From contig CAMBMO010000003.1 of assembly GCA_945868805.1 (NCBI GenBank), forward strand, positions 124,001 through 188,000: 64,000 nt of DNA. Reading direction: 5' to 3'. The DNA comes from Singulisphaera sp. GP187. GTDB taxonomy: Bacteria > Planctomycetota > Phycisphaerae > Phycisphaerales > SM1A02. Numbering within the stretch: position 1 is the stretch's first letter; each line of letters begins with the position of its first letter. This document shows, one piece after another, positions 1 to 64,000 of the stretch. The notes below the pieces were generated by a model, which was not told where the DNA came from, ran no database searches, and worked only from the letters and a program-made list of their open reading frames with translations. Position numbers and translations under genes: made by a program.

Positions 1-426
1 CCGGTGAGCGTGAGCCCACTGCGCCTTCGGTCGCATGGGTTCGATCCCTTGAACCCTGCTTCCACGTGGCGCGATCGACTGGACGGCTTCGACAACCTCT
101 CCGAAGCCGGCTCCGATGTCGAGCCATGAAATCGCACGATCGGCATTCCAAACATCGCGGTACATCCTGCGGAGCACTCGTCGAAAACTCCAGACCTTTC
201 TCGCTACCCGCGATCCGATGACCACCTTTCCGCCAACCACATCGTTGTGTTGACCAGTTTCGACTCCATCGGCGATGAGAGAACTCACGGGTCTCGGATT
301 GACATACACCAGCCGGCACCCACGACACTGAACCGCTGTGTAGCCATTCTCGACTGCCCAAGTGCTTGCGTCGTCGGTTCCGCAATACGGACAGTGCACG
401 CGCTCGGTGGTGTTCGACTTCGTCAC
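1..426 (-). CDS. Class I SAM-dependent methyltransferase with N-terminal zinc ribbon, partial
   Basis: The frame is open from a GTG at 426 to the window edge, so the C-terminus is missing; 142 codons are visible. Residues 12-15 (CPYC) and 34-37 (CRGC) form a zinc-ribbon pair. SAM motif I, WLDIGAGFGE, lies at 101-110. This layout is typical of methyltransferases in polysaccharide and O-antigen loci, which often methylate sugars. The gene lies 53 nt downstream of the O-antigen ligase-like gene on the same strand and probably shares its transcript. No ATG exists near the start; GTG is chosen because the zinc ribbon begins ten residues later. The acceptor substrate cannot be read from the sequence. 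Confidence 0.8.
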   Translation of the reverse strand, partial: MTKSNTTERVHCPYCGTDDASTWAVENGYTAVQCRGCRLVYVNPRPVSSLIADGVETGQHNDVVGGKVVIGSRVARKVWSFRRVLRRMYRDVWNADRAISWLDIGAGFGEVVEAVQSIAPRGSRVQGIEPMRPKAQWAHAHR

Positions 427-479
427 GATTCGAGTGTATGTCCTGGTCCTTTCAGTGCTTTCAATTCTTCCAGTCCGGC

Positions 480-1820
480 TCAGTCGGCTTGCCCCTCAGC
501 GACTGGCCCCTCGCCGTCGTGTTCGACGTCGTCGACCGAGTCACCTCCGAAATTGATGGTGTCGGCGGCGATCTTCGCGAGGAGCAGAAAGTACACGACC
601 GTGTGCTCCGAGGTCCACAATTCCCCTTGCTTGTTCATCAGCAGAATCTGGTAGCAGCAGAGCGCGACGAGCAGTGCCGCGGCAGATCGATCGTCCGCAA
701 ATTGGGTGCAGCCTTTCACGAGCTCGATGGATTGCCGCGCAACAGTCCACAGCCAGTAACACAAGAACGCGAAGGCGACGAGTCCCATTTCAGCCAGCAC
801 ATCGACGAACATCGAGTGTGTGTATGGCTCATGGGCGGAGCCGGTAATGCTCGTGAAGGCGTTGAGTCCCAGTCCGGTCAGCCAACTACTCGGCGATCGC
901 GCGTACGCGTGGAGCAATTCTGTCGCATTGGCACTTCGCACCTCGAGGGCATCTTCGGTTTTCGCTCCGCTGAACCAGCGCGCGACGACATCTTGATCGC
1001 CGAGCAGGATCGAGAGCACGACGGCGATGACGACCATAAATCCAATAGCGGCCGCGGCAAAGAAGACGAATTGCCTGAGGTCGCGGATAGGTCTCGAGAT
1101 GGGGAAAAACACGATTGCGAGGAGTGCCGCGAAGATGAACTGCCCTCGCGATCCGGAATAGATCGAGAGGACGGTTCCGGCGATGAGCGCCGCAATTCGA
1201 AGGGCGAGCATCCAGTTCTTTCTTCCTTCGACGACGAACAACGCACCAGAAAGCATGAGAAATCCCCCGAGTTCACCGATCGCGAGCGGACTCGAACGGG
1301 ACTTCTCTCCACCTCCGAAGTCGAAGCCCAGTCGTCCACCTTTGAGCGTGAAATCGGGTGTGAACAGAATCGCGACCGCGATCAACAATCCAAAGATCGT
1401 CGTGATCATCAGTACATTGCGCCACTCGGAGAGTCGCTGAACGAAGAGCGGCGCCACCACGATGTACATGCCCACGTACGGATACCCGGCGTCGAGCAGT
1501 ATGAACGCCGTTCCCCTCGATGGTGTCCAAAGAACGCTGAAGAGTGAATACAGATAGGCGCACGCGACGAGCACCCAGATTCGGTTGAAGTATCCACTCA
1601 AATTGATTGTGCCCCGCGCGAATCCGAGCAGGGTTGAAGCGAAGACGATCGCCGCGACCGCAAAATTCGTCATTGAGACATGCGACCGGAGGTAGTACAC
1701 CGACCCCTGCATCGCCTGCTCGAGCGGGTACATCAGAAGCAAGAGCGCAAGCGCCCACTGCGGCCGAACGATCGATCCGACCGCCAAGACCGCGAAGACC
1801 GTGAGAATGAAGATTGCCAT
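480..1820 (-). CDS. O-antigen ligase/polymerase-like polytopic membrane protein
   Basis: About 446 residues with ten or more hydrophobic segments. The core carries the YSGSRGQ signature and a long extracytoplasmic stretch ending in EPYTHSMFVDVLAEMG, as in the Wzy_C/O-antigen ligase family. Such proteins join or polymerise lipid-linked glycans on the periplasmic side of the inner membrane. The frame is open upstream to 1940, but the first 40 codons are Arg/Ser-rich and unlike a membrane N-terminus, so the ATG at 1820, just before the first transmembrane helix, is preferred. It sits between the partial methyltransferase and an exported protein on the same strand. Ligase and polymerase cannot be told apart here. 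Confidence 0.82.
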   Translation of the reverse strand: MAIFILTVFAVLAVGSIVRPQWALALLLLMYPLEQAMQGSVYYLRSHVSMTNFAVAAIVFASTLLGFARGTINLSGYFNRIWVLVACAYLYSLFSVLWTPSRGTAFILLDAGYPYVGMYIVVAPLFVQRLSEWRNVLMITTIFGLLIAVAILFTPDFTLKGGRLGFDFGGGEKSRSSPLAIGELGGFLMLSGALFVVEGRKNWMLALRIAALIAGTVLSIYSGSRGQFIFAALLAIVFFPISRPIRDLRQFVFFAAAAIGFMVVIAVVLSILLGDQDVVARWFSGAKTEDALEVRSANATELLHAYARSPSSWLTGLGLNAFTSITGSAHEPYTHSMFVDVLAEMGLVAFAFLCYWLWTVARQSIELVKGCTQFADDRSAAALLVALCCYQILLMNKQGELWTSEHTVVYFLLLAKIAADTINFGGDSVDDVEHDGEGPVAEGQAD

Positions 1821-1872
1821 GGAATTCGATTCGGCGAGGCGAGACTGCGATACAAGATCCGGGTTGAATGTC

Positions 1873-3060
1873 TTATGGTGATGTCGGACTCGGGAGCGAC
1901 TGCGAGCTCTCCCAGGTCCTGATGTTGTTGAGGGAATCAAAGAGTGTCTGCGAGAGTCTTCGGGTCAGGACGTCGCGGATCGCGGGTGTATTCCAATCGG
2001 CGGGTGGTGTCCCTCCCAGAAAGTCCGCGGTGACGGCAGCGCGCCATTCGGTTACGCCGAAATTCTCCTCCTTCGACTCGAGACTTGGATTCTGTTCAAC
2101 TCGCGTGATTTGCTCGATGCGGTAGCCCGTCGTCGCCCAGAGCGCGAATCCATCCGCTCCAGCTCCGATGGCAGGAGTAATTTGATCTTGGATAAAGTCT
2201 CTCGGGTTGATGACTCGGCAGTAGGGGGCGACTCCGCCGGGTGCCCAGAACGGGAAGACAGTTGGGATGACGGGTTTCGAACCGCCGAGAAGCTTTGCAA
2301 GTCCCACTTGCGCGATCCGCCACTCGTGTCCATCCCTTCGGACACTCTCGGGAGTTCCTCGAACACTTTTGGGATTTCCGTACTCGACCATCCGCGGGTC
2401 GTAGTGGTCGTAAATGCTGACGCTTATCCAGTCAAGTTCCGCGATGATGGGGGCATATGTCTTTGCGACGCGCGTGAGTGTGGCGCGACGATCGGATTCC
2501 GTCGCCTTTCCCCAACCATCGCTTCCGATCCAGTAGGCGAGATTGGGCATGCCGTACATGGTCCATCTCGTCCCGGGATAGTTGCGCTTGAGCGTGCGAA
2601 TCGTTGAGATAATCGTCGATGTGGCACGTTTGAATTCGGGAGTCGCCGGGTCCTTGTTGAGATCGTCCATGAATGGCACTTCGGCATCGAGCATCAACCA
2701 TGAGGGCAAACGACCTTCGGTCCTGCGGTCAATCGTTCGAATGATCTCGTCGACATTGAGCACCCCCGTTTTGTACGACTCGATGTCTTGACTGACATTC
2801 ATCCACTCCATCGCTCCGATGGATTTACATTTCTCAAGCTCATGACGAGAGGGAATGTCGTCGTAGAGAAGTATGAGCGAGGCCTTTGGCGCGGGAGCGG
2901 GCGCAACTGGAGCAACCGGGGCGACTTGGGCTGCCCCGGCGATCTGAGCGATCTGAGCGATCTGAGCGATCTGATCATTCTCGCCACCGAGGAAAATGCC
3001 GAGCGCAAAGATCGTGGCGATCGCAATTCCCGCTGGTCGGAGTCGCGTCGTGGTCGTCAT
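1873..3060 (-). CDS. Exported or membrane-anchored protein of unknown function, possibly glycoside-hydrolase-like
   Basis: About 395 residues from the ATG at 3060. The N-terminus has Arg residues followed by a hydrophobic segment (AGIAIATIFALGIFLG), so it is exported or membrane-anchored. Next come a tandem QIA tripeptide repeat and a V/A/P-rich linker, then a roughly 320-residue globular domain with alternating hydrophobic strands (SLILLYDD, WLMLDAEVPF, LDWISVSIYDHYD, GADGFALWATTGY). The pattern recalls TIM-barrel glycoside hydrolases, but I cannot assign a family or catalytic residues. The frame is open to 3234, but that extension lacks a signal-like N-terminus. It lies 52 nt upstream of the ligase-like gene, suggesting a role in glycan processing. 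Confidence 0.7.
   Translation of the reverse strand: MTTTTRLRPAGIAIATIFALGIFLGGENDQIAQIAQIAQIAGAAQVAPVAPVAPAPAPKASLILLYDDIPSRHELEKCKSIGAMEWMNVSQDIESYKTGVLNVDEIIRTIDRRTEGRLPSWLMLDAEVPFMDDLNKDPATPEFKRATSTIISTIRTLKRNYPGTRWTMYGMPNLAYWIGSDGWGKATESDRRATLTRVAKTYAPIIAELDWISVSIYDHYDPRMVEYGNPKSVRGTPESVRRDGHEWRIAQVGLAKLLGGSKPVIPTVFPFWAPGGVAPYCRVINPRDFIQDQITPAIGAGADGFALWATTGYRIEQITRVEQNPSLESKEENFGVTEWRAAVTADFLGGTPPADWNTPAIRDVLTRRLSQTLFDSLNNIRTWESSQSLPSPTSP
2941..2976. repeat. 9-bp tandem repeat inside the coding sequence, four copies
   Basis: The unit gatctgagc occurs three times exactly, followed by a fourth copy differing at one base. On the coding (minus) strand it adds QIA tripeptides to the linker behind the membrane anchor of the 1873-3060 protein. 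The unit is a multiple of three, so copy-number change would keep the frame. Confidence 0.9.
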
Positions 3061-3278
3061 CACTCGAATGATAGCGGTCGGCATTTTTGTCCGCCTCGAT
3101 CGGATCGCGCGGGTCGACACTTCGCGATAGGTCATACTCTTCAGTGAGCCGTGCGCACTCGCCGGAGCAGTGCCGGGCGCAATTGTGATATCGTCTTTCC
3201 CTTCGCGGAGCGACCGTTTGACCCGATGCGCCAACTTCCTCCAGAGCGATCTACAGACACTGCAGTGAAAGGCAATTC
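3061..3278. other. Divergent intergenic region
   Basis: This 218-nt spacer separates the minus-strand 1873-3060 gene from the plus-strand FkbM gene and must hold promoters for both. I see no convincing -35/-10 pair, operator, RNA gene or terminator. The frame of the minus-strand gene stays open through most of it, so part could be coding if that gene starts further upstream. Confidence 0.5.
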
Positions 3279-4151
3279 ATGATTCGACTGCTTCGATTCA
3301 TACTTCGACATCCGCTCAACCGATCAAATCGGCTCGGGGCACTCACTCGACTCTTTCGCTGGCAGATCGCGGCGCGGCTCATGCGCGGCCCGATCGCACT
3401 GCCCTTCGTCGACGGCACGTTCCTCTTCGCATCGAAGGGAATGTCGGCGGCGACCGGCAATTGGTATTGCGGTCTTTACGAAGTCGTGGAGATGGCGTTT
3501 GCGCTCCATCTCTTGAGGAAGGACGACCACTTTCTCGATATCGGAGCGAATATCGGGAGTTATACGATCCTCGCCGCCGGCGGCGTTGGTGCACGGGTGA
3601 CGTCGGTCGAACCCATTCCCCAAACGATGGCGAACTTGAAGAGAAATGTCGACCTCAATGGGTTGGGCGATCGTGCGACGTGCGTCGGCAAGGGATTGTC
3701 GAATGTGGTGGGAGTCCTGCATTTCTCAGATTCGCTTGATGCGATGAATCACATTCTCGAACCGGGCAGTCGCGAGGTCGGTATTCAAGTTCCAGTGACG
3801 ACGGTCGACCAACTCGTCAATGACGATGTGCCGGTCTTGATCAAGCTCGATGTCGAGGGCCATGAAGTCGCGGTGCTGAAGGGGGCTCAACGAGTGCTTT
3901 CCGACCCACGTCTCTTGGCGGCGATCATCGAGACAAATGGAAATGGAGTTCGGTATGGTTGGTCCGACGATGATGTTGCGAGGATCATGGAGGGATACGG
4001 ATTTGAGCGAAGCTGGTACGACCCGTTCAGCAGAACTCTGACAGCTCCCGATGCGACTCAGGAAAATACGATCTTTGTCAGAAACCGCGAGGAGATTCAG
4101 CGCCGAGTGAAGTCTGCGCAGAAACACACGCTTGTCAATGGGAGCATCTAG
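3279..4151 (+). CDS. FkbM-family SAM-dependent methyltransferase
   Basis: 290 residues. SAM motif I is FLDIGANIGSYT, followed by TSVEPIPQTMANLKRNVDLN and the FkbM signature VLIKLDVEGHE, where the acidic residues are typical of the family. These enzymes O-methylate sugars or polyketides and are common in polysaccharide loci. The ATG at 3279 has AAAGG about 8 nt upstream, a reasonable ribosome-binding site. The next gene's open frame overlaps its 3' end, but that gene's likely start is 34 nt past this stop. The methyl acceptor is presumably a sugar in the glycan made by this locus (inference). Confidence 0.9.
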   Translation: MIRLLRFILRHPLNRSNRLGALTRLFRWQIAARLMRGPIALPFVDGTFLFASKGMSAATGNWYCGLYEVVEMAFALHLLRKDDHFLDIGANIGSYTILAAGGVGARVTSVEPIPQTMANLKRNVDLNGLGDRATCVGKGLSNVVGVLHFSDSLDAMNHILEPGSREVGIQVPVTTVDQLVNDDVPVLIKLDVEGHEVAVLKGAQRVLSDPRLLAAIIETNGNGVRYGWSDDDVARIMEGYGFERSWYDPFSRTLTAPDATQENTIFVRNREEIQRRVKSAQKHTLVNGSI

Positions 4152-4185
4152 CGGTGACACAGCGCGCGGAATCAGGTTGGACTCG

Positions 4186-5343
4186 ATGAGTGAATCGCCC
4201 TCGACACGAGTGCTCGTGGTGCTGCCCCTGCTCGGACATCCCCGGGAATCCAAGCGCGTTGAGATGCTGAAGGCGTGTGGTTTCGAAGTCAAGGTCGCCG
4301 CATTCGTTCGCCAGTACCACGAGGGTCGTCTGCCGGATGCCGCAGTCACGATTCTTGGGCGGATCCAACACGGACAATATCTGCGCAGACTCTGGCAACT
4401 CCTCGTCGCGATGCCTCGGCTCCGATCTTGCATTCGAGGCGCGAGCGTGGTCTACGCGAGCGGCCCAGACCTCGCGGTCCTCTCGATCATCGCCGGGAGC
4501 TTTCTCGGCGTTCCAGTCGTCGTCGAGGTTGGCGATCTGCGTCCAATCCAAGTCGCGGACGGATTGCGCGGTTGGCTCGCACGACGCGTCGATCGATTCT
4601 TTACACAGCGATGCGCGCTCTTGGTTTCGACGACCGAACAATTCATCAGCGAGTACTACAGGAAATGGATTCGCGTGACGACGCCGGCGATCACGCTCGA
4701 AAACAAGGTTGAAAAGGCATACGGGCAAAGCGTTCCGAGTGAGCGACGATCCGTCGTGCCCGAAGGAATTCCATTTCGGGATCGCCCGCTCCGTATTGGA
4801 TATTTCGGCTTGCTGCGATGCCCTTGGTCGTGGTCGGTGCTGCGCACATTGGCTGAACGTCACGGGGAACGGTTTGAGGTTGTTCTCGCGGGGTTGCCAA
4901 TGGATCCCGCCGATCTCGTCGAACAAGTGGCGTCGACGAAGGGAGTGACATACATCGGTCAGTTCAAGTCGCCCTCGGATCTCTGCAGGCTTTACACAAG
5001 CGTCGATCTCGTCTGGGCTTGCTATCAGGAGATCGGGCCGGACGACTGGAATCTTCGCTGGGCTCGTCCGAATCGTTTCTACGAGAGTTGCCTCTTCCAG
5101 CGGCCACTCGTCTCGCGCAAGGGAAGTTGCGATTCGGTCGATGTGGCGAAGTTCGATATCGGGCACATTGTCTCTGGATCCGATCCGATCGAGGTCGCGG
5201 ACCTGCTTACGAAAGTGACCGTCGAGGACCTCAATCGTTGGCGAGTCAACATGTCCAATCTGCCGGAGCGTGTCTATGCGTACACCGACGAAGAACAGAT
5301 ATTGAAAGACGCGATCCTCCGCGTCACGCAGATACGGGCTTGA
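4186..5343 (+). CDS. Glycosyltransferase, GT4-like
   Basis: About 385 residues. The N-terminal half has a Rossmann-type start (RVLVVLPLLGHPRESKRV) and VPVVVEVGDLRP. The C-terminal half has the second Rossmann domain (RIGYFGLLRCPWSW, FEVVLAGLP, VTYIGQF) and a nucleotide-sugar binding region (NRFYESCLFQRPLV) with the Glu expected in the EX7E-like motif of GT4 enzymes. The frame is open from 4132, inside the FkbM gene; the ATG at 4186 fits the family start better and has AGG upstream. It converges with the acyltransferase gene, overlapping it by 20 nt. Donor and acceptor sugars are unknown. Confidence 0.85.
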   Translation: MSESPSTRVLVVLPLLGHPRESKRVEMLKACGFEVKVAAFVRQYHEGRLPDAAVTILGRIQHGQYLRRLWQLLVAMPRLRSCIRGASVVYASGPDLAVLSIIAGSFLGVPVVVEVGDLRPIQVADGLRGWLARRVDRFFTQRCALLVSTTEQFISEYYRKWIRVTTPAITLENKVEKAYGQSVPSERRSVVPEGIPFRDRPLRIGYFGLLRCPWSWSVLRTLAERHGERFEVVLAGLPMDPADLVEQVASTKGVTYIGQFKSPSDLCRLYTSVDLVWACYQEIGPDDWNLRWARPNRFYESCLFQRPLVSRKGSCDSVDVAKFDIGHIVSGSDPIEVADLLTKVTVEDLNRWRVNMSNLPERVYAYTDEEQILKDAILRVTQIRA

Positions 5344-6418
5344 CCGAAAGAGCCATCAGCGGTCTCTTCTTCTTTCTGATCGCGACTCGTTCGACGAAAA
5401 CCCACGAGCAGATTGCGACGATGACCGTGCCACCGAGTGCCCAGACGGCATACATGCCAGTGCCGACGAGTCCGTAGTACATCATCACATTGATGATCGG
5501 CATGTGATAGATGTAAACCCCGTACGAGATGTCGTTCTTTCGGAGGAGTCGATCGCTGAGCGTTGGTGCTGAATAGGCGAGCGACAGAACAGTGATGGCG
5601 ACGAACGGAAAGAGCGCCGGTCCGATCGCGTTGCCAGTCTCCCATCCGAAGAGCCGAATTGCGACAAAGGCGATCGCGCCATAAACGCAGACGATCGGAA
5701 TCGCTCGACCTTGCACGAGCGGATGGATCCTGCCGAAATTCTGTTGTGCGAGCACTCCCAGCAGAAACATATAGATCCAGGGAAGGAACGAGACATTCGC
5801 GAGTTTCGTCGAGATCGCGTCTGGACGCGCATCTTCGATCCACTGATAGGCAACATTGAACGCGGCAAAGACCAAGGTCGTCACGACGAGCATCGCTGTT
5901 CGACTCTTCGGATTCTTCGTCGCTCGACTCAGCGCCCAGTAGATGCACGGAATCAATACATAGAACTGAAGTTCGACCGTCACCGTCCAAAGGCTGCCAT
6001 TGAGCACGCCCGATCCAAATCCGCGCATGAATTCAGGGCTGAAAAACTGGACGATCGTCACTTGGGAGGCGATCCAAGCAAGGAACTCAGGAATGCCCCA
6101 GGACTGTGTCGCGAGGTATCCCGTCATGAATGCGCTCGCAACTGCAAGAATCGTGCAAAGGACCAGTGCTGGATAGATTCGCAGCGCACGGTTTCGTCCG
6201 TACTCGACGATGCGCGAGTTGTTCTCGTACGACTTGCTGATCAGGAATCCGCTCACGAAAAAGAAAATCGGAACGCCAGGCAGCCACGAGGTGCTGTGAT
6301 AGAGCCAATGATCCGTCAGTTTGAAGTGGTGGAGCGTGTGATGGACCGCGACTTCCAAGGCGGCAAACAACCGAATCAGATCGAAGTTGTTCGTTCGAAA
6401 CGAGTCCTTGCCGATCAC
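5324..6418 (-). CDS. Acyltransferase family 3 (OafA-like) membrane protein
   Basis: 364 residues, ten or so transmembrane helices. The family hallmark is the N-terminal FDLIRLFAALEVAVHH, with the conserved Arg in helix 1, followed by FFVSGFLISKSYENN. Members transfer acetyl or other acyl groups to exported polysaccharides, lipid A or peptidoglycan at the inner membrane. The start is GTG at 6418. The gene lies 24 nt downstream of gmd on the same strand, so the two are probably cotranscribed. The likely role is O-acylation of the locus polysaccharide. Confidence 0.9.
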   Translation of the reverse strand: MIGKDSFRTNNFDLIRLFAALEVAVHHTLHHFKLTDHWLYHSTSWLPGVPIFFFVSGFLISKSYENNSRIVEYGRNRALRIYPALVLCTILAVASAFMTGYLATQSWGIPEFLAWIASQVTIVQFFSPEFMRGFGSGVLNGSLWTVTVELQFYVLIPCIYWALSRATKNPKSRTAMLVVTTLVFAAFNVAYQWIEDARPDAISTKLANVSFLPWIYMFLLGVLAQQNFGRIHPLVQGRAIPIVCVYGAIAFVAIRLFGWETGNAIGPALFPFVAITVLSLAYSAPTLSDRLLRKNDISYGVYIYHMPIINVMMYYGLVGTGMYAVWALGGTVIVAICSWVFVERVAIRKKKRPLMALSVKPVSA

Positions 6419-6442
6419 GAATGCGCGCTCAATAGAGGTTGA

Positions 6443-7501
6443 TTACTGATCGTGTCCAGTCGTCGCTGGCATCAGGTGCCCGGCGTCGCGAAGTGTCTTC
6501 TCTCGACGGGCGAGTTCCATGTCGGAGTCCACCATCATCTTCGCGAGCTTTTCCACGCCGATGGTGGATGACCAGTTCAAAACTTTCTTCGCCTTGGAAG
6601 GGTCGCCTTGAAGGCGGTCGACCTCGGCCGGCCGGAAATATCTCGGATCGATCTCGATGAAGTCCTTCGCGTCGAGCCCGGCGTGTCCGAAGGCGAGTTG
6701 GCAAAACGCGCGAACCGAGATCATCTTCCCCGTCGCGATGACAAAGTCGTCCGGACTGGGTTGCTGAAGCATCGTCCACATCGCCTGCACATAGTCACCA
6801 GCGAATCCCCAGTCACGCAACGAATCGATGTTGCCCAGGTAGAGCTTCTTCTGCATCCCGAGCTTGATCCGTCCGACCGCTCGCGTGATCTTGCGTGTCA
6901 CAAACGTTTCGCCACGACGAGGGCTTTCGTGGTTGAACAGAACTCCGCAGCTGGCGTGCATCCCGTAGCTCTCTCGATAATTGACAGTGATCCAGTGCGC
7001 GAAGACCTTTGCACATCCATATGGAGAGCGCGGGTGAAACGGTGTTGTTTCCCGCTGTGGAATCTCTTGGGCTGCCCCGTACATCTCGCTCGAGCTCGCC
7101 TGATAGAAGCGGATCGATCTCCCCGATATCTCCTGGAACGACCGGAGCGATTCGAGCAATCTTAATGTGCCCGTCGCGACCGTATCGACCGTGTACACCG
7201 GCTGATCGAAACTAACGCGCACATGGCTCTGCGCTCCGAGGTTGTAGACCTCGTCCGGGCCGACCTTTCGAATCACTTCGAGGAGTCCGCTTGAATCGTT
7301 CAGATCGCCGTAATGCAGTCGAAGTCGCGCGCCGACCTCGTGCGGATCCTGGTAGATGTGATCGAGTCGTTCGGTGTTGAAGCTCGAGCTTCGGCGAATG
7401 ATGCCATGGACTTCGTACCCCTTCGACAAGAGGAGCTCGGCGAGATAGCTCCCATCCTGCCCCGTGATGCCTGTGATGATTGCCTTTTTATGATTCGTCA
7501 C
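6443..7501 (-). CDS. gmd: GDP-mannose 4,6-dehydratase
   Basis: About 352 residues, the usual length. It converts GDP-D-mannose to GDP-4-keto-6-deoxy-mannose using bound NADP. The nucleotide-binding start is [19 protein letters not shown]; the family motif [15 protein letters not shown] follows, then [15 protein letters not shown], and the active site SSEMYG with YGCAK (Tyr-xxx-Lys). The frame is open to 7591, but homology begins right after a GTG at 7501, which I take as the start. The gene is divergent from fcl, 77 nt away, so the two steps to GDP-L-fucose are adjacent but on opposite strands. Confidence 0.95.
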
Positions 7502-7578
7502 GGCGCAAGAATAGGGTAGCAAAGCCTCACTGCTTCGCGCGGCACAGCGACCCAACCTCAGTGGGTACCTTGCGTGAG

Positions 7579-8535
7579 ATGACTCTCGCATCCGACTCTC
7601 GATTTCGCGGTCAACGCGTCGTTGTCACGGGTGGAGGTGGATTTCTCGGGCGACTGGTCGTGGAGAAGCTGAAGAATCGTGGCGTTGGTGAAGTGCTGGT
7701 CCCTCGTCGCGTCGACTACGACCTGACCCATGAGGCGGCGGTCGAGCGGATGTACGACGAGATGAAACCCGATGCGGTCTTCCACCTCGCGGCGGAAGTC
7801 GGTGGCATTGGCGCGAACATGCGCAGTCCAGGTCGCTACTTTTTTGCCAACATGGCGATGGCACTGCACCTGATTGAGGGCGCGCGCCGACGACAGCTGA
7901 AGAAATTCGTTCAAGTCGGAACCATCTGCGCATACCCGAAGTTCACGCCCGTGCCCTTCCGCGAAAGCGATCTTTGGAATGGCTATCCCGAGGAAACAAA
8001 TGCTCCCTACGGCATCGCCAAGAAAGCGGCGCTCGTGATGCTCGATGCGTATCAACGACAGTACGGACTCGCGTCGACCTATGTCTTGCCCGTCAACTTG
8101 TACGGACCCGGCGACAATTTCGAATTGGAGAGTTCGCATGTGATTCCGGCGCTCATCCGAAAGTGCACCCAAGCTGTTCGCGACGGGTCCCGATCGATCG
8201 AATGCTGGGGGACGGGATCAGCGACTCGCGAGTTTCTCTATGTCGAGGACGCAGCCGAAGGATTGATCCGAGCGGCCGAGGTCTTGGATCTTCCGACACC
8301 GATCAATCTCGGATCGGGTGTTGAGATCGCCATTGCCGACCTCGTCGGGGTGATCGCGCGCTTGAGCGGATTCGCCGGAGAGATCAAGTGGGATTCTTCG
8401 AAGCCGGATGGGCAACCCCGACGATCTCTCGATGTCGAATTCGCCGCGAACACTCTTGGTTGGCGTTCGATGGTCGGGCTTGAGCAGGGACTCGCTCAAA
8501 CGATTGCCTGGTATCGGGAGCATCGGCCTCAATGA
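7579..8535 (+). CDS. fcl: GDP-L-fucose synthase
   Basis: About 318 residues from the ATG at 7579. It performs the 3,5-epimerisation and NADPH reduction of the Gmd product to GDP-L-fucose. Visible features are [18 protein letters not shown] (Rossmann), [12 protein letters not shown], the family-specific [12 protein letters not shown] and [10 protein letters not shown] with catalytic Tyr and Lys, and [10 protein letters not shown]. The frame is open from 7480, but that would overlap gmd and adds no family sequence. Together with gmd it shows that the glycan of this locus contains L-fucose or a derivative. Confidence 0.95.
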
Positions 8536-8663
8536 CGAGGCGGATCCAACCGATGGACAGGTTGGACATATTGGACATGGTTCAGATTTATGGGTGCGAA
8601 CTATTATCAACCGACGAGCGCCCCTGAACTTTCACGCAACTTCGTTAGTACGAGAGAGATCCC
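8536..8663. other. Intergenic spacer with a degenerate 9-bp tandem repeat
   Basis: At 8554-8580 three 9-bp units begin tggaca (tggacaggt, tggacatat, tggacatgg). Nothing else recognisable is present; no terminator follows fcl, so read-through into the next gene is possible. Confidence 0.7.
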
Positions 8664-10787
8664 CTGAAACAGATCCTTCAATCACTGAAAACTGGAGCGA
8701 CCGAAGTCGCCGATGTGCCTCGCCCCGCATCCAAACGAGGACACTTGCTGATCCGCACATCGCGCACGCTCGTCTCCGTTGGCACCGAACGGATGATGGT
8801 CGACTTCGGCAAGGCGGGGTGGATTTCGAAGGCTCGTCAGCAACCCGACAAGGTTCGCATGGTGCTCGACAAGATGAAGACCGATGGGATTCTGCCGACG
8901 ATCGAAGCCGTCTTCAGCAAATTGGATCAGCCCCTTCCACTGGGATACTGCAACATCGGGACGGTCGAAGAGGTCGGTGCGGGAGTCGCTGGATTTCAAG
9001 TGGGAGATCGAGTCGCATCCAATGGCAAGCATGCCGAGTTTGTGTGCGTGCCGATCAATCTCTGCGCAAAAGTTCCTGAAAGCGTGACGGATGAAGAGGC
9101 GGCATTCACCGTGCTTGGATCGATCGCCTTGCAGGGAATCCGACTCGTCGCTCCGACGCTCGGTGAAGCAGTCGTGGTCACCGGGATGGGGCTCATCGGC
9201 ATCGTGACGGCACAACTCTTGCGTGCACATGGCTGCCGAGTACTCGGGATCGACTTCGATCCGAAAAAGCTAGAGATCGCCCGCAAGTTCGGCGTGGAGA
9301 CAGTCGATCTTTCCACGGGGCAGGATCCAGTCGCCGCTGCCGAGCACTTCTCGCGAGGGCGCGGGGTCGATGCGGTCATCGTGACCGCGGCGACCAAGAG
9401 CAGTGAACCGATGCATCAAGCTGCGCTGATGTGCAGGAAGCGCGGGCGCATCGTGCTCGTCGGCGTCGCGGGTCTCGAACTTTCGCGCGATGATTTCTTT
9501 AAGAAAGAGATCACCTTTCAAGTCTCATGCTCGTATGGTCCAGGTCGCTACGACCCGAGTTACGAGGAGGGTGGCCAGGACTATCCGGTCGGGTATGTCC
9601 GCTGGACCGAGCAGCGCAATTTTGAAGCAGTGCTCGACATGATGGCGGACGGACGACTCGATTCGAAGCCACTTGTTTCGCATCGCTTCTCGATCGAGAA
9701 CGCAGCGGCTGCGTACGAAGTGGTCGGCGGATCGGAACCATCGCTCGGAATCGTGCTCGAGTATCCGCGTTCGACCGCGATCGGTCACGAACTCGATGGG
9801 AGGACCATCGCACTCTCCCGCGATCGGCAAGGCATCCGTGGCGACGGTCGAGCGTCTGTCAGTTTCATCGGAGCGGGCAATTACGCGACGGGCGTATTGA
9901 TGAAGGCGTTCAAAGCAACCGGAGCTCGACTTCGGAGCGTCGCATCGAGTGCTGGCGTCAGCGGACTGCACGCAGGCCGCAAGTTTGGATTTGAAAGCAC
10001 GACAACGGACACGGCATCACTCTTTTCGGATGTAGAGACGAACGCGGTCGTCGTCACGACTCGCCATGACAGCCATGCCGACTTCGTGCTGAAGGCGATC
10101 GCAAGTGGCAAGCATGTCTTCGTCGAGAAGCCGCTCTGCCTGACGATCGACGAATTGGACGAGATCGAGAACGCGGTGGCGGGCGCTCGTCCCAAGACGC
10201 TCTTGATGGTCGGATTCAATCGTCGCTTCGCTCCCCAAGTTCAGAAGGTCAAACAGTTGCTTGGGGCATCGCCAGGTCCGAAATCTTTCGTGATGACCGT
10301 CAATGCTGGATCGATCCCTGCAGATCACTGGACGCAAAGCGTTGAGCAAGGCGGAGGTCGTATTGTCGGCGAGGGGTGTCACTTCATCGATTTGCTTCGG
10401 TTTCTCGCTGCGTCTCCGATCGAATCGCACGCCTGCGCTCGAATGAAATCCGCAACAGGCGACACGGTCACGATCACGCTGAACTTTGCGGATGGATCGC
10501 TCGGTACGGTGCACTACTTCGCCAATGGCTGCAAGGCGTTTCCGAAGGAACGATTGGAAGTCTTCGCCGGTGGAGCGGTGCTCCAACTCGACAACTTCCG
10601 AAAGTTGAAGGGTTTCGGTTGGCCGGGATTCAGCAAACTGAATCTGTGGACGCAGAACAAGGGCCAGGGCGAGTGTGCGAAGGCGTTTATCGAAGCAATC
10701 AAACAGGGCGGTGCTCCACCGATTCCGGTCGACGAAGTATTCGAAGTCGCACGTGTCAGCATTCAGATTTCGCAATCGAACCTATGA
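8664..10787 (+). CDS. Bi-domain oxidoreductase: zinc-type alcohol dehydrogenase fused to Gfo/Idh/MocA dehydrogenase
   Basis: About 707 residues. Residues 1-370 are a medium-chain dehydrogenase (LVSVGTERMMVDFGKAGW, PLGYCNIGTVEEVG, cofactor motif VVVTGMGLIGIV). Residues 390-707 are a Gfo/Idh/MocA oxidoreductase (VSFIGAGNYATGV, HVFVEKPLCLTIDEL). This fused family is common in polysaccharide loci and presumably makes a nucleotide-sugar intermediate. Homologues as I recall them begin MKQ(I/V)LQ; here the matching residues KQILQSLKTG are preceded by CTG at 8664, and an in-frame stop lies at 8646. The next possible start, GTG at 8715, would remove the first strand. CTG is therefore the likely start. 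The stop overlaps the wecB start (ATGA). Confidence 0.88.
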   Translation: MKQILQSLKTGATEVADVPRPASKRGHLLIRTSRTLVSVGTERMMVDFGKAGWISKARQQPDKVRMVLDKMKTDGILPTIEAVFSKLDQPLPLGYCNIGTVEEVGAGVAGFQVGDRVASNGKHAEFVCVPINLCAKVPESVTDEEAAFTVLGSIALQGIRLVAPTLGEAVVVTGMGLIGIVTAQLLRAHGCRVLGIDFDPKKLEIARKFGVETVDLSTGQDPVAAAEHFSRGRGVDAVIVTAATKSSEPMHQAALMCRKRGRIVLVGVAGLELSRDDFFKKEITFQVSCSYGPGRYDPSYEEGGQDYPVGYVRWTEQRNFEAVLDMMADGRLDSKPLVSHRFSIENAAAAYEVVGGSEPSLGIVLEYPRSTAIGHELDGRTIALSRDRQGIRGDGRASVSFIGAGNYATGVLMKAFKATGARLRSVASSAGVSGLHAGRKFGFESTTTDTASLFSDVETNAVVVTTRHDSHADFVLKAIASGKHVFVEKPLCLTIDELDEIENAVAGARPKTLLMVGFNRRFAPQVQKVKQLLGASPGPKSFVMTVNAGSIPADHWTQSVEQGGGRIVGEGCHFIDLLRFLAASPIESHACARMKSATGDTVTITLNFADGSLGTVHYFANGCKAFPKERLEVFAGGAVLQLDNFRKLKGFGWPGFSKLNLWTQNKGQGECAKAFIEAIKQGGAPPIPVDEVFEVARVSIQISQSNL

Positions 10788-11896
10788 CCATGATCGAACA
10801 CCCAACAATCGACATCATCGCCGGAGCTCGTCCAAATTTCATGAAGATCGCGCCGATCATCGGAGCGATCGAGTCCAGCCAGGCGCGGGGCGGTCGACTG
10901 CAATATCGACTGATCCATACTGGGCAGCACTACGACGCGAAAATGTCGGGAGATTTTTTTACGCAGTTGGGGATTCCGGCGCCGCATGTCAATCTCGAAG
11001 TGGGTTCAGGAACTCAGGCTGAACAGACTTCGGCGATCATGACTCGGTACGAGAAGCTGTTAATCGAGAAGCGCAGCGATCTGTGTCTCGTGGTTGGCGA
11101 TGTGACTTCGACCATGGCGTGTGCCATCGCCGCGCAGAAATTGTGCGTGCAGGTCGCGCATGTCGAAGGTGGGATTCGCTCTGGTGATTGGACGATGCCC
11201 GAGGAAATCAATCGCATGGTCACTGACGCGATCACGAACCTTTTCTTCACGACCAGCGAAGTCGCGAACGGCAATCTGCGCCGAACGGGCGTGACCGACG
11301 ATCGCATCTTCTTTGTCGGCAACACGATGATCGACACGTTGCTTGCGAACATGTCGCGTCTCCAACAGCCGACATTTTGGGAAGAGCTTGGACTTGTGGA
11401 GAAGCGCTATCTCGTGCTCACACTGCACCGACCCAACAATGTCGACGGAGAAAACACGCTCGCCGCAATGTTGCGAGCGGTTGGCGATGGCGCCCGTGGA
11501 ATGCCAGTCGTCTTTCCAGTCCACCCCCGAACGGCGAAGACGCTCCAATCGATCGCCAATCTCTCATCGAACTTCCACTTCGTCGATCCGCAGCCCTACT
11601 TGGAGTTCAATTATCTCGTGAAGCATGCGAAGGCCGTCATCACCGACTCGGGTGGGATCACAGAGGAGACAACGGTCATGGGAGTTCCTTGCATGACACT
11701 GCGCAATTCGACCGAGCGTCCGGAAACCGTCACGATGGGGACGAACGAACTCCTCGGCACCGATCCAGCCGCGCTCGCGCCTGCGCTTGATCGACTCTTT
11801 GCGGGCGATTGGAAGCGAGGCGCGATCCCGCCCCTCTGGGATGGAAAGACTGGCGCACGCATCGTGGAGGTGCTCGAAAAACTGTTCGCGCGTTAA
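10784..11896 (+). CDS. wecB: UDP-N-acetylglucosamine 2-epimerase (non-hydrolysing)
   Basis: About 370 residues. It interconverts UDP-GlcNAc and UDP-ManNAc. Motifs visible are ARPNFMKIAP, HTGQHYDAKMSG, HVEGGIRSGDWTMPEEINR and the C-terminal DSGGITEETTVMGVP with TERPETV. Canonical family members read HVEAGLRS where this reads HVEGGIRS, a mild change. ATG 10784 overlaps the upstream TGA by the ATGA arrangement, implying translational coupling with the bi-domain oxidoreductase; the pair may supply a ManNAc-derived sugar such as a uronate (inference). Confidence 0.95.
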   Translation: MTMIEHPTIDIIAGARPNFMKIAPIIGAIESSQARGGRLQYRLIHTGQHYDAKMSGDFFTQLGIPAPHVNLEVGSGTQAEQTSAIMTRYEKLLIEKRSDLCLVVGDVTSTMACAIAAQKLCVQVAHVEGGIRSGDWTMPEEINRMVTDAITNLFFTTSEVANGNLRRTGVTDDRIFFVGNTMIDTLLANMSRLQQPTFWEELGLVEKRYLVLTLHRPNNVDGENTLAAMLRAVGDGARGMPVVFPVHPRTAKTLQSIANLSSNFHFVDPQPYLEFNYLVKHAKAVITDSGGITEETTVMGVPCMTLRNSTERPETVTMGTNELLGTDPAALAPALDRLFAGDWKRGAIPPLWDGKTGARIVEVLEKLFAR

Positions 11897-11958
11897 GCGA
11901 TCTGGATCTCACACCGATTCGTCCCGAGGATTCTCGGGCAAGACCTACTCTTCCACCC

Positions 11959-13581
11959 GTGGCATCGATCAGTCAATACTGGCACACGATTCGTCACCTC
12001 CGAGCGAGTCAGTTGTATCGACGCGCATGGTTTCGGCTCATTCAACCGCGCGTCGATCTTCGCGAAGCGCCTCCGCAGCGACGAGTGACGGGCGCGTGGG
12101 TCGAGCCAGTTGCAAAAGATCGAAGCCTTCTCGGGGTTTCCACCGTGTCGTTCTTGGGCGAAACTCGCGACGTCGCGAACGCGCGTTGCTGGAACGATCC
12201 GTCGTCTGGCAAGCTCTGGCTCTACAACCTTCACTACTTCGACGACCTCTCTGGATCCTCCACGCCGCAACAGCGCAAGTTGCAAGAGGACTTCACGCTC
12301 CGATGGATTGCCGAGAATCCGCCGGCTCTTGGTTGTGGGTGGGATCCCTACCCGACCTCGCTTCGAATCGTCAATTGGATCAAGCGGGGGCGAGCAGAAA
12401 GCGCGATTCCCGGAATCGAAATGCAGAGTCTCGCGGTGCAGTGTCGCTGGCTCGCGAAGCGAGTCGAGCATCACCTGCTAGCGAATCACCTCTTTGTCAA
12501 TGGCAAGGCGCTCGTCTTTGGAGGACTCTTCTTTGACGGGCCTGAGGCGGACCAATGGCTCGATCAAGGACTCGGAATCCTCAAGCAGGAGATCCCCGAA
12601 CAGATTCTCTCAGATGGTGGACATTTCGAGCGGAGCCCGATGTACCACGCAATCGTCCTCGAGGACCTTCTCGATTTGATCAACGCCAGCAATGGTTGGC
12701 ATGGTCGAATTCCGGAAGCGATTGTCGAAGGGTGGAAGGACTCCGCCCGTGCGATGCTGGACTGGCTCTCGCGAATGGTGCATCCAGATGGAGAGTTCGC
12801 ATTCTTCAATGACTGCGCATTCGCAATCGCGCCAACGCTCGCCCAACTTCGCGCCTACGCAACTCGACTGGGGATTTCGAGCTCGGCTCGTGCGCTCGCA
12901 TCAATGCACCGGATTGGATCTTCTGGATATGCGAGAGCTGAGAGCGGATCTGCCGTTTTGATCGCGGACGTTGCTCCAATCGGACCGGAGTATCAGCCTG
13001 GTCACGCACACGCGGACACACTTTCGTTCGAGCTTTCGATCCATGGACGCCGTGTGCTCGTGAATTCAGGAACTTCGACCTATGCGATCGGTTCACAGCG
13101 CGCGCACGAGCGGTCAACCCGAGCGCACAACACGGTGGAAATCGACGGATGCGATTCAAGCGAGGTCTGGGGGGGATTCCGAGTCGCGCGTCGAGCTCAT
13201 GTGATCAGCTCCTCGTTCGCAGAGACGGACGGTTCCATCGTCATCACAGGCGCACACGACGGTTACCGACGATTGCGCGGTCGGCCTGTGCACTTGAGAG
13301 AGTGGCGACTCTCAGCGAATCGCCTCGTCATCGTTGACTCGATCAGCGGGCGATTCACGACCGCAGTCGCTCGGTTGTACCTGCACCCATCGATTGTGCA
13401 GGTCGGCCCCCACGCGGTGCGACTCCCGACCGGGGAGCAGTTACTCTTCGCCGTTCATGGAGGTTGCTTGAACATTGAAACTGCATCGTGGCATCCGCAA
13501 TTCGGTCTCGCGCAGGCAAATCTGTGCGTCGTGCTCCGAATGTCCGAATCAACGATGACAACGGAATTGCAGTGGGCGTGA
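11959..13581 (+). CDS. Heparinase II/III-family protein
   Basis: About 540 residues. An alpha-helical toroid-like N-terminal half (YNLHYFDDL, NPPALGCGWDPYPTSLRI, HHLLANHLFVNGKAL) is followed by the Hepar_II_III beta domain with GHAHADTLSFELS and VLVNSGTSTYAIG. Characterised members are polysaccharide lyases, but this Wza/GT-neighbour subtype is also found inside biosynthetic loci, where its role is not established. No signal peptide is visible, so it may be cytoplasmic. GTG 11959 is chosen because family sequence begins there; the frame runs open back to 11809 inside wecB. The next gene starts 1 nt after its stop. Confidence 0.85.
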   Translation: MASISQYWHTIRHLRASQLYRRAWFRLIQPRVDLREAPPQRRVTGAWVEPVAKDRSLLGVSTVSFLGETRDVANARCWNDPSSGKLWLYNLHYFDDLSGSSTPQQRKLQEDFTLRWIAENPPALGCGWDPYPTSLRIVNWIKRGRAESAIPGIEMQSLAVQCRWLAKRVEHHLLANHLFVNGKALVFGGLFFDGPEADQWLDQGLGILKQEIPEQILSDGGHFERSPMYHAIVLEDLLDLINASNGWHGRIPEAIVEGWKDSARAMLDWLSRMVHPDGEFAFFNDCAFAIAPTLAQLRAYATRLGISSSARALASMHRIGSSGYARAESGSAVLIADVAPIGPEYQPGHAHADTLSFELSIHGRRVLVNSGTSTYAIGSQRAHERSTRAHNTVEIDGCDSSEVWGGFRVARRAHVISSSFAETDGSIVITGAHDGYRRLRGRPVHLREWRLSANRLVIVDSISGRFTTAVARLYLHPSIVQVGPHAVRLPTGEQLLFAVHGGCLNIETASWHPQFGLAQANLCVVLRMSESTMTTELQWA

Positions 13582-13582
13582 T

Positions 13583-16015
13583 ATGCACATTCTCTTTCTG
13601 ACGGACAATTTTCCTCCCGAAGTCAACGCTCCTGCGTCGCGCACATTCGAACACTGTCGCGAGTGGGTGAAGAACGGTCAGCGGGTCACTGTCATTACGG
13701 GAGCGCCGAATTTTCCAAAGGGAAAGGTCTTCGACGGCTATCGAAACAAGATCTGGCAGGTCGAGGAAATGGAGGGAATCCGGGTCATTCGAGTCTGGAC
13801 ATACATCACGGCAAACGAAGGGTTTCAGCGCCGCATTCTGGACTACATCAGCTACATGGTGAGCGCCGTACTCGCGGCGGTTTTTGTGCGCAAGGTGGAC
13901 ATCGTCATCGGAACATCGCCGCAGTTTTTCACGGCGGTCGCGGCGTGGATCGTCAGCGTCTACAAGCGTCGGCCGTTCGTCTTCGAACTGCGCGACTTGT
14001 GGCCGGAATCGATTCGAGTCGTCGGAGCGATGAAAGACTCCTGGGCGCTCCACATGCTGGAGCGCGTCGAGCTGTTCTTGTATCGGCGCGCATTTCGGAT
14101 TGTTTCGGTGACGCACGCATTCAAGCGGAATCTCATTGCTCGGGGTATCAAAGCGACCAAGATCCGCGTCGTCACCAACGGAGTCGACATCTCGCGATTT
14201 ACGCCGCAGAGTCGCGATCAGCAACTCGCGGCCGACCTTGGACTTGAGGGGAAGTTCGTCGCCGGCTACATCGGTACTCATGGACTCGCGCACGCGCTTG
14301 AGACGGTGTTGGATGCCGCGCACATTGCCCAGATGGAGGGCGACGATTCGGTCGGATTCGTCTTTCTCGGTGACGGTGCACGAAAATCAGAACTCAAGCG
14401 CAGAGCGGTTGAATTGGGACTTCGCAACGTGCGATTTGTCGATTCGGTCGCGAAAGATGAAGTTCCGCGCTACTGGGCGTTGCTCGATGTCGCCATCATC
14501 CACTTGCGTCGTACTCCTCTCTTCGAAACGGTGATCCCGAGCAAGCTCTTCGAATGCATGGGCATGGGAATTCCTGTTCTGCACGGCGTCGCAGGCGAGT
14601 CGGCCGAAATTGTCGAACGGGAGCAGGTCGGAATCCCGTTCGTGCCGGAGGACTCGAAGGAACTTCTAGCGTCCTTGCGTCATCTGCAGACTGATCGAGA
14701 GCTCTACTCCCGGTTTCAGGCGAATGGTCTCATCGCTGCGCGCAAGTACGACCGAACGACGCTGGCACTCAAGATGCTTGAAGCGCTCCAGGGAATCAAG
14801 ATTCTGCTCCTGAATCAGGCATTCTGGCCAGACGTCGTGGCGACGGCACAGCATGCTGATGACCTCGCGCGATATCTCGCGTCGCACGGCGATGATGTGT
14901 CGGTTGTCGCAAGTCGATCGATCTATGGCGAGAGCGGTTCTTCGCTTCCCAAGCGTGACGAACGCGAGGGGATTGAGATTTACCGCGTTGGTCTACAGCT
15001 CTTTGGAAAGCGTGGCATTACGCCGCGCATCTTTGACTTCGCGTTGTTCTATCTCGCGGCCGCGTGGCGCTGTCTCATCATTCAGAAGCACGATGTCGTC
15101 GTTTGTTTCACAACGCCTCCATTCATTGCGTCGGTCGGTGTCCTCTTAAAGTGGATGAAGGGCACCCGAATGGTCTACTGGACGATGGATCTCTATCCAG
15201 AAGTCGCCGGCGCGGCAGGCGTCTTGAAGCACGGCGGAGTCTTTTGGAAAGTCTTTCGTTGGATCGATCGTTCGTGCCTTCGCAACTGCGACCAAGTCGT
15301 CACGCTCGGAAGTTTCATGCGGGATCGCGTCATCGAGAAAGGGGCTGATCCAGATCGCGTGCAGATGATTTCGGTTTGGAGCGGCGCAGAATCGTTCGAA
15401 GATCGACCCAGAGAAGCGAATCCAATCCGCCAAGAGTGGGGGATCGGTGATCGATTCACCGTCGTGTATGTTGGGAATTTCGGTCTCGGGCACGACATGG
15501 AGGCGATCGCAGGCGCAGTCGAAAGGCTCAAGCACAACGACTCGATCCGGTGGCTCTTCGTCGGAGATGGTCACGCCAAGAAGTCCCTCGAACAACGTGT
15601 TGCGGCATGCGAAGCAAGCAATGTGATCATCAAGGGATATCAGTCGAGGGATCTGCTCGCTGATGTGCTTGATCTCGGAGATTCACACCTCGTGAGCCTT
15701 CTTCCAGGTTGGGAAGGGTTGATTGTCCCGAGCAAGTTTTTTAGCGTTCTCGCTGCGGGAAAGCCTGTGCTGTGGATTGGCCCCCAGCGGAGCGAATGCG
15801 TTTCGATCATCGACGAGATCAAGTGTGGGTTTCAGTGCGCCGCAGGGGATGGCGAGTCACTCGCGAAAGAAATCGAGTTTCTGGCGAGCCACCGCGAAGA
15901 ATCAGTTGAGATGGGGCGACGTGGACGGGCCGTCTATGAAGCGAGATATTCGTCCGAGCATGCTTGCAAAGCGTGGCGTGAGGTGCTGTACGCGACTTCG
16001 CGACCGCAGGCTTAA
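13583..16015 (+). CDS. Tandem fusion of two GT4-type glycosyltransferases
   Basis: 810 residues. Residues 1-400 form one complete GT4 enzyme of the WcaI/WbuB type (ILFLTDNFPPEVNAPASRT, FELRDLWPESIR, VVTNGVDISRFTP, IPSKLFECMGMGIPVL). Residues 410-810 form a second one (KILLLNQAFWPDVVATAQH, WTMDLYPEVAGAAGVLK, VVYVGNFGLGHDMEAI, IVPSKFFSVLAAGKPVL). Both carry the C-terminal nucleotide-sugar site with a Glu or similar residue. The junction reads LEALQGIKILLL with no stop and no internal start, so the fusion is real at the sequence level. It presumably adds two successive sugars or acts in alternation on one acceptor (inference). ATG 13583 follows the upstream stop by 1 nt. Confidence 0.9.
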   Translation: MHILFLTDNFPPEVNAPASRTFEHCREWVKNGQRVTVITGAPNFPKGKVFDGYRNKIWQVEEMEGIRVIRVWTYITANEGFQRRILDYISYMVSAVLAAVFVRKVDIVIGTSPQFFTAVAAWIVSVYKRRPFVFELRDLWPESIRVVGAMKDSWALHMLERVELFLYRRAFRIVSVTHAFKRNLIARGIKATKIRVVTNGVDISRFTPQSRDQQLAADLGLEGKFVAGYIGTHGLAHALETVLDAAHIAQMEGDDSVGFVFLGDGARKSELKRRAVELGLRNVRFVDSVAKDEVPRYWALLDVAIIHLRRTPLFETVIPSKLFECMGMGIPVLHGVAGESAEIVEREQVGIPFVPEDSKELLASLRHLQTDRELYSRFQANGLIAARKYDRTTLALKMLEALQGIKILLLNQAFWPDVVATAQHADDLARYLASHGDDVSVVASRSIYGESGSSLPKRDEREGIEIYRVGLQLFGKRGITPRIFDFALFYLAAAWRCLIIQKHDVVVCFTTPPFIASVGVLLKWMKGTRMVYWTMDLYPEVAGAAGVLKHGGVFWKVFRWIDRSCLRNCDQVVTLGSFMRDRVIEKGADPDRVQMISVWSGAESFEDRPREANPIRQEWGIGDRFTVVYVGNFGLGHDMEAIAGAVERLKHNDSIRWLFVGDGHAKKSLEQRVAACEASNVIIKGYQSRDLLADVLDLGDSHLVSLLPGWEGLIVPSKFFSVLAAGKPVLWIGPQRSECVSIIDEIKCGFQCAAGDGESLAKEIEFLASHREESVEMGRRGRAVYEARYSSEHACKAWREVLYATSRPQA

Positions 16016-16017
16016 TC

Positions 16018-16854
16018 TCACGAGGGTATTCCCATCTCCGCTGCGATCTTTCGCCGTATTTGGGAGAAGTATCCGGCCTTCATACGCGCAAAGGTGAACC
16101 CCGCAGTTCCGTCGAGGATTCCGAGTTTCCAAATCCATGAGTACAAGAAGTAGCTCGGCGCGAGCCACCAGCTCGTCAGGCTCTGGTACTTGCGTCGCTG
16201 CGCATGTGTGAAGTGAGATGACTCGCCTGGAGTCTTTCGGAGCGTGATGTACCGACGCGCCTCCCATGACGAATACTGCTCATGTCGTGCGATGTAAGCA
16301 TCCATCCCCTTGAAATCCTGATGGTCGACGAGCGTGGTGAGTTCCCCGACTGATCCCTTGAGAATTGGATGCTCGTGGACTTCCATGTCGAGCCCGCTCC
16401 ATCGCTCTTCGTCGATGCGTTCGTAGATTCCGCTCCCGACTTTGAAGATGGGAAGTTTGATCTGGGGAACCCCGTACTTCAGTCGTTTCCCGAGAAAATA
16501 GTTCGCATACACGACGCGAAATCCGACATGACTCGTTGTCGGCAGCACCCGCTCGAGTTCGTCGACGAATTCGGGCGAAACATATTCATCTGCATCCAAG
16601 AAGAACACCCACGGAGTCGAGGGGGGATGGTTCGTTAGGAGCCAGTTTCGCTTCTTGGGAAAGCGGCCGTCCCAGCAGAATTCGACGAGTTCGCATCCCC
16701 GCGACCGGGCAATTTCCCGCGTGCCGTCGTCACTGTTCGAATCGACGACGATGACTTTCGCAAATCGGCCGAGCCGATCCAAGCACAACGAAAGATTCTT
16801 CTCCTCGTTCTTGACAGGAATCACCACCGTCACGGGCAACTTGGTCGCATCCAT
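16018..16854 (-). CDS. Glycosyltransferase family 2
   Basis: About 278 residues with a GT-A fold. The start reads PVTVVIPVKNEEKNLSLCL, followed by VIVVDSNSDDGT, FPKKRNWLL and the DXD-like metal site FFLDADEYVSPEF. The KKRNW and DADE features resemble the WaaE/KdtX-like branch of GT2. The frame is open to 16989, but that stretch is Arg/Ser-rich and overlaps cysS; the ATG at 16854 is used. It converges tail to tail with the GT4 fusion (2 nt apart) and is divergent from cysS (26 nt). Confidence 0.88.
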   Translation of the reverse strand: MDATKLPVTVVIPVKNEEKNLSLCLDRLGRFAKVIVVDSNSDDGTREIARSRGCELVEFCWDGRFPKKRNWLLTNHPPSTPWVFFLDADEYVSPEFVDELERVLPTTSHVGFRVVYANYFLGKRLKYGVPQIKLPIFKVGSGIYERIDEERWSGLDMEVHEHPILKGSVGELTTLVDHQDFKGMDAYIARHEQYSSWEARRYITLRKTPGESSHFTHAQRRKYQSLTSWWLAPSYFLYSWIWKLGILDGTAGFTFARMKAGYFSQIRRKIAAEMGIPS

Positions 16855-16880
16855 GTCGGAGCGACATACTATCGACCCCA

Positions 16881-18443
16881 ATGACCATCCGCGCTTTCTC
16901 TCTCCACAACACATTGACCCGACAACTGGAGCGCTTCGCGCCGATCGACGAGCAAGGTCGACGCGTGACTTTCTACTCCTGCGGGCCAACGGTCTATGAC
17001 GACGCGCATGTCGGCAACTTCCGGTCGTTTCTGAATGCGGACATTCTCCGAAGAACCCTCGACTTCATTGGCTATTCGGTCCGCCATGTCATGAACATCA
17101 CGGATGTTGGTCACATGACTGACGACGCCGATGCGGATGGCGGTGGCGAGGACAAGATGGCGGTCGCCGGAAGACGAATCGCAGAGGCGAAGAAGTCGGG
17201 GCGACTTCCCGCCGGCGTCGACATTGATCCTCGCGATTCCCTCGCGATTGCGGATTTCTATGCGGGTCGATTCATTGATGATGCTCGCACGCTCGGACTG
17301 AAGGTCGCGGAAGAGTCCGCCACCGACCCAACGCTCATGCCGCGCCCGACGAGGTGCATTCCGCAGATGATCGCGCTTGTCGAGCGACTGATCGCGCGAA
17401 ACCACGCGTATGTCGCGCAGGACGGAGTCGTCTATTTCGATGTTCGATCATTCTCCGCCTATGGAAATCTCTCGGGCAACACACTCGATGCTCTGCGCGA
17501 AGGCGCAGGAGAGCGCATCTCGGCGAGCAATCAGTCATTCAAGAAGGATCCAGCCGATTTTATGTTGTGGAAGCCCGACGCCGCGCATGTGATGAAGTGG
17601 GATTCGCCATGGGGAGCGGGCTATCCAGGATGGCATCTCGAGTGCAGTGCGATGGCAGCCGAGTACCTCGGCGAAGAGATCGATATCCATTCGGGCGGCG
17701 AGGACAACATCTTTCCTCATCACGAATGCGAGATCGCGCAAAGTCGATGTGGATTTGGTCGGCCATCATTCGCACACATGTGGTTCCACACCCGGCATCT
17801 CGTCGTGGAGGGCGAAAAGATGTCCAAATCGAAGGGGAACTTCTTCACCGTCCGCGATGTTCTCGCCCGAGGGGTTACGCCGGCGGCACTTCGACTTGAA
17901 CTTGTCCGGATGCACTATCGAACGAACGCCAATTTCACGTGGCAGGGTCTCAAGGACTGCCAACGCCAGATCGATCGATGGTCGCGCGCGCGCGCGGCGC
18001 TCGAACGGCAGGTCGCTGCAGGGGTCGTCGCGAGTGGCGCTCGTGTCGGACCGTATGCGGTCGCGCTCGAACAGTTCACGGTGGCGATGTGCGACGACTT
18101 GAATGTCGGGCGTGCGATCGCCGCTGTGAACACTGCAGTCGGCGATTCGCCTGACGGCGCAGCATCGGATGTCTCTGCTTGCGACGAGCTTGCTGCGCTC
18201 GAGCGGATGAACCAAGTGCTCGGGGTTTTCGAGCGGAACACGGTCGTTCATGACGCTGGAACAGGATCGTCCGATCAAGCCGCGACGGAGTTCAGTTCGA
18301 AGGTCGAGTCACTCATTGCCGCGCGCGCATCTGCTCGCGCAGCGAAAGACTGGGCTGCGGGCGATCGCTTTCGAGACGAGATCGCCGCACTGGGGGTCCA
18401 GATCAAGGACGGGCCGCAGGGGACGACTTGGACGAGGTCATGA
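16881..18443 (+). CDS. cysS: Cysteinyl-tRNA synthetase
   Basis: 520 residues, slightly above the usual 460-500. Zinc and active-site residues begin YSCGPTVYD with Cys34, the HIGH-type motif is HVGN at 43-46, further zinc ligands are in GWHLECS and HHECE, and the KMSKS motif is present exactly ([10 protein letters not shown]). An acidic, Gly-rich insert ([10 protein letters not shown]) after the HVGN region accounts for some of the extra length. It charges tRNA-Cys in the cytoplasm. coaE follows 16 nt downstream. Confidence 0.97.
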
Positions 18444-18459
18444 TTCGAGGCGTGCGCCT

Positions 18460-19128
18460 ATGACGCTGCGTGCTCAGGAGGATGTTGATGCCGAGAGCAA
18501 TCTTCCGGTGATCGGATTGACAGGCTCGATCGGATCGGGAAAGTCGACGGTTGCGACGATGTTTGCCGAGGCTGGGTGCATCGTCTGTGACTCGGACGCG
18601 CTCGGGCGTGCCGCATATGGCGATCCATCGATTCGCAACGAGATCGTGAAGTGGTGGGGAGAATCGATCCGGGGGATGAACGGTGAAATCGATCGCGCTC
18701 GAGTGGCGACCATTATCTTTCCTGGCGCTGATGCATCACTGGCAGCGCGCGCGATCTGCGATCGCCAGCGACGGCGTCTTGAATCGCTGATTCATCCATG
18801 GATTCATGCAAAGCGACAAGAGCAATTCAAACGACCGCCACGCGGTACAAAGGCGCTCGTCATCGATGCGCCGCTCTTGATCGAATCAAACATGCAGGGC
18901 GCATGCGACTCGATCGTCTTCGTCGACGCGCCTCCAGCAGTCCGGCTGGCTCGGGTGCGCCTCCAACGAGGGTGGCCTGACGAGGAACTGACCCGGAGAG
19001 AAAAATCGCAAATGCCACTTGACCTGAAGCGACAATTCGCACATCATATAGTGATCAACGATGCCGACTTGGGGTCGTTGCGGGCGCAAGTCGCTCGGAT
19101 TCTCAGCCTTATTCTTTCGAACTTATAA
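18460..19128 (+). CDS. coaE: Dephospho-CoA kinase
   Basis: About 222 residues. It phosphorylates dephospho-CoA, the last step of coenzyme A synthesis. P-loop GLTGSIGSGKST, then CDSDALGR (substrate Asp), LIHPWI and VIDAPLLIES are all family signatures. ATG 18460 places about 17 residues before the first strand. The frame is open back to 18250 inside cysS, but no family sequence lies there. Its final codons (TTATAA) overlap a possible -10 element for the following rho leader. Confidence 0.95.
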   Translation: MTLRAQEDVDAESNLPVIGLTGSIGSGKSTVATMFAEAGCIVCDSDALGRAAYGDPSIRNEIVKWWGESIRGMNGEIDRARVATIIFPGADASLAARAICDRQRRRLESLIHPWIHAKRQEQFKRPPRGTKALVIDAPLLIESNMQGACDSIVFVDAPPAVRLARVRLQRGWPDEELTRREKSQMPLDLKRQFAHHIVINDADLGSLRAQVARILSLILSNL

Positions 19129-19289
19129 AACCGAGTCGCGGTTCAAACGAAGGAAGCAGAGGGCGTTACCTCCTGCACTGGCTTGGGACTTCCACTTCAA
19201 CATTCATCTCGAATTCGCATCACCATCCTCCTTCAAGAGCCTCCTTCAAGAGCCTCCTTCAAAGGCTCGCATCAACTGGAATCATCAAC
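19129..19289. promoter_or_regulatory. rho leader region with a 13-bp tandem repeat
   Basis: This 161-nt spacer precedes rho. It contains cctccttcaagag three times (the last copy diverged at the end) at 19227-19265, about 25 nt before the rho start. Leaders of rho genes are often autoregulated by Rho-dependent termination in other bacteria; whether that holds here is inference. TATAAA at 19124-19129 could be a -10 box, but no good -35 is visible. Confidence 0.4.
19227..19265. repeat. 13-bp tandem repeat, three copies
   Basis: Unit cctccttcaagag at 19227-19239 and 19240-19252, with a third copy cctccttcaaagg at 19253-19265. C/U-rich and unstructured in the rho mRNA orientation, it lies in the rho leader. 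Confidence 0.9.
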
Positions 19290-20807
19290 ATGAACGAAAC
19301 ACAGTCACAATCGTCGCAGGGAAGTTTTCATCAGAACAAGGAGCATTTTCGCGAGAAGGGTCGGCGTCGACGACGGCGTGGCGGGAGTGGCGGCGGTAGT
19401 GGTGGTGGTGGCGGAAACCATTCGTCCCACTCTTCAGTCGCGATCACGCCTGGATCGATCCCGAGCGATGATCAGCTCGACGCAGAACTCGTCGCGCTCG
19501 AAGCCGAGCTGCGAGAGAAGAAGAAGCCAGCAAAGAAGGCGGATATCGATTCTTTTGGGCTTCAGAAGATGAGTACGGAAGAGTTGTTGAAGGAAGCCAC
19601 GAAGGTCGGATTGGAAGATAAAGCCGGGCTACCGAATCATCGACTGGTCTTCGAGATACTCAGAGCTCGTGCACTTGCCGACGGATTCATGATGGCCGAG
19701 GGATCTCTCGACATCATGCCCGAGGGCTTTGGGTTCCTACGGAGCGCCGAGTATTCGTATCTCGCGTGCGAAGACGATGTCTATGTCAGCGCAAGTCACA
19801 TTCGAAAGCTCGGACTTCGCAGAGGGCAGACGATTCGGGGACTCATTCGGGCGCCGAAGGAGCAAGAATTATTCTTCGCACTGCTCCGCGTCGAAGCGGT
19901 GAATGGCCGTGATCCGGCGACCGCGCATTCGTTCCCGATTTTCGAAAATCTCACCCCGCTTCACCCCAATGCGCGCATCCATCTGGAGATGTTGAGCCAG
20001 CCGACGCGCATCGAACCTCGCGTGATCGATATGGTGACGCCGTTTGGATTCGGACAGCGAGGACTGATCGTCGCGCCACCGCGCACTGGGAAAACGGTCA
20101 TTCTGCAGCAAATCGCAAACGCCATTGCGACCAATCACCCTGATGTCGCCACGATCGTGCTTCTGATCGACGAGCGACCCGAGGAAGTCACCGACTTCAA
20201 GCGCAACACTCCAACCCGCGTCGAAGTCGTCGCAAGCACATTCGATGAGGAGGCCTCGCGACACATCCAGGTGGCGGAGATGGTGATCGAGAAGGCGCGA
20301 AGAATGGTCGAGTGTGGAGACCATGTCGTCATCCTGCTCGATTCAATCACACGCTTGGCTCGTGGATACAACAACGCGATGCCCAATTCCGGCAAGATCG
20401 GTTCGGGCGGTGTCGACACATCCGCGCTCATCAAGCCGAAGAAATTCTTCGGGAGCGCGCGCAACATCGAAGGTGGCGGTTCACTCACCATCATTGCGAC
20501 GGCGCTCGTTGACACGGGCAGTCGCGCCGACGAAGTCATTTTCGAGGAGTTCAAGGGAACCGGAAACGCCGAGTTGCACCTCGACCGAAAGTTGGTCGAG
20601 AAGCGCGTCTATCCAGCGATTAATGTCAGCGCGTCTGGCACGCGTCGAGAGGAACTGCTCTTGGATCCGAAGGAACTCGAACTCATCGTGCGATTGCGCA
20701 AGGTCGTCTCGGACATGAATGTGGTTGAGGCAATGGAGCTTCTCCGCAGTCGCGTCTCGAAGACCAAGTCAAACGCGGAATTCTTGATGACCATGAGCAT
20801 GGGATAA
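19290..20807 (+). CDS. rho: Transcription termination factor Rho
   Basis: 505 residues against about 420 in E. coli. The first 85 residues are an extension with six Arg at 25-30, a Gly/Ser-rich run at 31-42 and a charged helix. Then come the Rho_N helical domain (MSTEELLKEATKVGL), the cold-shock-like RNA-binding domain (EGFGFLRS, YVSASHIRKLGLRRGQ) and the hexameric ATPase with Walker A PPRTGKTVI, DERPEEVTDF and DSITRLARGYN. It terminates transcription as a ring translocase on RNA. The Arg/Gly extension may bind RNA or affect phase behaviour, as proposed for inserts in other Rho proteins; that is inference here. Confidence 0.97.
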   Translation: MNETQSQSSQGSFHQNKEHFREKGRRRRRRGGSGGGSGGGGGNHSSHSSVAITPGSIPSDDQLDAELVALEAELREKKKPAKKADIDSFGLQKMSTEELLKEATKVGLEDKAGLPNHRLVFEILRARALADGFMMAEGSLDIMPEGFGFLRSAEYSYLACEDDVYVSASHIRKLGLRRGQTIRGLIRAPKEQELFFALLRVEAVNGRDPATAHSFPIFENLTPLHPNARIHLEMLSQPTRIEPRVIDMVTPFGFGQRGLIVAPPRTGKTVILQQIANAIATNHPDVATIVLLIDERPEEVTDFKRNTPTRVEVVASTFDEEASRHIQVAEMVIEKARRMVECGDHVVILLDSITRLARGYNNAMPNSGKIGSGGVDTSALIKPKKFFGSARNIEGGGSLTIIATALVDTGSRADEVIFEEFKGTGNAELHLDRKLVEKRVYPAINVSASGTRREELLLDPKELELIVRLRKVVSDMNVVEAMELLRSRVSKTKSNAEFLMTMSMG

Positions 20808-20970
20808 TCCACTCCTCTAGGCATCGTTGCGAGCTACGATGCGTATGGTTCAGGCGGATGCAAACGTCGGAGAGAACATGACGCGATCGAAAGTGACCGA
20901 CAACCCTGCGCGACAGAATCGGGGCGGATTCGGCGTGACGAACGCTCCTTCATTGGGCGAAAGGGCGACG

Positions 20971-21990
20971 ATGCGGGCTTTCACTCTCGTCGAACTCATT
21001 GTTGTGATCGGCGTCATCGTGCTCCTCATTGCGATCCTCCTGCCAGCACTTCGAATCGCCAAGGCGAATAGCGAATGGGCCGCGAGCCAGAACAACCTTC
21101 GACAAGTCGCGACGTTGATGCAGGGATATACCTCTGACAATCGCGACCGAATTCTTCCCAGTCAGTTTGACCATCGTCCGCCCATCCAGTTCAAAGGAGC
21201 GATGCGTTCGATGATGCCAGCGACGCCAGGCGGACCGCCCCTCGAGCCTCCGCCAATCGGGGCGCTCCTCGTCGGTACCTGGGCGGACATTCTGTGGACC
21301 ACCGCAAACCTGGGGACATTTTCGATGCCACAGCTCTCCAACGGAGACCCCGTGCTCGACGCAGGTGGCGAGTACACCCCGGGTGTTTACACCTACCGCT
21401 ACGACTCACCCGACCGCTCTGTCTATACGGTGCATCCCGGTTACACGAAGAACATCCTTCGATCAACGATCGGGATGACGCGACCTTTTTCAGAAGATTC
21501 CATCGGCGAGGCGCTTCCCTGGGGAACCGGTGCTTCGCGCCGCGAGATCGACCATCCGGGTTACTTCGCGGCGAACAATTTTTTCAATTCTGCGCCTTGG
21601 CTTGGAGTGGGTGGCGGTGTGCCACTCCCTGGGCAATTGCCTCAGTACTACCCTTCGAGCCAAGTCAAATTTCCGGCAGCGGCGGTTTATCTCGTAGACA
21701 GTCGTGCAGGAGAGACGATCAATCCGCTTCCAGATCCTTGGAGAGGAACGCCACTGCTCGCTGGGGGCATCGATCTGTGCGAAGTTGATTTCCGTTATCC
21801 AGGAGAATCGTGCCTCGTCTTGTGCCTCGATGGACATATACAGACTGAAGCGAAGTGGGACAGGATCGAAGATGTGCAAGGTCCTTACTATTCCGATCCA
21901 GCGGGACTTCCTTCGCCGGGCGCCAACGACGCGGAACCAAGAGGTCTCAAGATTTCCAATCTCAATAGATCCGATAACCCCGGTCCCTGA
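20971..21990 (+). CDS. Prepilin-type N-terminal cleavage/methylation protein (pseudopilin-like)
   Basis: About 339 residues. The start MRAFTLVELIVVIGVIVLL is a class III signal: a two- to three-residue leader, Phe at +1, Glu at +5 and a hydrophobic helix. The residue before the cleavage site is Ala rather than the usual Gly. ATG 20971 has AAGGG about 6 nt upstream, which decides the start over open codons back to 20827. The C-terminal part contains a proline-rich stretch and a Planctomycetes-type H-X9-DG-like end (LCLDGHIQTEAKWD). Such proteins are abundant in the phylum and of unknown function. It stands alone between rho and tRNA-Thr. Confidence 0.85.
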   Translation: MRAFTLVELIVVIGVIVLLIAILLPALRIAKANSEWAASQNNLRQVATLMQGYTSDNRDRILPSQFDHRPPIQFKGAMRSMMPATPGGPPLEPPPIGALLVGTWADILWTTANLGTFSMPQLSNGDPVLDAGGEYTPGVYTYRYDSPDRSVYTVHPGYTKNILRSTIGMTRPFSEDSIGEALPWGTGASRREIDHPGYFAANNFFNSAPWLGVGGGVPLPGQLPQYYPSSQVKFPAAAVYLVDSRAGETINPLPDPWRGTPLLAGGIDLCEVDFRYPGESCLVLCLDGHIQTEAKWDRIEDVQGPYYSDPAGLPSPGANDAEPRGLKISNLNRSDNPGP

Positions 21991-22012
21991 GGTCAGATTG
22001 GATTCGAGCGGA

Positions 22013-22043
22013 AAGGCGGATGACGTCCGCGCCTTTTGTTTTT
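22013..22043 (+). terminator. Probable intrinsic terminator after the pseudopilin gene
   Basis: The sequence aaaggcgga ... tccgcgccttttg folds into a hairpin, with aaaggc pairing with gccttt, and is followed by a T-rich run (ttttgtttttg). It begins 23 nt after the stop at 21990. Confidence 0.6.
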
Positions 22044-22101
22044 GATTTGCGCCGTCCAGCTACTTGTTGGCGATGAGAATGTCGATACACTTACCCTCCC
22101 G

Positions 22102-22122
22102 CCGCCCGAGAGGGCGGTTTTT
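22102..22122 (+). terminator. Intrinsic-terminator-like hairpin before tRNA-Thr
   Basis: Perfect 6-bp GC stem ccgccc/gggcgg closed by a GAGA tetraloop and followed by five T residues. It ends 12 nt before tRNA-Thr. It is the second such element after the pseudopilin gene, so either it backs up the first or it acts as an attenuator if transcription of the tRNA/tuf operon starts upstream. Confidence 0.7.
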
Positions 22123-22134
22123 CATCTCGGGAAT

Positions 22135-22206
22135 GCCACCGTAGCTCAGTGGTAGAGCACACCCTTGGTAAGGGTGAGGTCGAGGGTTCAATCCCCTTCG
22201 GTGGCT
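22135..22206 (+). tRNA. tRNA-Thr (anticodon GGT)
   Basis: A full cloverleaf can be drawn. The acceptor is GCCACCG/CGGTGGC, the D stem GCTC/GAGC, the anticodon stem CACCC/GGGTG with loop TTGGTAA (anticodon GGT, reading ACC and ACT), the variable loop AGGTC and the T arm GAGGG-TTCAATC-CCCTT with one G-T pair. The discriminator is T and CCA is not encoded. It lies 58 nt upstream of tuf, as tRNA-Thr does in many bacteria. Confidence 0.96.
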
Positions 22207-22264
22207 TCCGCAGGCATCCGCGTTGGGTGTCCGCATCGATCGCAACGTACTGGAGTAATCAGCC

Positions 22265-23473
22265 ATGGCCAAGGAAAATTTCAAACGAGACAAGCCGCAC
22301 GTCAATGTCGGAACCATCGGACACATCGATCACGGTAAAACAACCCTGACGGCTGCGATCACTGCAGTTCAAGCTTCGAGAGGATTCAGCAAGCCGGTCA
22401 GTTATGACCAGGTTGCGAAGGCTTCCGAGAGCGAAGGCCGCCGAGATCCAACCAAGATCGTGACGATCGCGACATCGCACGTCGAGTATGCGACGGCGAA
22501 TCGCCATTACGCACACGTCGACTGCCCAGGCCATGCTGATTATGTCAAGAACATGATCACTGGCGCCGCGCAGATGGACGGCGCAATCCTCGTCGTCTCT
22601 GCTTACGACGGCGTTATGCCACAGACCCGCGAGCACGTGCTGTTGGCTCGTCAGGTTGGCGTACCGAGAATCGTGGTCTTCCTGAACAAGGTTGATACGG
22701 TCGAAGATGCAGAACTTGTCGACATGGTTGCCGAGGAAGTGCGGGACCTCCTGAAGAAGTACGACTTCCCAGGCGATGAGATTCCGATCATCCGCGGAGC
22801 GGCATTCCCTGCTCTCCAGAATCCTGGTGATGCAGAGAAGAACAAGTGCATTTCTGAGCTTATGGACGCAATCGACAGCTACATTCCGGAGCCAGTCCGC
22901 GAAGTGGACAAGCCGTTCCTCATGTCTGTCGAAGATGTCTTCTCGATCAAGGGTCGTGGAACTGTTGCGACTGGTCGTATCGAGCGTGGCATGATCAAGG
23001 TTGGTGAAGAAATCGAAGTCGTCGGACTCCGACCTGAGCCAATCAAGACGACTGTCACCGGCGTCGAAATGTTCCAGAAGACGCTCGACTCGGGAATGGC
23101 GGGCGACAATGTCGGCTGCCTCCTCCGTGGCGTCGAAAAGGACGACATCGAGCGTGGCCAAGTGCTGTGCAAGCCGGGTTCGATTAAGCCACACACCGAG
23201 TTCGAGGCGCAGGTCTATGTGCTCACCAAGGACGAAGGCGGACGGCATTCCCCTTTCTTCACCGGGTACAAGCCACAGTTTTACTTCCGAACCACCGACA
23301 TCACCGGCAAGCTCGAATTGATCGGCGCCGAGATGTGCATGCCTGGCGACAACGTCAAGCTCAAGGTCGACCTTGAAGGCAAGGGCGTTGCGATGGAAGA
23401 AGGCGTTCGTTTCGCTGTCCGCGAGGGTGGCAAGACCGTTGGATCTGGCGTCGTGTCGAAGATCTTGAAGTGA
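22265..23473 (+). CDS. tuf: Elongation factor Tu
   Basis: 402 residues. It delivers aminoacyl-tRNA to the ribosome as a GTPase. G1 is GHIDHGKT (19-26), G3 DCPGH (86-90) and G4 NKVD; domains 2 and 3 are complete ([42 protein letters not shown]). The switch I region is unusual: where most bacteria have RGITINTSHVEY, this has residues [20 protein letters not shown], keeping the Mg-binding Thr (Thr67) but losing the Arg-Gly. I recall similar switch I sequences in other Planctomycetes. TGGAG about 10 nt upstream of the ATG is a good ribosome-binding site. Operon: tRNA-Thr, tuf, rpmG, tRNA-Trp, secE, nusG. Confidence 0.97.
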
Positions 23474-23480
23474 AATAACC

Positions 23481-23660
23481 ATGGCAAAGAAAAGCCTTGA
23501 CCGTGAATATGTGTGGTTGCAGTGCACCGAAACTGGCGACTTGAACTATCGAACCGAGATCCGCGTCAAAGGCGGGATCCTTGAGAAGGTGAAGCTCGGC
23601 TTCAAGAAGTTCAGTCCCCGTCTTCGTCGGCACACGCTCCACAAGATCAAGCGGAAATAA
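23481..23660 (+). CDS. rpmG: 50S ribosomal protein bL33
   Basis: 59 residues starting 7 nt after the tuf stop. The core WLQCTETGDLNYRTEI and the basic C-terminus RRHTLHKIKRK are typical of bL33. Only one Cys is present, so this is a zinc-free (C-minus) form. It sits between tuf and tRNA-Trp as in many bacteria. Confidence 0.93.
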   Translation: MAKKSLDREYVWLQCTETGDLNYRTEIRVKGGILEKVKLGFKKFSPRLRRHTLHKIKRK

Positions 23661-23681
23661 ACGTGCGTTTTTTCCGTCGAG

Positions 23682-23754
23682 ACGCCGATAGCTCAGCTGG
23701 TAGAGCAGCGGATTCCAAATCCGCAGGTCGTGGGTTCGATCCCCTCTCGGCGTG
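23682..23754 (+). tRNA. tRNA-Trp (anticodon CCA)
   Basis: The acceptor ACGCCGA pairs fully with TCGGCGT. The D arm is GCTC/GAGC, the anticodon stem GCGGA/TCCGC with loop TTCCAAA (anticodon CCA), and the T arm GTGGG-TTCGATC-CCCTC contains one T-T mismatch. Discriminator G; CCA is not encoded. The position between rpmG and secE is conserved in bacteria. Confidence 0.95.
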
Positions 23755-23763
23755 TTCTCTCGC

Positions 23764-23787
23764 GTGTGCTCTGGAGTGTGCTCTGGT
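23764..23787. repeat. 12-bp tandem repeat, two copies
   Basis: Unit gtgtgctctgga at 23764-23775 followed by gtgtgctctggt at 23776-23787, between tRNA-Trp and secE. Confidence 0.8.
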
Positions 23788-23826
23788 TCGTCAATCTAGT
23801 CGGCATCAATAACGAGAAGCGAAATC

Positions 23827-24225
23827 ATGTACAAGCTTGGACAAGGCTATTGGACGCGTGTGATCTCTGCTACGGCGGGCGGAGTGATCGCCATGCTCGG
23901 TGGTTGGTGGTTGCATGACATCTTCGAAACCGTCGACCTGGGAGTCAATCCGATCTACCTGTCGTGGGGTATCGGAGGTCTCTTCGTCGCATTGTGTTGC
24001 CCGCTGATTTATTGGTTGATCGCTCGGCATCCGAGCGCCGTTGACTTTCTCGTAGCGACTGAAACGGAGATGAAAAAGGTCAGTTGGCCGACACGTCGCG
24101 AGGTGAGTGGTTCGACAATCATCGTGATTTTCACCAGCGCTTTGATCGCGGGCTTCTGCTTTGTATTTGATCAAGCATTCTTCTTCCTCTTCGTGCAATT
24201 GCGCGTCTTGGAACCAGGGACCTGA
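23827..24225 (+). CDS. secE: Preprotein translocase subunit SecE
   Basis: 132 residues, longer than the minimal 60-residue form. Two extra hydrophobic segments precede the conserved cytoplasmic amphipathic helix and final membrane helix (ETEMKKVSWPTRREV, then STIIVIFTSALIAGFCF). The three-helix form resembles E. coli SecE. It clamps SecY in the Sec translocon. nusG begins 1 nt after its stop. Confidence 0.95.
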   Translation: MYKLGQGYWTRVISATAGGVIAMLGGWWLHDIFETVDLGVNPIYLSWGIGGLFVALCCPLIYWLIARHPSAVDFLVATETEMKKVSWPTRREVSGSTIIVIFTSALIAGFCFVFDQAFFFLFVQLRVLEPGT

Positions 24226-24226
24226 A

Positions 24227-25075
24227 ATGAACTCATTAGACGAAAACGATCCGTCTTCGCCCGATTCAGGCGCAGACGAAGCGAAGCCAGTCGCGGCGAG
24301 TGCGAAGCCCAAGACCAAGCGAACGAGGAAGCCGAAAGCGGATGCGGCTTTGGCCGAGCCCGCAGGTCCGCGCAATCTCCGCGCCGTACGCCCTGGCGAA
24401 GCACGTCCAAACGCATCTGCACGCAGCATGGGTGTCGAGACGACTCGCATCGTGATGCCTTCGGCTGATTCGACCGCGACGGCGACACTGCCAGATGGCG
24501 AGTTGCCGATGTTCCGTGAAGGAATGGACTGGTTTGTGCTTCGCGTGGCGAGCAATAAGGAAGACTCGGTTCGGAGCACGTTGCTGCGCAAGGTTCAGAT
24601 CGAAGGGATGGAAAATCTCGTCGGTCGCATCATGGTGCCTACTGAAAAGGTAAAAGTGCTCGGCAAGCAAGGCAAGCAGACCGTCACCGAAACAAAGCTT
24701 TACCCCGGATATGTCTTCGTCGAAATGCGCCTCGAACCAGATGGTCGCATTCCACAAGATGTGTTCTTCCTGATCAAGGAGACCACAGGAGTGGGAGATT
24801 TTGTTGGCACGGCGGGACGCCCGACACCAATGTCGGTCGCCGAAGTCGAGAAGATGCTCTTCGATTCGAAGCCTGCGCAAGAAGCGCCGCAACTGAAGAT
24901 GGATCTCCACAAGGGAGACAATGTCACGATCAAGGAGGGCGCGTTTCAGGGTTACGAAGGAACGATCGACGAAGTATTCCCGGACAAGGGCCAGGTCCGG
25001 GTGCTCGTCACCATCTTCGGTCGCCAAGCACCGATCGACATGGAGTATTGGTTCGTTCAGCGCGCGGAGAAGTGA
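24227..25075 (+). CDS. nusG: Transcription termination/antitermination protein NusG with long N-terminal extension
   Basis: 282 residues against about 180 in E. coli. Residues 1-100 are a low-complexity Ala/Pro/Lys/Arg-rich tail (AKPKTKRTRKPKADAA) not found in typical NusG. The NGN domain starts at about 101 (MDWFVLRVASNKED, LYPGYVFVEMRL) and the KOW domain near 225 (LHKGDNVTIKEGAFQGYEGT). NusG links RNA polymerase to Rho or to the ribosome. The secE-nusG order is conserved, and the unusual tail matches the extended Rho encoded 4 kb upstream. Start ATG 24227, 1 nt after the secE stop. Confidence 0.95.
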   Translation: MNSLDENDPSSPDSGADEAKPVAASAKPKTKRTRKPKADAALAEPAGPRNLRAVRPGEARPNASARSMGVETTRIVMPSADSTATATLPDGELPMFREGMDWFVLRVASNKEDSVRSTLLRKVQIEGMENLVGRIMVPTEKVKVLGKQGKQTVTETKLYPGYVFVEMRLEPDGRIPQDVFFLIKETTGVGDFVGTAGRPTPMSVAEVEKMLFDSKPAQEAPQLKMDLHKGDNVTIKEGAFQGYEGTIDEVFPDKGQVRVLVTIFGRQAPIDMEYWFVQRAEK

Positions 25076-25156
25076 CGCGCGATTGGGGGCGGGGAGTCTG
25101 CGTGGCGTTGCAACCGAGCGAATCGCTGTAGGCTGTGGGAGAGGCACAACGACTCC

Positions 25157-25750
25157 ATGAAGAAGATCCCCATGATGCGAATGATGCGAATGATGCGAAT
25201 GATGCGAATGATGCGAGGACAATCACTCATTTCAAGATTGTTTCCAAGATCAATCGTCGCGACTGCATGCGCATCGATCGCCATCGCATCATTCCTCGCA
25301 GGTTGCGCCGCGACGATGACGTACCCGGAATATCCGGGTGCGCCGAAAGCAGATCCCAGTCTTCAGCCGATGCCAAACCTCATGGCAGATTCGTTGAAGT
25401 ACGCCCATCAAAACATTGGTCCGTCGACGGAGCTCGTCTACAACCTTCCGCCCATGACCCCAAATCAGGTCTGGCGGGGCGTCGGGAAGCGGCTCGAAGT
25501 CGGTCGACCGATGATCCCCGCAGACACACTCGCGTGGTCCGTCCAGCAAGTTCGCCTCTCAGGCGCCCGGGCGGAAGTTGATGTGGTCTACCCGAAGAAC
25601 GGGATCTATCAGTTAGCGACGGTGCATTTCGTGGGATCGACAGCGCAGCCTTACAACCCGACGATGTTGCAACTTTGGCTCGTGCCGACGAGCGCACCTG
25701 TTTGCAACACTCCGCAAGCGGTGATTGATCAGCCCAAGGCATCTCCCTGA
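25157..25750 (+). CDS. Lipoprotein of unknown function with a tandem MMR repeat at its N-terminus
   Basis: 197 residues if translated from 25157. After MKKIP comes a Met-Met-Arg repeat (five copies of the 9-bp unit), then a signal sequence ending in the lipobox FLAGC. The mature part has AATMTYPEYPGAP and roughly 110 residues containing strands such as SVQQVRLSGARAEVDVVYP. I do not recognise the domain. Every repeat unit offers an in-frame ATG, so the true start may lie at any of several codons, including the last (MRGQ). It follows nusG by 81 nt. Probably an envelope protein. Confidence 0.75.
   Translation: MKKIPMMRMMRMMRMMRMMRGQSLISRLFPRSIVATACASIAIASFLAGCAATMTYPEYPGAPKADPSLQPMPNLMADSLKYAHQNIGPSTELVYNLPPMTPNQVWRGVGKRLEVGRPMIPADTLAWSVQQVRLSGARAEVDVVYPKNGIYQLATVHFVGSTAQPYNPTMLQLWLVPTSAPVCNTPQAVIDQPKASP
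25172..25216. repeat. 9-bp tandem repeat in the coding sequence, five perfect copies
   Basis: Unit atgatgcga five times without mismatch. In frame it encodes Met-Met-Arg, lengthening the positively charged n-region of the lipoprotein signal peptide and multiplying possible start codons. Copy number could alter translation initiation without a frameshift. Confidence 0.95.
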
Positions 25751-25767
25751 CGGAGCGAATCGGGTAC

Positions 25768-26787
25768 ATGACTTTCGAATCAGAAATCCTTCGGGCGACA
25801 CGAACGCTCGCTCCTCGCGAAGCGCTCAGGGTTGCCGATCAACCCAAATCGCAACGGAATCTCTCGGGAGACACATCGGATCGCAAGGGTGAAGATCCGG
25901 CAGGGTTTGTTGCAGTCAGTCAGCGTCTCCCAACACTCGATTGCACGAAAGCGGCTCGCGTCACCGCACGCGCACTGCTCGCTAGAGAGTTCGAATCAGT
26001 TCGCGCTGGAATCAAAAGCGCACTCAATGAAAACTCTCCACTCGCCGAGCGACTCGGGGGAGTCCATCTTGCTCGTCGAGGGCTCAAACGTCTTCAGGCT
26101 CTCCGAGCTTTGCTTCAGCCAGGATTCCCAAGAGGAAGATCCTCCGCCCGCATCGGGATCAGGCGCGCGAAAGAAAGCCTCGCGGAGGCAAGGCAACGCG
26201 ATGCGCTCGGGTTGCTGTTAGAAGAACTGTGCGCGTTGCGGGGAGCGCCGTTGACTTCGGATTCAAGCGGAACGCTCAATCAGTCGAGAGGTGCGCCATC
26301 GTCCAAATCCATGCAAGAGGCACTTGATTCCGTCACGCTCGCGGAGAGATCGATGCGCCTTTGTTCGGGCGCGCCACTGGACTGGCACGAGGTCGTCGAA
26401 CAATTCGCCATGACATGGAGACGAGGTCGATTGTTGGCTCGTCGGGCATGGTTGGGTCTTGGCGAATCGGATCTCCATGAGATGCGAAAGAGGTTTCAGC
26501 GCATCGCCGATCAAATGGCGGCATTGCAAGGGTGCATCGACGACGACCGTTTCGTTGCTCGAAAGCGGCTTCGAATTGCGACGGACAACCTTGGACGCGC
26601 GCGCGATTTGGCGCTCCTTGCAGACAAGATCGAAGGAACGACTGCAGAAGGGCGGGCTCTCGCTCGACGGGCTCTCGCACTTCGGACAAGGGCAGTGCGT
26701 TCGGCGCGGGATCAGTCACGGCTAGCGCTCAGAGCGACCTCGTTGCAGATGTCGACGATGATGAATCAACGTATCCAGCGACGATGA
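25768..26787 (+). CDS. CHAD domain-containing protein
   Basis: 339 residues, helical and very rich in Arg, Leu and Ala. Two half-repeats of the CHAD fold are visible: HLARRGLKRLQALRALLQPG with AKESLAEARQRDALGLLLEE at about 105-155, and DLHEMRKRFQRIADQMAALQ at about 233-252. CHAD domains bind inorganic polyphosphate through paired basic helices and target polyP granules. The first 70 residues are low-complexity and probably disordered. No CYTH/triphosphatase partner is adjacent. It lies 17 nt after the lipoprotein gene. Confidence 0.8.
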   Translation: MTFESEILRATRTLAPREALRVADQPKSQRNLSGDTSDRKGEDPAGFVAVSQRLPTLDCTKAARVTARALLAREFESVRAGIKSALNENSPLAERLGGVHLARRGLKRLQALRALLQPGFPRGRSSARIGIRRAKESLAEARQRDALGLLLEELCALRGAPLTSDSSGTLNQSRGAPSSKSMQEALDSVTLAERSMRLCSGAPLDWHEVVEQFAMTWRRGRLLARRAWLGLGESDLHEMRKRFQRIADQMAALQGCIDDDRFVARKRLRIATDNLGRARDLALLADKIEGTTAEGRALARRALALRTRAVRSARDQSRLALRATSLQMSTMMNQRIQRR

Positions 26788-26813
26788 CGCGCGCGTCTTG
26801 ATAGCCTTTCAAA

Positions 26814-28343
26814 ATGGCGAATCCGACGACGGCGATCACACCGACACGAAACGAAAACTACTCCGAGTGGTATCAGCAAGTCGTTCGATCCGCCGATCTC
26901 GCTGAAAATTCACCTGTCCGAGGTTGCATGGTGATCAAGCCATGGGGCTATTCGATCTGGGAGAACATGCAACGTGTGCTCGACGGGATGTTCAAAGAGA
27001 CTGGGCATAGCAACGCCTATTTTCCGCTCTTCATCCCAGTGTCCTTTCTCGAAAAGGAAGCGGCGCATGTCGATGGATTTGCGAAGGAGTGCGCAGTGGT
27101 GACGCACCATCGGCTCGAGATGGGACCAGATGGCAAGCTCATTCCCGCGGGGGAGCTTGAAGAGCCACTCGTGGTTCGCCCAACTTCGGAGACGATCATT
27201 GGAGCGACCTATGCGAAGTGGGTGCAGAGTTACCGCGATCTTCCGTTGCTGATCAACCAATGGGCGAATGTCGTTCGATGGGAAATGCGAACACGACTCT
27301 TCCTTCGCACGACGGAGTTTCTGTGGCAGGAGGGTCACACCGCGCATGCAACCAAGGACGAGGCCGTGGAAGAGACGATGAAGATGCTCAAGGTCTATGC
27401 CGACTTTGCCGAGGGTTGGATGGCGATGCCGGTCCTTCAAGGTCGCAAGACGGATGGCGAGAGATTCCCGGGTGCGGTCGACACATACTGCATTGAAGCG
27501 ATGATGCAGGATCGACGTGCGCTGCAAGCGGGGACAAGCCACTTTCTTGGGCAAAATTTCGCGAAGGCAAGTGAGATCAAGTTTCTCGATGCGGAAGGTC
27601 AACAGCAATTTGCATGGACCACTTCATGGGGAGTCAGCACTCGGTTGGTTGGCGCAATGGTCATGGCACATTCCGATGATGATGGGCTGATCTTGCCGCC
27701 GAAACTCGCCCCTGCGCATGTTGTCATCATTCCAGTCGTTCATAAGGCCGAAGACTCAGTTGCGATCAAGGCGTGGACTCGATCACTCGCCGCAGACTTG
27801 CGAAAGCAATCGTTTGACGGCCGACCTGTTCAAGTTCACCTCGATGAACGCGACATTCGTGGAGGAGACAAGGCATGGAATTGGATCAAGAAGGGAGTTC
27901 CCGTGCGGGTCGAAGTCGGTCCGCGCGATATGGCCGCCGACAGCGTTTTCATGGCACGTCGAGACAGGCCGCACAAGGAGAAACAAGCCGTGAAGCGCGA
28001 CGCCTTCATTGAGGGCATCGCGGCACTGCTCCAGGAAATCCAAGATGGTCTCTTCAAGCGCGCCAGTGACTTTCAGGTGACGCACACGAAGTCAATCGAC
28101 GATCTGAAGGAATTCGACGCGTTTTTTGCCGCGCCACCTGCCGCTGAAAACATTCCGACGCCAATTCACGGAGGCTTCGCACTCGCGCACTTCTGCGGAG
28201 ATCCAAAGGTCGAAGCTCAGGTGAAAGATCGACTCGGCGTGACCGTGCGATGCATCCCTCTCGACAAAGGCGATGGTCCAGGGAAGTGCGTGATCACGGG
28301 TGAGCCCAGCCCTCAGCGAGTCGTTTGGGCGAAGGCGTACTAG
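26814..28343 (+). CDS. proS: Prolyl-tRNA synthetase, archaeal/eukaryotic-like type
   Basis: 509 residues without the editing insertion of E. coli-type ProRS. Class II motif 1 (GCMVIKPWGYSIWENMQ), PLFIPVSFLEKEAAHVDGF, the ATP and proline sites (VVRPTSETII, RTTEFLWQEGHTAH) and SWGVSTRLVGAMVM are visible. This type is recognised by its length and the KPWGYSIWE region and is spread among Bacteroidetes, Deinococcus and Planctomycetes. It ends in KAY, consistent with the Tyr-terminated type. Convergent with metG. Confidence 0.95.
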   Translation: MANPTTAITPTRNENYSEWYQQVVRSADLAENSPVRGCMVIKPWGYSIWENMQRVLDGMFKETGHSNAYFPLFIPVSFLEKEAAHVDGFAKECAVVTHHRLEMGPDGKLIPAGELEEPLVVRPTSETIIGATYAKWVQSYRDLPLLINQWANVVRWEMRTRLFLRTTEFLWQEGHTAHATKDEAVEETMKMLKVYADFAEGWMAMPVLQGRKTDGERFPGAVDTYCIEAMMQDRRALQAGTSHFLGQNFAKASEIKFLDAEGQQQFAWTTSWGVSTRLVGAMVMAHSDDDGLILPPKLAPAHVVIIPVVHKAEDSVAIKAWTRSLAADLRKQSFDGRPVQVHLDERDIRGGDKAWNWIKKGVPVRVEVGPRDMAADSVFMARRDRPHKEKQAVKRDAFIEGIAALLQEIQDGLFKRASDFQVTHTKSIDDLKEFDAFFAAPPAAENIPTPIHGGFALAHFCGDPKVEAQVKDRLGVTVRCIPLDKGDGPGKCVITGEPSPQRVVWAKAY

Positions 28344-28368
28344 CTTCGGTCCTGCGCTTCGGTCCTGT
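28343..28368. repeat. 13-bp direct repeat between proS and metG
   Basis: gcttcggtcctgc followed directly by gcttcggtcctgt, in the 59-nt space between the two convergent genes. No clear intrinsic terminator is visible for either gene. Confidence 0.75.
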
Positions 28369-28402
28369 TTGGGGTCGCGGTTTTGTGAGCGGCTGACCCT
28401 GC

Positions 28403-29989
28403 TCACCCGGCGGATGCAGGTTGGACCGCGATCGCACCATCGACGCGAGGAAAGAGCGCAATCTTTTCAATCGGGTGACCATCCGGTATCGCACCATACT
28501 TTTTGCGCGACGACCAGTCTGATTTCCCACTGCCGACTCCGCCGAAGGCCGACTGGAGATCCGCCATGCGCTGCGGCAGGAACGGCTCGAGCAAGAGACC
28601 CGCGATCCGCACGGTCTGCGCGCACTGATTGAGAATCGACGAGAGCCGTGGAGTATTCGCAGGATCTTTCGCCAACTTGAATGGCTCCGTGTCGTTGATC
28701 ATGACGTCCACCTGGTGAAACAAGTCCATCCCCGCGCGCGCGGCGCCGACGAGATCGAAGACTTCCATGCATCGCTCCCACTTGTCAACCGTAGCTTTGC
28801 ATCGATGGGGCCACTCGCCACCATTGTGTGAATCGCTCGGCAACTTGCCACCGAAGTACTTGCCGATCATCGCACCGACACGGCTTGGACAGTTGCCGAC
28901 GGTATTGACCAGATCATTCGTATAGATCTCATGGAAGTGCTTTGCCTTGAAATCGGCATCGGTCGCAGCGAGCGGTCCCTGCGTTGCCATGTACCAGCGC
29001 CAAGCATCGAGGCCATAGACCGATGTGTAGCGCTCGATCGTCGGTAGGTCCACAAAATTTCCGAGGGACTTGCTCATCTTCTGTCCATCGGCGATCCAGA
29101 ACGAGTGCGCATAGACGCACTTGGGAAGGGGAAGTTCGAGAGCCATCAAGAGCGCTGGCCAGATCACGGCGTGGAACCAGAGGATTTCTTTTCCGACCAC
29201 GTGATAATCGGCGGGCCAGTATCGCGATCGATCTCTCAGCTTGGATTCTGGTGCGCTGGGCGTTGTTCCCAATCCCAAAGCCGTGATGTAGTTGAGGAGC
29301 GCATCGATCCAGACATACACGACATGTCCCGGCGCATCCGGCATCGCGATGCCCCAGGAAAAATTGGTGCGGGTAATGGGCACATCTTGCAGCCCGTCGC
29401 GCATACGACCGAGCATCTCGTTGGCGCGCTCGACGGGACGGACGAAGGTCGGATGATCCGCGAAGTGTTTCGCTAGTCGGTCGGCGAATGCGCTGAGTCG
29501 GAAGTAATAATTCTGCTCGGTCGCGCGGACGAGTGGCTTCCCGCTGATCGGACTCAGGTAGTTCAGCTCTCGCGCCCTGTTCTCGGTGTGATACTCCTCT
29601 TGTCCCTCGTCGTACCAACCCTCAAAGGTCCCGAGATAGACATCGCCAGTTTTCATGAGTTGTCGCAGCAGCGTCTGCACCTGCTCGACATGGCGAGGTT
29701 GCGTGGTTCGGATGAAGTCTGAGTTGGTGAGCGCAAACGTCGCAAGAACTCGCTGAAACTCGGCGGCGTTTTCGTCGGCGAGTTCCTGGGGAGGAATTCC
29801 CCGCGCCTGTGCGCTCTTCTCAACCTTGACGCCGTGTTCATCAGTTCCGGTCAGAAAGAACACATCTCGTCCGATCATTCTCTGAGAGCGCGCCCAAACG
29901 TCGCAAATGGTCGTGGTGTATGCGTGCCCAATGTGCGGTCGATCGTTGACGTAGTAGATCGGCGTCGTGATGCAGGCAGGTTGGCTCAT
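28403..29989 (-). CDS. metG: Methionyl-tRNA synthetase, short zinc-independent type
   Basis: About 528 residues. The HIGH motif is exact (RPHIGHAYTT) and KMSKS is present (DGQKMSKSLGNF). The connective peptide reads FEGWYDEGQEEYHTENR, lacking the four Cys knuckle of zinc-type MetRS, and there is no C-terminal tRNA-binding extension. The frame is open to 30025, but the family start (MSQPACITTPIYYVND) begins at ATG 29989. It charges initiator and elongator tRNA-Met. Confidence 0.96.
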   Translation of the reverse strand: MSQPACITTPIYYVNDRPHIGHAYTTTICDVWARSQRMIGRDVFFLTGTDEHGVKVEKSAQARGIPPQELADENAAEFQRVLATFALTNSDFIRTTQPRHVEQVQTLLRQLMKTGDVYLGTFEGWYDEGQEEYHTENRARELNYLSPISGKPLVRATEQNYYFRLSAFADRLAKHFADHPTFVRPVERANEMLGRMRDGLQDVPITRTNFSWGIAMPDAPGHVVYVWIDALLNYITALGLGTTPSAPESKLRDRSRYWPADYHVVGKEILWFHAVIWPALLMALELPLPKCVYAHSFWIADGQKMSKSLGNFVDLPTIERYTSVYGLDAWRWYMATQGPLAATDADFKAKHFHEIYTNDLVNTVGNCPSRVGAMIGKYFGGKLPSDSHNGGEWPHRCKATVDKWERCMEVFDLVGAARAGMDLFHQVDVMINDTEPFKLAKDPANTPRLSSILNQCAQTVRIAGLLLEPFLPQRMADLQSAFGGVGSGKSDWSSRKKYGAIPDGHPIEKIALFPRVDGAIAVQPASAG

Positions 29990-30042
29990 GCGATGCGAGA
30001 TAGTAGAGCAGACCGAGAGTCGCACCGAGGCACGATGACGCG

Positions 30043-30675
30043 TTAGGGCGCGCCAAGTTCGTCGACGAGAGACTCCAATGCCGACTGATCGTCGGCGCGC
30101 GCAGTGAACAACAAGTCCCCATCCGAGAAGACCATCGTGGCGCTTGAGTCTGGATCTGTCGGGTCGTCTCGTTCGATAATGGAGCGATTCGTACGCAGCG
30201 GTTCGATCCTGCCGAACTCGTCGAACGACGCATATCGCCCATGATCGAGAGTCACAAAGAGCGCAAGAAATCGACTCGATTCGATCGTGTCGCCCTCTCG
30301 CTCGTACAAAATTGCGATGCTTGCGTCGCTCCCAGGCAGAGTTGCTGGACCGGCGAGAATGGCGACAAATCCAAGCGGTGCCAAGTCAGGGGGGCGCCAG
30401 GCGCTCTTCAGGGAAGATTCGATGAGATCCGCGATCTGAGCGCGTGTCGGCACGTGCGCACCAGCCGGGCGGTGAATCGCATCGAATTGCATTGCGAACT
30501 GGATTTGCCGAGCGGCATCCGCGACATCGGCGAGTGGCGTCAATTGGCTCGGGTTGCGTTCCTGAAGTCGCGGTCCGAAGACGCCGATGAGCACGCTTGC
30601 GCCCACGACGACGAGTGCCATGACAACCGCGAGTGGATTGATGGTGCGTCTCGTAGAAAAAATCCGCCTCCACAT
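30043..30675 (-). CDS. Single-pass membrane protein of unknown function
   Basis: About 210 residues. The start MWRRIFSTRRTINPLAV is strongly basic, followed by a membrane helix (VVMALVVVGASVLIGVFG) and a 170-residue extracytoplasmic domain with FVAILAGPATLPG and SRFLALFVTLDHGRYA. I do not recognise the domain; the layout resembles the membrane half of anti-sigma-like proteins but lacks a cytoplasmic zinc domain. It ends 53 nt upstream of metG on the same strand. Its start nearly coincides with that of the divergent 30674-32563 gene; a start further in, ATG 30621, is also possible. Confidence 0.6.
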   Translation of the reverse strand: MWRRIFSTRRTINPLAVVMALVVVGASVLIGVFGPRLQERNPSQLTPLADVADAARQIQFAMQFDAIHRPAGAHVPTRAQIADLIESSLKSAWRPPDLAPLGFVAILAGPATLPGSDASIAILYEREGDTIESSRFLALFVTLDHGRYASFDEFGRIEPLRTNRSIIERDDPTDPDSSATMVFSDGDLLFTARADDQSALESLVDELGAP

Positions 30676-32563
30676 GCGTGGGGTTGTACACTTGAAGCAC
30701 ATGTTGGGCACCGCACTCATCGCGTTGGCACTTGCGCAGAATGCGCTCGATTCGAATCTTCAGCGCGGAGGCGGATCGGCGCTCGATCGATCGCTTCAGC
30801 AGGGACAGGCGGTCAATGGCGCGACCGCACGGCAGGATTACCGCTCGCGAAACTTGGTTGTCACAGGAGATGCCGCTGGAGGTCGTGGGTTTCGAGGTTC
30901 AGTCGGCTATACCGCCGCAGAAGATTTTCGTGGCGCAACATCGGGCGACACGACACGCAGTTTTCGAGCAAACTCGTCGGTTTCGAGCGCCGACGCCCTC
31001 GCTTCAGTCCCGATGAACGATCGATTCAGCATCGCGACCGGCATGGGAGTGACCGCATACCGCCGCGACTTCGTATCCACGGGTACGACGAGCGCCGTTG
31101 GCACCAAGTCGTCGGGCGCCAGTTGGGACCCAGGGTTGGTCGCGCAGCCTTCGCCCACTGCGACGAACAATGGTCGCATGCAGTTGGACATGTTGACTCG
31201 CCAAGCATCGACCCATACCGACCTGAGCTCCACATTTCAGCCAACGACGGTCACGCTGACGCGATCGTCCAACAACCGTTCGATGCGGATCATCGCGAGC
31301 CCATTTACCGGCATCGTCGCGGTTCCCGATAACGATCTCATCGAGTCTCTCAGCCACGGAGTTTACTCAAGTGCGCTTATGAGAGCGGATTGGCGCTCCG
31401 GGCGTGTGACCGCGAAAAAAATGCTCCGATCATATTTGTCGGGTGTCGTCGTAGCCGGCGAGGCGAAGTCGGGGAAATCGAATGCAGACGGAGCGAAGGT
31501 CGTGGGACTTGAGGCTGGTGGATCGATCGACAGCCAGAGCGGGGCATCCGAACCAGATCCGTCAACAGGAGCCAACGGCACCGGAATTGTGGGCGGGAGT
31601 CGCGAATTCGCCGAGATCAAGACGCCCTACGACCGAGTCTTGACTGCGGTCGGGAATCGCTTTCGAGAGTCGCAAGGCGAGAAGGTTGACTCGCTCGATA
31701 CTCCCGTCGACCTTTCATCGTTGACCGAGATGGGAAGGGTCATTAAGGACCTGCGCGATGGATTTCAATTGGTTGCCACACAGTCGGCGGACGGGACGGA
31801 TCGACTGCGCGGTGCGCCAGATCCCACTGATCCCGCTTCTGCCGCTTCTGCCGCTTCTGCCGCTTCTGCCGCATTGAATTCCGACAAACCAATCACCGAC
31901 GGCTCCGCACCCGAACAAACGTCAGGCGAGAAAGCTGGATCGCGAGACACACCCGATTCGAGCGATGGGAAAAAGTCGTTTCGTCGACTGACGGGAGATG
32001 AGGCCTACCTCTTGCTCGCTCATGGTCAAACGATTTCACAGCTCGACGCCGGCACAAGGGAGGCGCTCGACACGATGCTTCAGTCAGGTGATCGATCGAT
32101 GCGCGTCGGGAGATACTTGACCGCAGAGAAAGCATTCACTGCAGGCGCGTTGATCGCTCCATCGAATCCGCTTCCGCTGGCAGGGTTGGCAAACAGTCAG
32201 GTCGCAGCAGGGTTGCAGATTTCAGGGGCGATTACGCTGCGGCGCCTTTTCACGACTTGGCCTGAGATGATCGACACGCGCTATGGGTTCGACATTCTCG
32301 GATCGATCGAACGCCTGCGAACGATTGGTGCTGAGTCGATCTTGAAAGGCGATGGATCGAAGTACCAATCCGATTATGGATTTGTTGCCGCGTATGTCGG
32401 GCATCAGATTGGGGACAGACCGCTCGTCGAAAATGGTCTCTCTCTGATGGAACGCGACGTGACTGATCAGGCGTTCACCGAAGCCTTGCGGAAGATCTGG
32501 TTGCGACCCGCCACGCCGACGCAGCCATCCCCGGTCATCGACGAAGCGCATCCGTCGAAGTGA
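30674..32563 (+). CDS. Exported protein of unknown function with Ala-Ala-Ser tandem repeat
   Basis: About 629 residues. From ATG 30674 a basic start (MRGVVHLKH) is followed by a hydrophobic core (MLGTALIALALAQNA), a plausible signal peptide. ATG 30701 is the alternative but leaves no positive n-region. The protein is Ser/Thr/Gly-rich up to residue 380, has an acidic low-complexity segment with the AAS repeat at about 388-400, and ends in a helical region (TAEKAFTAGALIAPSNPLP, AITLRRLFTTWPEM) that looks TPR-like. Tail overlaps metF by 29 nt. Function unknown; likely periplasmic. Confidence 0.68.
   Translation: MRGVVHLKHMLGTALIALALAQNALDSNLQRGGGSALDRSLQQGQAVNGATARQDYRSRNLVVTGDAAGGRGFRGSVGYTAAEDFRGATSGDTTRSFRANSSVSSADALASVPMNDRFSIATGMGVTAYRRDFVSTGTTSAVGTKSSGASWDPGLVAQPSPTATNNGRMQLDMLTRQASTHTDLSSTFQPTTVTLTRSSNNRSMRIIASPFTGIVAVPDNDLIESLSHGVYSSALMRADWRSGRVTAKKMLRSYLSGVVVAGEAKSGKSNADGAKVVGLEAGGSIDSQSGASEPDPSTGANGTGIVGGSREFAEIKTPYDRVLTAVGNRFRESQGEKVDSLDTPVDLSSLTEMGRVIKDLRDGFQLVATQSADGTDRLRGAPDPTDPASAASAASAASAALNSDKPITDGSAPEQTSGEKAGSRDTPDSSDGKKSFRRLTGDEAYLLLAHGQTISQLDAGTREALDTMLQSGDRSMRVGRYLTAEKAFTAGALIAPSNPLPLAGLANSQVAAGLQISGAITLRRLFTTWPEMIDTRYGFDILGSIERLRTIGAESILKGDGSKYQSDYGFVAAYVGHQIGDRPLVENGLSLMERDVTDQAFTEALRKIWLRPATPTQPSPVIDEAHPSK
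31835..31870. repeat. 9-bp tandem repeat in the coding sequence, four perfect copies
   Basis: Unit gcttctgcc four times, giving an Ala-Ala-Ser repeat in the linker of the 30674-32563 protein. It is the same size class as the repeats at 2941 and 25172. Confidence 0.92.
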
Positions 32564-33443
32564 CGCCCAGATTCTGAAAGATCTGCTTCGTCGCGTCGCT
32601 CTTGTTCAAAGTGTAAAAATGGATTCCGCGCGCCCCTCGGTCGAGCAGACTTCGGCATTGCTCAGTCGCCCATTGAATACCCACTCGACTGACAGCATCG
32701 GCGTCATCTTGAGTACGGCGGATCGCCCGGAGAAGCGCCGCTGGGAATTTCGTGCCTGCGGCGAGTTCCGCCATCCTCTTCAGGCCAGCGATCGAGGTGA
32801 CAGGCATGATTCCTGCCAGAATCGGGGTGGTAATCCCGGCGAGTTCACATCGCTCTCTCCAGTCGAAGAATGCGTGATTGTCGAAGAAGAGCTGCGAGAT
32901 GATGAGGTCGGCACCCGCATCACACTTCGCCTTGAGGTGGTCCATCTGCACGAGAGTGTTCGGCGTCTGGGGATGTCCCTCGGGGTATCCAGCGACCGCG
33001 ATTCCGAATCCACGTTGGTCTGGGTGACGACCAGACCCTGCGAATGCTCGTACCGCCCGAACGAGATCCGCCGCATACGAATATTCGCTCGGCGCGGGTT
33101 CGACCGACTTCGGACAGTCGCCGCGCAAGGCCAGGATGTTTGAGACGCCCGCCTGCGCATACTGCGCCAAGATCTGGTCGATCTCTTGCGCCGTGTGATT
33201 GACGCAAGTCAGGTGTGGCATCGCCTCGAGACCAGTGTCGCGCTTGATCTTCGCGACGAGCTCGTGCGTGAGCTGTCGTGTGGATCCGCCCGCACCGTAT
33301 GTCACGGAGACAAATGAGGGTCGCAACTTGCCGAAATCAATGATGGTCTTGAAGAACGCATCCCATCCAACCTCGCTCTTCGGCGGAAAGAACTCGAAGC
33401 TCGCCGTGAACGAGTCGCGAGCGAGGACATCGACCAGATGCAT
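32535..33443 (-). CDS. metF: 5,10-methylenetetrahydrofolate reductase
   Basis: 302 residues, the usual bacterial length. It reduces methylene-THF to methyl-THF with FAD. Visible are FEFFPPKSEVGWDAFF (catalytic Glu), FVSVTYGAGGSTR, HLTCVNHT, NILALRGDCP, FGIAVAGYPEGHPQ, FIISQ-type LIISQLFFDN and AGIMPVTS. ATG 33443 gives a typical N-terminus. Its 3' end overlaps the 30674-32563 gene by 29 nt. It is divergent from rex with 54 nt between. Confidence 0.96.
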   Translation of the reverse strand: MHLVDVLARDSFTASFEFFPPKSEVGWDAFFKTIIDFGKLRPSFVSVTYGAGGSTRQLTHELVAKIKRDTGLEAMPHLTCVNHTAQEIDQILAQYAQAGVSNILALRGDCPKSVEPAPSEYSYAADLVRAVRAFAGSGRHPDQRGFGIAVAGYPEGHPQTPNTLVQMDHLKAKCDAGADLIISQLFFDNHAFFDWRERCELAGITTPILAGIMPVTSIAGLKRMAELAAGTKFPAALLRAIRRTQDDADAVSRVGIQWATEQCRSLLDRGARGIHFYTLNKSDATKQIFQNLGVTSTDALRR

Positions 33444-33497
33444 GGGGAGACTCTAGCAGTACCTAGGCGCGGTCCGCGACCACTAGAATTCAACGCG

Positions 33498-34181
33498 ATG
33501 CCACCCACGACTCGACGCATTCCGCGACCGACTGCGCAGCGGCTCAGTCTCTACTCGCGCGAATTGCAAGTCTTGATCGGTCAAGGGCGGGAGACTCTCA
33601 GTTCGCGCGAACTTGGCGAGAAGCTCGGTGTTTCGAGCGCTCAGGTTCGCAAGGATCTCTCATGGATCGGTCAATCGCGACAAACCCACGAGGCGGGTCG
33701 TTCTGGCATCGGATACGACTGCGGAGCGCTTTACGAATCGATCCGCCGAGTCGTCGGGACGAACCGTCGATGGGCGACCGCGTTGGTCGGAGTTGGCAAC
33801 ATTGGTCGTGCGCTCCTCGGCTATGGCGGATTCGTCGACGAGGGCTTTCCAATCGTCGCGGTCCTCGACTGCGACGAGCGATTGGCTGGAAAGCGAATCG
33901 GAGGATTCGTCGTCGATCCGATGAGCTCGCTCCGAAAGGTGGTCCAGAAGCACCACGTCACGATTGGAATCCTTGCGGTTCCGCGTTCCTCGGCACAGAT
34001 CGTGGCGAAGCAGCTCTGCGACGCAGGAATCCAAGGCATCCTAAACTTCGCTCCGATGAAGATTTCAGTTTCCGAAGGAGTGAGCGTGGCCAACATTGAT
34101 TTGAGCGTTGCGCTCGAACAGCTGTCGTTGGACATTTCGCTCGACAGCAAACGACGACCGAGCGGAGAGGACAAGGAATGA
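33498..34181 (+). CDS. rex: Redox-sensing transcriptional repressor Rex
   Basis: About 227 residues. The N-terminal winged helix is RIPRPTAQRLSLYSRELQVL, with SSRELGEKLGVSSAQVRKDL as recognition helices. The C-terminal Rossmann domain has ALVGVGNIGRALLGY for NAD(H), VAVLDCDE, and GILNFAPMKI near the end. Rex senses the NADH/NAD ratio and usually represses fermentation or respiration genes. I see no obvious TTGTGAA-type operator nearby. ATG 33498 is chosen over open codons back to 33438. The stop overlaps the next start (ATGA), which is unusual company for Rex. Confidence 0.95.
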   Translation: MPPTTRRIPRPTAQRLSLYSRELQVLIGQGRETLSSRELGEKLGVSSAQVRKDLSWIGQSRQTHEAGRSGIGYDCGALYESIRRVVGTNRRWATALVGVGNIGRALLGYGGFVDEGFPIVAVLDCDERLAGKRIGGFVVDPMSSLRKVVQKHHVTIGILAVPRSSAQIVAKQLCDAGIQGILNFAPMKISVSEGVSVANIDLSVALEQLSLDISLDSKRRPSGEDKE

Positions 34182-34795
34182 GCAACGCACATGCGTCGGG
34201 ATTTTCGCTGATCGCAATCGCAGTGCTCTGCCTCGCGGTTGGGTGCCAAGGCACAGCGCTCGCACCTAACTCGAGCGACGCATTACGCGCACAGATTCGC
34301 GATCTCTCGGAGAAGGCGACGATGTTGGAAACTCGGCGATCCGAATTGGACCAGCAGCTTGCGCAGTGCTTGCGGGATTCGCAGTCCAAGACGGACACCG
34401 ATCCCGAAGTCCTCGCCGCAACTCCGTTTGTCGCGGTGGTGCAGGTCGGCGCGTCGAGTCACTATCTCTCGTCGCCCAGTTGCACGGCTCTCGTCTATCT
34501 CGATCCATCGGATGGACTTGGCCGGTTCACCCAGGTCGTCGGTCGGGTACGAGTGTCCATTTTCTCACTGAGCGCAACGGGAGAGTCTGAAACGATTGGG
34601 ACGGCGGAGTACTCGCCGAGCGAAGTTCGAGAGGCATGGCGGGGCGGAGTTATGGGTACTCACTACACCTTCGAAATCCCCCTCGCAGGGTCCAAGTGGA
34701 CGTGTCATGGAAGTGCGACCGTTCGGTTGGAATTCACCGATGGAACAACGGGTCGATCGTTCAATTCTCAGCGCGAAATCAACCTTCAGAAGTGA
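34178..34795 (+). CDS. Lipoprotein of unknown function
   Basis: 205 residues. Signal peptide with lipobox LAVGC (Cys23), then a coiled-coil stretch (RAQIRDLSEKATMLETRRSE) at about 37-65 and a beta-rich domain with VAVVQVGASSHY and TYEFEIPLAG-like strands ending in WTCHGSATVRLEF. The family is not recognised. It is translationally coupled to rex (ATGA overlap) and 87 nt upstream of another small lipoprotein. Confidence 0.75.
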   Translation: MSNAHASGFSLIAIAVLCLAVGCQGTALAPNSSDALRAQIRDLSEKATMLETRRSELDQQLAQCLRDSQSKTDTDPEVLAATPFVAVVQVGASSHYLSSPSCTALVYLDPSDGLGRFTQVVGRVRVSIFSLSATGESETIGTAEYSPSEVREAWRGGVMGTHYTFEIPLAGSKWTCHGSATVRLEFTDGTTGRSFNSQREINLQK

Positions 34796-34882
34796 ACGAA
34801 TATGAAGAGCTGCGACATTCCTAGTACCAGTCTCGACACCACAAGGGATAGTCGACCACTCGAACGCGAGGGGCGATCTGTA

Positions 34883-35089
34883 GTGTGTTCATCGATCACG
34901 AAGACCGTTCTCTTCGTAATCTTCGCACTCGGAATGAGCTGTCAGAAGCCGCTCTTCCCCGAGAAGAATGCACGCACGCAATTCGAGACTTACGACAAGC
35001 TTCGTCAGCAAAATCAGCCTCTTCTCGTGCCCGATGAATTCGGAAATCCGCAGCCAGCGCTCCGCGCACGGTTGACACCGCAGAGCTAA
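34883..35089 (+). CDS. Small lipoprotein of unknown function
   Basis: 68 residues from GTG 34883, which has GAGGGG about 9 nt upstream and places a compact signal peptide (hydrophobic VLFVIFALGMSC) at the N-terminus with the lipobox Cys at about 20. The mature part is short and charged (KPLFPEKNARTQFETYDKLR, VPDEFGNPQP). An ATG at 34802 in the same frame would add 27 residues unlike a signal sequence. The FETYD...R tail resembles small lipoproteins I have seen described only as hypothetical. Likely envelope-anchored. Confidence 0.6.
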   Translation: MCSSITKTVLFVIFALGMSCQKPLFPEKNARTQFETYDKLRQQNQPLLVPDEFGNPQPALRARLTPQS

Positions 35090-35172
35090 CTCGCGACGAG
35101 ATTCGCGAAGATTTACTCACGAATCCGCGCCGTCATTCCGATAGAGATTGTCGGAGCAGCGCAGGAGTCATC

Positions 35173-35940
35173 GTGTCAACCACCACCACTATGCACCGAC
35201 ACGACGCGAGTACTTCAGCCGCTGGAGCCCAATCAGAAATCCGAACGACCGACATGCGAACGGCGGGTCGTCGAATGACGGTCTGGGCATGCTTTCTTGG
35301 CGGGATGACCGCCGTTGCAGGGATCTTGCTCATCGGTGATAGCGGGGCGCCTTCGGTGGATGCCGCGGTGAGCGCGGAAGTTCACCGTCAGACCCAGATC
35401 GCTCCGTTGACGATCCTCCCGCGCGATGTTCCGATCGTTCCTGGACAGTGGCAAGCGATCGTCATCCACCACTCCGCAACTCCAGCCGGCGACTCGATCA
35501 CGCTCGATCGGAATCACACTTCGGCAGGTCTCGCCGGCCTCGGCTATCACTTCGTCATAGGCAATGGCCAAGGGCTTGGCGACGGACTTGTCGAGATCGG
35601 CTATCGGTGGAATCGCCAGTTGCCCGGAGCCCATGTCGCTTCTGCAAATGCGGGATCACCATTCGAAAGCGCCAACGAAATCAGGCAGACCAGCCTCTCG
35701 AAGTCGGATGCCGACCAATACAACCGCCATTCGATCGGGATCTGCTTGATTGGAAACGGGAATCGACGCGAATTCACTGACCGCCAGATTCACGAATTGG
35801 TAACGATTGTCCGCGCATTGCAGGACCAACTGGGGATTCCCGCCTCTGCCGTTTATCTTCACTCGGATCTCTCGACAATCGAGAGCCCTGGGAAGTTCTT
35901 CCCGACAGCCGAATTCGAAGCACAAATCCTTCGTCGATGA
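35173..35940 (+). CDS. N-acetylmuramoyl-L-alanine amidase-like protein (Amidase_2/PGRP fold)
   Basis: 255 residues. GTG 35173 has GGAG six nt upstream. A membrane anchor or signal (VWACFLGGMTAVAGILLI) at about 37-54 is followed by the amidase domain: VIHHSA with the first zinc His, GLGYHFVIGNG, the PGRP-like RHSIGICLIGNGN, and YLHSDLSTIESPGKFFP with the second His and the Lys near the third ligand position. The enzyme would cleave the amide between muramic acid and L-Ala in peptidoglycan on the outer face of the membrane. Confidence 0.88.
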   Translation: MSTTTTMHRHDASTSAAGAQSEIRTTDMRTAGRRMTVWACFLGGMTAVAGILLIGDSGAPSVDAAVSAEVHRQTQIAPLTILPRDVPIVPGQWQAIVIHHSATPAGDSITLDRNHTSAGLAGLGYHFVIGNGQGLGDGLVEIGYRWNRQLPGAHVASANAGSPFESANEIRQTSLSKSDADQYNRHSIGICLIGNGNRREFTDRQIHELVTIVRALQDQLGIPASAVYLHSDLSTIESPGKFFPTAEFEAQILRR

Positions 35941-36153
35941 GTGCGGGATGCCCCTCGAAAGGGTGGCGCCACAGCCATTTTTCCAAAATCGTGCAGAAGA
36001 GTCGACTTGTGGTCCGTGTTGGTTATATTCTGCAGATCTATGCTTACCCTTTCGCTCGATTTGATGTTTTTCGTTCCGAGCGGTCTCGAAATTTGGGCTG
36101 ACTTGCCAGGCTTCCATGGTCGCCGAAGCATTTAAGAGAGGCTGTCGTCCATA
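35941..36153. promoter_or_regulatory. Intergenic region with a candidate promoter for the kinase gene
   Basis: 213 nt between the amidase and kinase genes. TCGACT at 36002-36007 and TATATT at 36024-36029 are 16 nt apart, a plausible sigma-70 promoter with four and five matches to consensus. It would give a leader of about 120 nt. No hairpin with a T tract follows the amidase stop. Nothing else is evident. Confidence 0.35.
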
Positions 36154-37014
36154 GTGAGCACGAAGTTGATGATTGACGATCTGTTTGGGTACAAGGTGGT
36201 GGCGTTGCTCGGCGAGGGCGCTCGAAGCAAGCTCTACGCCATCAAAGACCGCCAGACGGGGGCGACCTATACGCTCAAACATGTCGTTTTCGATGAGTCG
36301 CGTGATAAGGACGACCGGTTCCTCAAGCAGGTCGAAACCGAGTACACGGCGCTTCGCGAGCTTGATCACCCATCGATTCGCCGGATGATCGCGATCAAGC
36401 GCGAGCGACTGATCGTGAAGGTGACTGAGGTTGGGCTCGTATTGGAAATGGTCGATTCTGCGACGATCGAAGAAGACCCACCGAAGCTCCTGAGAGACTT
36501 TGTCCGGATCTTCGCGGAAGTCGCGGAGGGTCTTGCGCACATGCACGAAAGGGGTTTCGTCCACGCCGACATGAAGACGGGCAACATCATGATGCCCGAG
36601 GGTCGTGCGAGCGCAAAGATGGCGAAGATCATTGATCTTGGCCAGTCTTGCAAGATTGGCACGATCAAGCCAAGATTTCAAGGATCCCCTGGATATATGG
36701 CGCCCGAACAGGCCGCGAAAGAAGCAATCGTCGAGCGAACCGATGTCTACAACTTTGGCGCAACGATGTATCGAGCCCTCGTTCGTGACTATGCGGAGAC
36801 CGTCCTTGTTCCAGGGCAGAGCAAGTCGCGCAAGCCAGAACAGGTTCCCGCGACAGTTCCGGCATCGGAGCGGATTCCAGGGCTGAGTAGCGTTCTCTCC
36901 GATCTCATCTTGGAGTGCCTGCATCTTCAGATCGACAAGCGAGTCGCCTCGATGCAGAAAGTCGCGATGCGCCTCCGTGCGCTTGAACTGAATGTGCCGA
37001 ACATATCGATCTGA
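36154..37014 (+). CDS. Serine/threonine protein kinase, cytoplasmic
   Basis: 286 residues from GTG 36154, a bare kinase domain without transmembrane or sensor parts. The P-loop is LLGEGARSKLYAI (18-30), the ATP Lys is Lys42 in TLKHV, the aC Glu is in VETEY (60-64), the catalytic loop is HADMKTGN (137-144), the metal motif is DLG (161-163) and the APE region is YMAPEQ. The HRD Arg is replaced by Ala and DFG reads DLG; the catalytic Asp and metal Asn and Asp remain, so activity is likely. Loss of the HRD Arg suggests it does not need activation-loop phosphorylation (inference). Targets unknown. Confidence 0.9.
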   Translation: MSTKLMIDDLFGYKVVALLGEGARSKLYAIKDRQTGATYTLKHVVFDESRDKDDRFLKQVETEYTALRELDHPSIRRMIAIKRERLIVKVTEVGLVLEMVDSATIEEDPPKLLRDFVRIFAEVAEGLAHMHERGFVHADMKTGNIMMPEGRASAKMAKIIDLGQSCKIGTIKPRFQGSPGYMAPEQAAKEAIVERTDVYNFGATMYRALVRDYAETVLVPGQSKSRKPEQVPATVPASERIPGLSSVLSDLILECLHLQIDKRVASMQKVAMRLRALELNVPNISI

Positions 37015-37077
37015 TTCATGTTTGTTCATGATCGATTGATGATCCGCTGATGGCGATCGCTTGGATAACCTAGTCGT

Positions 37078-39321
37078 GTGTTGAGATTCACGGGATTCCA
37101 CTTCGTCGTCGCACTCGCGACGATGATTAATCTTTCGCCATGCGCTGCATTGGGGTACCAAGCTGATCCACCGATCGAGCAGGCGATCGACGGTCCGGTC
37201 GTCGATATCCAATCTGCCCTTGCCTTGGAAGCGCGCGTCAAGCTCGCCCATGCAAGGTCGCTCCCGACAAGCGTGGGAGTGGAAATCATGGACTCGCTGA
37301 TGCCCGTTTCAAGCGGGAGTGGCACGATCATCTCGAAGGACGGTTGGATCCTGACGGCGGGTCATGTCTGCGGGCTGCCGGACCAGGATGTCACGATCCA
37401 CTTCTGTGATGGCAGGACGGTCAAGGGGAAGACGGTCGGACTTCACTGGGACGGTATGCAAGACTGCGGAGTCGTGCGATTTGATCCAAGTGGCATCGAT
37501 TTCGAGAGTGCTCAGATCAAGGTTGCCGAACTGGGTTCGATGGAGAGCGTCGAGATCGGCGACTGGGTCATCGCAATGGGGCACACATTCGGTATCGAGA
37601 AGGATCCCTTTCGCCCGCCCGTCCTGCGACTTGGTCGAGTGACCGGACTCAGCGACAGTGTGATCAATATGGACGCGCCGTTGTCATCGGGAGATTCTGG
37701 CGGTGGAGTCTTCGACCTAGATGGTCGGCTCATCGGGATCAACGCATCGGCCGGTCCAGAACCCGACTTAAATTCAGCAACGACCATCGACTTCGCAAAG
37801 ATCCACCTGAGCGACATGCAACAGAAGGCTGCAACGGGCAAGAACGCCGACGAGGAGCGCGAGGCGAAGGGTCGCAAGGCTGCGTCAAAGCAATTGGAAA
37901 TGAAAATCCCGGCGCGCAACGGCCCACGCAAGGGAGAGTCGCAGATCACCAAGGGAATTGCACCTGTTGTCGACAACGCAATTCTGATGACCGTCGAAGT
38001 TTTCGTTGACGGAAGGCTTGTCGGATTCGGAACTGTCGCCGATGAAAACGGCTTCATCCTCGCGAAGGCATCTGATGTTGGAATGACGAGCGCGAACCTC
38101 ATGATCGCCCTGCCCGATGGGCTGACGGTGGGCGGACGGCGAATGGCGGTCGATCCCGACCTCGACCTTGTGCTCATCGCCACCGACGAAGCCATGGATG
38201 CACCGATGTTTGCTGTCGAGGTTTCGCCCGCAGTCGGATCGCTCCTCGTGACAGTAGGTCGCGATGGATTCCCGGCGGCGTTGGGAGTGCGGAGTCTCGA
38301 TGAGTATCGCCCGGGGCGAAGCGATGTGACCGCGTCGTATCTGGGACTTCGCGTGCGACCGATCACGCCGGAAGAACGTACTGAACACGGCGAGCGAAAT
38401 GGCGTGATTGTGATGATGGTCTCTGCGAGTTCACCTGCGGCACGGGCTGGGCTTGCAGTCGGCGATTTCGTGACGACAATCGGGGGAAAGCTGATCCAGA
38501 ATCAACCCGAACTCGGCGAAGAAGTGCGACGCCACGCAGCTGGAGAGATCATCGAGATCATCCGAATCAAAGAGGATCGAGAAGAGAAACTTCGTGCGCG
38601 GCTAGGGTCGCGTCCGAACTCGCATGGTCCGAGTCCTTCGACGCCGCATTTCCCGGCGAGTCGTCGCTCAAGCGGATTCGGTCCAGTCATTCAGCACGAC
38701 ACCGCCCTGCGTGCGGATCAAATCGGCGGACCGATCGTCGATCTCGACGGAAACATCGTTGGGATCAATATCGCGCGTGCGGATCGAACGAAGAGCTACG
38801 CGCTTTCGGCGGCGGTCGTCAAGGGCGCGATTGATCGTCTCATGGCGCAGGCGAAAGAGCGAACGGAGCCACTCCCACTGATCGATCCGCTGAACACGGG
38901 GATGGTTATCCGAGAGGAAAAGTCCGTCACTCGATTGAATGCGAACACAGCCGAAATCATCGGAACAAGATTGCGCTTCGCGCAGAAGGTCGACACTCTG
39001 GGCGCCCTGGAGCTCTGGATCGATGCAAACGATTCAGCTCGGTGGCTCGTGGAGTTCACGACGCCGGGCGAGTATTCCGTGACGGTCTTCCAGTCGTGCC
39101 TCGAAGAACATGCTGGACAGGACTTCGCGGTGCAGTTGGGCGCAACGCAACTGCCCGGAAAAACGAGGGCCACTGCGGATCTTTCGGACTTCGAAGCAGT
39201 CGATATTGGATCGATCCATGTCGAAACTCCTGGAAGAGCGATCATCGAAATCAAGACGGGTGGCCGACTGAAGGGACCGCTCATGAACTTGCACGCAATC
39301 GAACTCAAGAGGAAGAGCTGA
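37078..39321 (+). CDS. Multidomain secreted trypsin-like serine protease with PDZ domain
   Basis: 747 residues from GTG 37078, with a signal peptide (VVALATMINLSPCAALG). Protease domain 1 has His96 (TAGHV), Asp129 (MQDCGVV) and Ser207 (SGDSGGG). A second trypsin-like domain at about 300-420 (GFGTVADENGFIL, LDLVLIATD) lacks the triad. A PDZ domain follows (VSASSPAARAGLAVGDFVTTI, about 440-500), then a fragment resembling the end of a protease domain (IGGPIVDLDGNIVGINIARA) without the Ser. The C-terminal 110 residues form a beta-rich domain (LELWIDANDSARW, AIIEIKTGG) resembling carbohydrate-binding modules. It is probably periplasmic or exported, with one active site. Confidence 0.88.
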   Translation: MLRFTGFHFVVALATMINLSPCAALGYQADPPIEQAIDGPVVDIQSALALEARVKLAHARSLPTSVGVEIMDSLMPVSSGSGTIISKDGWILTAGHVCGLPDQDVTIHFCDGRTVKGKTVGLHWDGMQDCGVVRFDPSGIDFESAQIKVAELGSMESVEIGDWVIAMGHTFGIEKDPFRPPVLRLGRVTGLSDSVINMDAPLSSGDSGGGVFDLDGRLIGINASAGPEPDLNSATTIDFAKIHLSDMQQKAATGKNADEEREAKGRKAASKQLEMKIPARNGPRKGESQITKGIAPVVDNAILMTVEVFVDGRLVGFGTVADENGFILAKASDVGMTSANLMIALPDGLTVGGRRMAVDPDLDLVLIATDEAMDAPMFAVEVSPAVGSLLVTVGRDGFPAALGVRSLDEYRPGRSDVTASYLGLRVRPITPEERTEHGERNGVIVMMVSASSPAARAGLAVGDFVTTIGGKLIQNQPELGEEVRRHAAGEIIEIIRIKEDREEKLRARLGSRPNSHGPSPSTPHFPASRRSSGFGPVIQHDTALRADQIGGPIVDLDGNIVGINIARADRTKSYALSAAVVKGAIDRLMAQAKERTEPLPLIDPLNTGMVIREEKSVTRLNANTAEIIGTRLRFAQKVDTLGALELWIDANDSARWLVEFTTPGEYSVTVFQSCLEEHAGQDFAVQLGATQLPGKTRATADLSDFEAVDIGSIHVETPGRAIIEIKTGGRLKGPLMNLHAIELKRKS

Positions 39322-39322
39322 T

Positions 39323-39793
39323 ATGGCGACTGAACTCTCCGACCACTGGCATTTACGGTTCCTCGAACTCGCTGGGAGGATCGGTACCTGGAGCAAAGAT
39401 CCTTCCCGAGGTGTGGGTGCTGTCATCGTCTCACCCGCCAAGCAGATCGTGAGCACCGGCTTCAATGGACTTCCGCAAGGAATCGCTGATCATCCGGACC
39501 GGCTTGCGCGCCCCGCGAAGTACGACCTCGTCTGCCATGCCGAACTCAACGCAATTGTGCAGTGCGCGCGAAACGGAGTGAGCCCAATCGGCTGCACGAT
39601 GTACAGCACCTTCAGTCCGTGCGTGCAGTGCGCGCTCGCGATCATTCAGGCGGGACTCGTTGGAGTCGTCACCTACGAAGCCGCGGGTGGCGACGAGCAT
39701 TGGACAAAGTCGCTCGCACTCGCGCGCGAATTGTTTGATGAGGCCGGAGTGCGGTACAGGACCTTTGCACCGTCTGTACCCTCTCTGGGATGA
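39323..39793 (+). CDS. Deoxycytidylate/cytidine deaminase family protein
   Basis: 156 residues. The zinc site is complete: CHAELNAI supplies His and the catalytic Glu, and FSPCVQCAL supplies two Cys. The N-terminal FNGLPQGI and YEAAGGDEHW fit dCMP deaminase, which makes dUMP for thymidylate synthesis. It starts 1 nt after the protease stop and overlaps the next start (ATGA). Other members of the ComE/dCMP deaminase family cannot be excluded. Confidence 0.88.
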   Translation: MATELSDHWHLRFLELAGRIGTWSKDPSRGVGAVIVSPAKQIVSTGFNGLPQGIADHPDRLARPAKYDLVCHAELNAIVQCARNGVSPIGCTMYSTFSPCVQCALAIIQAGLVGVVTYEAAGGDEHWTKSLALARELFDEAGVRYRTFAPSVPSLG

Positions 39794-40743
39794 AGAAGTT
39801 TTCCAAGACATTTCTTGCGGGAGTTGCGTGTGGAACGGTCATGTGCGCGACGCTCGCAGCAGCGATTGGCGCAGCGTCGAGGCAGGCGACTACGCCCGCC
39901 CCGGCTGGACAAGCGGTTCCACCACAAGCAGTAACGCAAGCGCCTGTCGGACCTATCACGCCTGCTGGAGCGGACGACGGACAGGCGCTCGCCCAACTCA
40001 GTCAACTCGTCGGAACGTGGTCGGTCCAAGGGTCGGCGACCGCGGCGGATGGTTCGACGAGCGGTCCATTTACTGGCGAGAGTCAATTCGGATGGACGCT
40101 CGGCGGAAACTTTCTTTCGGGAGATCATGTCTTGTGGAACGCACAGGGTGAGGCACTCCAGACGATGGATGTCATGGGATTCACTCCTGGAGTTGGATTC
40201 ACTCGCAGCGAGATCACCAATGGCGATCGGTCGATGTTCCTCTCAACGGGCATCTATGACGGCGCAGCGCGGGCGATCACATTCGCGACATCGAACTCGT
40301 TGCTGACACCAGATGGCAAGTCGCGGTCACTTTCGACTTCGTACTTCTTTGGCTTCGATGGATCGATCACCTGGGAGACAAGATTCCAAATCAACGATGA
40401 ATCCGCTGGATCAGTTCGCCTGACGCTCACAAGAACGAGCGCTACCCCTGGACTCTCCACGCCTGAGACGGCTTTCGGAGCGCCGATGGTGGTGCAGGGC
40501 GGAACCGACGGTTCGGGCGCAGGCAGAAACTCGTCCGCGAACCCATCCACTCAGTCCGGCAGTTTCATCGTGCAGACTCCGCAGGGAATGGCGGTGACCC
40601 GACCGCCGCAGACACCGGCGGAGAATCAGCAACTCATGTCGGCGATGATGAAGCAGAGACAGCAGATGCAAGCGCAAATGAACTCGATGCAAGGACAAGT
40701 TCCGGACATGTCGAGAACGATGTCGAGCGGAGCCGTCCAGTAG
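39790..40743 (+). CDS. DUF1579-like exported protein
   Basis: 317 residues. Signal peptide (KTFLAGVACGTVMCATLAAA), a Pro/Ala-rich linker (about 30-60), then a beta-barrel-like domain with LVGTWSVQGSA, FTGESQFGWTLGGNFLSGD and TMDVMGFTPGVG, typical of DUF1579 and lipocalin-like folds. The last 90 residues are disordered and Gln/Met-rich (MMKQRQQMQAQMNSMQ). Function unknown. ATGA overlap with the deaminase gene. Confidence 0.8.
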   Translation: MKKFSKTFLAGVACGTVMCATLAAAIGAASRQATTPAPAGQAVPPQAVTQAPVGPITPAGADDGQALAQLSQLVGTWSVQGSATAADGSTSGPFTGESQFGWTLGGNFLSGDHVLWNAQGEALQTMDVMGFTPGVGFTRSEITNGDRSMFLSTGIYDGAARAITFATSNSLLTPDGKSRSLSTSYFFGFDGSITWETRFQINDESAGSVRLTLTRTSATPGLSTPETAFGAPMVVQGGTDGSGAGRNSSANPSTQSGSFIVQTPQGMAVTRPPQTPAENQQLMSAMMKQRQQMQAQMNSMQGQVPDMSRTMSSGAVQ

Positions 40744-40751
40744 AGCTCTCC

Positions 40752-41348
40752 ATGCTGCGATTTGCCCTCTTCATCGCGATCGGTTCGGCGTGGGTCGCGG
40801 CGCTCGTGTTGGTTGGTGCGTACGCGGGTTGGACATTTGTCGCGCTGCAGGGTGTGGGCGTGACGCAGTTGAGTGATCCTGCGTTGACAACGCTCGAGCC
40901 GGCGCTCGGGGTGGTCATGGCGCGATACGTCGGTGGGCAAATCACGCGCGTGCCGTTCGAGATAGTGAACTGGGTGAGTGTTTTTCTTCCGGCGATTCTT
41001 GCAACGCTCGTCGGCGGCATTCCAGCGAAGTGCATTGGGACGGAGGAGGGAAAGAGGCTTCGAAGGTGGCAGTTGGCTGCGGTGATCGCGATTGCGGTGG
41101 CTCTTTTGCTCGCGATCATGTCATTGCAGTCGGGTATCGAGTTGCGCGTTCGTTCGGGTCAGTACTGGATTACTGTTGGCGGGAACGACGCCGCGTTGAT
41201 TGCGACTGCGAAGGCGACTCTCGACGTCGCGCACGGCCGTGCAGAATCGATTTATCTCTCGCTGACCGGGCTTTCGGCTCTCTCGACGGTGCTCGGCGGT
41301 GTCTTCATCGCTCGCCGCAGGTCGATAGTCTCTCGGATACTCATATGA
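40752..41348 (+). CDS. Integral membrane protein of unknown function
   Basis: 198 residues with four probable transmembrane segments (FALFIAIGSAWVAALVLVG, WVSVFLPAILATLVGG, LAAVIAIAVALLLAIM, and LSALSTVLGGVFIARRR at the end). No family recognised. It starts 8 nt after the DUF1579 gene and overlaps the SDR start by ATGA. Confidence 0.75.
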   Translation: MLRFALFIAIGSAWVAALVLVGAYAGWTFVALQGVGVTQLSDPALTTLEPALGVVMARYVGGQITRVPFEIVNWVSVFLPAILATLVGGIPAKCIGTEEGKRLRRWQLAAVIAIAVALLLAIMSLQSGIELRVRSGQYWITVGGNDAALIATAKATLDVAHGRAESIYLSLTGLSALSTVLGGVFIARRRSIVSRILI

Positions 41349-42160
41349 GCAACACAACGAACTCGACTTACCCACTTTCACTTCGCGGGCGCCATGCTCT
41401 TGTCGGAGGTTCGACGCAAGGAATCGGCCGTGCATGCGCAGAAGCATTTGCGCGTGCGGGAGCGTCCGTGACACTTGTGGGTCGCAACCCAGACGGCCTG
41501 AAGCAGGTGCTTGCTGGATTGCACGTTGGTGAAGGCGCGACCCACCGCACGCTCCTCGTGGACTATTCGCATTGGCGTGCAGTTGGAAGTGCGGTCGATG
41601 CACATGTTGCCGCGCATGGCACGGTGCACATCGTGCTTCACAACACCGGCGGGCCTGCACCCGGACCTGCCATCGATGCGACACCGGAAGATTTCTCCAA
41701 GGGATTTGAACTGCATGTACTCACCGGGCAAGCGGTGGTGCAAGCCTGCGCGCCAGGAATGCGAGAAGCGAAGTATGGACGCATCATCAATATCACAAGC
41801 ACCTCGGTGTTGACGCCGATTCGCGGTCTGGGCGTGTCGAATACAATCCGTGCAGCGGTCGCGAATTGGGCTCGAAGTCTTGCAGGCGAGCTGGCGCCCT
41901 TTGGAATTACCGTCAACACGATTCTCCCTGGGTTTACGAGGACGGCGCGACTTGATGCCATCTTCAAAGGTCGTGCCTCGCGGTCTGGTTCGACGGTCGA
42001 CGAAATCGAGCGCGGTGCGATCGCGACAATTCCTGCGGGACGATTGGGCGAAGCGACCGAGATCGCGGCCGTCGCGCTTTTCCTCGCGTCACCTGCGGCG
42101 AGTTATGTCAACGGAGTGAACCTGCCAGTTGATGGTGGCCGAACCGCAGTTCAGAGCTAG
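41345..42160 (+). CDS. SDR-family protein lacking the YxxxK active site
   Basis: About 271 residues. The Rossmann start is HALVGGSTQGIGRACAEAFARAG and the end is YVNGVNLPVDGG, as in classical SDRs of the 3-oxoacyl reductase group. At the active site, however, the Tyr-xxx-Lys is replaced by Ser-Asn-Thr-Ile-Arg within GVSNTIRAAVANWARSLAGE; the catalytic Ser region ITSTSVL remains. This matches a known subgroup whose active site departs from the SDR tetrad. It lies 3 nt upstream of the kynurenine formamidase gene, which suggests a role in the aminomuconate branch (inference). Confidence 0.85.
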   Translation: MSNTTNSTYPLSLRGRHALVGGSTQGIGRACAEAFARAGASVTLVGRNPDGLKQVLAGLHVGEGATHRTLLVDYSHWRAVGSAVDAHVAAHGTVHIVLHNTGGPAPGPAIDATPEDFSKGFELHVLTGQAVVQACAPGMREAKYGRIINITSTSVLTPIRGLGVSNTIRAAVANWARSLAGELAPFGITVNTILPGFTRTARLDAIFKGRASRSGSTVDEIERGAIATIPAGRLGEATEIAAVALFLASPAASYVNGVNLPVDGGRTAVQS

Positions 42161-42163
42161 GTC

Positions 42164-42832
42164 ATGACGGCACGCGGTGAAATCATCGACATCTCGCCGA
42201 TGATTTCAGGGCGGATGGCCGTTTTTCCAGGCGATACGCCGGTGACTCGCGAAGTCGCATTCGACATGAAGCGTGGTGATGCGATCACGCTCAGCGCGTT
42301 GCGCACGACGGTGCATTTGGGATCACATGCTGATGCACCGAGCCACTACGGACTCGACGGGAGGACGATGGAGCAGCAGTCGCTCGCGCTCTACTGGGGA
42401 CTCTGCGAAGTCGTGCGAGTCCGGGCGAGTTCGAGTGTGGATGCGACTGCGCGCCCGATCACGAGAATCTCGCGAGCGGATCTCGACATCGACTCGCAGT
42501 GGATTCCATCAACTGCGCGGCTTCTTATCGCGACGGGTTCGTATCCAGACTGCGACAAGTGGACGGGGAGCTACCTGGCGCTCGAACCAGCCTTCGTCGA
42601 TTGGCTTGCCGACACGGGAGTGCGACTCGTTGGAATAGACACACCGAGCGTCGACACTGCAGATTCGAAAGATCTTCCGGCTCATGCACGATTCTTCGCG
42701 CACGACATGTCGATCATCGAAGGTCTCGTCCTCGCGCATGTCGAGCCGGGCACGTATGAGCTCTGCGCGATGCCACTCAAGTTAGAGGGGTTTGATGGAA
42801 GTCCGGTGAGGGCGGCGCTTCGAAGCGCCTAG
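42164..42832 (+). CDS. kynB: Kynurenine formamidase (cyclase family)
   Basis: 222 residues. The metal motif is HLGSHADAPSH, the KynB HxGTHxDxPxH pattern with Ser for Thr. VFPGDTPVTRE near the start and LVGIDTPSVDTADSKDLPAH are typical of bacterial KynB. It hydrolyses N-formylkynurenine to kynurenine and formate. It overlaps the tail of the converging RidA gene region by none (15 nt apart). Assignment as KynB rather than another cyclase-family hydrolase rests on the motif together with the surrounding kynurenine genes. Confidence 0.9.
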   Translation: MTARGEIIDISPMISGRMAVFPGDTPVTREVAFDMKRGDAITLSALRTTVHLGSHADAPSHYGLDGRTMEQQSLALYWGLCEVVRVRASSSVDATARPITRISRADLDIDSQWIPSTARLLIATGSYPDCDKWTGSYLALEPAFVDWLADTGVRLVGIDTPSVDTADSKDLPAHARFFAHDMSIIEGLVLAHVEPGTYELCAMPLKLEGFDGSPVRAALRSA

Positions 42833-42847
42833 CGCCGAATTGCCCGC

Positions 42848-43249
42848 TCACCCCACCCAGCAGACGGCTTTCACCTCGACCGAGATTGGCGTTGGTAGTC
42901 CAACAATTTCGAGCGTGGTGCGCGTGGGATTCGGATTGCCCGCGCCCGCGAAGTGCTCTGCGTAGATCCGGTTGTATGTCGGGAAGTCGCGCTTCATATT
43001 TGTAAGAAAGACCGTGACATCGACGAGACTCGTCCACTTCAATCCCGCATCCGCGACAACGAGCTTGACGTTCTCGAAGCACGCACGGCACTGCATTTCG
43101 AAATCGAATGGATCGACACCCGGGATGATCGCACTCCCGCGCTGTCGCGGTCCAACGCCACTCAAGAAGACGAAGTCACCCGCCCGCTTGGCATGGGGAT
43201 ACGGACCGACGGGTTCGGGGGCACGAGTGGAATGAAAATCCTGATTCAT
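42848..43249 (-). CDS. RidA-family protein, probable 2-aminomuconate deaminase
   Basis: 133 residues from ATG 43249. The RidA fold shows RAPEPVGPYPHAKRAGDFVFLSG, FENVKLVVADAGLKWTS and a C-terminal PTPISVEVKAVC with the conserved Glu. AmnD-type 2-aminomuconate deaminase belongs to this family, and the gene lies 11 nt downstream of the aldehyde dehydrogenase on the same strand. The specific role is inferred from context. Confidence 0.82.
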   Translation of the reverse strand: MNQDFHSTRAPEPVGPYPHAKRAGDFVFLSGVGPRQRGSAIIPGVDPFDFEMQCRACFENVKLVVADAGLKWTSLVDVTVFLTNMKRDFPTYNRIYAEHFAGAGNPNPTRTTLEIVGLPTPISVEVKAVCWVG

Positions 43250-43259
43250 GGTTGCCTTG

Positions 43260-44777
43260 CTATTTTCCTTTCGCACGCACAACGACAACTGGCTCGGCGA
43301 AGAATCGTAGAGCCTCTCGGCCACCCTCACGTCCCAGTCCGCTTGCGTGCATTCCGCCGATCGGGACACGCAGATCGCGCACCATCCACGAGTTGATCCA
43401 CACTGTCCCGCAGTCGAGCACACTCGCCACGCGTGCAGCGCGCGTCTCGTCGCTCGTCCAGACAGTTGCAGAGAGCCCGAATCGTGTGCCGTTGGCGATG
43501 CCAATCGCGTCCGCTTCGCTCTCGAAGGGGATGAGTGTCGCAACTGGACCAAAGATCTCTTCTTGATTCGCACGGGCGGCTGGTGGCAGTCCCTCGATGA
43601 GGGTGGGCGGATAGAACGCGCCAGACCGCACACGCTCGGGAAGCGTCGATGCGTCACTTCGCGCACCACCGCAGAGCAATCGTCCGCCATCGCGCACTGC
43701 GCCATCGACCGCCGCGGCGACTTTCAATAAGTGCTGCCCCGAGACGAGGGCTCCTATGTCGGTCGTCGGCTCGAGTGGATCGCCGACACGCAGGCGAAGT
43801 GTGCGTTCGACGAGTGCGGGAACGAATGCGTCCCACGCCTCGCGCGCGACGAGAATGCGCGAGGCGCAGTGACAGACCTGACCCTGATTTGTGAATGCGG
43901 CGCGCACGACGCCATCGACCGTTGCTTGCAACTGCGCAGGAGTCGCCGCATCGGCAAAGACGATCGCTGGATTCTTTCCGCCCAGTTCGAGTGCAGTGCG
44001 CTTGAAAGTTGGTGCCGCAGCACGTGCAATCGATTCGCCCGTCGCCGTTCCTCCCGTGAAGGTAATGCACGCGACTCGCGGATGCGAGACAAGTGCGGCA
44101 CCTGCGAGAGGACCACGACCATGGAGGATGTTGATGACTCCAGGCGGAAACCCCGCCTCGACCGTTCGTTCAGCGAGCATCCATGCAGTGAGCGGTGTGA
44201 CTTCGCTCGGCTTTCCAACGACGGTGCAACCCGTGGCAAGAGCCGGAGCGATCTTCCAAGTGAAGAGATAGAGCGGCAGGTTCCACGGAGAGATGCACGC
44301 TGCAACGCCGAGCGCGCGGTGATGGATGATCGACGACGATTGCGCGTTTTCGAATGCCTCGGCGCCATCTTCAAGAATTGCGTCCGCGAAGAAGCGCAAA
44401 TTGGCGATCGCACGAGGAATGTCGATTGTGCGCGCGAGTGCAATTGGCTTTCCAGTGTCGGACGACTCCGCCAACGCAAACGCGTCGATATCGCGTTCGA
44501 CGAGATCGGCCAGCAAGCGCAGTTTGAGTGCGCGCGCAGATGCCGGAAGCGTTCTCCATGCTGGGAAGGCATTTGTGGCAGATTCCACCGCGGCATCGAT
44601 GTCGGACGCGGTACTGTCGGGAGCAGTCGCGATGAGCGCGCCAGTCGCCGGGTCGTAGACGGAAATCGTCGCCCCGCCTCGTGCAGGCGTAAATCGACCG
44701 TCGATTAAATTGGCAATGACACGGGCGGGCAGACTCGTCGGTGGCATCGTGCGAAGGATAGGGCCGAGTGTGCTCAA
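43260..44777 (-). CDS. Aldehyde dehydrogenase, probable 2-aminomuconic-6-semialdehyde dehydrogenase
   Basis: 505 residues. The ALDH core has ISPWNLPLYLFTWKIAPAL, FTGGTATGESIA, the general base in ELGGKNPAIVF, the catalytic Cys in NQGQVCHCASR, EEIFGPVATLIPF and VPIGGMHASGLGREGG. It would oxidise aminomuconate semialdehyde to 2-aminomuconate. The start is TTG at 44777, overlapping the upstream TGA (TTGA) and preceded by GAGGG about 7 nt away; ATG 44747 has no such site. Substrate assignment rests on neighbouring ACMSD and RidA genes; hydroxymuconic-semialdehyde dehydrogenase is a close alternative. Confidence 0.88.
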   Translation of the reverse strand: MSTLGPILRTMPPTSLPARVIANLIDGRFTPARGGATISVYDPATGALIATAPDSTASDIDAAVESATNAFPAWRTLPASARALKLRLLADLVERDIDAFALAESSDTGKPIALARTIDIPRAIANLRFFADAILEDGAEAFENAQSSSIIHHRALGVAACISPWNLPLYLFTWKIAPALATGCTVVGKPSEVTPLTAWMLAERTVEAGFPPGVINILHGRGPLAGAALVSHPRVACITFTGGTATGESIARAAAPTFKRTALELGGKNPAIVFADAATPAQLQATVDGVVRAAFTNQGQVCHCASRILVAREAWDAFVPALVERTLRLRVGDPLEPTTDIGALVSGQHLLKVAAAVDGAVRDGGRLLCGGARSDASTLPERVRSGAFYPPTLIEGLPPAARANQEEIFGPVATLIPFESEADAIGIANGTRFGLSATVWTSDETRAARVASVLDCGTVWINSWMVRDLRVPIGGMHASGLGREGGREALRFFAEPVVVVRAKGK

Positions 44778-45730
44778 TCTGATCCCTCGGTCGATGCCAT
44801 CGAGACTTGTTTGGCACCACTGCCTTTACATGTGAGCATGAGGTACGCGCCACCGATGGCAATGCCCCCCGCGAGCCACTGCCACCACTGGAAGATTTCA
44901 CCGAAGATGACAAAGCTCGCGGCGCTCACGAGGAATGGTTGAAGTTGCAAGACGCCGCTGGTGATGACGACTCCAATACGGGCGATACTGATGTAATAGA
45001 AGGTGTGCCCAACGGCGATGCCAATGAATGCGCTGATGGCGAGTTCCCAAAGACTGTCGGCTGAAAGTTGAGGCACATAGGTGCCATGGTCGCGTCCGTA
45101 CAACAGCATCAGCACGATCAACCCTGCCGCGGTGATCTGGCAGATCACTGCGAATGCGATCACGGGGTGATACTTGCCCATCGATCGGCGCACACTCAGT
45201 CCGTACATGCCGAATCCAAACGCGCAGAGAATCGAAAGAGTCGTTCCCTTGACATTGAATCCCGCGAGTGATCCATCTCCGCCGAGAAGAATGGAAACGA
45301 TGCCCACGATGAGCACGACCGCGCCGACGAGATATCGCCGACTCGTGATGATCGCGCGCTCGTTTGGCACCATCAGATACGCGCCAATGGCGACCCAGAT
45401 GAGTTGTGTGCGAAGTCCGAATGTCACGAGTCCTGGATTCATCTCGTGGAATGCAGCGGTGAAGGCGACTTGTCCTCCGATGTTCGCGATCGATGGAATG
45501 AGCGCGTCCCGCCATATCGTCGCGGGAAGCCTTCGGTGCCAGAACGCCCACGCGATCGCTGGCATCCAAAAGATCGCACTCGCGCCATATCGCCAGCCAT
45601 TGTTCGTCCAGAAATCGACTTCAGTCGACAAGTGCCGCAAGAAGAGCGGCACAGTCGACCAACTGATGAGCGTGAGAATGAGGCAGAGCGCGCCTGTTGA
45701 CAACCCCATCCGAGCGCGTGCGCTCACCAT
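44774..45730 (-). CDS. EamA/DMT-family permease
   Basis: About 318 residues with ten predicted membrane helices in two EamA repeats (ALCLILTLISWSTVPLFLRH; ILCAFGFGMYGLSVRR; GVVITSGVLQLQPFLVSAAS). ATG 45730 has GGAAG six nt upstream, better than the GTG at 45742. It overlaps the KMO stop by 7 nt and the dehydrogenase start, so it lies in the kynurenine operon and may move tryptophan, kynurenine or a catabolite across the inner membrane (inference). Confidence 0.85.
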   Translation of the reverse strand: MVSARARMGLSTGALCLILTLISWSTVPLFLRHLSTEVDFWTNNGWRYGASAIFWMPAIAWAFWHRRLPATIWRDALIPSIANIGGQVAFTAAFHEMNPGLVTFGLRTQLIWVAIGAYLMVPNERAIITSRRYLVGAVVLIVGIVSILLGGDGSLAGFNVKGTTLSILCAFGFGMYGLSVRRSMGKYHPVIAFAVICQITAAGLIVLMLLYGRDHGTYVPQLSADSLWELAISAFIGIAVGHTFYYISIARIGVVITSGVLQLQPFLVSAASFVIFGEIFQWWQWLAGGIAIGGAYLMLTCKGSGAKQVSMASTEGSD

Positions 45731-47073
45731 GCGATCTTCCACGCGAGGAGCGCGATCGCGATGACCGCAATCGGCACTGCCACTGAGAGCGCGATCAGCA
45801 CGCGCTCCTGCGTCCGAGAACGCTCGAGTGCATCCGCATATGGAATCGTGCTGAAGCTGACCATGTCATAGCGGGGGATGAAGAGGCTCGGCGCGATGCC
45901 GTTCAGAAAGTGCTCAAGTTTCTTCTTCATCCGAAAAAGACTTGACGCGGTCTTGTCGCGCATCTCGATGAAGTTGTTCAGTGCCATATCCGCAATCGCA
46001 TCGCTGTTTCGCTTGCGAGCGCCCTCATAGGCGGTGATCGCGCGAGAGGTATCTCCGTGTGCAGCAAGCGCGTCCGCGAGCGCTTCGCAGTCCTCGAAGC
46101 TCGCGTTGGCACCTTGTCCAAAGAATGGGACGATCGCATGCGCCGCATCGCCGATCAAGACCGCACGACCGTGCATCGACCATGGGTTGCACCTCACCGT
46201 CACCATCGATCCAACTGGATTGGTCGTGAAATCCGCGTCGAATGTCGGCATCAACGCGAGTGCATCGGGATACTCGCGCACGAAATGCGCCCGCGCCGTC
46301 GTGGCGTCTCGAATCACATCGAAGCCGTTGCCTTGCGCTTCGGAAGACTTCTGCGGCCAGAAGAGCGTGCATGTGAACGACCCATCTGGGTTGGGAAGCG
46401 CAATCATCATTGATCCACCCCGCGGCCAGATGTGCAAAGCGTTCGGATTCATCGCGAAGGGGGCGTGGGCGCCACTCACAACTGGTGGAATGCACATTTC
46501 CTTGTAGCCGTGACTCAGCCACCGCTGGTCGTAATCGAATCCTTCGTTCTTGTACATGATGCCACGTATCGCACTGAATGCTCCATCGGCGCCGACGATG
46601 AGATCGGTAGTGGCAGTGGTCTCGATACCGGTCCGGTCGTCGACGAATGAAACACTGCTACACATCGCATTAAGTGCAGCGCACCGCTGGTGAAATGTGA
46701 CTCGCACGCTCGCTTGCGCTGCTGCCGCATTAAGCAGTATGAGATTCAGCATGCTTCGGGAAATACTCTGAATTGCGTGCGCGGGGTCGCGACTGTAATT
46801 CTGGAAGACAAGTTCGCCCGTGCGCGAATGAATCATTCGTCCCGGCATTCTGATCGCATCTTGCAAGATCGCTTCCTCAAGCCCTGCACGGCGCAGTGCC
46901 TTCAATCCGCGCGCGCTGATGGCGAGATTGATCGAACGCCCCGCGACATGCCCGCGCTCACGCGGATCACCGCGACGCTCGCGAAGATCGACTTCCCATC
47001 CGGCGCGACCGAGATAGATAGCAAGCAGACAGCCTGCAAGTCCAGCACCGATGATGATCACGCGTTTCGCCAT
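45724..47073 (-). CDS. kmo: Kynurenine 3-monooxygenase with C-terminal membrane anchor
   Basis: 449 residues. FAD binding begins VIIIGAGLAGCLLAIYL; the KMO-specific AGRSINLAISARGLKALR, DG motif DLIVGADGAFSAIR and FAD motif VLIGDAAHAIVPFFGQGAN with NASFEDC follow. It hydroxylates kynurenine to 3-hydroxykynurenine with NADPH. The last 23 residues form a hydrophobic helix (ALSVAVPIAVIAIALLAWK), a likely membrane anchor like that of eukaryotic KMO. It is divergent from the protease gene (41 nt). Confidence 0.95.
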   Translation of the reverse strand: MAKRVIIIGAGLAGCLLAIYLGRAGWEVDLRERRGDPRERGHVAGRSINLAISARGLKALRRAGLEEAILQDAIRMPGRMIHSRTGELVFQNYSRDPAHAIQSISRSMLNLILLNAAAAQASVRVTFHQRCAALNAMCSSVSFVDDRTGIETTATTDLIVGADGAFSAIRGIMYKNEGFDYDQRWLSHGYKEMCIPPVVSGAHAPFAMNPNALHIWPRGGSMMIALPNPDGSFTCTLFWPQKSSEAQGNGFDVIRDATTARAHFVREYPDALALMPTFDADFTTNPVGSMVTVRCNPWSMHGRAVLIGDAAHAIVPFFGQGANASFEDCEALADALAAHGDTSRAITAYEGARKRNSDAIADMALNNFIEMRDKTASSLFRMKKKLEHFLNGIAPSLFIPRYDMVSFSTIPYADALERSRTQERVLIALSVAVPIAVIAIALLAWKIAW

Positions 47074-47114
47074 CTTGGTGGAGTGTAGAAAGGGGTCGTG
47101 ATAGCCTCAGGGCC

Positions 47115-48638
47115 ATGAAATCAACAGCATGCTTCCTCGGGGCGTTTGCATTTATCGTGGCGCAATCACTCTTGGCACCGATCGCAGCGGCGCAGGCACC
47201 ACTCGCGCCACCGCCGACCGTACCAGACGCAGATCTGCGCAAGTCGGTCGTCCAAATCTCGGTGAAGTGGGAGCCGCGATCGCCGCTCTCGCCGTGGAAG
47301 CGCGAGACTCCGCAAGACATCGGTGGTTCTGGCGTCGTCATTGCTCCTGGTCGCATCCTCACCAACGCCCACGTCGCCGAGCAGGCGAGCGAGATCCTCA
47401 TCGAGTCATCGCAGACATCGCTTCCGATTCAGGTGGAACTGCTTGCGATCGATCGATCGCGCGACCTTGCTCTGCTCGGCACGACCGACGAGGTCTTCAT
47501 CAAGAATCATCCACCGATTGCTCTGCTCGATGGGCTTCCCAAGGAAGGCGCACGCGTGATCGTGATGGGCTACCCCGTCGGCGGCGATGCGCTCTCGACG
47601 ACAAGCGGCGTCATTTCGCGAACCGAGTGGGCAGATGTCGGCGATGGCGGGGAGCCTGGCATGCGCGTCCAAGTCGACGCGGCCGTCAATCACGGCAATA
47701 GTGGTGGTCCTGCGTTCGTCGATGGCATGATCGCCGGACTCGCCTTCAGCGGGCTCGATAGCGCCGAGGCGGACAACATCTCCTATCTCATCGCGACTGA
47801 GGAAATCCAACGATTTCTCGATGAGGCGAAGATGGGCGAGATCGATGGCGACTCGGTGTGGAACGTCTCATGCCAGACTCTCGAAAACCCGGCACTTCGA
47901 TCGAAGCTCGGTGTTGCGAGCGATGTCAGTGGTGTCGTCGTCATTTCGCAGCGTGGTGGCCCACTCGAAGCGTGGGACATCATCACCAGCGTCAACGGTC
48001 AGGCCGTCGACAACAAGGGTCAGATCACGATCGAAGGAGATCGAAAGGTTGCGCTCGAGTGCGCGGTGGGGCGATTCGTTCCAACTGAAAGTGTGATGAC
48101 GATTCCGGTCGAGATCATTCGTGCGGGGAAGCCGATGACATTGGATGTCGCGACACTTGTTCGCACAAAGCGAGTCATCGGGGATTATCCCGACGGCAAT
48201 TTTCCATACGCGATGTACGGTCCGCTTGTCTTCAGTCCACTAAGCAGGTCGCTGTTGCGGGAGGTCCGTGGATGGATGATGTTCAGACAGAGTCCGATCG
48301 CGGCGTTCGTCGATGATGATCGCCCGAGTGAGGGCAAGCAATTCGTGTCGGTGGCGAGCCCGCTGCTATCGAGTCCGATTGCGCGCGGCTACGAAGTCGC
48401 AGCAGGTCAGACCGTCAAGACCATCAACGGAAAGACCTTCGCGAACTTTCGCGAGTTCGCGCAAGTCCTTCGCGATCTGAAGGACGAGTATGTGATTTTC
48501 GAATTCAACGAGTCGGGGATCGAACGCATCATCTTCAAACGCAGTGAAGTCGACGCCGCGACTGAAAAACTGATGGACTCCAACGGCATCCGCCGGCGAT
48601 GCTCGAAGGACGTCGCGGACTTGCTGGAGAAGGATTAG
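47115..48638 (+). CDS. Deg/HtrA-type periplasmic serine protease
   Basis: 507 residues. Signal peptide (FLGAFAFIVAQSLLAPIAAA), then the trypsin-like domain with His86 (TNAHV), Asp117 (SRDLALL) and Ser196 (GNSGGP). VIVMGYPVGGDALSTTSGV resembles plant-type Deg proteases. PDZ-like domains follow at about 270-340 (GGPLEAWDIITSVNGQ) and 410-480 (AAGQTVKTINGKTFANFREF). It interrupts the kynurenine cluster on the opposite strand and overlaps kynU tail to tail by 4 nt. Nothing links it functionally to tryptophan breakdown. Confidence 0.9.
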   Translation: MKSTACFLGAFAFIVAQSLLAPIAAAQAPLAPPPTVPDADLRKSVVQISVKWEPRSPLSPWKRETPQDIGGSGVVIAPGRILTNAHVAEQASEILIESSQTSLPIQVELLAIDRSRDLALLGTTDEVFIKNHPPIALLDGLPKEGARVIVMGYPVGGDALSTTSGVISRTEWADVGDGGEPGMRVQVDAAVNHGNSGGPAFVDGMIAGLAFSGLDSAEADNISYLIATEEIQRFLDEAKMGEIDGDSVWNVSCQTLENPALRSKLGVASDVSGVVVISQRGGPLEAWDIITSVNGQAVDNKGQITIEGDRKVALECAVGRFVPTESVMTIPVEIIRAGKPMTLDVATLVRTKRVIGDYPDGNFPYAMYGPLVFSPLSRSLLREVRGWMMFRQSPIAAFVDDDRPSEGKQFVSVASPLLSSPIARGYEVAAGQTVKTINGKTFANFREFAQVLRDLKDEYVIFEFNESGIERIIFKRSEVDAATEKLMDSNGIRRRCSKDVADLLEKD

Positions 48639-49957
48639 GCGGGACTCGTCAACGCCTCAACCAGCCGCCAGCAATCTTCGAACCGGGTGTAGAGCGGTGC
48701 GGGCGCGGCGCGAATGACACTCGGATGTCTGAAGTCGCAGACGATTCCCTGTGGGAGCAGTGAGTCGTAGAGTTTCTGTGCGGCGACGGGATCGCCGTTG
48801 ACGCAGAGCGACATCTGGCATCCACGTTCGCCTGTGGCAGAAGGTGTGAGCAGTCGGAAGTGCTTCGCGTCACGCGCACGCAACGAAAGTTCAGTGAACC
48901 CTGTCATGACACGCGCCTTCGCGATCAACCGCGGCATCCCGGCCTTTTGAAATTGCTCGAAGCTTGCCAGGAGCGGCGCGAGCGACAAGATCGGCGGATT
49001 CGAAACCTGCCATGCGTCGGCACCAGGACCCGGATCGAATGTGGACCCCATCTGGAATCGTGTCGCCGGATTCGTTCCCCACCATCCTTCGAGTCTCGCG
49101 CCAGGATTCGCATGATGCCGTTCATGAATGAACGCGCCCGCGACTGCGCCAGGTCCGCCGTTGAGATACTTGTACGAACACCAGCAGGCGAAGTCCGCGT
49201 TCCAGTCGTGAAGCGAGAGCGCGACGTTGCCAATCGCGTGCGCGAGATCCCACCCGCACTTCGCGCCCACGCCGTGCGCCGCTCGCGTGATGCGCGCCAT
49301 GTCGAGAACCTGTCCTGTGTAGTACTGCACGCCTCCCAAGATCACAAGCGCAAGTTCGTCGCCGAGACGTGCGATGGTCGTCTCGATGTCCTCGTGGCGC
49401 AGACACTCTTCGCCATCGCGTGGTGCGACTTCGACCACATCAGTGCTCGGGTCTCCGCCAACCGCACGCACGAACGAGTGGATCGCGAACCGATCGCTTG
49501 GGAAAGCCCCGCGTTCCATCAGGATGCGTCTTCGCACGCCCTTGGTCGAATCTTGCGGTCGATAGAAACTCGTCAACATCAAGTGCAAGTTGACCGTCAG
49601 CGAATTCATCGCAATGACCTCGTGTGGGAGCGCACCCGTGAGTTCCGTGAGACTCTCGCGAAAGAAATCGTGGTACTTGACCCACGGCCTGCGTCCATGG
49701 ACATGCGCCTGCGCGCCCATGGTGGACCAGTCGTTGAGTTCCTCGTTGACACGGTCGCGCGTCGCGCGTGCCATCAACCCGAGCGAGTTGCCGACGAGGT
49801 ACGCCAGCGGCTTGCCCTTCGCGTCGCACGGGATCTCGAACGCGTCGCGAAACGAAGCAAGCGGATCGTGCGCGTCACACCAGAGCGCGAATTCGCGGGT
49901 GGGCTGAATGTCCGACGCGGCGAGGTCGAAGATCGTCTGTGGAGCGGTGTGTGTCAT
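48635..49957 (-). CDS. kynU: Kynureninase
   Basis: About 440 residues from ATG 49957. PLP enzyme of fold type I. Motifs are YLVGNSLGLM, HGRRPWVKYHDFF, MNSLTVNLHLM, ALVILGGVQYYTGQ, GWDLAHAIGNV and the PLP-lysine region CSYKYLNGGPGAVAGAF. It splits 3-hydroxykynurenine into 3-hydroxyanthranilate and alanine. It lies 10 nt downstream of the ACMSD gene. The frame is open to 50029, but family sequence starts after 49957. Confidence 0.96.
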   Translation of the reverse strand: MTHTAPQTIFDLAASDIQPTREFALWCDAHDPLASFRDAFEIPCDAKGKPLAYLVGNSLGLMARATRDRVNEELNDWSTMGAQAHVHGRRPWVKYHDFFRESLTELTGALPHEVIAMNSLTVNLHLMLTSFYRPQDSTKGVRRRILMERGAFPSDRFAIHSFVRAVGGDPSTDVVEVAPRDGEECLRHEDIETTIARLGDELALVILGGVQYYTGQVLDMARITRAAHGVGAKCGWDLAHAIGNVALSLHDWNADFACWCSYKYLNGGPGAVAGAFIHERHHANPGARLEGWWGTNPATRFQMGSTFDPGPGADAWQVSNPPILSLAPLLASFEQFQKAGMPRLIAKARVMTGFTELSLRARDAKHFRLLTPSATGERGCQMSLCVNGDPVAAQKLYDSLLPQGIVCDFRHPSVIRAAPAPLYTRFEDCWRLVEALTSPA

Positions 49958-49967
49958 GGGCTGGGTC

Positions 49968-50978
49968 CTAGGAGCGCATCCCCAAGAATTCCATCGCCGT
50001 ACCTGCGAGCATTCGTGTGCGCTGCGCATCCGTCAGCCAATCCGCGGCGCGAACCAACCTGCCTGGAGGATTCTCTGCGAGAGGAAACGGATAATCCGAT
50101 CCCATCGCGATGCGTTGCGCGCCGACTGTGCGGACGAGATATCGCAGCGCCTCGTCGTCGTGCACGATGCTGTCAAAGAACAGTCTCTTCAGATGATCGC
50201 GTGGCGGAGTCTTGGAATGCGTCGCGCAGAGATCTGGCCGCGCTTGAAAACCATGTTCGATTCTCCCGAGCGTGTATGGGAACGATCCGCCTCCGTGAGC
50301 GAAGCAGATCCGAAGTTTCGGATGCCGATCGAGCACGCCGCCGAGCGCGAGCGCGCAGATTGCTCTTGTCGTCTCGGCTGGCATTCCCACAAGCCAGGGC
50401 ATCCAAAAGCGGGGGATCTCCTTTCGACCGAGGACATCCCACGGATGCACGAACACCGCGGCACCGAGCGATTCGGCCGCAGCGAAAAATGGCGCAAAGG
50501 CAGCGTCGTCAAGATCACGACCATCCACATTCGTCCCGATCTGCACCCCTGGAAACCCGAGCGACTTGATGCACCGTTCAAGTTCGCGCACTGCAAGTGT
50601 GGCGTCCTGCATCGCAACGGTGCCGAGCGCGACGAAGCGATCGGGCGTCGCTCGCACAACACCCGCGAAATGGTCGTTGAGCAACTGCGACAAGTCGTGC
50701 GCATGGATCGCCTTCGCACCATATGAAAACATCACAGGTACGGTCGAGAGAACCTGAATATCGACGCCAGCCACGTCACAATCAGCGATCCGCCGCGAGG
50801 CATCCCAGCAATTTGATTCGATCTCGCGAAAGACTTCGCCGTCGATCATCATCTTCGCACGGCAATGCGCACAGTGATCGAGCGAGACCCATCCGCCGCA
50901 GCCGTACCGCTCGCGCAAGTCTGGCCACCGCTCGGGCAGCATGTGAGTATGGAGATCAATTGTGCGCGGTGTGCGCAT
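49968..50978 (-). CDS. 2-amino-3-carboxymuconate-6-semialdehyde decarboxylase (ACMSD)
   Basis: 336 residues, the usual length. Amidohydrolase metal ligands are IDLHTHMLP (His-x-His), FVHPWD, CFAHGGGSFP and GSDYPFP (Asp). The ACMSD-specific WVSLDHCAHC-like region and the STVPVMFSYGAKA segment are present. It decarboxylates the unstable HAO product, directing flow away from quinolinate and NAD. It lies between kynU and the HAO gene on the same strand. Confidence 0.94.
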   Translation of the reverse strand: MRTPRTIDLHTHMLPERWPDLRERYGCGGWVSLDHCAHCRAKMMIDGEVFREIESNCWDASRRIADCDVAGVDIQVLSTVPVMFSYGAKAIHAHDLSQLLNDHFAGVVRATPDRFVALGTVAMQDATLAVRELERCIKSLGFPGVQIGTNVDGRDLDDAAFAPFFAAAESLGAAVFVHPWDVLGRKEIPRFWMPWLVGMPAETTRAICALALGGVLDRHPKLRICFAHGGGSFPYTLGRIEHGFQARPDLCATHSKTPPRDHLKRLFFDSIVHDDEALRYLVRTVGAQRIAMGSDYPFPLAENPPGRLVRAADWLTDAQRTRMLAGTAMEFLGMRS

Positions 50979-51009
50979 CGAGAGAGTCTAACGAACCGAT
51001 CGCCACGCC

Positions 51010-51624
51010 TCACGCCGTCCGAGGCGCAGGCTTCGGTACTCGCGTTCCGCACGATGGACAAGTACAGAGCTTTGGATCCGCCCAGAACGCTTCCATTTCA
51101 CGGCGAAACTGCTTCACGATGTCCGAGCAGGTGAATTCCTTGTCGTAGACCAACGCGTCGCACTTCTCGCAGTAAAAGATCATGTGCTCGGTCTCGCTGG
51201 GCAGACGACGGCGTTCGACAACGAGACCAATCGTGTCCGGCCCGCGCTGGGGACGATGTGGAATGCCACCTGGAACGAACATCGATTCGCCCTCGCGCAA
51301 CGGAATGTCGCGGATGCCGTGTGCATCGCGAACGCGCACAGAGACATCACCCTTGATCTGCATGAAGAACTCCTCTGAATTCGTCATATGAAAATCGTTG
51401 CGCGCATTGGGTCCCGCGATGATCATCACGAAAAAATCTTGACCGCTGAAGAGATACTTGTTCGAAACCGGCGGCACCATCAGGTGCTTGTTGTCCTTGA
51501 CCCAAGATCCGATATTGATCGCGCCCGCAACTCCTCCCGCGCCATCCCACCCCGTCGGGTCGCCGAGCGAGTCAGTCGCAGGAACGGGATTTGCAACGAC
51601 TACGGTTGGATTGATCGTGCTCAT
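51010..51624 (-). CDS. 3-hydroxyanthranilate 3,4-dioxygenase
   Basis: About 204 residues from ATG 51624. The cupin has NDFHMTNSEEFFMQIKGD (iron His and Glu) and GGIPHRPQRG (second His). The C-terminus carries the bacterial rubredoxin-like iron site, CEKCD and CPSCG. It cleaves the ring of 3-hydroxyanthranilate to ACMS. About 35 residues precede the first conserved strand, longer than usual. It heads the minus-strand series with ACMSD and kynU. Confidence 0.95.
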   Translation of the reverse strand: MSTINPTVVVANPVPATDSLGDPTGWDGAGGVAGAINIGSWVKDNKHLMVPPVSNKYLFSGQDFFVMIIAGPNARNDFHMTNSEEFFMQIKGDVSVRVRDAHGIRDIPLREGESMFVPGGIPHRPQRGPDTIGLVVERRRLPSETEHMIFYCEKCDALVYDKEFTCSDIVKQFRREMEAFWADPKLCTCPSCGTRVPKPAPRTA

Positions 51625-51705
51625 GCCCGAATGGTAACTCGGTCCGCTGGAATCCAAGAATGAGCTTGGAGCAAATTCCTCCAATTGGGCGTCTATTCTT
51701 GCGGG

Positions 51706-52131
51706 ATGCCGTTGCCCTCGTTTCAGTGGTCAGTTCATCCAGCGCGTGCGCGACCGATTGCGGCTTTCTGCGCGGCGGTCGCAGTTGGCGCGGTGAGCGT
51801 GCTCGTCGCGCAAATCGCGGGTGACTGGATGTGGGGAGCGATGAGCGCGCTCGGACTTTTCATGTCGCTTGCGCGGTTTTTTCTTCCGACGCGATTTCGC
51901 ATCGATGACGAGGGCGCAGAGGTGACGTACCCGCTATCGGAGAGTCGCCTTGTGTGGAGCGAAGTTGGCTGTGTGCGCTGGCAATCGCGTCGCGCGCTGA
52001 TCGCGCGATCGTCGACCTATCGATCGCAGGTGCGTGGCCTGGCACTCGAGTTGGCAGGGTTGTCTGAGCAGTCCGCAATCGACCTGAAGTCATTCGTCAC
52101 CTCACGCACCGCACCCGAGGCATGGCAATGA
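51706..52131 (+). CDS. Small membrane protein of unknown function
   Basis: 141 residues from ATG 51706. Two hydrophobic segments (IAAFCAAVAVGAVSVLVAQI and WGAMSALGLFMSLARFFLP) precede a cytoplasmic-type domain resembling a PH-like or DUF fold (TRFRIDDEGAEVTYPL, LVWSEVGCVRW). It overlaps the next start (ATGA), so the two are coupled. Confidence 0.7.
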   Translation: MPLPSFQWSVHPARARPIAAFCAAVAVGAVSVLVAQIAGDWMWGAMSALGLFMSLARFFLPTRFRIDDEGAEVTYPLSESRLVWSEVGCVRWQSRRALIARSSTYRSQVRGLALELAGLSEQSAIDLKSFVTSRTAPEAWQ

Positions 52132-52460
52132 CTGGCAAATGGCGAGAAATTTGGGATCGCGCGTTTCACATCGACCCCCCTGGTCCTGCGAAGCCGACTC
52201 CCGAAGAAGCCACGCTCGTCGAACGTGTCGCTGAAGAAGTTGTGAAGCGGCGAATGTCCCAGCCTGCGCTGCTGTTTCTTGAATCGAGTCGTCCCCTCGC
52301 TGGCGTGGGCGCCGCGGCGATGCACTTTCTTCAGCCATTTGTGTCGGTCGTGATCAAGCAGACGACATGGTCGACGCTCGCAACATTCCTAGAACGCTCA
52401 GGATCAGTCGAGTACCTCTGCTTGCGCATCGAGGCACTTGAGAGAGAAGCCTCGAAGTGA
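52128..52460 (+). CDS. Small protein of unknown function
   Basis: 110 residues from ATG 52128, which overlaps the upstream stop and has GAGG seven nt upstream; ATG 52122 is possible but too close to that site. Helical, with AFHIDPPGPAKPTPEEATLV and a mildly hydrophobic middle (SRPLAGVGAAAMHFLQPFVSV). Its size, helical make-up and coupling with a PH-like membrane partner are the only clues. Confidence 0.65.
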   Translation: MTGKWREIWDRAFHIDPPGPAKPTPEEATLVERVAEEVVKRRMSQPALLFLESSRPLAGVGAAAMHFLQPFVSVVIKQTTWSTLATFLERSGSVEYLCLRIEALEREASK

Positions 52461-52747
52461 CGAAGTCGCAAACTGTCGCTCGATCATTGACACTCGCCTC
52501 TCTTCACAGCGGCGCGAAGTCGCGCGCACGCACGCACTCACACTTCGCAGACTTGCTCGGCCGCCACGGATCGCCTCCGATGTGGGGAGCGCCAACGCAC
52601 GATCAGCGACGCGTGGACTCCGTATAGGTCGATTGCCAAGCGCATGCTTTGGCAGTCGTATCTCTTTCGGCAGGAGTCCGCAAAAAGGTCAATACACTCC
52701 GATACACATTGAGCACGGACTTGAACAGCGTTTCGCCTGGGGTTGCA
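52461..52747. other. Intergenic spacer
   Basis: About 287 nt before the preferred start of the next gene. No RNA gene, repeat or terminator seen. The last 99 nt are open in frame with the membrane protein and could be coding if translation begins at TTG 52649. Confidence 0.4.
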
Positions 52748-54298
52748 GTGAGTGTGGCAAGGCTCACGCGAGTGGCGTGGATCATCGCGCTTCTTCTGTT
52801 TGGTTGGCTCATGATTTTTCCGATCTTCGCTGGAATCGTCGTCGCCAATGACGACCTCAAATTCGTCCGAGGATCGCTGAATGTCGGATCGCTCGGCGAA
52901 AACATTTTGCATGGGTGGTCGAAGACGGGAAGCTTTCGCCCTCTGGAAAACATCGTCGCATCCTTCTGCGATGCGAGAACGATGTCCTGTTGGATCTTGA
53001 TTCCCGTTCAGTTTTGCGGGTTCGCGGTCGTCGCACTCGGAATCGTCGCGTTGATGCGACGTGTGCTTCCCGAATGCAGATTCGCCGCGCCGCTCGTGCT
53101 GATCTGGGTGTCGCTTTCACCGAGCACGATGACATCGCTCTGGCAGATGGACACTTGCTCTCAGACATGGGTCGCAGCACTCGGACTCTGGTGCGCGGTG
53201 CTCTCGTGGGATGCATTCGTCGCCGGGCAACGTGCATCGCCAGATCGAGCGGGGATGTGGCGATCGTTGCTGCTGCTCTTCGCAGTGACCGTGATCGCGA
53301 TGAACATCAAGGAGACTTTCTTCGGTTGGAGTGCGGCGATCGGATCTTGCTGCATCCTGGCAGTGATCGTGAGATGGCGCAGAGATGTTCGCGCAGCTCT
53401 TCGAGGGGCGTTTGTGCTCGTCCCCATCGCAGTCGTCCCAATGATCTATCTCGCACTCCGCTACAAGTTTGGGAGCATCGGGAGCGCGTCAGTCGCGTCG
53501 GAGACCGAGGATGGTCGTTATCAGGTTGTGCTCGAGGACAACATCTTGTCCAACGCGGTCAAGAGTCTCTTTGCGATGTTCTGCGATGGACCACTGCATC
53601 AGTTGATGAATCAGAGCGCGATGATTGTGGTTCGCATGCTGCCCGTCACAAGCGTGATTGCGTCATGCGTGCTCCTCCTGGCAGCCTGCGCGCTTTGCAT
53701 CCTTCAGCGCCGCGCTCAGAGGACCAAGTCGCTGCGATGGGTGCTGCTCGCAGCGATGGTCTGCATGGCAAGCATCTGCGTGACACTACCGATGGGGGAT
53801 ATCTCGGACCTCTACGCCTTCGGTCCCAACATCGGATCGGGGTTGCTCCTCGTGATCGCCGCAGTCGTGCTCTGGAATCCCGTCGATGCCAACGATCGGG
53901 CCATCACGCGATCGATTGCGGCGTGCGCGACCGCGATCTTGTGCGTCGTCGGCGTGTATGGCGTCGCGAGTCGCAGTTATCACTTTTCGATGACCTGGCA
54001 GTACGCAACAGAGATCAACAATCGGGTCTTGGCACATCAGGCGTCGCTTCCGATTGGGACGGTCGCTGACGAACCAGCCCGCATCTTTGTGCCACGTTCT
54101 TGCTACACCGGTCATGCCTACGGTCAGGTCGTTGTCGGACCAGTTCAGTCAATGGGGATCGAGTCAATCACGGACTGGGTTAATTCTCTCGACCCAAGGC
54201 GTCAGATTCAATTCGTCGAGTTCTACCCCATCGGATTTCGAGCGGGAGTCGATCTTGAAATTGACTGTGCAAAATTTCCCGTGCGCGAGAATTGGTAG
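52748..54298 (+). CDS. Polytopic membrane protein of unknown function
   Basis: About 516 residues from GTG 52748, preceded by CTGGGG. Ten or more membrane helices (VAWIIALLLFGWLMIFPIFAG, LLLLFAVTVIAMNIKETFFG). The early GIVVANDDLKFVRGS loop, with paired Asp just after helix 1, and its size resemble GT-C glycosyltransferases of the GT39/Wzy-like type, whose catalytic Asp sits in that loop. This is suggestive only. A soluble C-terminal tail follows (RIFVPRSCYTGHAYGQVVVG). No adjacent partner is obvious. Confidence 0.65.
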   Translation: MSVARLTRVAWIIALLLFGWLMIFPIFAGIVVANDDLKFVRGSLNVGSLGENILHGWSKTGSFRPLENIVASFCDARTMSCWILIPVQFCGFAVVALGIVALMRRVLPECRFAAPLVLIWVSLSPSTMTSLWQMDTCSQTWVAALGLWCAVLSWDAFVAGQRASPDRAGMWRSLLLLFAVTVIAMNIKETFFGWSAAIGSCCILAVIVRWRRDVRAALRGAFVLVPIAVVPMIYLALRYKFGSIGSASVASETEDGRYQVVLEDNILSNAVKSLFAMFCDGPLHQLMNQSAMIVVRMLPVTSVIASCVLLLAACALCILQRRAQRTKSLRWVLLAAMVCMASICVTLPMGDISDLYAFGPNIGSGLLLVIAAVVLWNPVDANDRAITRSIAACATAILCVVGVYGVASRSYHFSMTWQYATEINNRVLAHQASLPIGTVADEPARIFVPRSCYTGHAYGQVVVGPVQSMGIESITDWVNSLDPRRQIQFVEFYPIGFRAGVDLEIDCAKFPVRENW

Positions 54299-54321
54299 CG
54301 CGTCGGAGGACAGGCAGGTCA

Positions 54322-54765
54322 TCACCCCTCAAGTCGTTCGACATCCGCAAGATCTTGCAGGCGCCCCGTCGCAAGCTTGTTGCGTATCAGCTCCGCCCGC
54401 CCGAGAATTCCAACTGGCACATCGCCGTATGTTGACGGCACGACGCCGGCGGCGATCTCGTCCCATGTCAATCCAGTCAGCGTTGTCAGAAGATCGATGC
54501 GAAACGGGGGGAATCCTAGTTGCACGACCCTACCAGACTGTGAAAGGTCCTCAACGTTGATGTCGAGCGATCCGAATCCGAAATCCGCTAGGGCGAGGAG
54601 CGCGCGCCGTGCATTCGCTTCGGTGGCATTGAGCAAGAGATTGAGATCACCTGTGGCACGCGGTGCGCCGTGGTGCGCGAGCGCATGTGCACCGACGATG
54701 ACGAACTCAACCTTGTGGGAATGGAAGTACGCGAGCAACTCGCACCAATCGTTGTTGCACGCCAT
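54322..54765 (-). CDS. Nucleotidyltransferase-like protein
   Basis: 147 residues. The start VEFVIVGAHALAHHGAPRATGDLNLLL matches the minimal nucleotidyltransferase fold (helix with AhAhhG then Thr-x-Asp-Leu-x-Leu), as in AbiEii/DUF6036-like proteins. Only the first metal pair is partly kept: DLNLLL has one Asp where DxD is usual, so catalysis may be impaired. FRIDLLTTLTGLTWDE follows. It overlaps the small upstream gene by 59 nt in another frame. Together they resemble a toxin-antitoxin-like pair. Confidence 0.7.
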   Translation of the reverse strand: MACNNDWCELLAYFHSHKVEFVIVGAHALAHHGAPRATGDLNLLLNATEANARRALLALADFGFGSLDINVEDLSQSGRVVQLGFPPFRIDLLTTLTGLTWDEIAAGVVPSTYGDVPVGILGRAELIRNKLATGRLQDLADVERLEG

Positions 54766-54913
54766 AGCACTCCTCGCGGAGGATCTCGACGGCCTCCATT
54801 CGTTCCTGTGGTGTTCGAGAGAGCCAATACTCGCGGTCGCGTCGCGCTGCCTGCGGATCGTTGAGCGGTCGGACCGAGACAGGCCAAACTCGTTTGTGGT
54901 CGCGGTGAGGCAT
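54707..54913 (-). CDS. Small partner protein of the nucleotidyltransferase
   Basis: 68 residues from ATG 54913. The core DREYWLSRTPQERMEAVEIL is a motif I recall from small proteins encoded directly upstream of nucleotidyltransferase-like genes, probably helical. It ends RLVRVARVLPFPQG. The 59-nt overlap with the next gene implies coupled expression. Role as antitoxin or scaffold is inference. Confidence 0.65.
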   Translation of the reverse strand: MPHRDHKRVWPVSVRPLNDPQAARRDREYWLSRTPQERMEAVEILREECYGVQQRLVRVARVLPFPQG

Positions 54914-55009
54914 CACTCCTGATTCTATCGGCATGCATGCGACGATTCGACGAATTAGAATGCTCCCATCTTCCCTTCCAAGCCTCCAATTCTGCGCAAA
55001 TTCGAATGG

Positions 55010-55735
55010 ATGTTTCACATCGGCGCACTCGTGTTTCTTGTCGCGTATCCATTCATGATGATTGACGAATGGCGCACTTTTTTGGGCCGTTTCATATTCT
55101 GGGGAGGGTGGCTCGGCGCAGTTGTGGCCTCCGCAGCGGCCGTGACCATGGTGGCGTCCTCAGTCATGAGAATGTTGGCGTTGGGTCGCATCAGAGTGCG
55201 GGGCTTTCTGCTCTGCGGCGGGTGCGGGCACGACTTGCGAGGCGTTGAGAGCGAGCACTGCCCTGAATGTGGTGCGTCCGCGAGCGCAGACCTTCGGCAA
55301 TCGTTCTGGAAGCGTTACATCCGATTCCACGCGCCAATGTACGACTGGGAGCGATCCGAAAAACGGCCACAGTGGATGGCCAGGCGAGCGTCGCTCATTG
55401 TTCTCGTCATGATTGTGGTCTGGGTGAGCAGCTTCGTCGGATTCGCTTTCATCTGGAGGTTCGAGCCAGTTCCTGGAGTCGCCGTCGCGGTGGCGTTTGT
55501 CTTTATGATGCAGTGGTCACTTCGACTGGTCGCGGCGGGGTGGTCGCGTCGTCTCTGCAAGCGACTGATTCGCGAATCAGGAATGGTTTGCACAAAGTGC
55601 GGCGGCTGTGTCGCCGTCACCGACAGTGGCGCGAAGTGCCAACGCTGCGGAATGTCACTTGTTTCGGCCGACCTCGTGGCAACTTGGGAGCGCTCGCGAC
55701 CGCCATGCTGGGATTTAGAGATGGCGCCGCACTGA
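55010..55735 (+). CDS. Membrane protein with two zinc ribbons
   Basis: 241 residues. Four hydrophobic helices in two pairs are each followed by a zinc ribbon: CGGCGHDLRGVESEHCPECG at about 69-88 and CTKCGG with CQRCGM near 200-220. The first ribbon form (CxYDLRG type) is frequent in Planctomycetes membrane proteins of unknown function. ATG 55010 has no strong ribosome-binding site. Confidence 0.75.
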   Translation: MFHIGALVFLVAYPFMMIDEWRTFLGRFIFWGGWLGAVVASAAAVTMVASSVMRMLALGRIRVRGFLLCGGCGHDLRGVESEHCPECGASASADLRQSFWKRYIRFHAPMYDWERSEKRPQWMARRASLIVLVMIVVWVSSFVGFAFIWRFEPVPGVAVAVAFVFMMQWSLRLVAAGWSRRLCKRLIRESGMVCTKCGGCVAVTDSGAKCQRCGMSLVSADLVATWERSRPPCWDLEMAPH

Positions 55736-55751
55736 GCGCGTCAACACTGCA

Positions 55752-56117
55752 TCAGCCGAATCTTTGCCAGAGCACCGCTCCCCACACAGTCGCTGAAATC
55801 ACGATCGCAATCAGTACCGCCGCGCTCCCCATATCCTTCGCGCGTTTGGCGAGCGGATGGGGTTCCATCGAGATGTGATCGGTGATCGCTTCGATCGCGG
55901 AATTCAAGAGCTCGACAATCAAGATCAGCTGGAGCACCGAAAAGAGCAGTGCGCGTTGCAGCATCGGCACTGGAACGAACCATGCCGCGATCGAGAGCGG
56001 GACAACGACGCACAGTTCTTGGCGAAACGCCGCTTCGTGCATTGCGGCGGCGCGAAGTCCGTCGATGCTGTACTTGAACGCGTTGATGATCCGCGAGATC
56101 CCACCCTTGGACTTCAT
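55752..56117 (-). CDS. dgkA: Prokaryotic diacylglycerol kinase
   Basis: About 121 residues from ATG 56117. Three membrane helices with the family core ELLNSAIEAITDHIS and AKDMGSAAVLIA, including the catalytic Glu and Asp. The N-terminal amphipathic stretch is INAFKYSIDGLRAA with EAAFRQEL. It phosphorylates diacylglycerol or undecaprenol in the inner membrane. It converges with the zinc-ribbon protein gene and is divergent from the GlmL-like gene (49 nt). Confidence 0.93.
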   Translation of the reverse strand: MKSKGGISRIINAFKYSIDGLRAAAMHEAAFRQELCVVVPLSIAAWFVPVPMLQRALLFSVLQLILIVELLNSAIEAITDHISMEPHPLAKRAKDMGSAAVLIAIVISATVWGAVLWQRFG

Positions 56118-56166
56118 GGCGCGAGTGTAAGACAAACTCTGCGCAACCCTCTAATCTTGGCAGTCC

Positions 56167-57954
56167 ATGCGAATTGTCGCCACTGACTGCGGAAGCACAA
56201 CGACCAAAGCGATCCTCATCGAGGAAGTCGATGGCGTATTCCGCCAGACATTCCGAGGAGAAGCTCCGACGACGGTCGAAGAACCCTTCGCAGATGTCAC
56301 CCTGGGCGTCACGAATTCGGTGACGGAACTTCAGGAGTTGTCGGGCTACAAGCTGATCGCAGACGACGGCACGATCATTCGCCGCAAATCGCTCAACGAC
56401 AAAGATGGTTGCGATCTGTACATATCGACTTCGAGCGCGGGAGGCGGGCTTCAGATGATGGTGGCCGGTGTGGTGCGCGAAATGACAGCGGAAAGCGCGA
56501 AGCGTGCGGCGCTCGGCGCAGGCGCGATCGTGATGGACACGATTGCCAGCAATGACCGCCGCAAGCCGCACGAGCAGATCCAACGCATTCGCGAGTTGCG
56601 ACCAGACATGGTCCTCGTCTCGGGCGGAACCGATGGTGGCGATACGAAGAAAGTCATAGAGATCGCCGAACTCATCGCGCCCGCGCGGCCTCGCCCTCGA
56701 TTCGGTAGCGAATATCAACTTCCGCTCATCTTTGCTGGTAATAAGGAAGCGCGACCGACGATCGAACGTGTCTTCGGCGGCGCAGGATTCGCATTGTCGG
56801 TCGTCGATAATTTGCGCCCGACGCTGGAGCGCGAGAACCTCGGCCCAGCCCGCGAGCGAATCCATGATGTCTTTCTCGAGCATGTGATGGCTCACGCACC
56901 TGGCTATGACAAGCTCATGACATGGGCGAATGCGCCGATTATGCCAACACCTGGTGCGGTCGGCGACATTCTGCAGACGATCGCGAAACGTCGCGGCATT
57001 AATGTCGTTGGCGTCGATATCGGCGGAGCGACGACGGATATGTTCAGTGTCTTCGGTGGCACGTTTAATCGCACTGTCAGCGCGAATCTCGGCATGAGCT
57101 ATTCGATCTCGAATGTCTGCGCCGAAGCTGGAATGGAGAGCGTCTTGCGTTGGGTGCATCTCGACATGGACGAACGCGAACTTCGCAATCGCGTGAAGAA
57201 CAAGATGATTCGTCCGACGACGATTCCGCAGACACTCGACGCGCTCGTCTTCGAGCAGGCAGTCTCGCGCGAGGCACTGCGTCTTGCGTACATCCAGCAC
57301 AAAGCGTTCGCGACTTCGCTCAAGGGCGTGCAGCAACAGCGAACGGTTGGCGACGCCTTCAGTCAGAAGGAAGCAGGAGGATCGCTCGTCGACAACATGG
57401 CGCTCGACTTGATGGTCGCGTCGGGAGGCGTGTTGAGTCACGCGCCGCGCATGGAGCAATCTGCGCTGATGATGATCGACGCATTCGAGCCGGAAGGTTT
57501 CACCGAACTCGCGAAAGATTCTATTTTCATGATGCCGCATCTTGGAGTCCTTGCGACCGTGAACCCCCGTGCTGCGACCGAAGTTTTCGAGAAGGACTGT
57601 CTCGTCCTCCTTGGTTGGTGCGCGGCGCCTCGCGGTGAAGTGCGCACTGGAAAGACTGCCTTCAGTTACTCGCTGAAGCGTGGGAGCGATTCCATATCCA
57701 GCGGCGAAATGCTCGGCGGTGAGATGAAGCTCATTCGTTTCGCAACAGGCGAGACCGGGATGCTTGAAGTGCGCCCAGAGAAGGGTCTCGACATGGGTGC
57801 GGGTGCAGGCAAGCCGATTATGCGCGAGGTACGCGGTGGATCGGTCGGCATCATCCTCGATGCGCGCGGGCGACCTTTGAAGTTGCCAGAGTCACAGGCG
57901 GAGCGCCGTGTGTGCGTCACGCGTTGGTTGAAGGCGCTGGCTGTTTACGAGTAA
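56167..57954 (+). CDS. GlmL/MutL-family ASKHA ATPase (glutamate mutase L-like), orphan
   Basis: 595 residues. Two actin-like ATPase subdomains: phosphate 1 motif IVATDCGSTTTKAILIE (3-19), then DLYISTSSAGGGLQMMV, MVLVSGGTDGGDTKK and phosphate 2 VVGVDIGGATTDMFSVF at about 282-298, with LMVASGGVLSHAPR near 420. Glutamate mutase L is named as a companion of the B12-dependent glutamate mutase, but no S or E subunit gene lies in this window and the downstream gene is a different conserved partner (3 nt after the stop). The family name therefore probably misleads here; a chaperone or membrane-recruited ATPase role is possible. Confidence 0.88.
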   Translation: MRIVATDCGSTTTKAILIEEVDGVFRQTFRGEAPTTVEEPFADVTLGVTNSVTELQELSGYKLIADDGTIIRRKSLNDKDGCDLYISTSSAGGGLQMMVAGVVREMTAESAKRAALGAGAIVMDTIASNDRRKPHEQIQRIRELRPDMVLVSGGTDGGDTKKVIEIAELIAPARPRPRFGSEYQLPLIFAGNKEARPTIERVFGGAGFALSVVDNLRPTLERENLGPARERIHDVFLEHVMAHAPGYDKLMTWANAPIMPTPGAVGDILQTIAKRRGINVVGVDIGGATTDMFSVFGGTFNRTVSANLGMSYSISNVCAEAGMESVLRWVHLDMDERELRNRVKNKMIRPTTIPQTLDALVFEQAVSREALRLAYIQHKAFATSLKGVQQQRTVGDAFSQKEAGGSLVDNMALDLMVASGGVLSHAPRMEQSALMMIDAFEPEGFTELAKDSIFMMPHLGVLATVNPRAATEVFEKDCLVLLGWCAAPRGEVRTGKTAFSYSLKRGSDSISSGEMLGGEMKLIRFATGETGMLEVRPEKGLDMGAGAGKPIMREVRGGSVGIILDARGRPLKLPESQAERRVCVTRWLKALAVYE

Positions 57955-57957
57955 AAA

Positions 57958-59085
57958 ATGGCAAAGGCATACACACCAGGATTGAAAGTCACCGCACGCA
58001 CGACATTTCACGCGCGCCGATTGCTCCCCGTGACGGGGAGTGTTCGCGTGAAAGTCGGCGAGCTCGTCGCAGCAGACGCTGTTGTCGCCGAGACTTTCCT
58101 CGAAGGCGATGTCTTCCCAATCAAGATAGCGGGAATCCTCAGTGTCAATCCCGGCGAGTTGCTTCCGCTCATGCTGAAGAAAGTCGGCGAGACCGTCGCA
58201 GTCGGCGATGCGCTCGCTCAGAGCAAGGGCATCTTCGGCATGATGAAGACCATCGCAAAGTCGACCGCGGCTGGCCTGCTCGAGAGCGTCTCGGATTCCA
58301 CGGGCATGGCAATCATTCGAGGACCAAAGTTGCCCGTGCAGGTGCGTGCATACGTCTCAGGCAAAGTCATCGAAGTCATCGCCGGAGAAGGTGTCATCAT
58401 CGAGACCGATGCCGCGTATGCGCAGGGAATCTTTGGAGTTGGTGGCGAGACATGGGGCAAGCTCATGATCGCGGGCGAGTCGCACACGGAGAATGTCCTC
58501 GAAGAACATATCGAAGCTTCGATGAAGGGCGCGATTGTCGTGGGTGGCGCGCGGATGACGGCGGGAGCGATTCGCAAGGCACGTGAAGTCGGGGTCGCTG
58601 CGCTCATTTCGGGCGGGATCGACGACGCAGACCTTCGCGATGTCCTCGGATACGATCTCGGTGTCGCAGTGACGGGCAGCGAAAAACTCGGCATCACGCT
58701 GCTGGTGACGGAAGGATTTGGCGACATTTCGATGGCGATGCGAACATTTCAGTTGCTGCAGTCGCATGCAGGCAAACAAGCGAGTGTCAATGGCGCAACG
58801 CAGATTCGCGCGGGTGTGATGCGACCCGAGATCGTGATCGCGCTCGAAGCGAGCGGTTCAAGCGAAGTTTTCACCGGTGGTGCGACGGCAGGCTTGCTCG
58901 ACATCGGCACCCCGATTCGCATCATCCGCGATCCACACTTCGGACTTCTCGGGACGGTCTCGGCACTCCCAGAGCAACCTGCGGTGCTCGGTTCGGGATC
59001 GAAGGCGCGCGTGCTAGAAGTCGCACTCGAGGATGGTCAGCGCGTGATTGTGCCCAGGGCGAATGTCGAGTTGAGCGGGACGTAG
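57958..59085 (+). CDS. Barrel-sandwich/KOW-like protein paired with the GlmL-like ATPase
   Basis: 375 residues. Residues 20-90 form a lipoyl-like or RnfC-like barrel-sandwich pattern (VRVKVGELVAADAVVAET, GETVAVGDALAQSKG), repeated in part at 120-150 (AYVSGKVIEVIAGEGVII). A middle alpha/beta domain has GAIVVGGARMTAGAIRKARE and GVAALISGGIDDADLRD. The C-terminus resembles KOW (DPHFGLLGTVSALP, SKARVLEVALEDGQRVIVP). The lipoyl Lys is not obvious. I know of no assigned function. Spacing of 3 nt after the ATPase gene shows one operon. Confidence 0.8.
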   Translation: MAKAYTPGLKVTARTTFHARRLLPVTGSVRVKVGELVAADAVVAETFLEGDVFPIKIAGILSVNPGELLPLMLKKVGETVAVGDALAQSKGIFGMMKTIAKSTAAGLLESVSDSTGMAIIRGPKLPVQVRAYVSGKVIEVIAGEGVIIETDAAYAQGIFGVGGETWGKLMIAGESHTENVLEEHIEASMKGAIVVGGARMTAGAIRKAREVGVAALISGGIDDADLRDVLGYDLGVAVTGSEKLGITLLVTEGFGDISMAMRTFQLLQSHAGKQASVNGATQIRAGVMRPEIVIALEASGSSEVFTGGATAGLLDIGTPIRIIRDPHFGLLGTVSALPEQPAVLGSGSKARVLEVALEDGQRVIVPRANVELSGT

Positions 59086-59149
59086 GGGCCACGGCGGATG
59101 CGCTGATGTTCATCGAGACCGATTAATCCATTCGGTGTAGGGTGCACGA

Positions 59150-60601
59150 GTGCGCCACCGACTCTGGACTTGTGCGATCTGTGCAACTTCCATTCTCGGC
59201 GTAGCGAATTGGGCGATCTCTGCTCCACAGCACAATGACGCCGAAGTCGTCGCCGCGATCGCCCAACTGCGCGCAGAACTGAATGAGCTTCGTGCGACAG
59301 CCGATCCCACGCAGCAGTGGTTGGACGAAGCGAGGCTGGAAGAAGTGAAACAGCTTGTGCGTGATGTGCTCAGCGATGCAGGGCAGAGATCGTCACTCGC
59401 GGGCGAGCAAGCGACGAGCGGGTTTGATGGCCAGAATCTTTGGGTGGGAAGCGCCGATGGCAACTTCAAGTTGATCGGGCGCGGGTTCATGCAGTGGCGT
59501 TACAACTTTGATGACCGAAGTGAGGTCACAGGCGTCGATGGGGCGACCAACAGTGAGTGGGGGTTTCAAAACAGACGCACCAGACTCATGCTCGAAGGTC
59601 ATGTGATCGATCCATCGTGGCAGTACAAGGTCGAGATCCAATCCACAAGTGGAAGCCAAGCTCCGACATCGTCGGATCTTTGGATACAGAAAACTTTCTC
59701 GGACGGCTTCTCGCTACGCGTTGGTCAGTTCAAGCCTGCCTATCTTCGCGAGTTCGACGTCGCAGTCACCGCGACAGTGTTCGCAGATCGCTCCTCGACA
59801 GCGGTATTCTTTTTGCCTGCGCGAACAATCGGCGTTCAGGCTTCCTGGGAAGGCGAGTCTTTTCGATTGCAGGGAATGTTCGCGAACGCATTCGACGTGA
59901 AGAGCAACTACTACAACAGCGGAACTCTGCGAGATGTCTCGTGGGGCTCTCCGAAAGTTGCCGAGTACGCGTTCACGGGTCGTGCCGAGTGGCGCGTTGT
60001 TGGGACATGGGAACAGCTACGAGGATTCACCGGCTGGCGCGGAGGCGAGGTTGGCGCGCTCGTTGGTCTTGGCGGGCAGGCGATGCAGCGCAACAATAAT
60101 CAAGGTGTTCCCGCGATGTATGGCGACTTGAACCCATTCATTGTTGGAGCCACCGCCGATCTCACCCTTCAGTTCGATGGAGCATCGCTCTGCACATGGG
60201 TTGCCTTTCGCCAAGTCGATCCGGGACAGGCTGGACTTGCCAATGCCAATCAATATGGAGCGGTGATCCAGGGCGGGGTCTTTGTCGGTCGCGATCTCGA
60301 GCTCATCGGTCGATTTGAGTATGGCAATGCCGACACGATGCCGAATGGCGAAACTCCGGTTGTGGCGTCGATGCCAAGCAACAATGGATACAGCAACCTC
60401 AGCGCCGCGAGTATCGGTGTCAATTGGTACATCTCGAGACAACGGTTGCGCATCACGACTGACCTGAGTTATGCGTTCACGGGCGTTGGCGCGTTCGCCG
60501 ATCCCGTCGCGAACTTTCAGCCAGACGGCACGAATACAGCGGGTGCGTTCGATGCGACTGGTCAGGTGCTCCTCCGCGCACAGCTTCAGATTATGTTCTA
60601 G
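59150..60601 (+). CDS. Outer-membrane porin, phosphate-selective OprO/OprP-like
   Basis: 483 residues from GTG 59150 with AGGG upstream. Signal peptide, then a coiled coil (AIAQLRAELNELRA) that may tether to the cell wall, then a beta-barrel rich in aromatic strands: FKLIGRGFMQWRYNF, NRRTRLMLEGHVID, SLRVGQFKPAYLREF. The last residue is Phe (LQIMF), the outer-membrane assembly signal. It suggests a diderm envelope. Specificity is not readable. Confidence 0.88.
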   Translation: MRHRLWTCAICATSILGVANWAISAPQHNDAEVVAAIAQLRAELNELRATADPTQQWLDEARLEEVKQLVRDVLSDAGQRSSLAGEQATSGFDGQNLWVGSADGNFKLIGRGFMQWRYNFDDRSEVTGVDGATNSEWGFQNRRTRLMLEGHVIDPSWQYKVEIQSTSGSQAPTSSDLWIQKTFSDGFSLRVGQFKPAYLREFDVAVTATVFADRSSTAVFFLPARTIGVQASWEGESFRLQGMFANAFDVKSNYYNSGTLRDVSWGSPKVAEYAFTGRAEWRVVGTWEQLRGFTGWRGGEVGALVGLGGQAMQRNNNQGVPAMYGDLNPFIVGATADLTLQFDGASLCTWVAFRQVDPGQAGLANANQYGAVIQGGVFVGRDLELIGRFEYGNADTMPNGETPVVASMPSNNGYSNLSAASIGVNWYISRQRLRITTDLSYAFTGVGAFADPVANFQPDGTNTAGAFDATGQVLLRAQLQIMF

Positions 60602-60628
60602 GTCAGCGGCCAGCAATGCGCCGCTGAC
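60602..60628 (+). terminator. Perfect 9-bp hairpin after the porin gene
   Basis: gtcagcggc and gccgctgac are exact inverted repeats with a 9-nt loop, beginning right after the porin TAG. No T tract follows, so it may act as an mRNA 3'-end stabiliser or a Rho-assisted terminator rather than a classical intrinsic one. Confidence 0.45.
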
Positions 60629-60684
60629 TCCAGCTCGCAACTTCACCCCTCGCATGATTCTGTGATTGCCGTTACCGTGCTCAT

Positions 60685-61872
60685 GTGGTGATGCAGGTCC
60701 TTCTCTCAGTTGTGGCGAGCGTCGTTTCAGCCACAACGGCACTCGGAGCAGTTCCCGCTCCACCGCCACCTCCAACATCAGTTACCGCCGTCGATGTTCC
60801 ATGGGATGCGGGGGGAGTGATCGAAATCTCCTGGATCGCACCAGCAGGTTCGGCTGACGCGCGCTGGTTGATCGAACGCCTGACACTCACCGATGCGGCA
60901 GGCGATGAAGAGAAGTGGGTCGTCGTCGCCGAAGTCCCACTGGGAGCCACCAGCCACACCGTATCCAAACTCTCTCTCCGCGGCGCACACAGTTTTCGCA
61001 TGACCGCCATCGATGCGACTGGCATGGGAACGCCGAGCGCCACAACCAAGCCGGTCCGCGCCGCGGCCAATTTTTTTATCGGTGCAAAACTCTCGCTCTT
61101 TCTAGGCATCATCCTCGTCAGCACATGTGTGATCGTCTGCATCTTGCTTGCGCGTGGCGGTCGACCGCTGCGCATTCGAAGGATCGCCGCGCTCGACGCG
61201 GTCGACAATGCGGTTGGACGAGCCACTGAAATGGGTCGCCCCATCCTCTTTGTTGCGGGTATTCAGGACATGGACAACATCTCGACCGTTGCCGGAATCA
61301 CCGTGCTCGGTCATGTCGCCAAGACCGCTGCCGAGTATGACGCGACCATTCAGGTTCCAACGAGTCGATCTCTCGTGATGGAAGCAGCGCGCGAAGCGGT
61401 GCAGGCGTCGTATCTTTCTGCGGGCCGGTCCGATTCTTATAACCCAGATCTCATTCGTTACATCACGGACGAACAATTCGGATTCGTCGCATATGTCTCT
61501 GGACTCATGGTGCGCGAGAAGCCAGCGACGTGCTTCTATATGGGGTGCTTCTTCGCCGAGAGTCTCATCCTCGCCGAAACTGGCAATTCCATTGGAGCGA
61601 TTCAGATCGCAGGCACTGCCGAGAGCAGTCAGTTGCCATTCTTCGTCGCCGCCTGCGACTACACGCTCATCGGCGAAGAATTCTTCGCGGCGAGCGCGTA
61701 CCTGTCGAAAGAACCAGACCAAATGGGATCGCTCAAGGGACAAGACGTCGCGAAGTTCCTGACCGCAGTGGTGATCATCGTGGGCGTGGTGCTCGCAACT
61801 CTCGCCGCGCTCGCCCCGACAGGTGCCATGCCCGGCGCACTCACATGGTTCAAGGGAGTCTTCGGATCATGA
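60685..61872 (+). CDS. DUF6754 membrane protein
   Basis: 395 residues; GTG 60685, GTG 60688 and ATG 60691 are in-frame starts and cannot be separated. Signal-like helix, Pro run (APPPPPP), a fibronectin III-like domain (about 30-125), a membrane helix (LSLFLGIILVSTCVIVCILL), then the DUF6754 domain: AVDNAVGRATEMGRPI, SYLSAGRSD, FYMGCFFAESLILAETG, GAIQIAGTAESSQLPFF, CDYTLIGEEFFAASAYLS. A last helix follows (VVIIVGVVLATLAALAP). I recall similar proteins in Chloroflexota. Coupled by ATGA to the next gene. Function unknown. Confidence 0.82.
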   Translation: MVMQVLLSVVASVVSATTALGAVPAPPPPPTSVTAVDVPWDAGGVIEISWIAPAGSADARWLIERLTLTDAAGDEEKWVVVAEVPLGATSHTVSKLSLRGAHSFRMTAIDATGMGTPSATTKPVRAAANFFIGAKLSLFLGIILVSTCVIVCILLARGGRPLRIRRIAALDAVDNAVGRATEMGRPILFVAGIQDMDNISTVAGITVLGHVAKTAAEYDATIQVPTSRSLVMEAAREAVQASYLSAGRSDSYNPDLIRYITDEQFGFVAYVSGLMVREKPATCFYMGCFFAESLILAETGNSIGAIQIAGTAESSQLPFFVAACDYTLIGEEFFAASAYLSKEPDQMGSLKGQDVAKFLTAVVIIVGVVLATLAALAPTGAMPGALTWFKGVFGS

Positions 61873-62570
61873 GGCGACTCATTCCAATGTGGATCGCAAT
61901 CATCGCAGGGTTTGCGATGTTGTTTTCTGCGTTCTTCCCGGTGACTGAATTTTTCGGTGAGACCTTCGGCGAAATTTTCAGTGTCGTTGCAGCAATCGCG
62001 TATGTGCTCGGCGCGGGCAGTCTTGCAAAGATCAACCTCGCGAAGATTTCGCGGCGCGATCAGGGCTGGGGATACTCCGCGATCACGCTCTTCTGTTTCG
62101 CCGCGACGCTCTTCGTGGGGCTTGGCAAGATTGGCGTCCCACCCAACGCGCAATTTGCAGCTCTGCCTTGGTCTGGCGAGAAGAACGCCGAAGGATCCGC
62201 CTTTGCATGGATCTATGAATACGGACTCGTCCCGATCACCAGCACGATGTTTGCGTTGCTCGCGTTTTATGTCGCGAGCGCGGCCTTCCGCGCATTCCGT
62301 GCGAAAAACCTCGAAGCCATTTTGCTGCTGTCGACCGCGTTCATTGTCTTGCTTGGTCGCACATTCGCGGGGGTGGTGCTTACGGGGTGGTTCCCCGACT
62401 GGGCGAGCGGATTGCGCTTGGAAAATCTCTCCGTCTACATCATGCAGGTCTTCAACACCGCTGGCAATCGCGCGATCATCATTGGCATCGCGCTCGGCGT
62501 CACCGCCACAAGCCTGCGCATCTTGCTCGGAGTCGACCGATCGTGGATGGGATCGGGAGGGAACTCATGA
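61869..62570 (+). CDS. Integral membrane protein of the DUF6754 operon
   Basis: 233 residues with six or so hydrophobic segments (WIAIIAGFAMLFSAFFPVTEF, IFSVVAAIAYVLGAGSL, AIIIGIALGVTATSLRILLG). No domain recognised. ATGA overlaps at both ends show strict translational coupling with its neighbours, suggesting subunits of one complex. Confidence 0.75.
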   Translation: MRRLIPMWIAIIAGFAMLFSAFFPVTEFFGETFGEIFSVVAAIAYVLGAGSLAKINLAKISRRDQGWGYSAITLFCFAATLFVGLGKIGVPPNAQFAALPWSGEKNAEGSAFAWIYEYGLVPITSTMFALLAFYVASAAFRAFRAKNLEAILLLSTAFIVLLGRTFAGVVLTGWFPDWASGLRLENLSVYIMQVFNTAGNRAIIIGIALGVTATSLRILLGVDRSWMGSGGNS

Positions 62571-63466
62571 GTGGATTTATCGCCACGCTTGAACGCCTCG
62601 ACCGCCGCTGGATCTTTCTCGCAATGGCGATCGCAGTCGCAGGACCGATCGTCTACATCGGTATCACGGGTAAGACTCTTCCAGAGACTTCCACACCCGC
62701 GGCGCAGGCCGTCTACGACGCAATCGAAGCGCTCCCCAAGGGAAGTCGCGTGCTCATCTCGTACGACTTTGATCCAGGAAGTTCGGGCGAACTTCTTCCG
62801 ATGGCAACAAGCCTCGTACATCAATGTGCCGCGCGCGATCTCAAGATGGTGTTCATCGCGCTCTGGCCACTTGGGCCACAGATGGTCACCGACACAATTA
62901 AGCGTGTGATCACTGCAGATTTTCCACAGATGAAAGAGGGCGTGGATTACGTCAACCTCGGATTTCAATCTGGCAACGAGGCAGTGATGAAGGTGATGCT
63001 GACGGATTTCAAGAAGGCATTCCCCAAGAGCGAGAAGGGAACTGCAACCGGACAGATTCCGATGCTGGAGGGCGTGACGCGCGTGAAGGATTTCCCGCTT
63101 CTCGTCACGATTAGTGCGGGCTATCCAGGCGCGAAGGAGTGGATCCAGTACGTCGTCTCGTCGAGCGGTGGCGAAATCACCATGGTCACCGGTTGCACGG
63201 GGGTGCAGACTCCGCAGTTGTTTCCATATTTCCCGGCGCAACTCAGAGGAATGCTCGGCGCCATCAAGGGAGCAGCAGAGTATGAGTCGCTCGTGAATGC
63301 GAGCCTCGCGCCCGGCGACAACTCTCCGGTGCCGCCGAAGTACCTCGAAGCACAGCGACGCATGGGTCCGCAACTCGGAGCGCACTTGTTGATGGTGGCG
63401 CTCATCATCCTCGGCAACATCGCGTTCTTCGCGCAGCGGCGCGAGAAGGCGCAGGTGAAGTCATGA
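62567..63466 (+). CDS. Membrane-anchored alpha/beta protein of the DUF6754 operon
   Basis: 299 residues. One N-terminal helix (WIFLAMAIAVAGPIVYIGI) and one C-terminal helix (HLLMVALIILGNIAFFAQ) flank a soluble domain of about 215 residues with alternating strands (SRVLISYDFDPGSSGELLPM, KMVFIALWPLGPQM, LLVTISAGYPGAKEWIQYV). The order suggests a Rossmann-like domain of unknown role. ATGA overlaps with both neighbours. Confidence 0.75.
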   Translation: MSGFIATLERLDRRWIFLAMAIAVAGPIVYIGITGKTLPETSTPAAQAVYDAIEALPKGSRVLISYDFDPGSSGELLPMATSLVHQCAARDLKMVFIALWPLGPQMVTDTIKRVITADFPQMKEGVDYVNLGFQSGNEAVMKVMLTDFKKAFPKSEKGTATGQIPMLEGVTRVKDFPLLVTISAGYPGAKEWIQYVVSSSGGEITMVTGCTGVQTPQLFPYFPAQLRGMLGAIKGAAEYESLVNASLAPGDNSPVPPKYLEAQRRMGPQLGAHLLMVALIILGNIAFFAQRREKAQVKS

Positions 63467-64000
63467 GTCCATCAAAGTCGTGGATCGTGATCATTGCGGT
63501 CATTGTCGCCCTCGTCGGCATTCGGCTCTCGATCGGGCAGGGAATGGGCAAGGTTTATGTCGAGCAAGTCGATACGGTGGTTGAAGTCGAAGCGGTGGCG
63601 AAGACAAAGGACCATGATGGATCCCCAGCGCAAACTGTGAAGTGGACCCAGTTCAATGGCGTTGAGCCGAACAAGTATTACGCGGCGCAGGCGACGAATC
63701 CAGCGCAGACGGTGGTCACGCTCAGTTGGCCACGCACCTTTGGATTGTGGCTCGGAGCGTTCTTCACGCTTGCGATCTTCTCGTTTATGTACCGGGATAA
63801 TCCCGGCTATCGACTCGCCGAAGCAGTGATCATCGGAGTATCTGCTGCATACTGGATGGTGATCGGATTCTGGGATGTCGTCGTTCCCAAACTCTTCGGC
63901 GGCATCGCGCACGGATTCGTGATTGCCAACGTGCTGCCAACTCTTCCAGCACCACCGACCGAGCAAGTCATCGCAATGTGGTTCGCACTCGGCCTCGGCG
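63463..64000 (+). CDS. Membrane protein of the DUF6754 operon, partial
   Basis: 179 codons are visible before the window ends. An N-terminal anchor (SWIVIIAVIVALVGIRL), a roughly 60-residue extracytoplasmic part (YVEQVDTVVEVEAVAK, KYYAAQATNPAQTVV) and at least two further helices (LWLGAFFTLAIFSFMY, AVIIGVSAAYWMVIGFWDVVV) follow. Coupled to the preceding gene by ATGA. No family recognised. Confidence 0.75.
   Translation, partial: MSPSKSWIVIIAVIVALVGIRLSIGQGMGKVYVEQVDTVVEVEAVAKTKDHDGSPAQTVKWTQFNGVEPNKYYAAQATNPAQTVVTLSWPRTFGLWLGAFFTLAIFSFMYRDNPGYRLAEAVIIGVSAAYWMVIGFWDVVVPKLFGGIAHGFVIANVLPTLPAPPTEQVIAMWFALGLG

Follow-up and report, generated by a model that had tools for sequence, protein, structure and literature searches.

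Actin-fold reactivases keep B12 enzymes working, and those of the diol-dehydratase type (DdrA/PduG and EutA) are actin-fold ATPases of two-part reactivating factors. These factors act on soluble enzymes, whereas the ATPase described here, a MutL protein, goes with four membrane proteins. The GlmL/MutL accessory ATPase of glutamate mutase (NF040745, PF13941) shares with our MutL its Pfam family and the conserved phosphate-binding motifs. However, our MutL forms a clade of its own and has a barrel-sandwich protein (BS) as partner in place of a mutase. The RnfC and NqrA proteins (PF13375, PF05896) carry an N-terminal barrel-sandwich hybrid that BS probably shares, and like BS they are soluble proteins alongside membrane proteins. 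They differ from it in their middle and C-terminal parts, the latter KOW-like in BS, and in that BS has no conserved Cys; moreover, the cassette around BS holds none of the Rnf/Nqr membrane subunits. For the remaining landmark of the locus, DUF6754 (PF20539), the family name says no more than "domain of unknown function," and the eight-gene setting given below is an addition of the present analysis.

Our literature search found no paper naming DUF6754 or PF20539, and nothing on PF13941 with MutL or on GlmL with mutase in planctomycetes. Papers on "glutamate mutase L" and planctomycete glutamate mutase, judged by title and abstract opening, and papers on MutL, glutamate mutase, and chaperones, judged by title, describe no such system. 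As to essentiality, the main text of a Planctopirus limnophila transposon study (PMC10632474) contains neither "mutase" nor "fibronectin."

The window, that is, the whole 64,000-nucleotide stretch of DNA that was analyzed, carries the locus on its forward strand. The locus begins with two small genes, S1 (51685–52131) and S2 (52122–52460; 112 aa), which overlap by 10 nt. Further on come MutL, a GlmL-like ATPase of 595 aa (56167–57954), and, 3 nt later, BS (57958–59085), in which a barrel-sandwich hybrid domain is followed by a middle part and, at the C-terminus, a KOW-like part. After an interposed porin O/P-like gene (59150–60601), the DUF6754 gene (60685–61872), M1 (61869–62570), AB (62567–63466), and M2 (63463 to the window end at 64000) are joined by ATGA overlaps at 61869, 62567, and 63463. 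Each of these reading frames from MutL to M2, the 3-nt spacing, and the three overlaps are as the original prediction had them. Extending past 64000, as it had proposed, placed the end of M2 at window-equivalent 64488; the gene is complete in locus L002 (7463–8488) and is followed by zwf and pgl, beyond the window end. All genes except the porin have relatives that keep this order near other DUF6754 genes, which is more than chance. The predicted gene set was thus right for MutL, BS, DUF6754, M1, AB, and M2, but it included a porin that is not a member and overlooked S1 and S2, which lie 3.7 kb upstream of the region it described.

Gene order was followed across two sets of loci, 40 and 80 in number. 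M1 came next after DUF6754 in 108/120 loci (36/40 and 72/80), AB next after M1 in 107 of the 112 loci holding M1 (35/37 and 72/75), and M2 next after AB in 103 of the 107 holding AB (33/35 and 70/72). S1 and S2 belong to the system. Profile HMMs built from neighbors in other genomes, to which the window sequence was added for the final rounds, match the window S1 at E 1.3e-44 and S2 at E 9.5e-41; S1 is the first system gene in many loci, S2 follows it in 25/25 loci that hold S1 (8/8 and 17/17), and S2 precedes MutL in 46/58 loci that hold S2 (18/25 and 28/33). S1 has two TM-like stretches followed by a part that, on an alignment read by eye, is like bacterial PH domains (bPH_6 appeared in two relatives, below cut-off in both), and S2 matched no Pfam family. 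Single reading frames joined MutL to BS in seven cases and AB to M2 in one. At least two copies of the DUF6754 gene were present in 8/40 and 19/80 loci, often as the whole cassette and up to three in a row, which agrees with a hetero-oligomeric membrane core.

Some neighbors and origins were set aside. The porin (PF07396, 33.0 bits against a cut-off of 20.9) is not counted as a member because, among 41 loci, only the window has it between BS and DUF6754; a related porin follows M2 in 3/80 named loci. In three loci a MotA/TolQ/ExbB gene follows BS at a distance of ~0.5 kb, and by our own uncomputed estimate a TolQ-like gene would fall by chance within the 20-kb stretch of a few of the 120 loci. 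TolQ/ExbB or a dikinase as a regular partner was rejected, as these occur in only part of the loci, mainly Zixibacteria-like ones. A mobile element was likewise rejected: 72,556 plasmid and 50,697 phage records gave no DUF6754 match, and no DUF6754 relative was confirmed on viral contigs.

Across 294 genomes of the phylum, DUF6754 and MutL were found together in 70, DUF6754 only in 6, MutL only in 10, and neither in 208 (Fisher p 4e-49, although the genomes are related, so that such p-values suggest more independent events than there were). BS and DUF6754 gave 68 with both, 3 with BS only, 8 with DUF6754 only, and 215 with neither, and BS and MutL gave 70, 1 (BS only), 10 (MutL only), and 213. 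A few genomes thus hold only one half of the system. Four of the six DUF6754 genomes without MutL over cut-off are under 90% complete, and one of the six has a weak fragment; BS without DUF6754 was seen in three genomes: G153, which is 99% complete, G067, and G053, where it amounts to 29 residues at the edge of a contig. Co-occurrence persists where the genes are unlinked, as MutL or MutL-BS is distant from DUF6754 in several genomes (e.g., G122 and G217). In five loci (L037, L040, L044, L096, and L105) DUF6754 adjoins BS, and M1, AB, and M2 are absent from the stretch examined.

The link between the ATPase, BS, and the DUF6754 cassette, as originally predicted, is therefore supported both by this co-occurrence and by gene order in 120 loci. 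Nor is it confined to close relatives: in a set of 20 DUF6754 genomes whose titles name no planctomycete, MutL was present in 20/20 and a BS match in 20/20, of a divergent type only in one (G310, E 3.9e-25) and in pieces in two (G299 and G308). In a group sample of 16, MutL was found in 12/12 DUF6754 genomes. The cross-phylum spread that had been suspected is thus supported: bacteria of many phyla have up to eight of these genes as a block. None of the loci carried a title from Chloroflexota, the phylum named in the original prediction. Because the genes tend to stay together, MutL, BS, and DUF6754 co-occur even when unlinked, and some are fused, S1-S2-MutL-BS-DUF6754-M1-AB-M2 very probably constitute one system.

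The window MutL is a member of its family (PF13941, 423.6 bits, E 1.2e-126, cut-off 27), with the match spanning residues 3–478 and the entire model (1–450 of 450) and with ~117 residues extending beyond the Pfam domain end. It scores under the curated cut-offs of the GlmL equivalog NF040745 (226.9 bits, cut-off 475), of the OR-4 model NF040744 for GlmL-related ornithine degradation (207 bits, cut-off 600), and of glmL_fam (163 bits, cut-off 204). A single-sequence search at E up to 1 found no PDB match. At least 93% conservation was seen at 258/595 residues in 39 rows from loci of several phyla, including the ATPase phosphate-binding motifs (DCGSTTTKA and DIGGATTD). System MutLs form their own clade (100/99), and the branch separating them and the divergent forms from mutase-linked and orphan MutLs measures 6.6 changes per column. 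In the mutase-linked loci of G235, G290, and G098, the MutL match is followed 165–177 nt later by the start of the mutase E match, in contrast to the ~117 extra residues of the system MutL; four orphan or short forms have open frames of 452–477 aa, compared with the 595 aa of the window protein.

The system is without a tie to glutamate mutase. Glutamate mutase E (PF06368) was absent from the own genome (95.8% complete) and from all 76 DUF6754 genomes, and among the 20 genomes not titled as planctomycetes it was over cut-off in none, with two weak matches below. It was over cut-off in 5/294 genomes, all with MutL and none with DUF6754 or BS. Service to glutamate mutase is rejected on this absence from DUF6754 genomes, which bears out the prediction of an orphan GlmL-like ATPase; a mutase pair elsewhere in the genome, which would have spoken against it, did not appear as any PF06368 match. 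The broader statement that no B12 mutase is present held for glutamate mutase but failed for methylmalonyl-CoA mutase (PF01642), which the own genome encodes. Our B12-mutase searches comprised PF06368 and PF01642. A tie to methylmalonyl-CoA mutase was rejected, as PF01642 occurred in 43/76 DUF6754 genomes and 156/218 others (odds ratio 0.52, p 0.02), so there is no positive association.

The window DUF6754 protein is a clear family member (391.9 bits, cut-off 27, residues 128–375) and comprises, in order, a signal-like helix, an FN3 domain (residues about 25–130), a TM helix, the DUF6754 alpha/beta domain, and a C-terminal TM helix. Its AlphaFold2 model is confident (mean pLDDT 93.1). The FN3 part was matched by structure (Z up to 13.5) as well as by sequence; in searches with the full protein, whose lists were filled by FN3 matches, the DUF6754 domain (residues 160–345) had no clear PDB fold match. 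AB, an alpha/beta domain between two TM helices, also gave a confident model (mean pLDDT 96.5, pTM 0.91) and no usable PDB fold match: Foldseek TM-scores by query length were at most 0.34 among the matches listed, and the best VIA match, CODH epsilon (Z 8.4, rmsd 3.4 over 150 residues), was tied with unrelated rows. A profile search at E up to 5 found no PDB sequence match for AB, and BS reached E 0.18 at best. M1 and M2 are polytopic. Mean column identity was 59% for BS, 43% for the DUF6754 domain (29% for the full-length protein), 40% for M1, 34% for AB, and 33% for M2. We found no support for common ancestry of M1 and M2, of DUF6754 and BS, or of AB and DUF6754.

We propose that the eight genes encode one chromosomal envelope system in which M1, M2, DUF6754, and AB would form an inner-membrane complex. 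From charges and helices judged by eye, the FN3 and AB domains would lie outside the inner membrane and the DUF6754 domain inside. MutL and BS would act as a single cytoplasmic ATPase unit docking on the DUF6754 domain, and ATP binding and hydrolysis may remodel or reactivate the membrane complex, much as actin-fold reactivases act on B12 enzymes; M1/M2 would relay the change to AB on the outer side. As for the output, the simplest guess is that AB or the DUF6754 domain binds a small ligand that the system handles. We give this reading, in which MutL-BS remodels an inner-membrane complex from the cytoplasm by means of ATP, a probability of roughly 45%. The reactivase analogy comes from the ATPase family, and the cassette is without an enzyme of known labile cofactor.

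A somewhat unlikely alternative makes the complex a transporter or export motor powered by ATP, in which MutL-BS would move a substrate through M1/M2 and AB would be the outer binding domain. Two conserved polytopic proteins with a dedicated ATPase fit this, as do an outer AB domain with weak Foldseek matches to sugar-binding proteins (E 1.4e-4, TM-score only 0.18), single M1 relatives that weakly match permease or ABC models (best E 0.0013), and the MotA/TolQ/ExbB gene near BS. Yet that neighbor occurs in few loci, the window M1 matched no Pfam family over cut-off, no transporter family was over cut-off in it or in M2, and ASKHA ATPases like MutL are not known to be transport motors. The possible resemblance of BS to RnfC and NqrA could instead indicate a redox- or ion-coupled membrane complex that is a distant counterpart of Rnf/Nqr, where BS would stand in for RnfC/NqrA. 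Among 23 BS relatives (E up to 1), Biotin_lipoyl was matched in 19, RnfC_N in 12 (best E 1.4e-6), NQRA_N in 7, and KOW in 5. The window BS has no RnfC_N match at E up to 1. Against this reading, the NqrD-like score of M1 is weak (E 0.42). RnfC carries Cys for Fe-S clusters; in 48 rows of BS no Cys or His is conserved at 93% or more, and the single conserved Cys elsewhere (C8 and C478 in MutL and C324 in DUF6754) form no Fe-S-like cluster. MutL is not known to have a part in Rnf/Nqr. We consider this reading distinctly improbable.

It is also improbable that only the four membrane genes make up a unit, with MutL-BS and S2 as a second, separable one often kept adjacent. Repeats of the membrane cassette without MutL-BS, unlinked halves in several genomes, and MutL-BS without DUF6754 in G067 and G153 point that way, as does a divergent MutL-BS type, for which the DUF6754 cassette is absent from the stretch examined. 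(The BS match is weak, at 44–162 bits, in four of the seven fusions. ABC-transporter and LysM/M23 genes lie near one divergent locus, L176, and next to nothing was found beside four others, among 10 ORFs including those of L176, some perhaps antisense frames.) Against it, MutL and BS are both present in 67/76 DUF6754 genomes and matched in all 20 further ones, and the pair kept together in L037, L096, and L105 is BS-DUF6754. Finally, MutL could still serve a B12-dependent mutase encoded in another part of the genome, lying beside the membrane genes for other reasons. Glutamate mutase and ornithine degradation give its family models their names, and the own genome has, besides methylmalonyl-CoA mutase, three B12-binding domains over cut-off. 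Still, MutL follows BS and DUF6754 rather than mutase E (0/76) or PF01642 (43/76 with, 33/76 without), and MutL-BS fusions exist, making this very improbable.

Returning to the membrane complex with a cytoplasmic remodeler, we tentatively suggest that an ASKHA ATPase of the B12-reactivase kind, with its barrel-sandwich partner, was recruited to power a transmembrane complex from the cytoplasm across many phyla, and that a binding domain on the outside receives the effect of ATP-driven remodeling on the inside. If true, this would be a class of envelope machine with a B12-reactivase-like ATPase, spread over many bacterial phyla. The label "glutamate mutase L," often given to proteins like this MutL, would wrongly place them in amino-acid metabolism. 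Given the high conservation of the ATPase and its partners, whatever the system does must be under strong selection. That selection acts mostly in uncultured lineages, but some cultured planctomycetes hold at least parts of the system, as in the isolate record of Thalassoglobus neptunius (L096), which holds BS and DUF6754. With a recurring gene set, natural fusions, and confident models, its binding and function are directly testable.

The original prediction gave the genes and their coordinates correctly. The window spans positions 124001–188000 of contig C3 in the 2.5-Mb source genome (95.8% complete). It holds a GlmL-like ATPase (MutL, 56167–57954), a barrel-sandwich/KOW-like protein (BS, 57958–59085), a porin (59150–60601), and a membrane cassette of the DUF6754 (PF20539) protein, the polytopic protein M1, the two-anchor alpha/beta protein AB and the polytopic protein M2. 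The ATGA overlaps joining the four cassette genes were confirmed at 61869, 62567 and 63463. M2 is cut by the window end and complete in the stretch beyond it (L002), where zwf and pgl follow. Further along L002, at 14111–15196 (window-equivalent 70111–71196), lies a protein, perhaps an HNH nuclease, that weakly matches the later part of Cas9 and IscB models (E 5e-7 and 8e-4, below cut-offs).

We compared gene order in two locus sets: ~20 kb around DUF6754 in 40 of the 76 PF20539 genomes of the phylum, some on shorter contigs, and the best 80 of 565 DUF6754 relatives in named genomes, with flanks of at most 10 kb. Counting same-strand genes with a gap of at most 1500 nt as adjacent, MutL preceded BS in 23/25 and 39/43 MutL-holding loci (first and second set), BS preceded DUF6754 in 26/28 and 44/49, DUF6754 preceded M1 in 36/40 and 72/80, M1 preceded AB in 35/37 and 72/75, and AB preceded M2 in 33/35 and 70/72. 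All six genes fell within the fetched stretch in 21/40 and 37/80 loci, many of the others being cut by contig ends or the flank limit and some having the parts apart. BS and DUF6754 also adjoined without M1, AB or M2 within the stretch (L037, L040, L044, L096, L105). At least two DUF6754 copies occurred in 8/40 and 19/80 loci, and as many as three cassettes stood in tandem. Single ORFs joined MutL to BS within the system in L079, L083 and L098 (BS 543–580 bits) and AB to M2 in L110. The porin, by contrast, drops out of the proposed unit, its place between BS and DUF6754 not being conserved among the compared loci.

Several neighbors recurred. A MotA/TolQ/ExbB gene lies ~0.5 kb 3′ of BS in three loci whose titles or synteny point to Zixibacteria or relatives (L115 160–873, L128 2449–3162, L148 4080–4796). 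Between MutL and BS, four loci carry a ~250-aa protein with a signal-like start (L115 2544–3299, L128 4864–5634, L146 6484–7245, L148 6476–7243); a Pfam scan of two of the four gave nothing over cut-off. Two further genes lie 3′ of cassettes in L086, L108, L110, L113, L115, L123, L128, L132, L146 and L148, one for a small basic protein and the other for a long enzyme, by eye a pyruvate phosphate dikinase.

Clustering the ORFs of the compared loci added two conserved families, S1 and S2, mostly upstream of MutL. Their HMMs match the window outside the originally predicted system, at 51664–52128 (S1, E 1.3e-44; ORF 51685–52131) and 52068–52457 (S2, E 9.5e-41; ORF 52122–52460). S1 was followed by S2 in 25/25 S1-holding loci, and S2 by MutL in 46/58 S2-holding loci. 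In the window, S2 and MutL are 3.7 kb apart, with other genes in between, and the nearest relative, L073, has a gap here too; this looks like a late insertion because S2 is directly 5′ of MutL in L116 and L147. In several loci (L064, L067, L092, L104), S2 is instead immediately 5′ of DUF6754, and MutL either comes after the cassette or is absent from the stretch. Directly upstream of S1 on the minus strand (48635–51684) is a tryptophan-degradation cluster of adjoining kynureninase (TIGR01814, 386 bits), amidohydrolase and 3-hydroxyanthranilate dioxygenase (PF06052) genes.

The predicted link between ATPase, BS and DUF6754 was borne out across 294 genomes of the phylum. PF20539 was found in 76 and MutL over cut-off in 80, while BS matched in 71, in one case by a 29-residue piece; all three occurred together in 67, that is, in 67 of the 76 DUF6754 genomes. 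DUF6754 and MutL were both present in 70 genomes, DUF6754 alone in 6, MutL alone in 10 and neither in 208 (p 4e-49, although kinship among genomes means that p-values overstate independence). The corresponding counts were 68, 3 (BS alone), 8 and 215 for BS and DUF6754, and 70, 1 (BS alone), 10 and 213 for BS and MutL. Several genomes (e.g., G122, G217, G024) have DUF6754 at a great distance from MutL-BS, or from MutL alone, and because the parts co-occur even when unlinked, the association exceeds hitch-hiking. One 99%-complete genome (G153, locus L171) keeps S2-MutL-BS, yet DUF6754 was not found by genome search; four other sampled members of its genus have it. In genome G197 (L161, L162, L163), three MutL matches passed the cut-off and a fourth fell short of it, but neither DUF6754 nor BS nor glutamate mutase E was matched there.

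The predicted cross-phylum spread also held. We sampled the genomes behind 20 of 42 named DUF6754 loci without a planctomycete title (Zixibacteria, WOR-3, Coatesbacteria, Riflebacteria, Latescibacterota and others, one titled just "bacterium"), and MutL and a BS match were each present in 20/20, with titles taken as deposited and some possibly wrong. The BS match was of a divergent type only in G310 and in pieces in G299 and G308. Among 16 genomes grouped with L131 (titled Gemmatimonadetes), 12 had DUF6754, all 12 with MutL, and two had MutL alone. In line with the caution on titles, the MutL tree placed L082 (titled Acidobacteria), L083 and L098 (titled Neomarinimicrobiota) among planctomycetes.

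The system's ATPase is not GlmL. The window MutL passes the PF13941 cut-off but falls below the NCBI cut-offs of GlmL, OR-4 and glmL_fam. As predicted, it has no glutamate mutase partner, PF06368 being unmatched in its own genome. The broader claim of no B12 mutase applies just to glutamate mutase, since that genome encodes methylmalonyl-CoA mutase, and three of its B12-binding domains score over cut-off. A tie to this enzyme was rejected: PF01642 occurs in 43/76 DUF6754 genomes vs. 156/218 others, with no positive association. Glutamate mutase E was over cut-off in only 5/294 genomes; MutL adjoins the mutase in 5/5, and none of the five has DUF6754 or BS. It was over cut-off in 0/20 of the further genomes, with two weak matches below.

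In a 59-row MutL tree, whose several long branches make placement unsure, the system formed a 45-row clade (support 100/99); the branch parting it from four mutase-linked and four orphan or short MutLs measures 6.6 changes per column. Between these groups fell the second, divergent MutL-BS type of six loci (L164 6278–8794, L165 5298–7814, L166 703–2907, L167 5391–8329, L168 1995–5014, L176 5050–7992). It is a single ORF in four of the six (L164 and L165, from the same genome, L166 and L176; BS 44–162 bits), and no DUF6754 cassette lies near it within the fetched stretches. Against a system MutL model trained on L033–L072, mutase-linked and orphan short MutLs scored 30–153 bits, the six divergent forms 421–715 and complete system members ~906–1110, with fragments in between.

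The DUF6754 model has a signal-like helix (2–15), an FN3 domain (25–130), a helix (133–157), an alternating beta/alpha domain to ~341 and a final helix (344–376). The AB model has a helix (13–34), an alpha/beta domain (~44–246) and a second helix (261–298). In AB, RR at 13–14 precedes the first helix core and RREK lies near its C-terminus; RPLRIRR follows the DUF6754 transmembrane helix. Our own reading of these charges, rather than a program, would put the DUF6754 domain inside, with the alpha/beta domain of AB and the FN3 domain on the outside. BS combines barrel-sandwich and KOW-like parts. Positions at least 93% conserved numbered 258/595 in MutL (39 rows), 101/375 in BS (48 rows) and 76/395 in DUF6754 (91 rows). 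Conserved Cys/His were C8, H135, H233, H239, H378, H425 and C478 in MutL, C324 in DUF6754, H273 in AB and H272 in M2, with none in the BS and M1 alignments and no cysteine cluster among conserved positions of the aligned system proteins.

The system genes form one set under joint selection, and their products may form a complex in the inner membrane, MutL-BS acting as its ATPase on the cytoplasmic side. MutL-BS could then either remodel the DUF6754 domain or power transport. ASKHA ATPases near MutL in the family remodel or reactivate partner proteins and are not known to pump, and we therefore prefer the remodeler, at a probability of roughly 0.45, and consider a transport motor unlikely.

DUF6754 and PF20539 appear in no paper of the searched literature, nor does GlmL in planctomycetes or PF13941 with MutL, in a collection without preprints and without the majority of subscription journals. 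Searches of plasmid, phage and viral-contig records gave no confirmed DUF6754, and the gene looks chromosomal. A hidden likeness in fold to a known system is possible. Still, because no known system of a MutL ATPase and a membrane cassette was found, we rate the joining of the two as a new kind of system.
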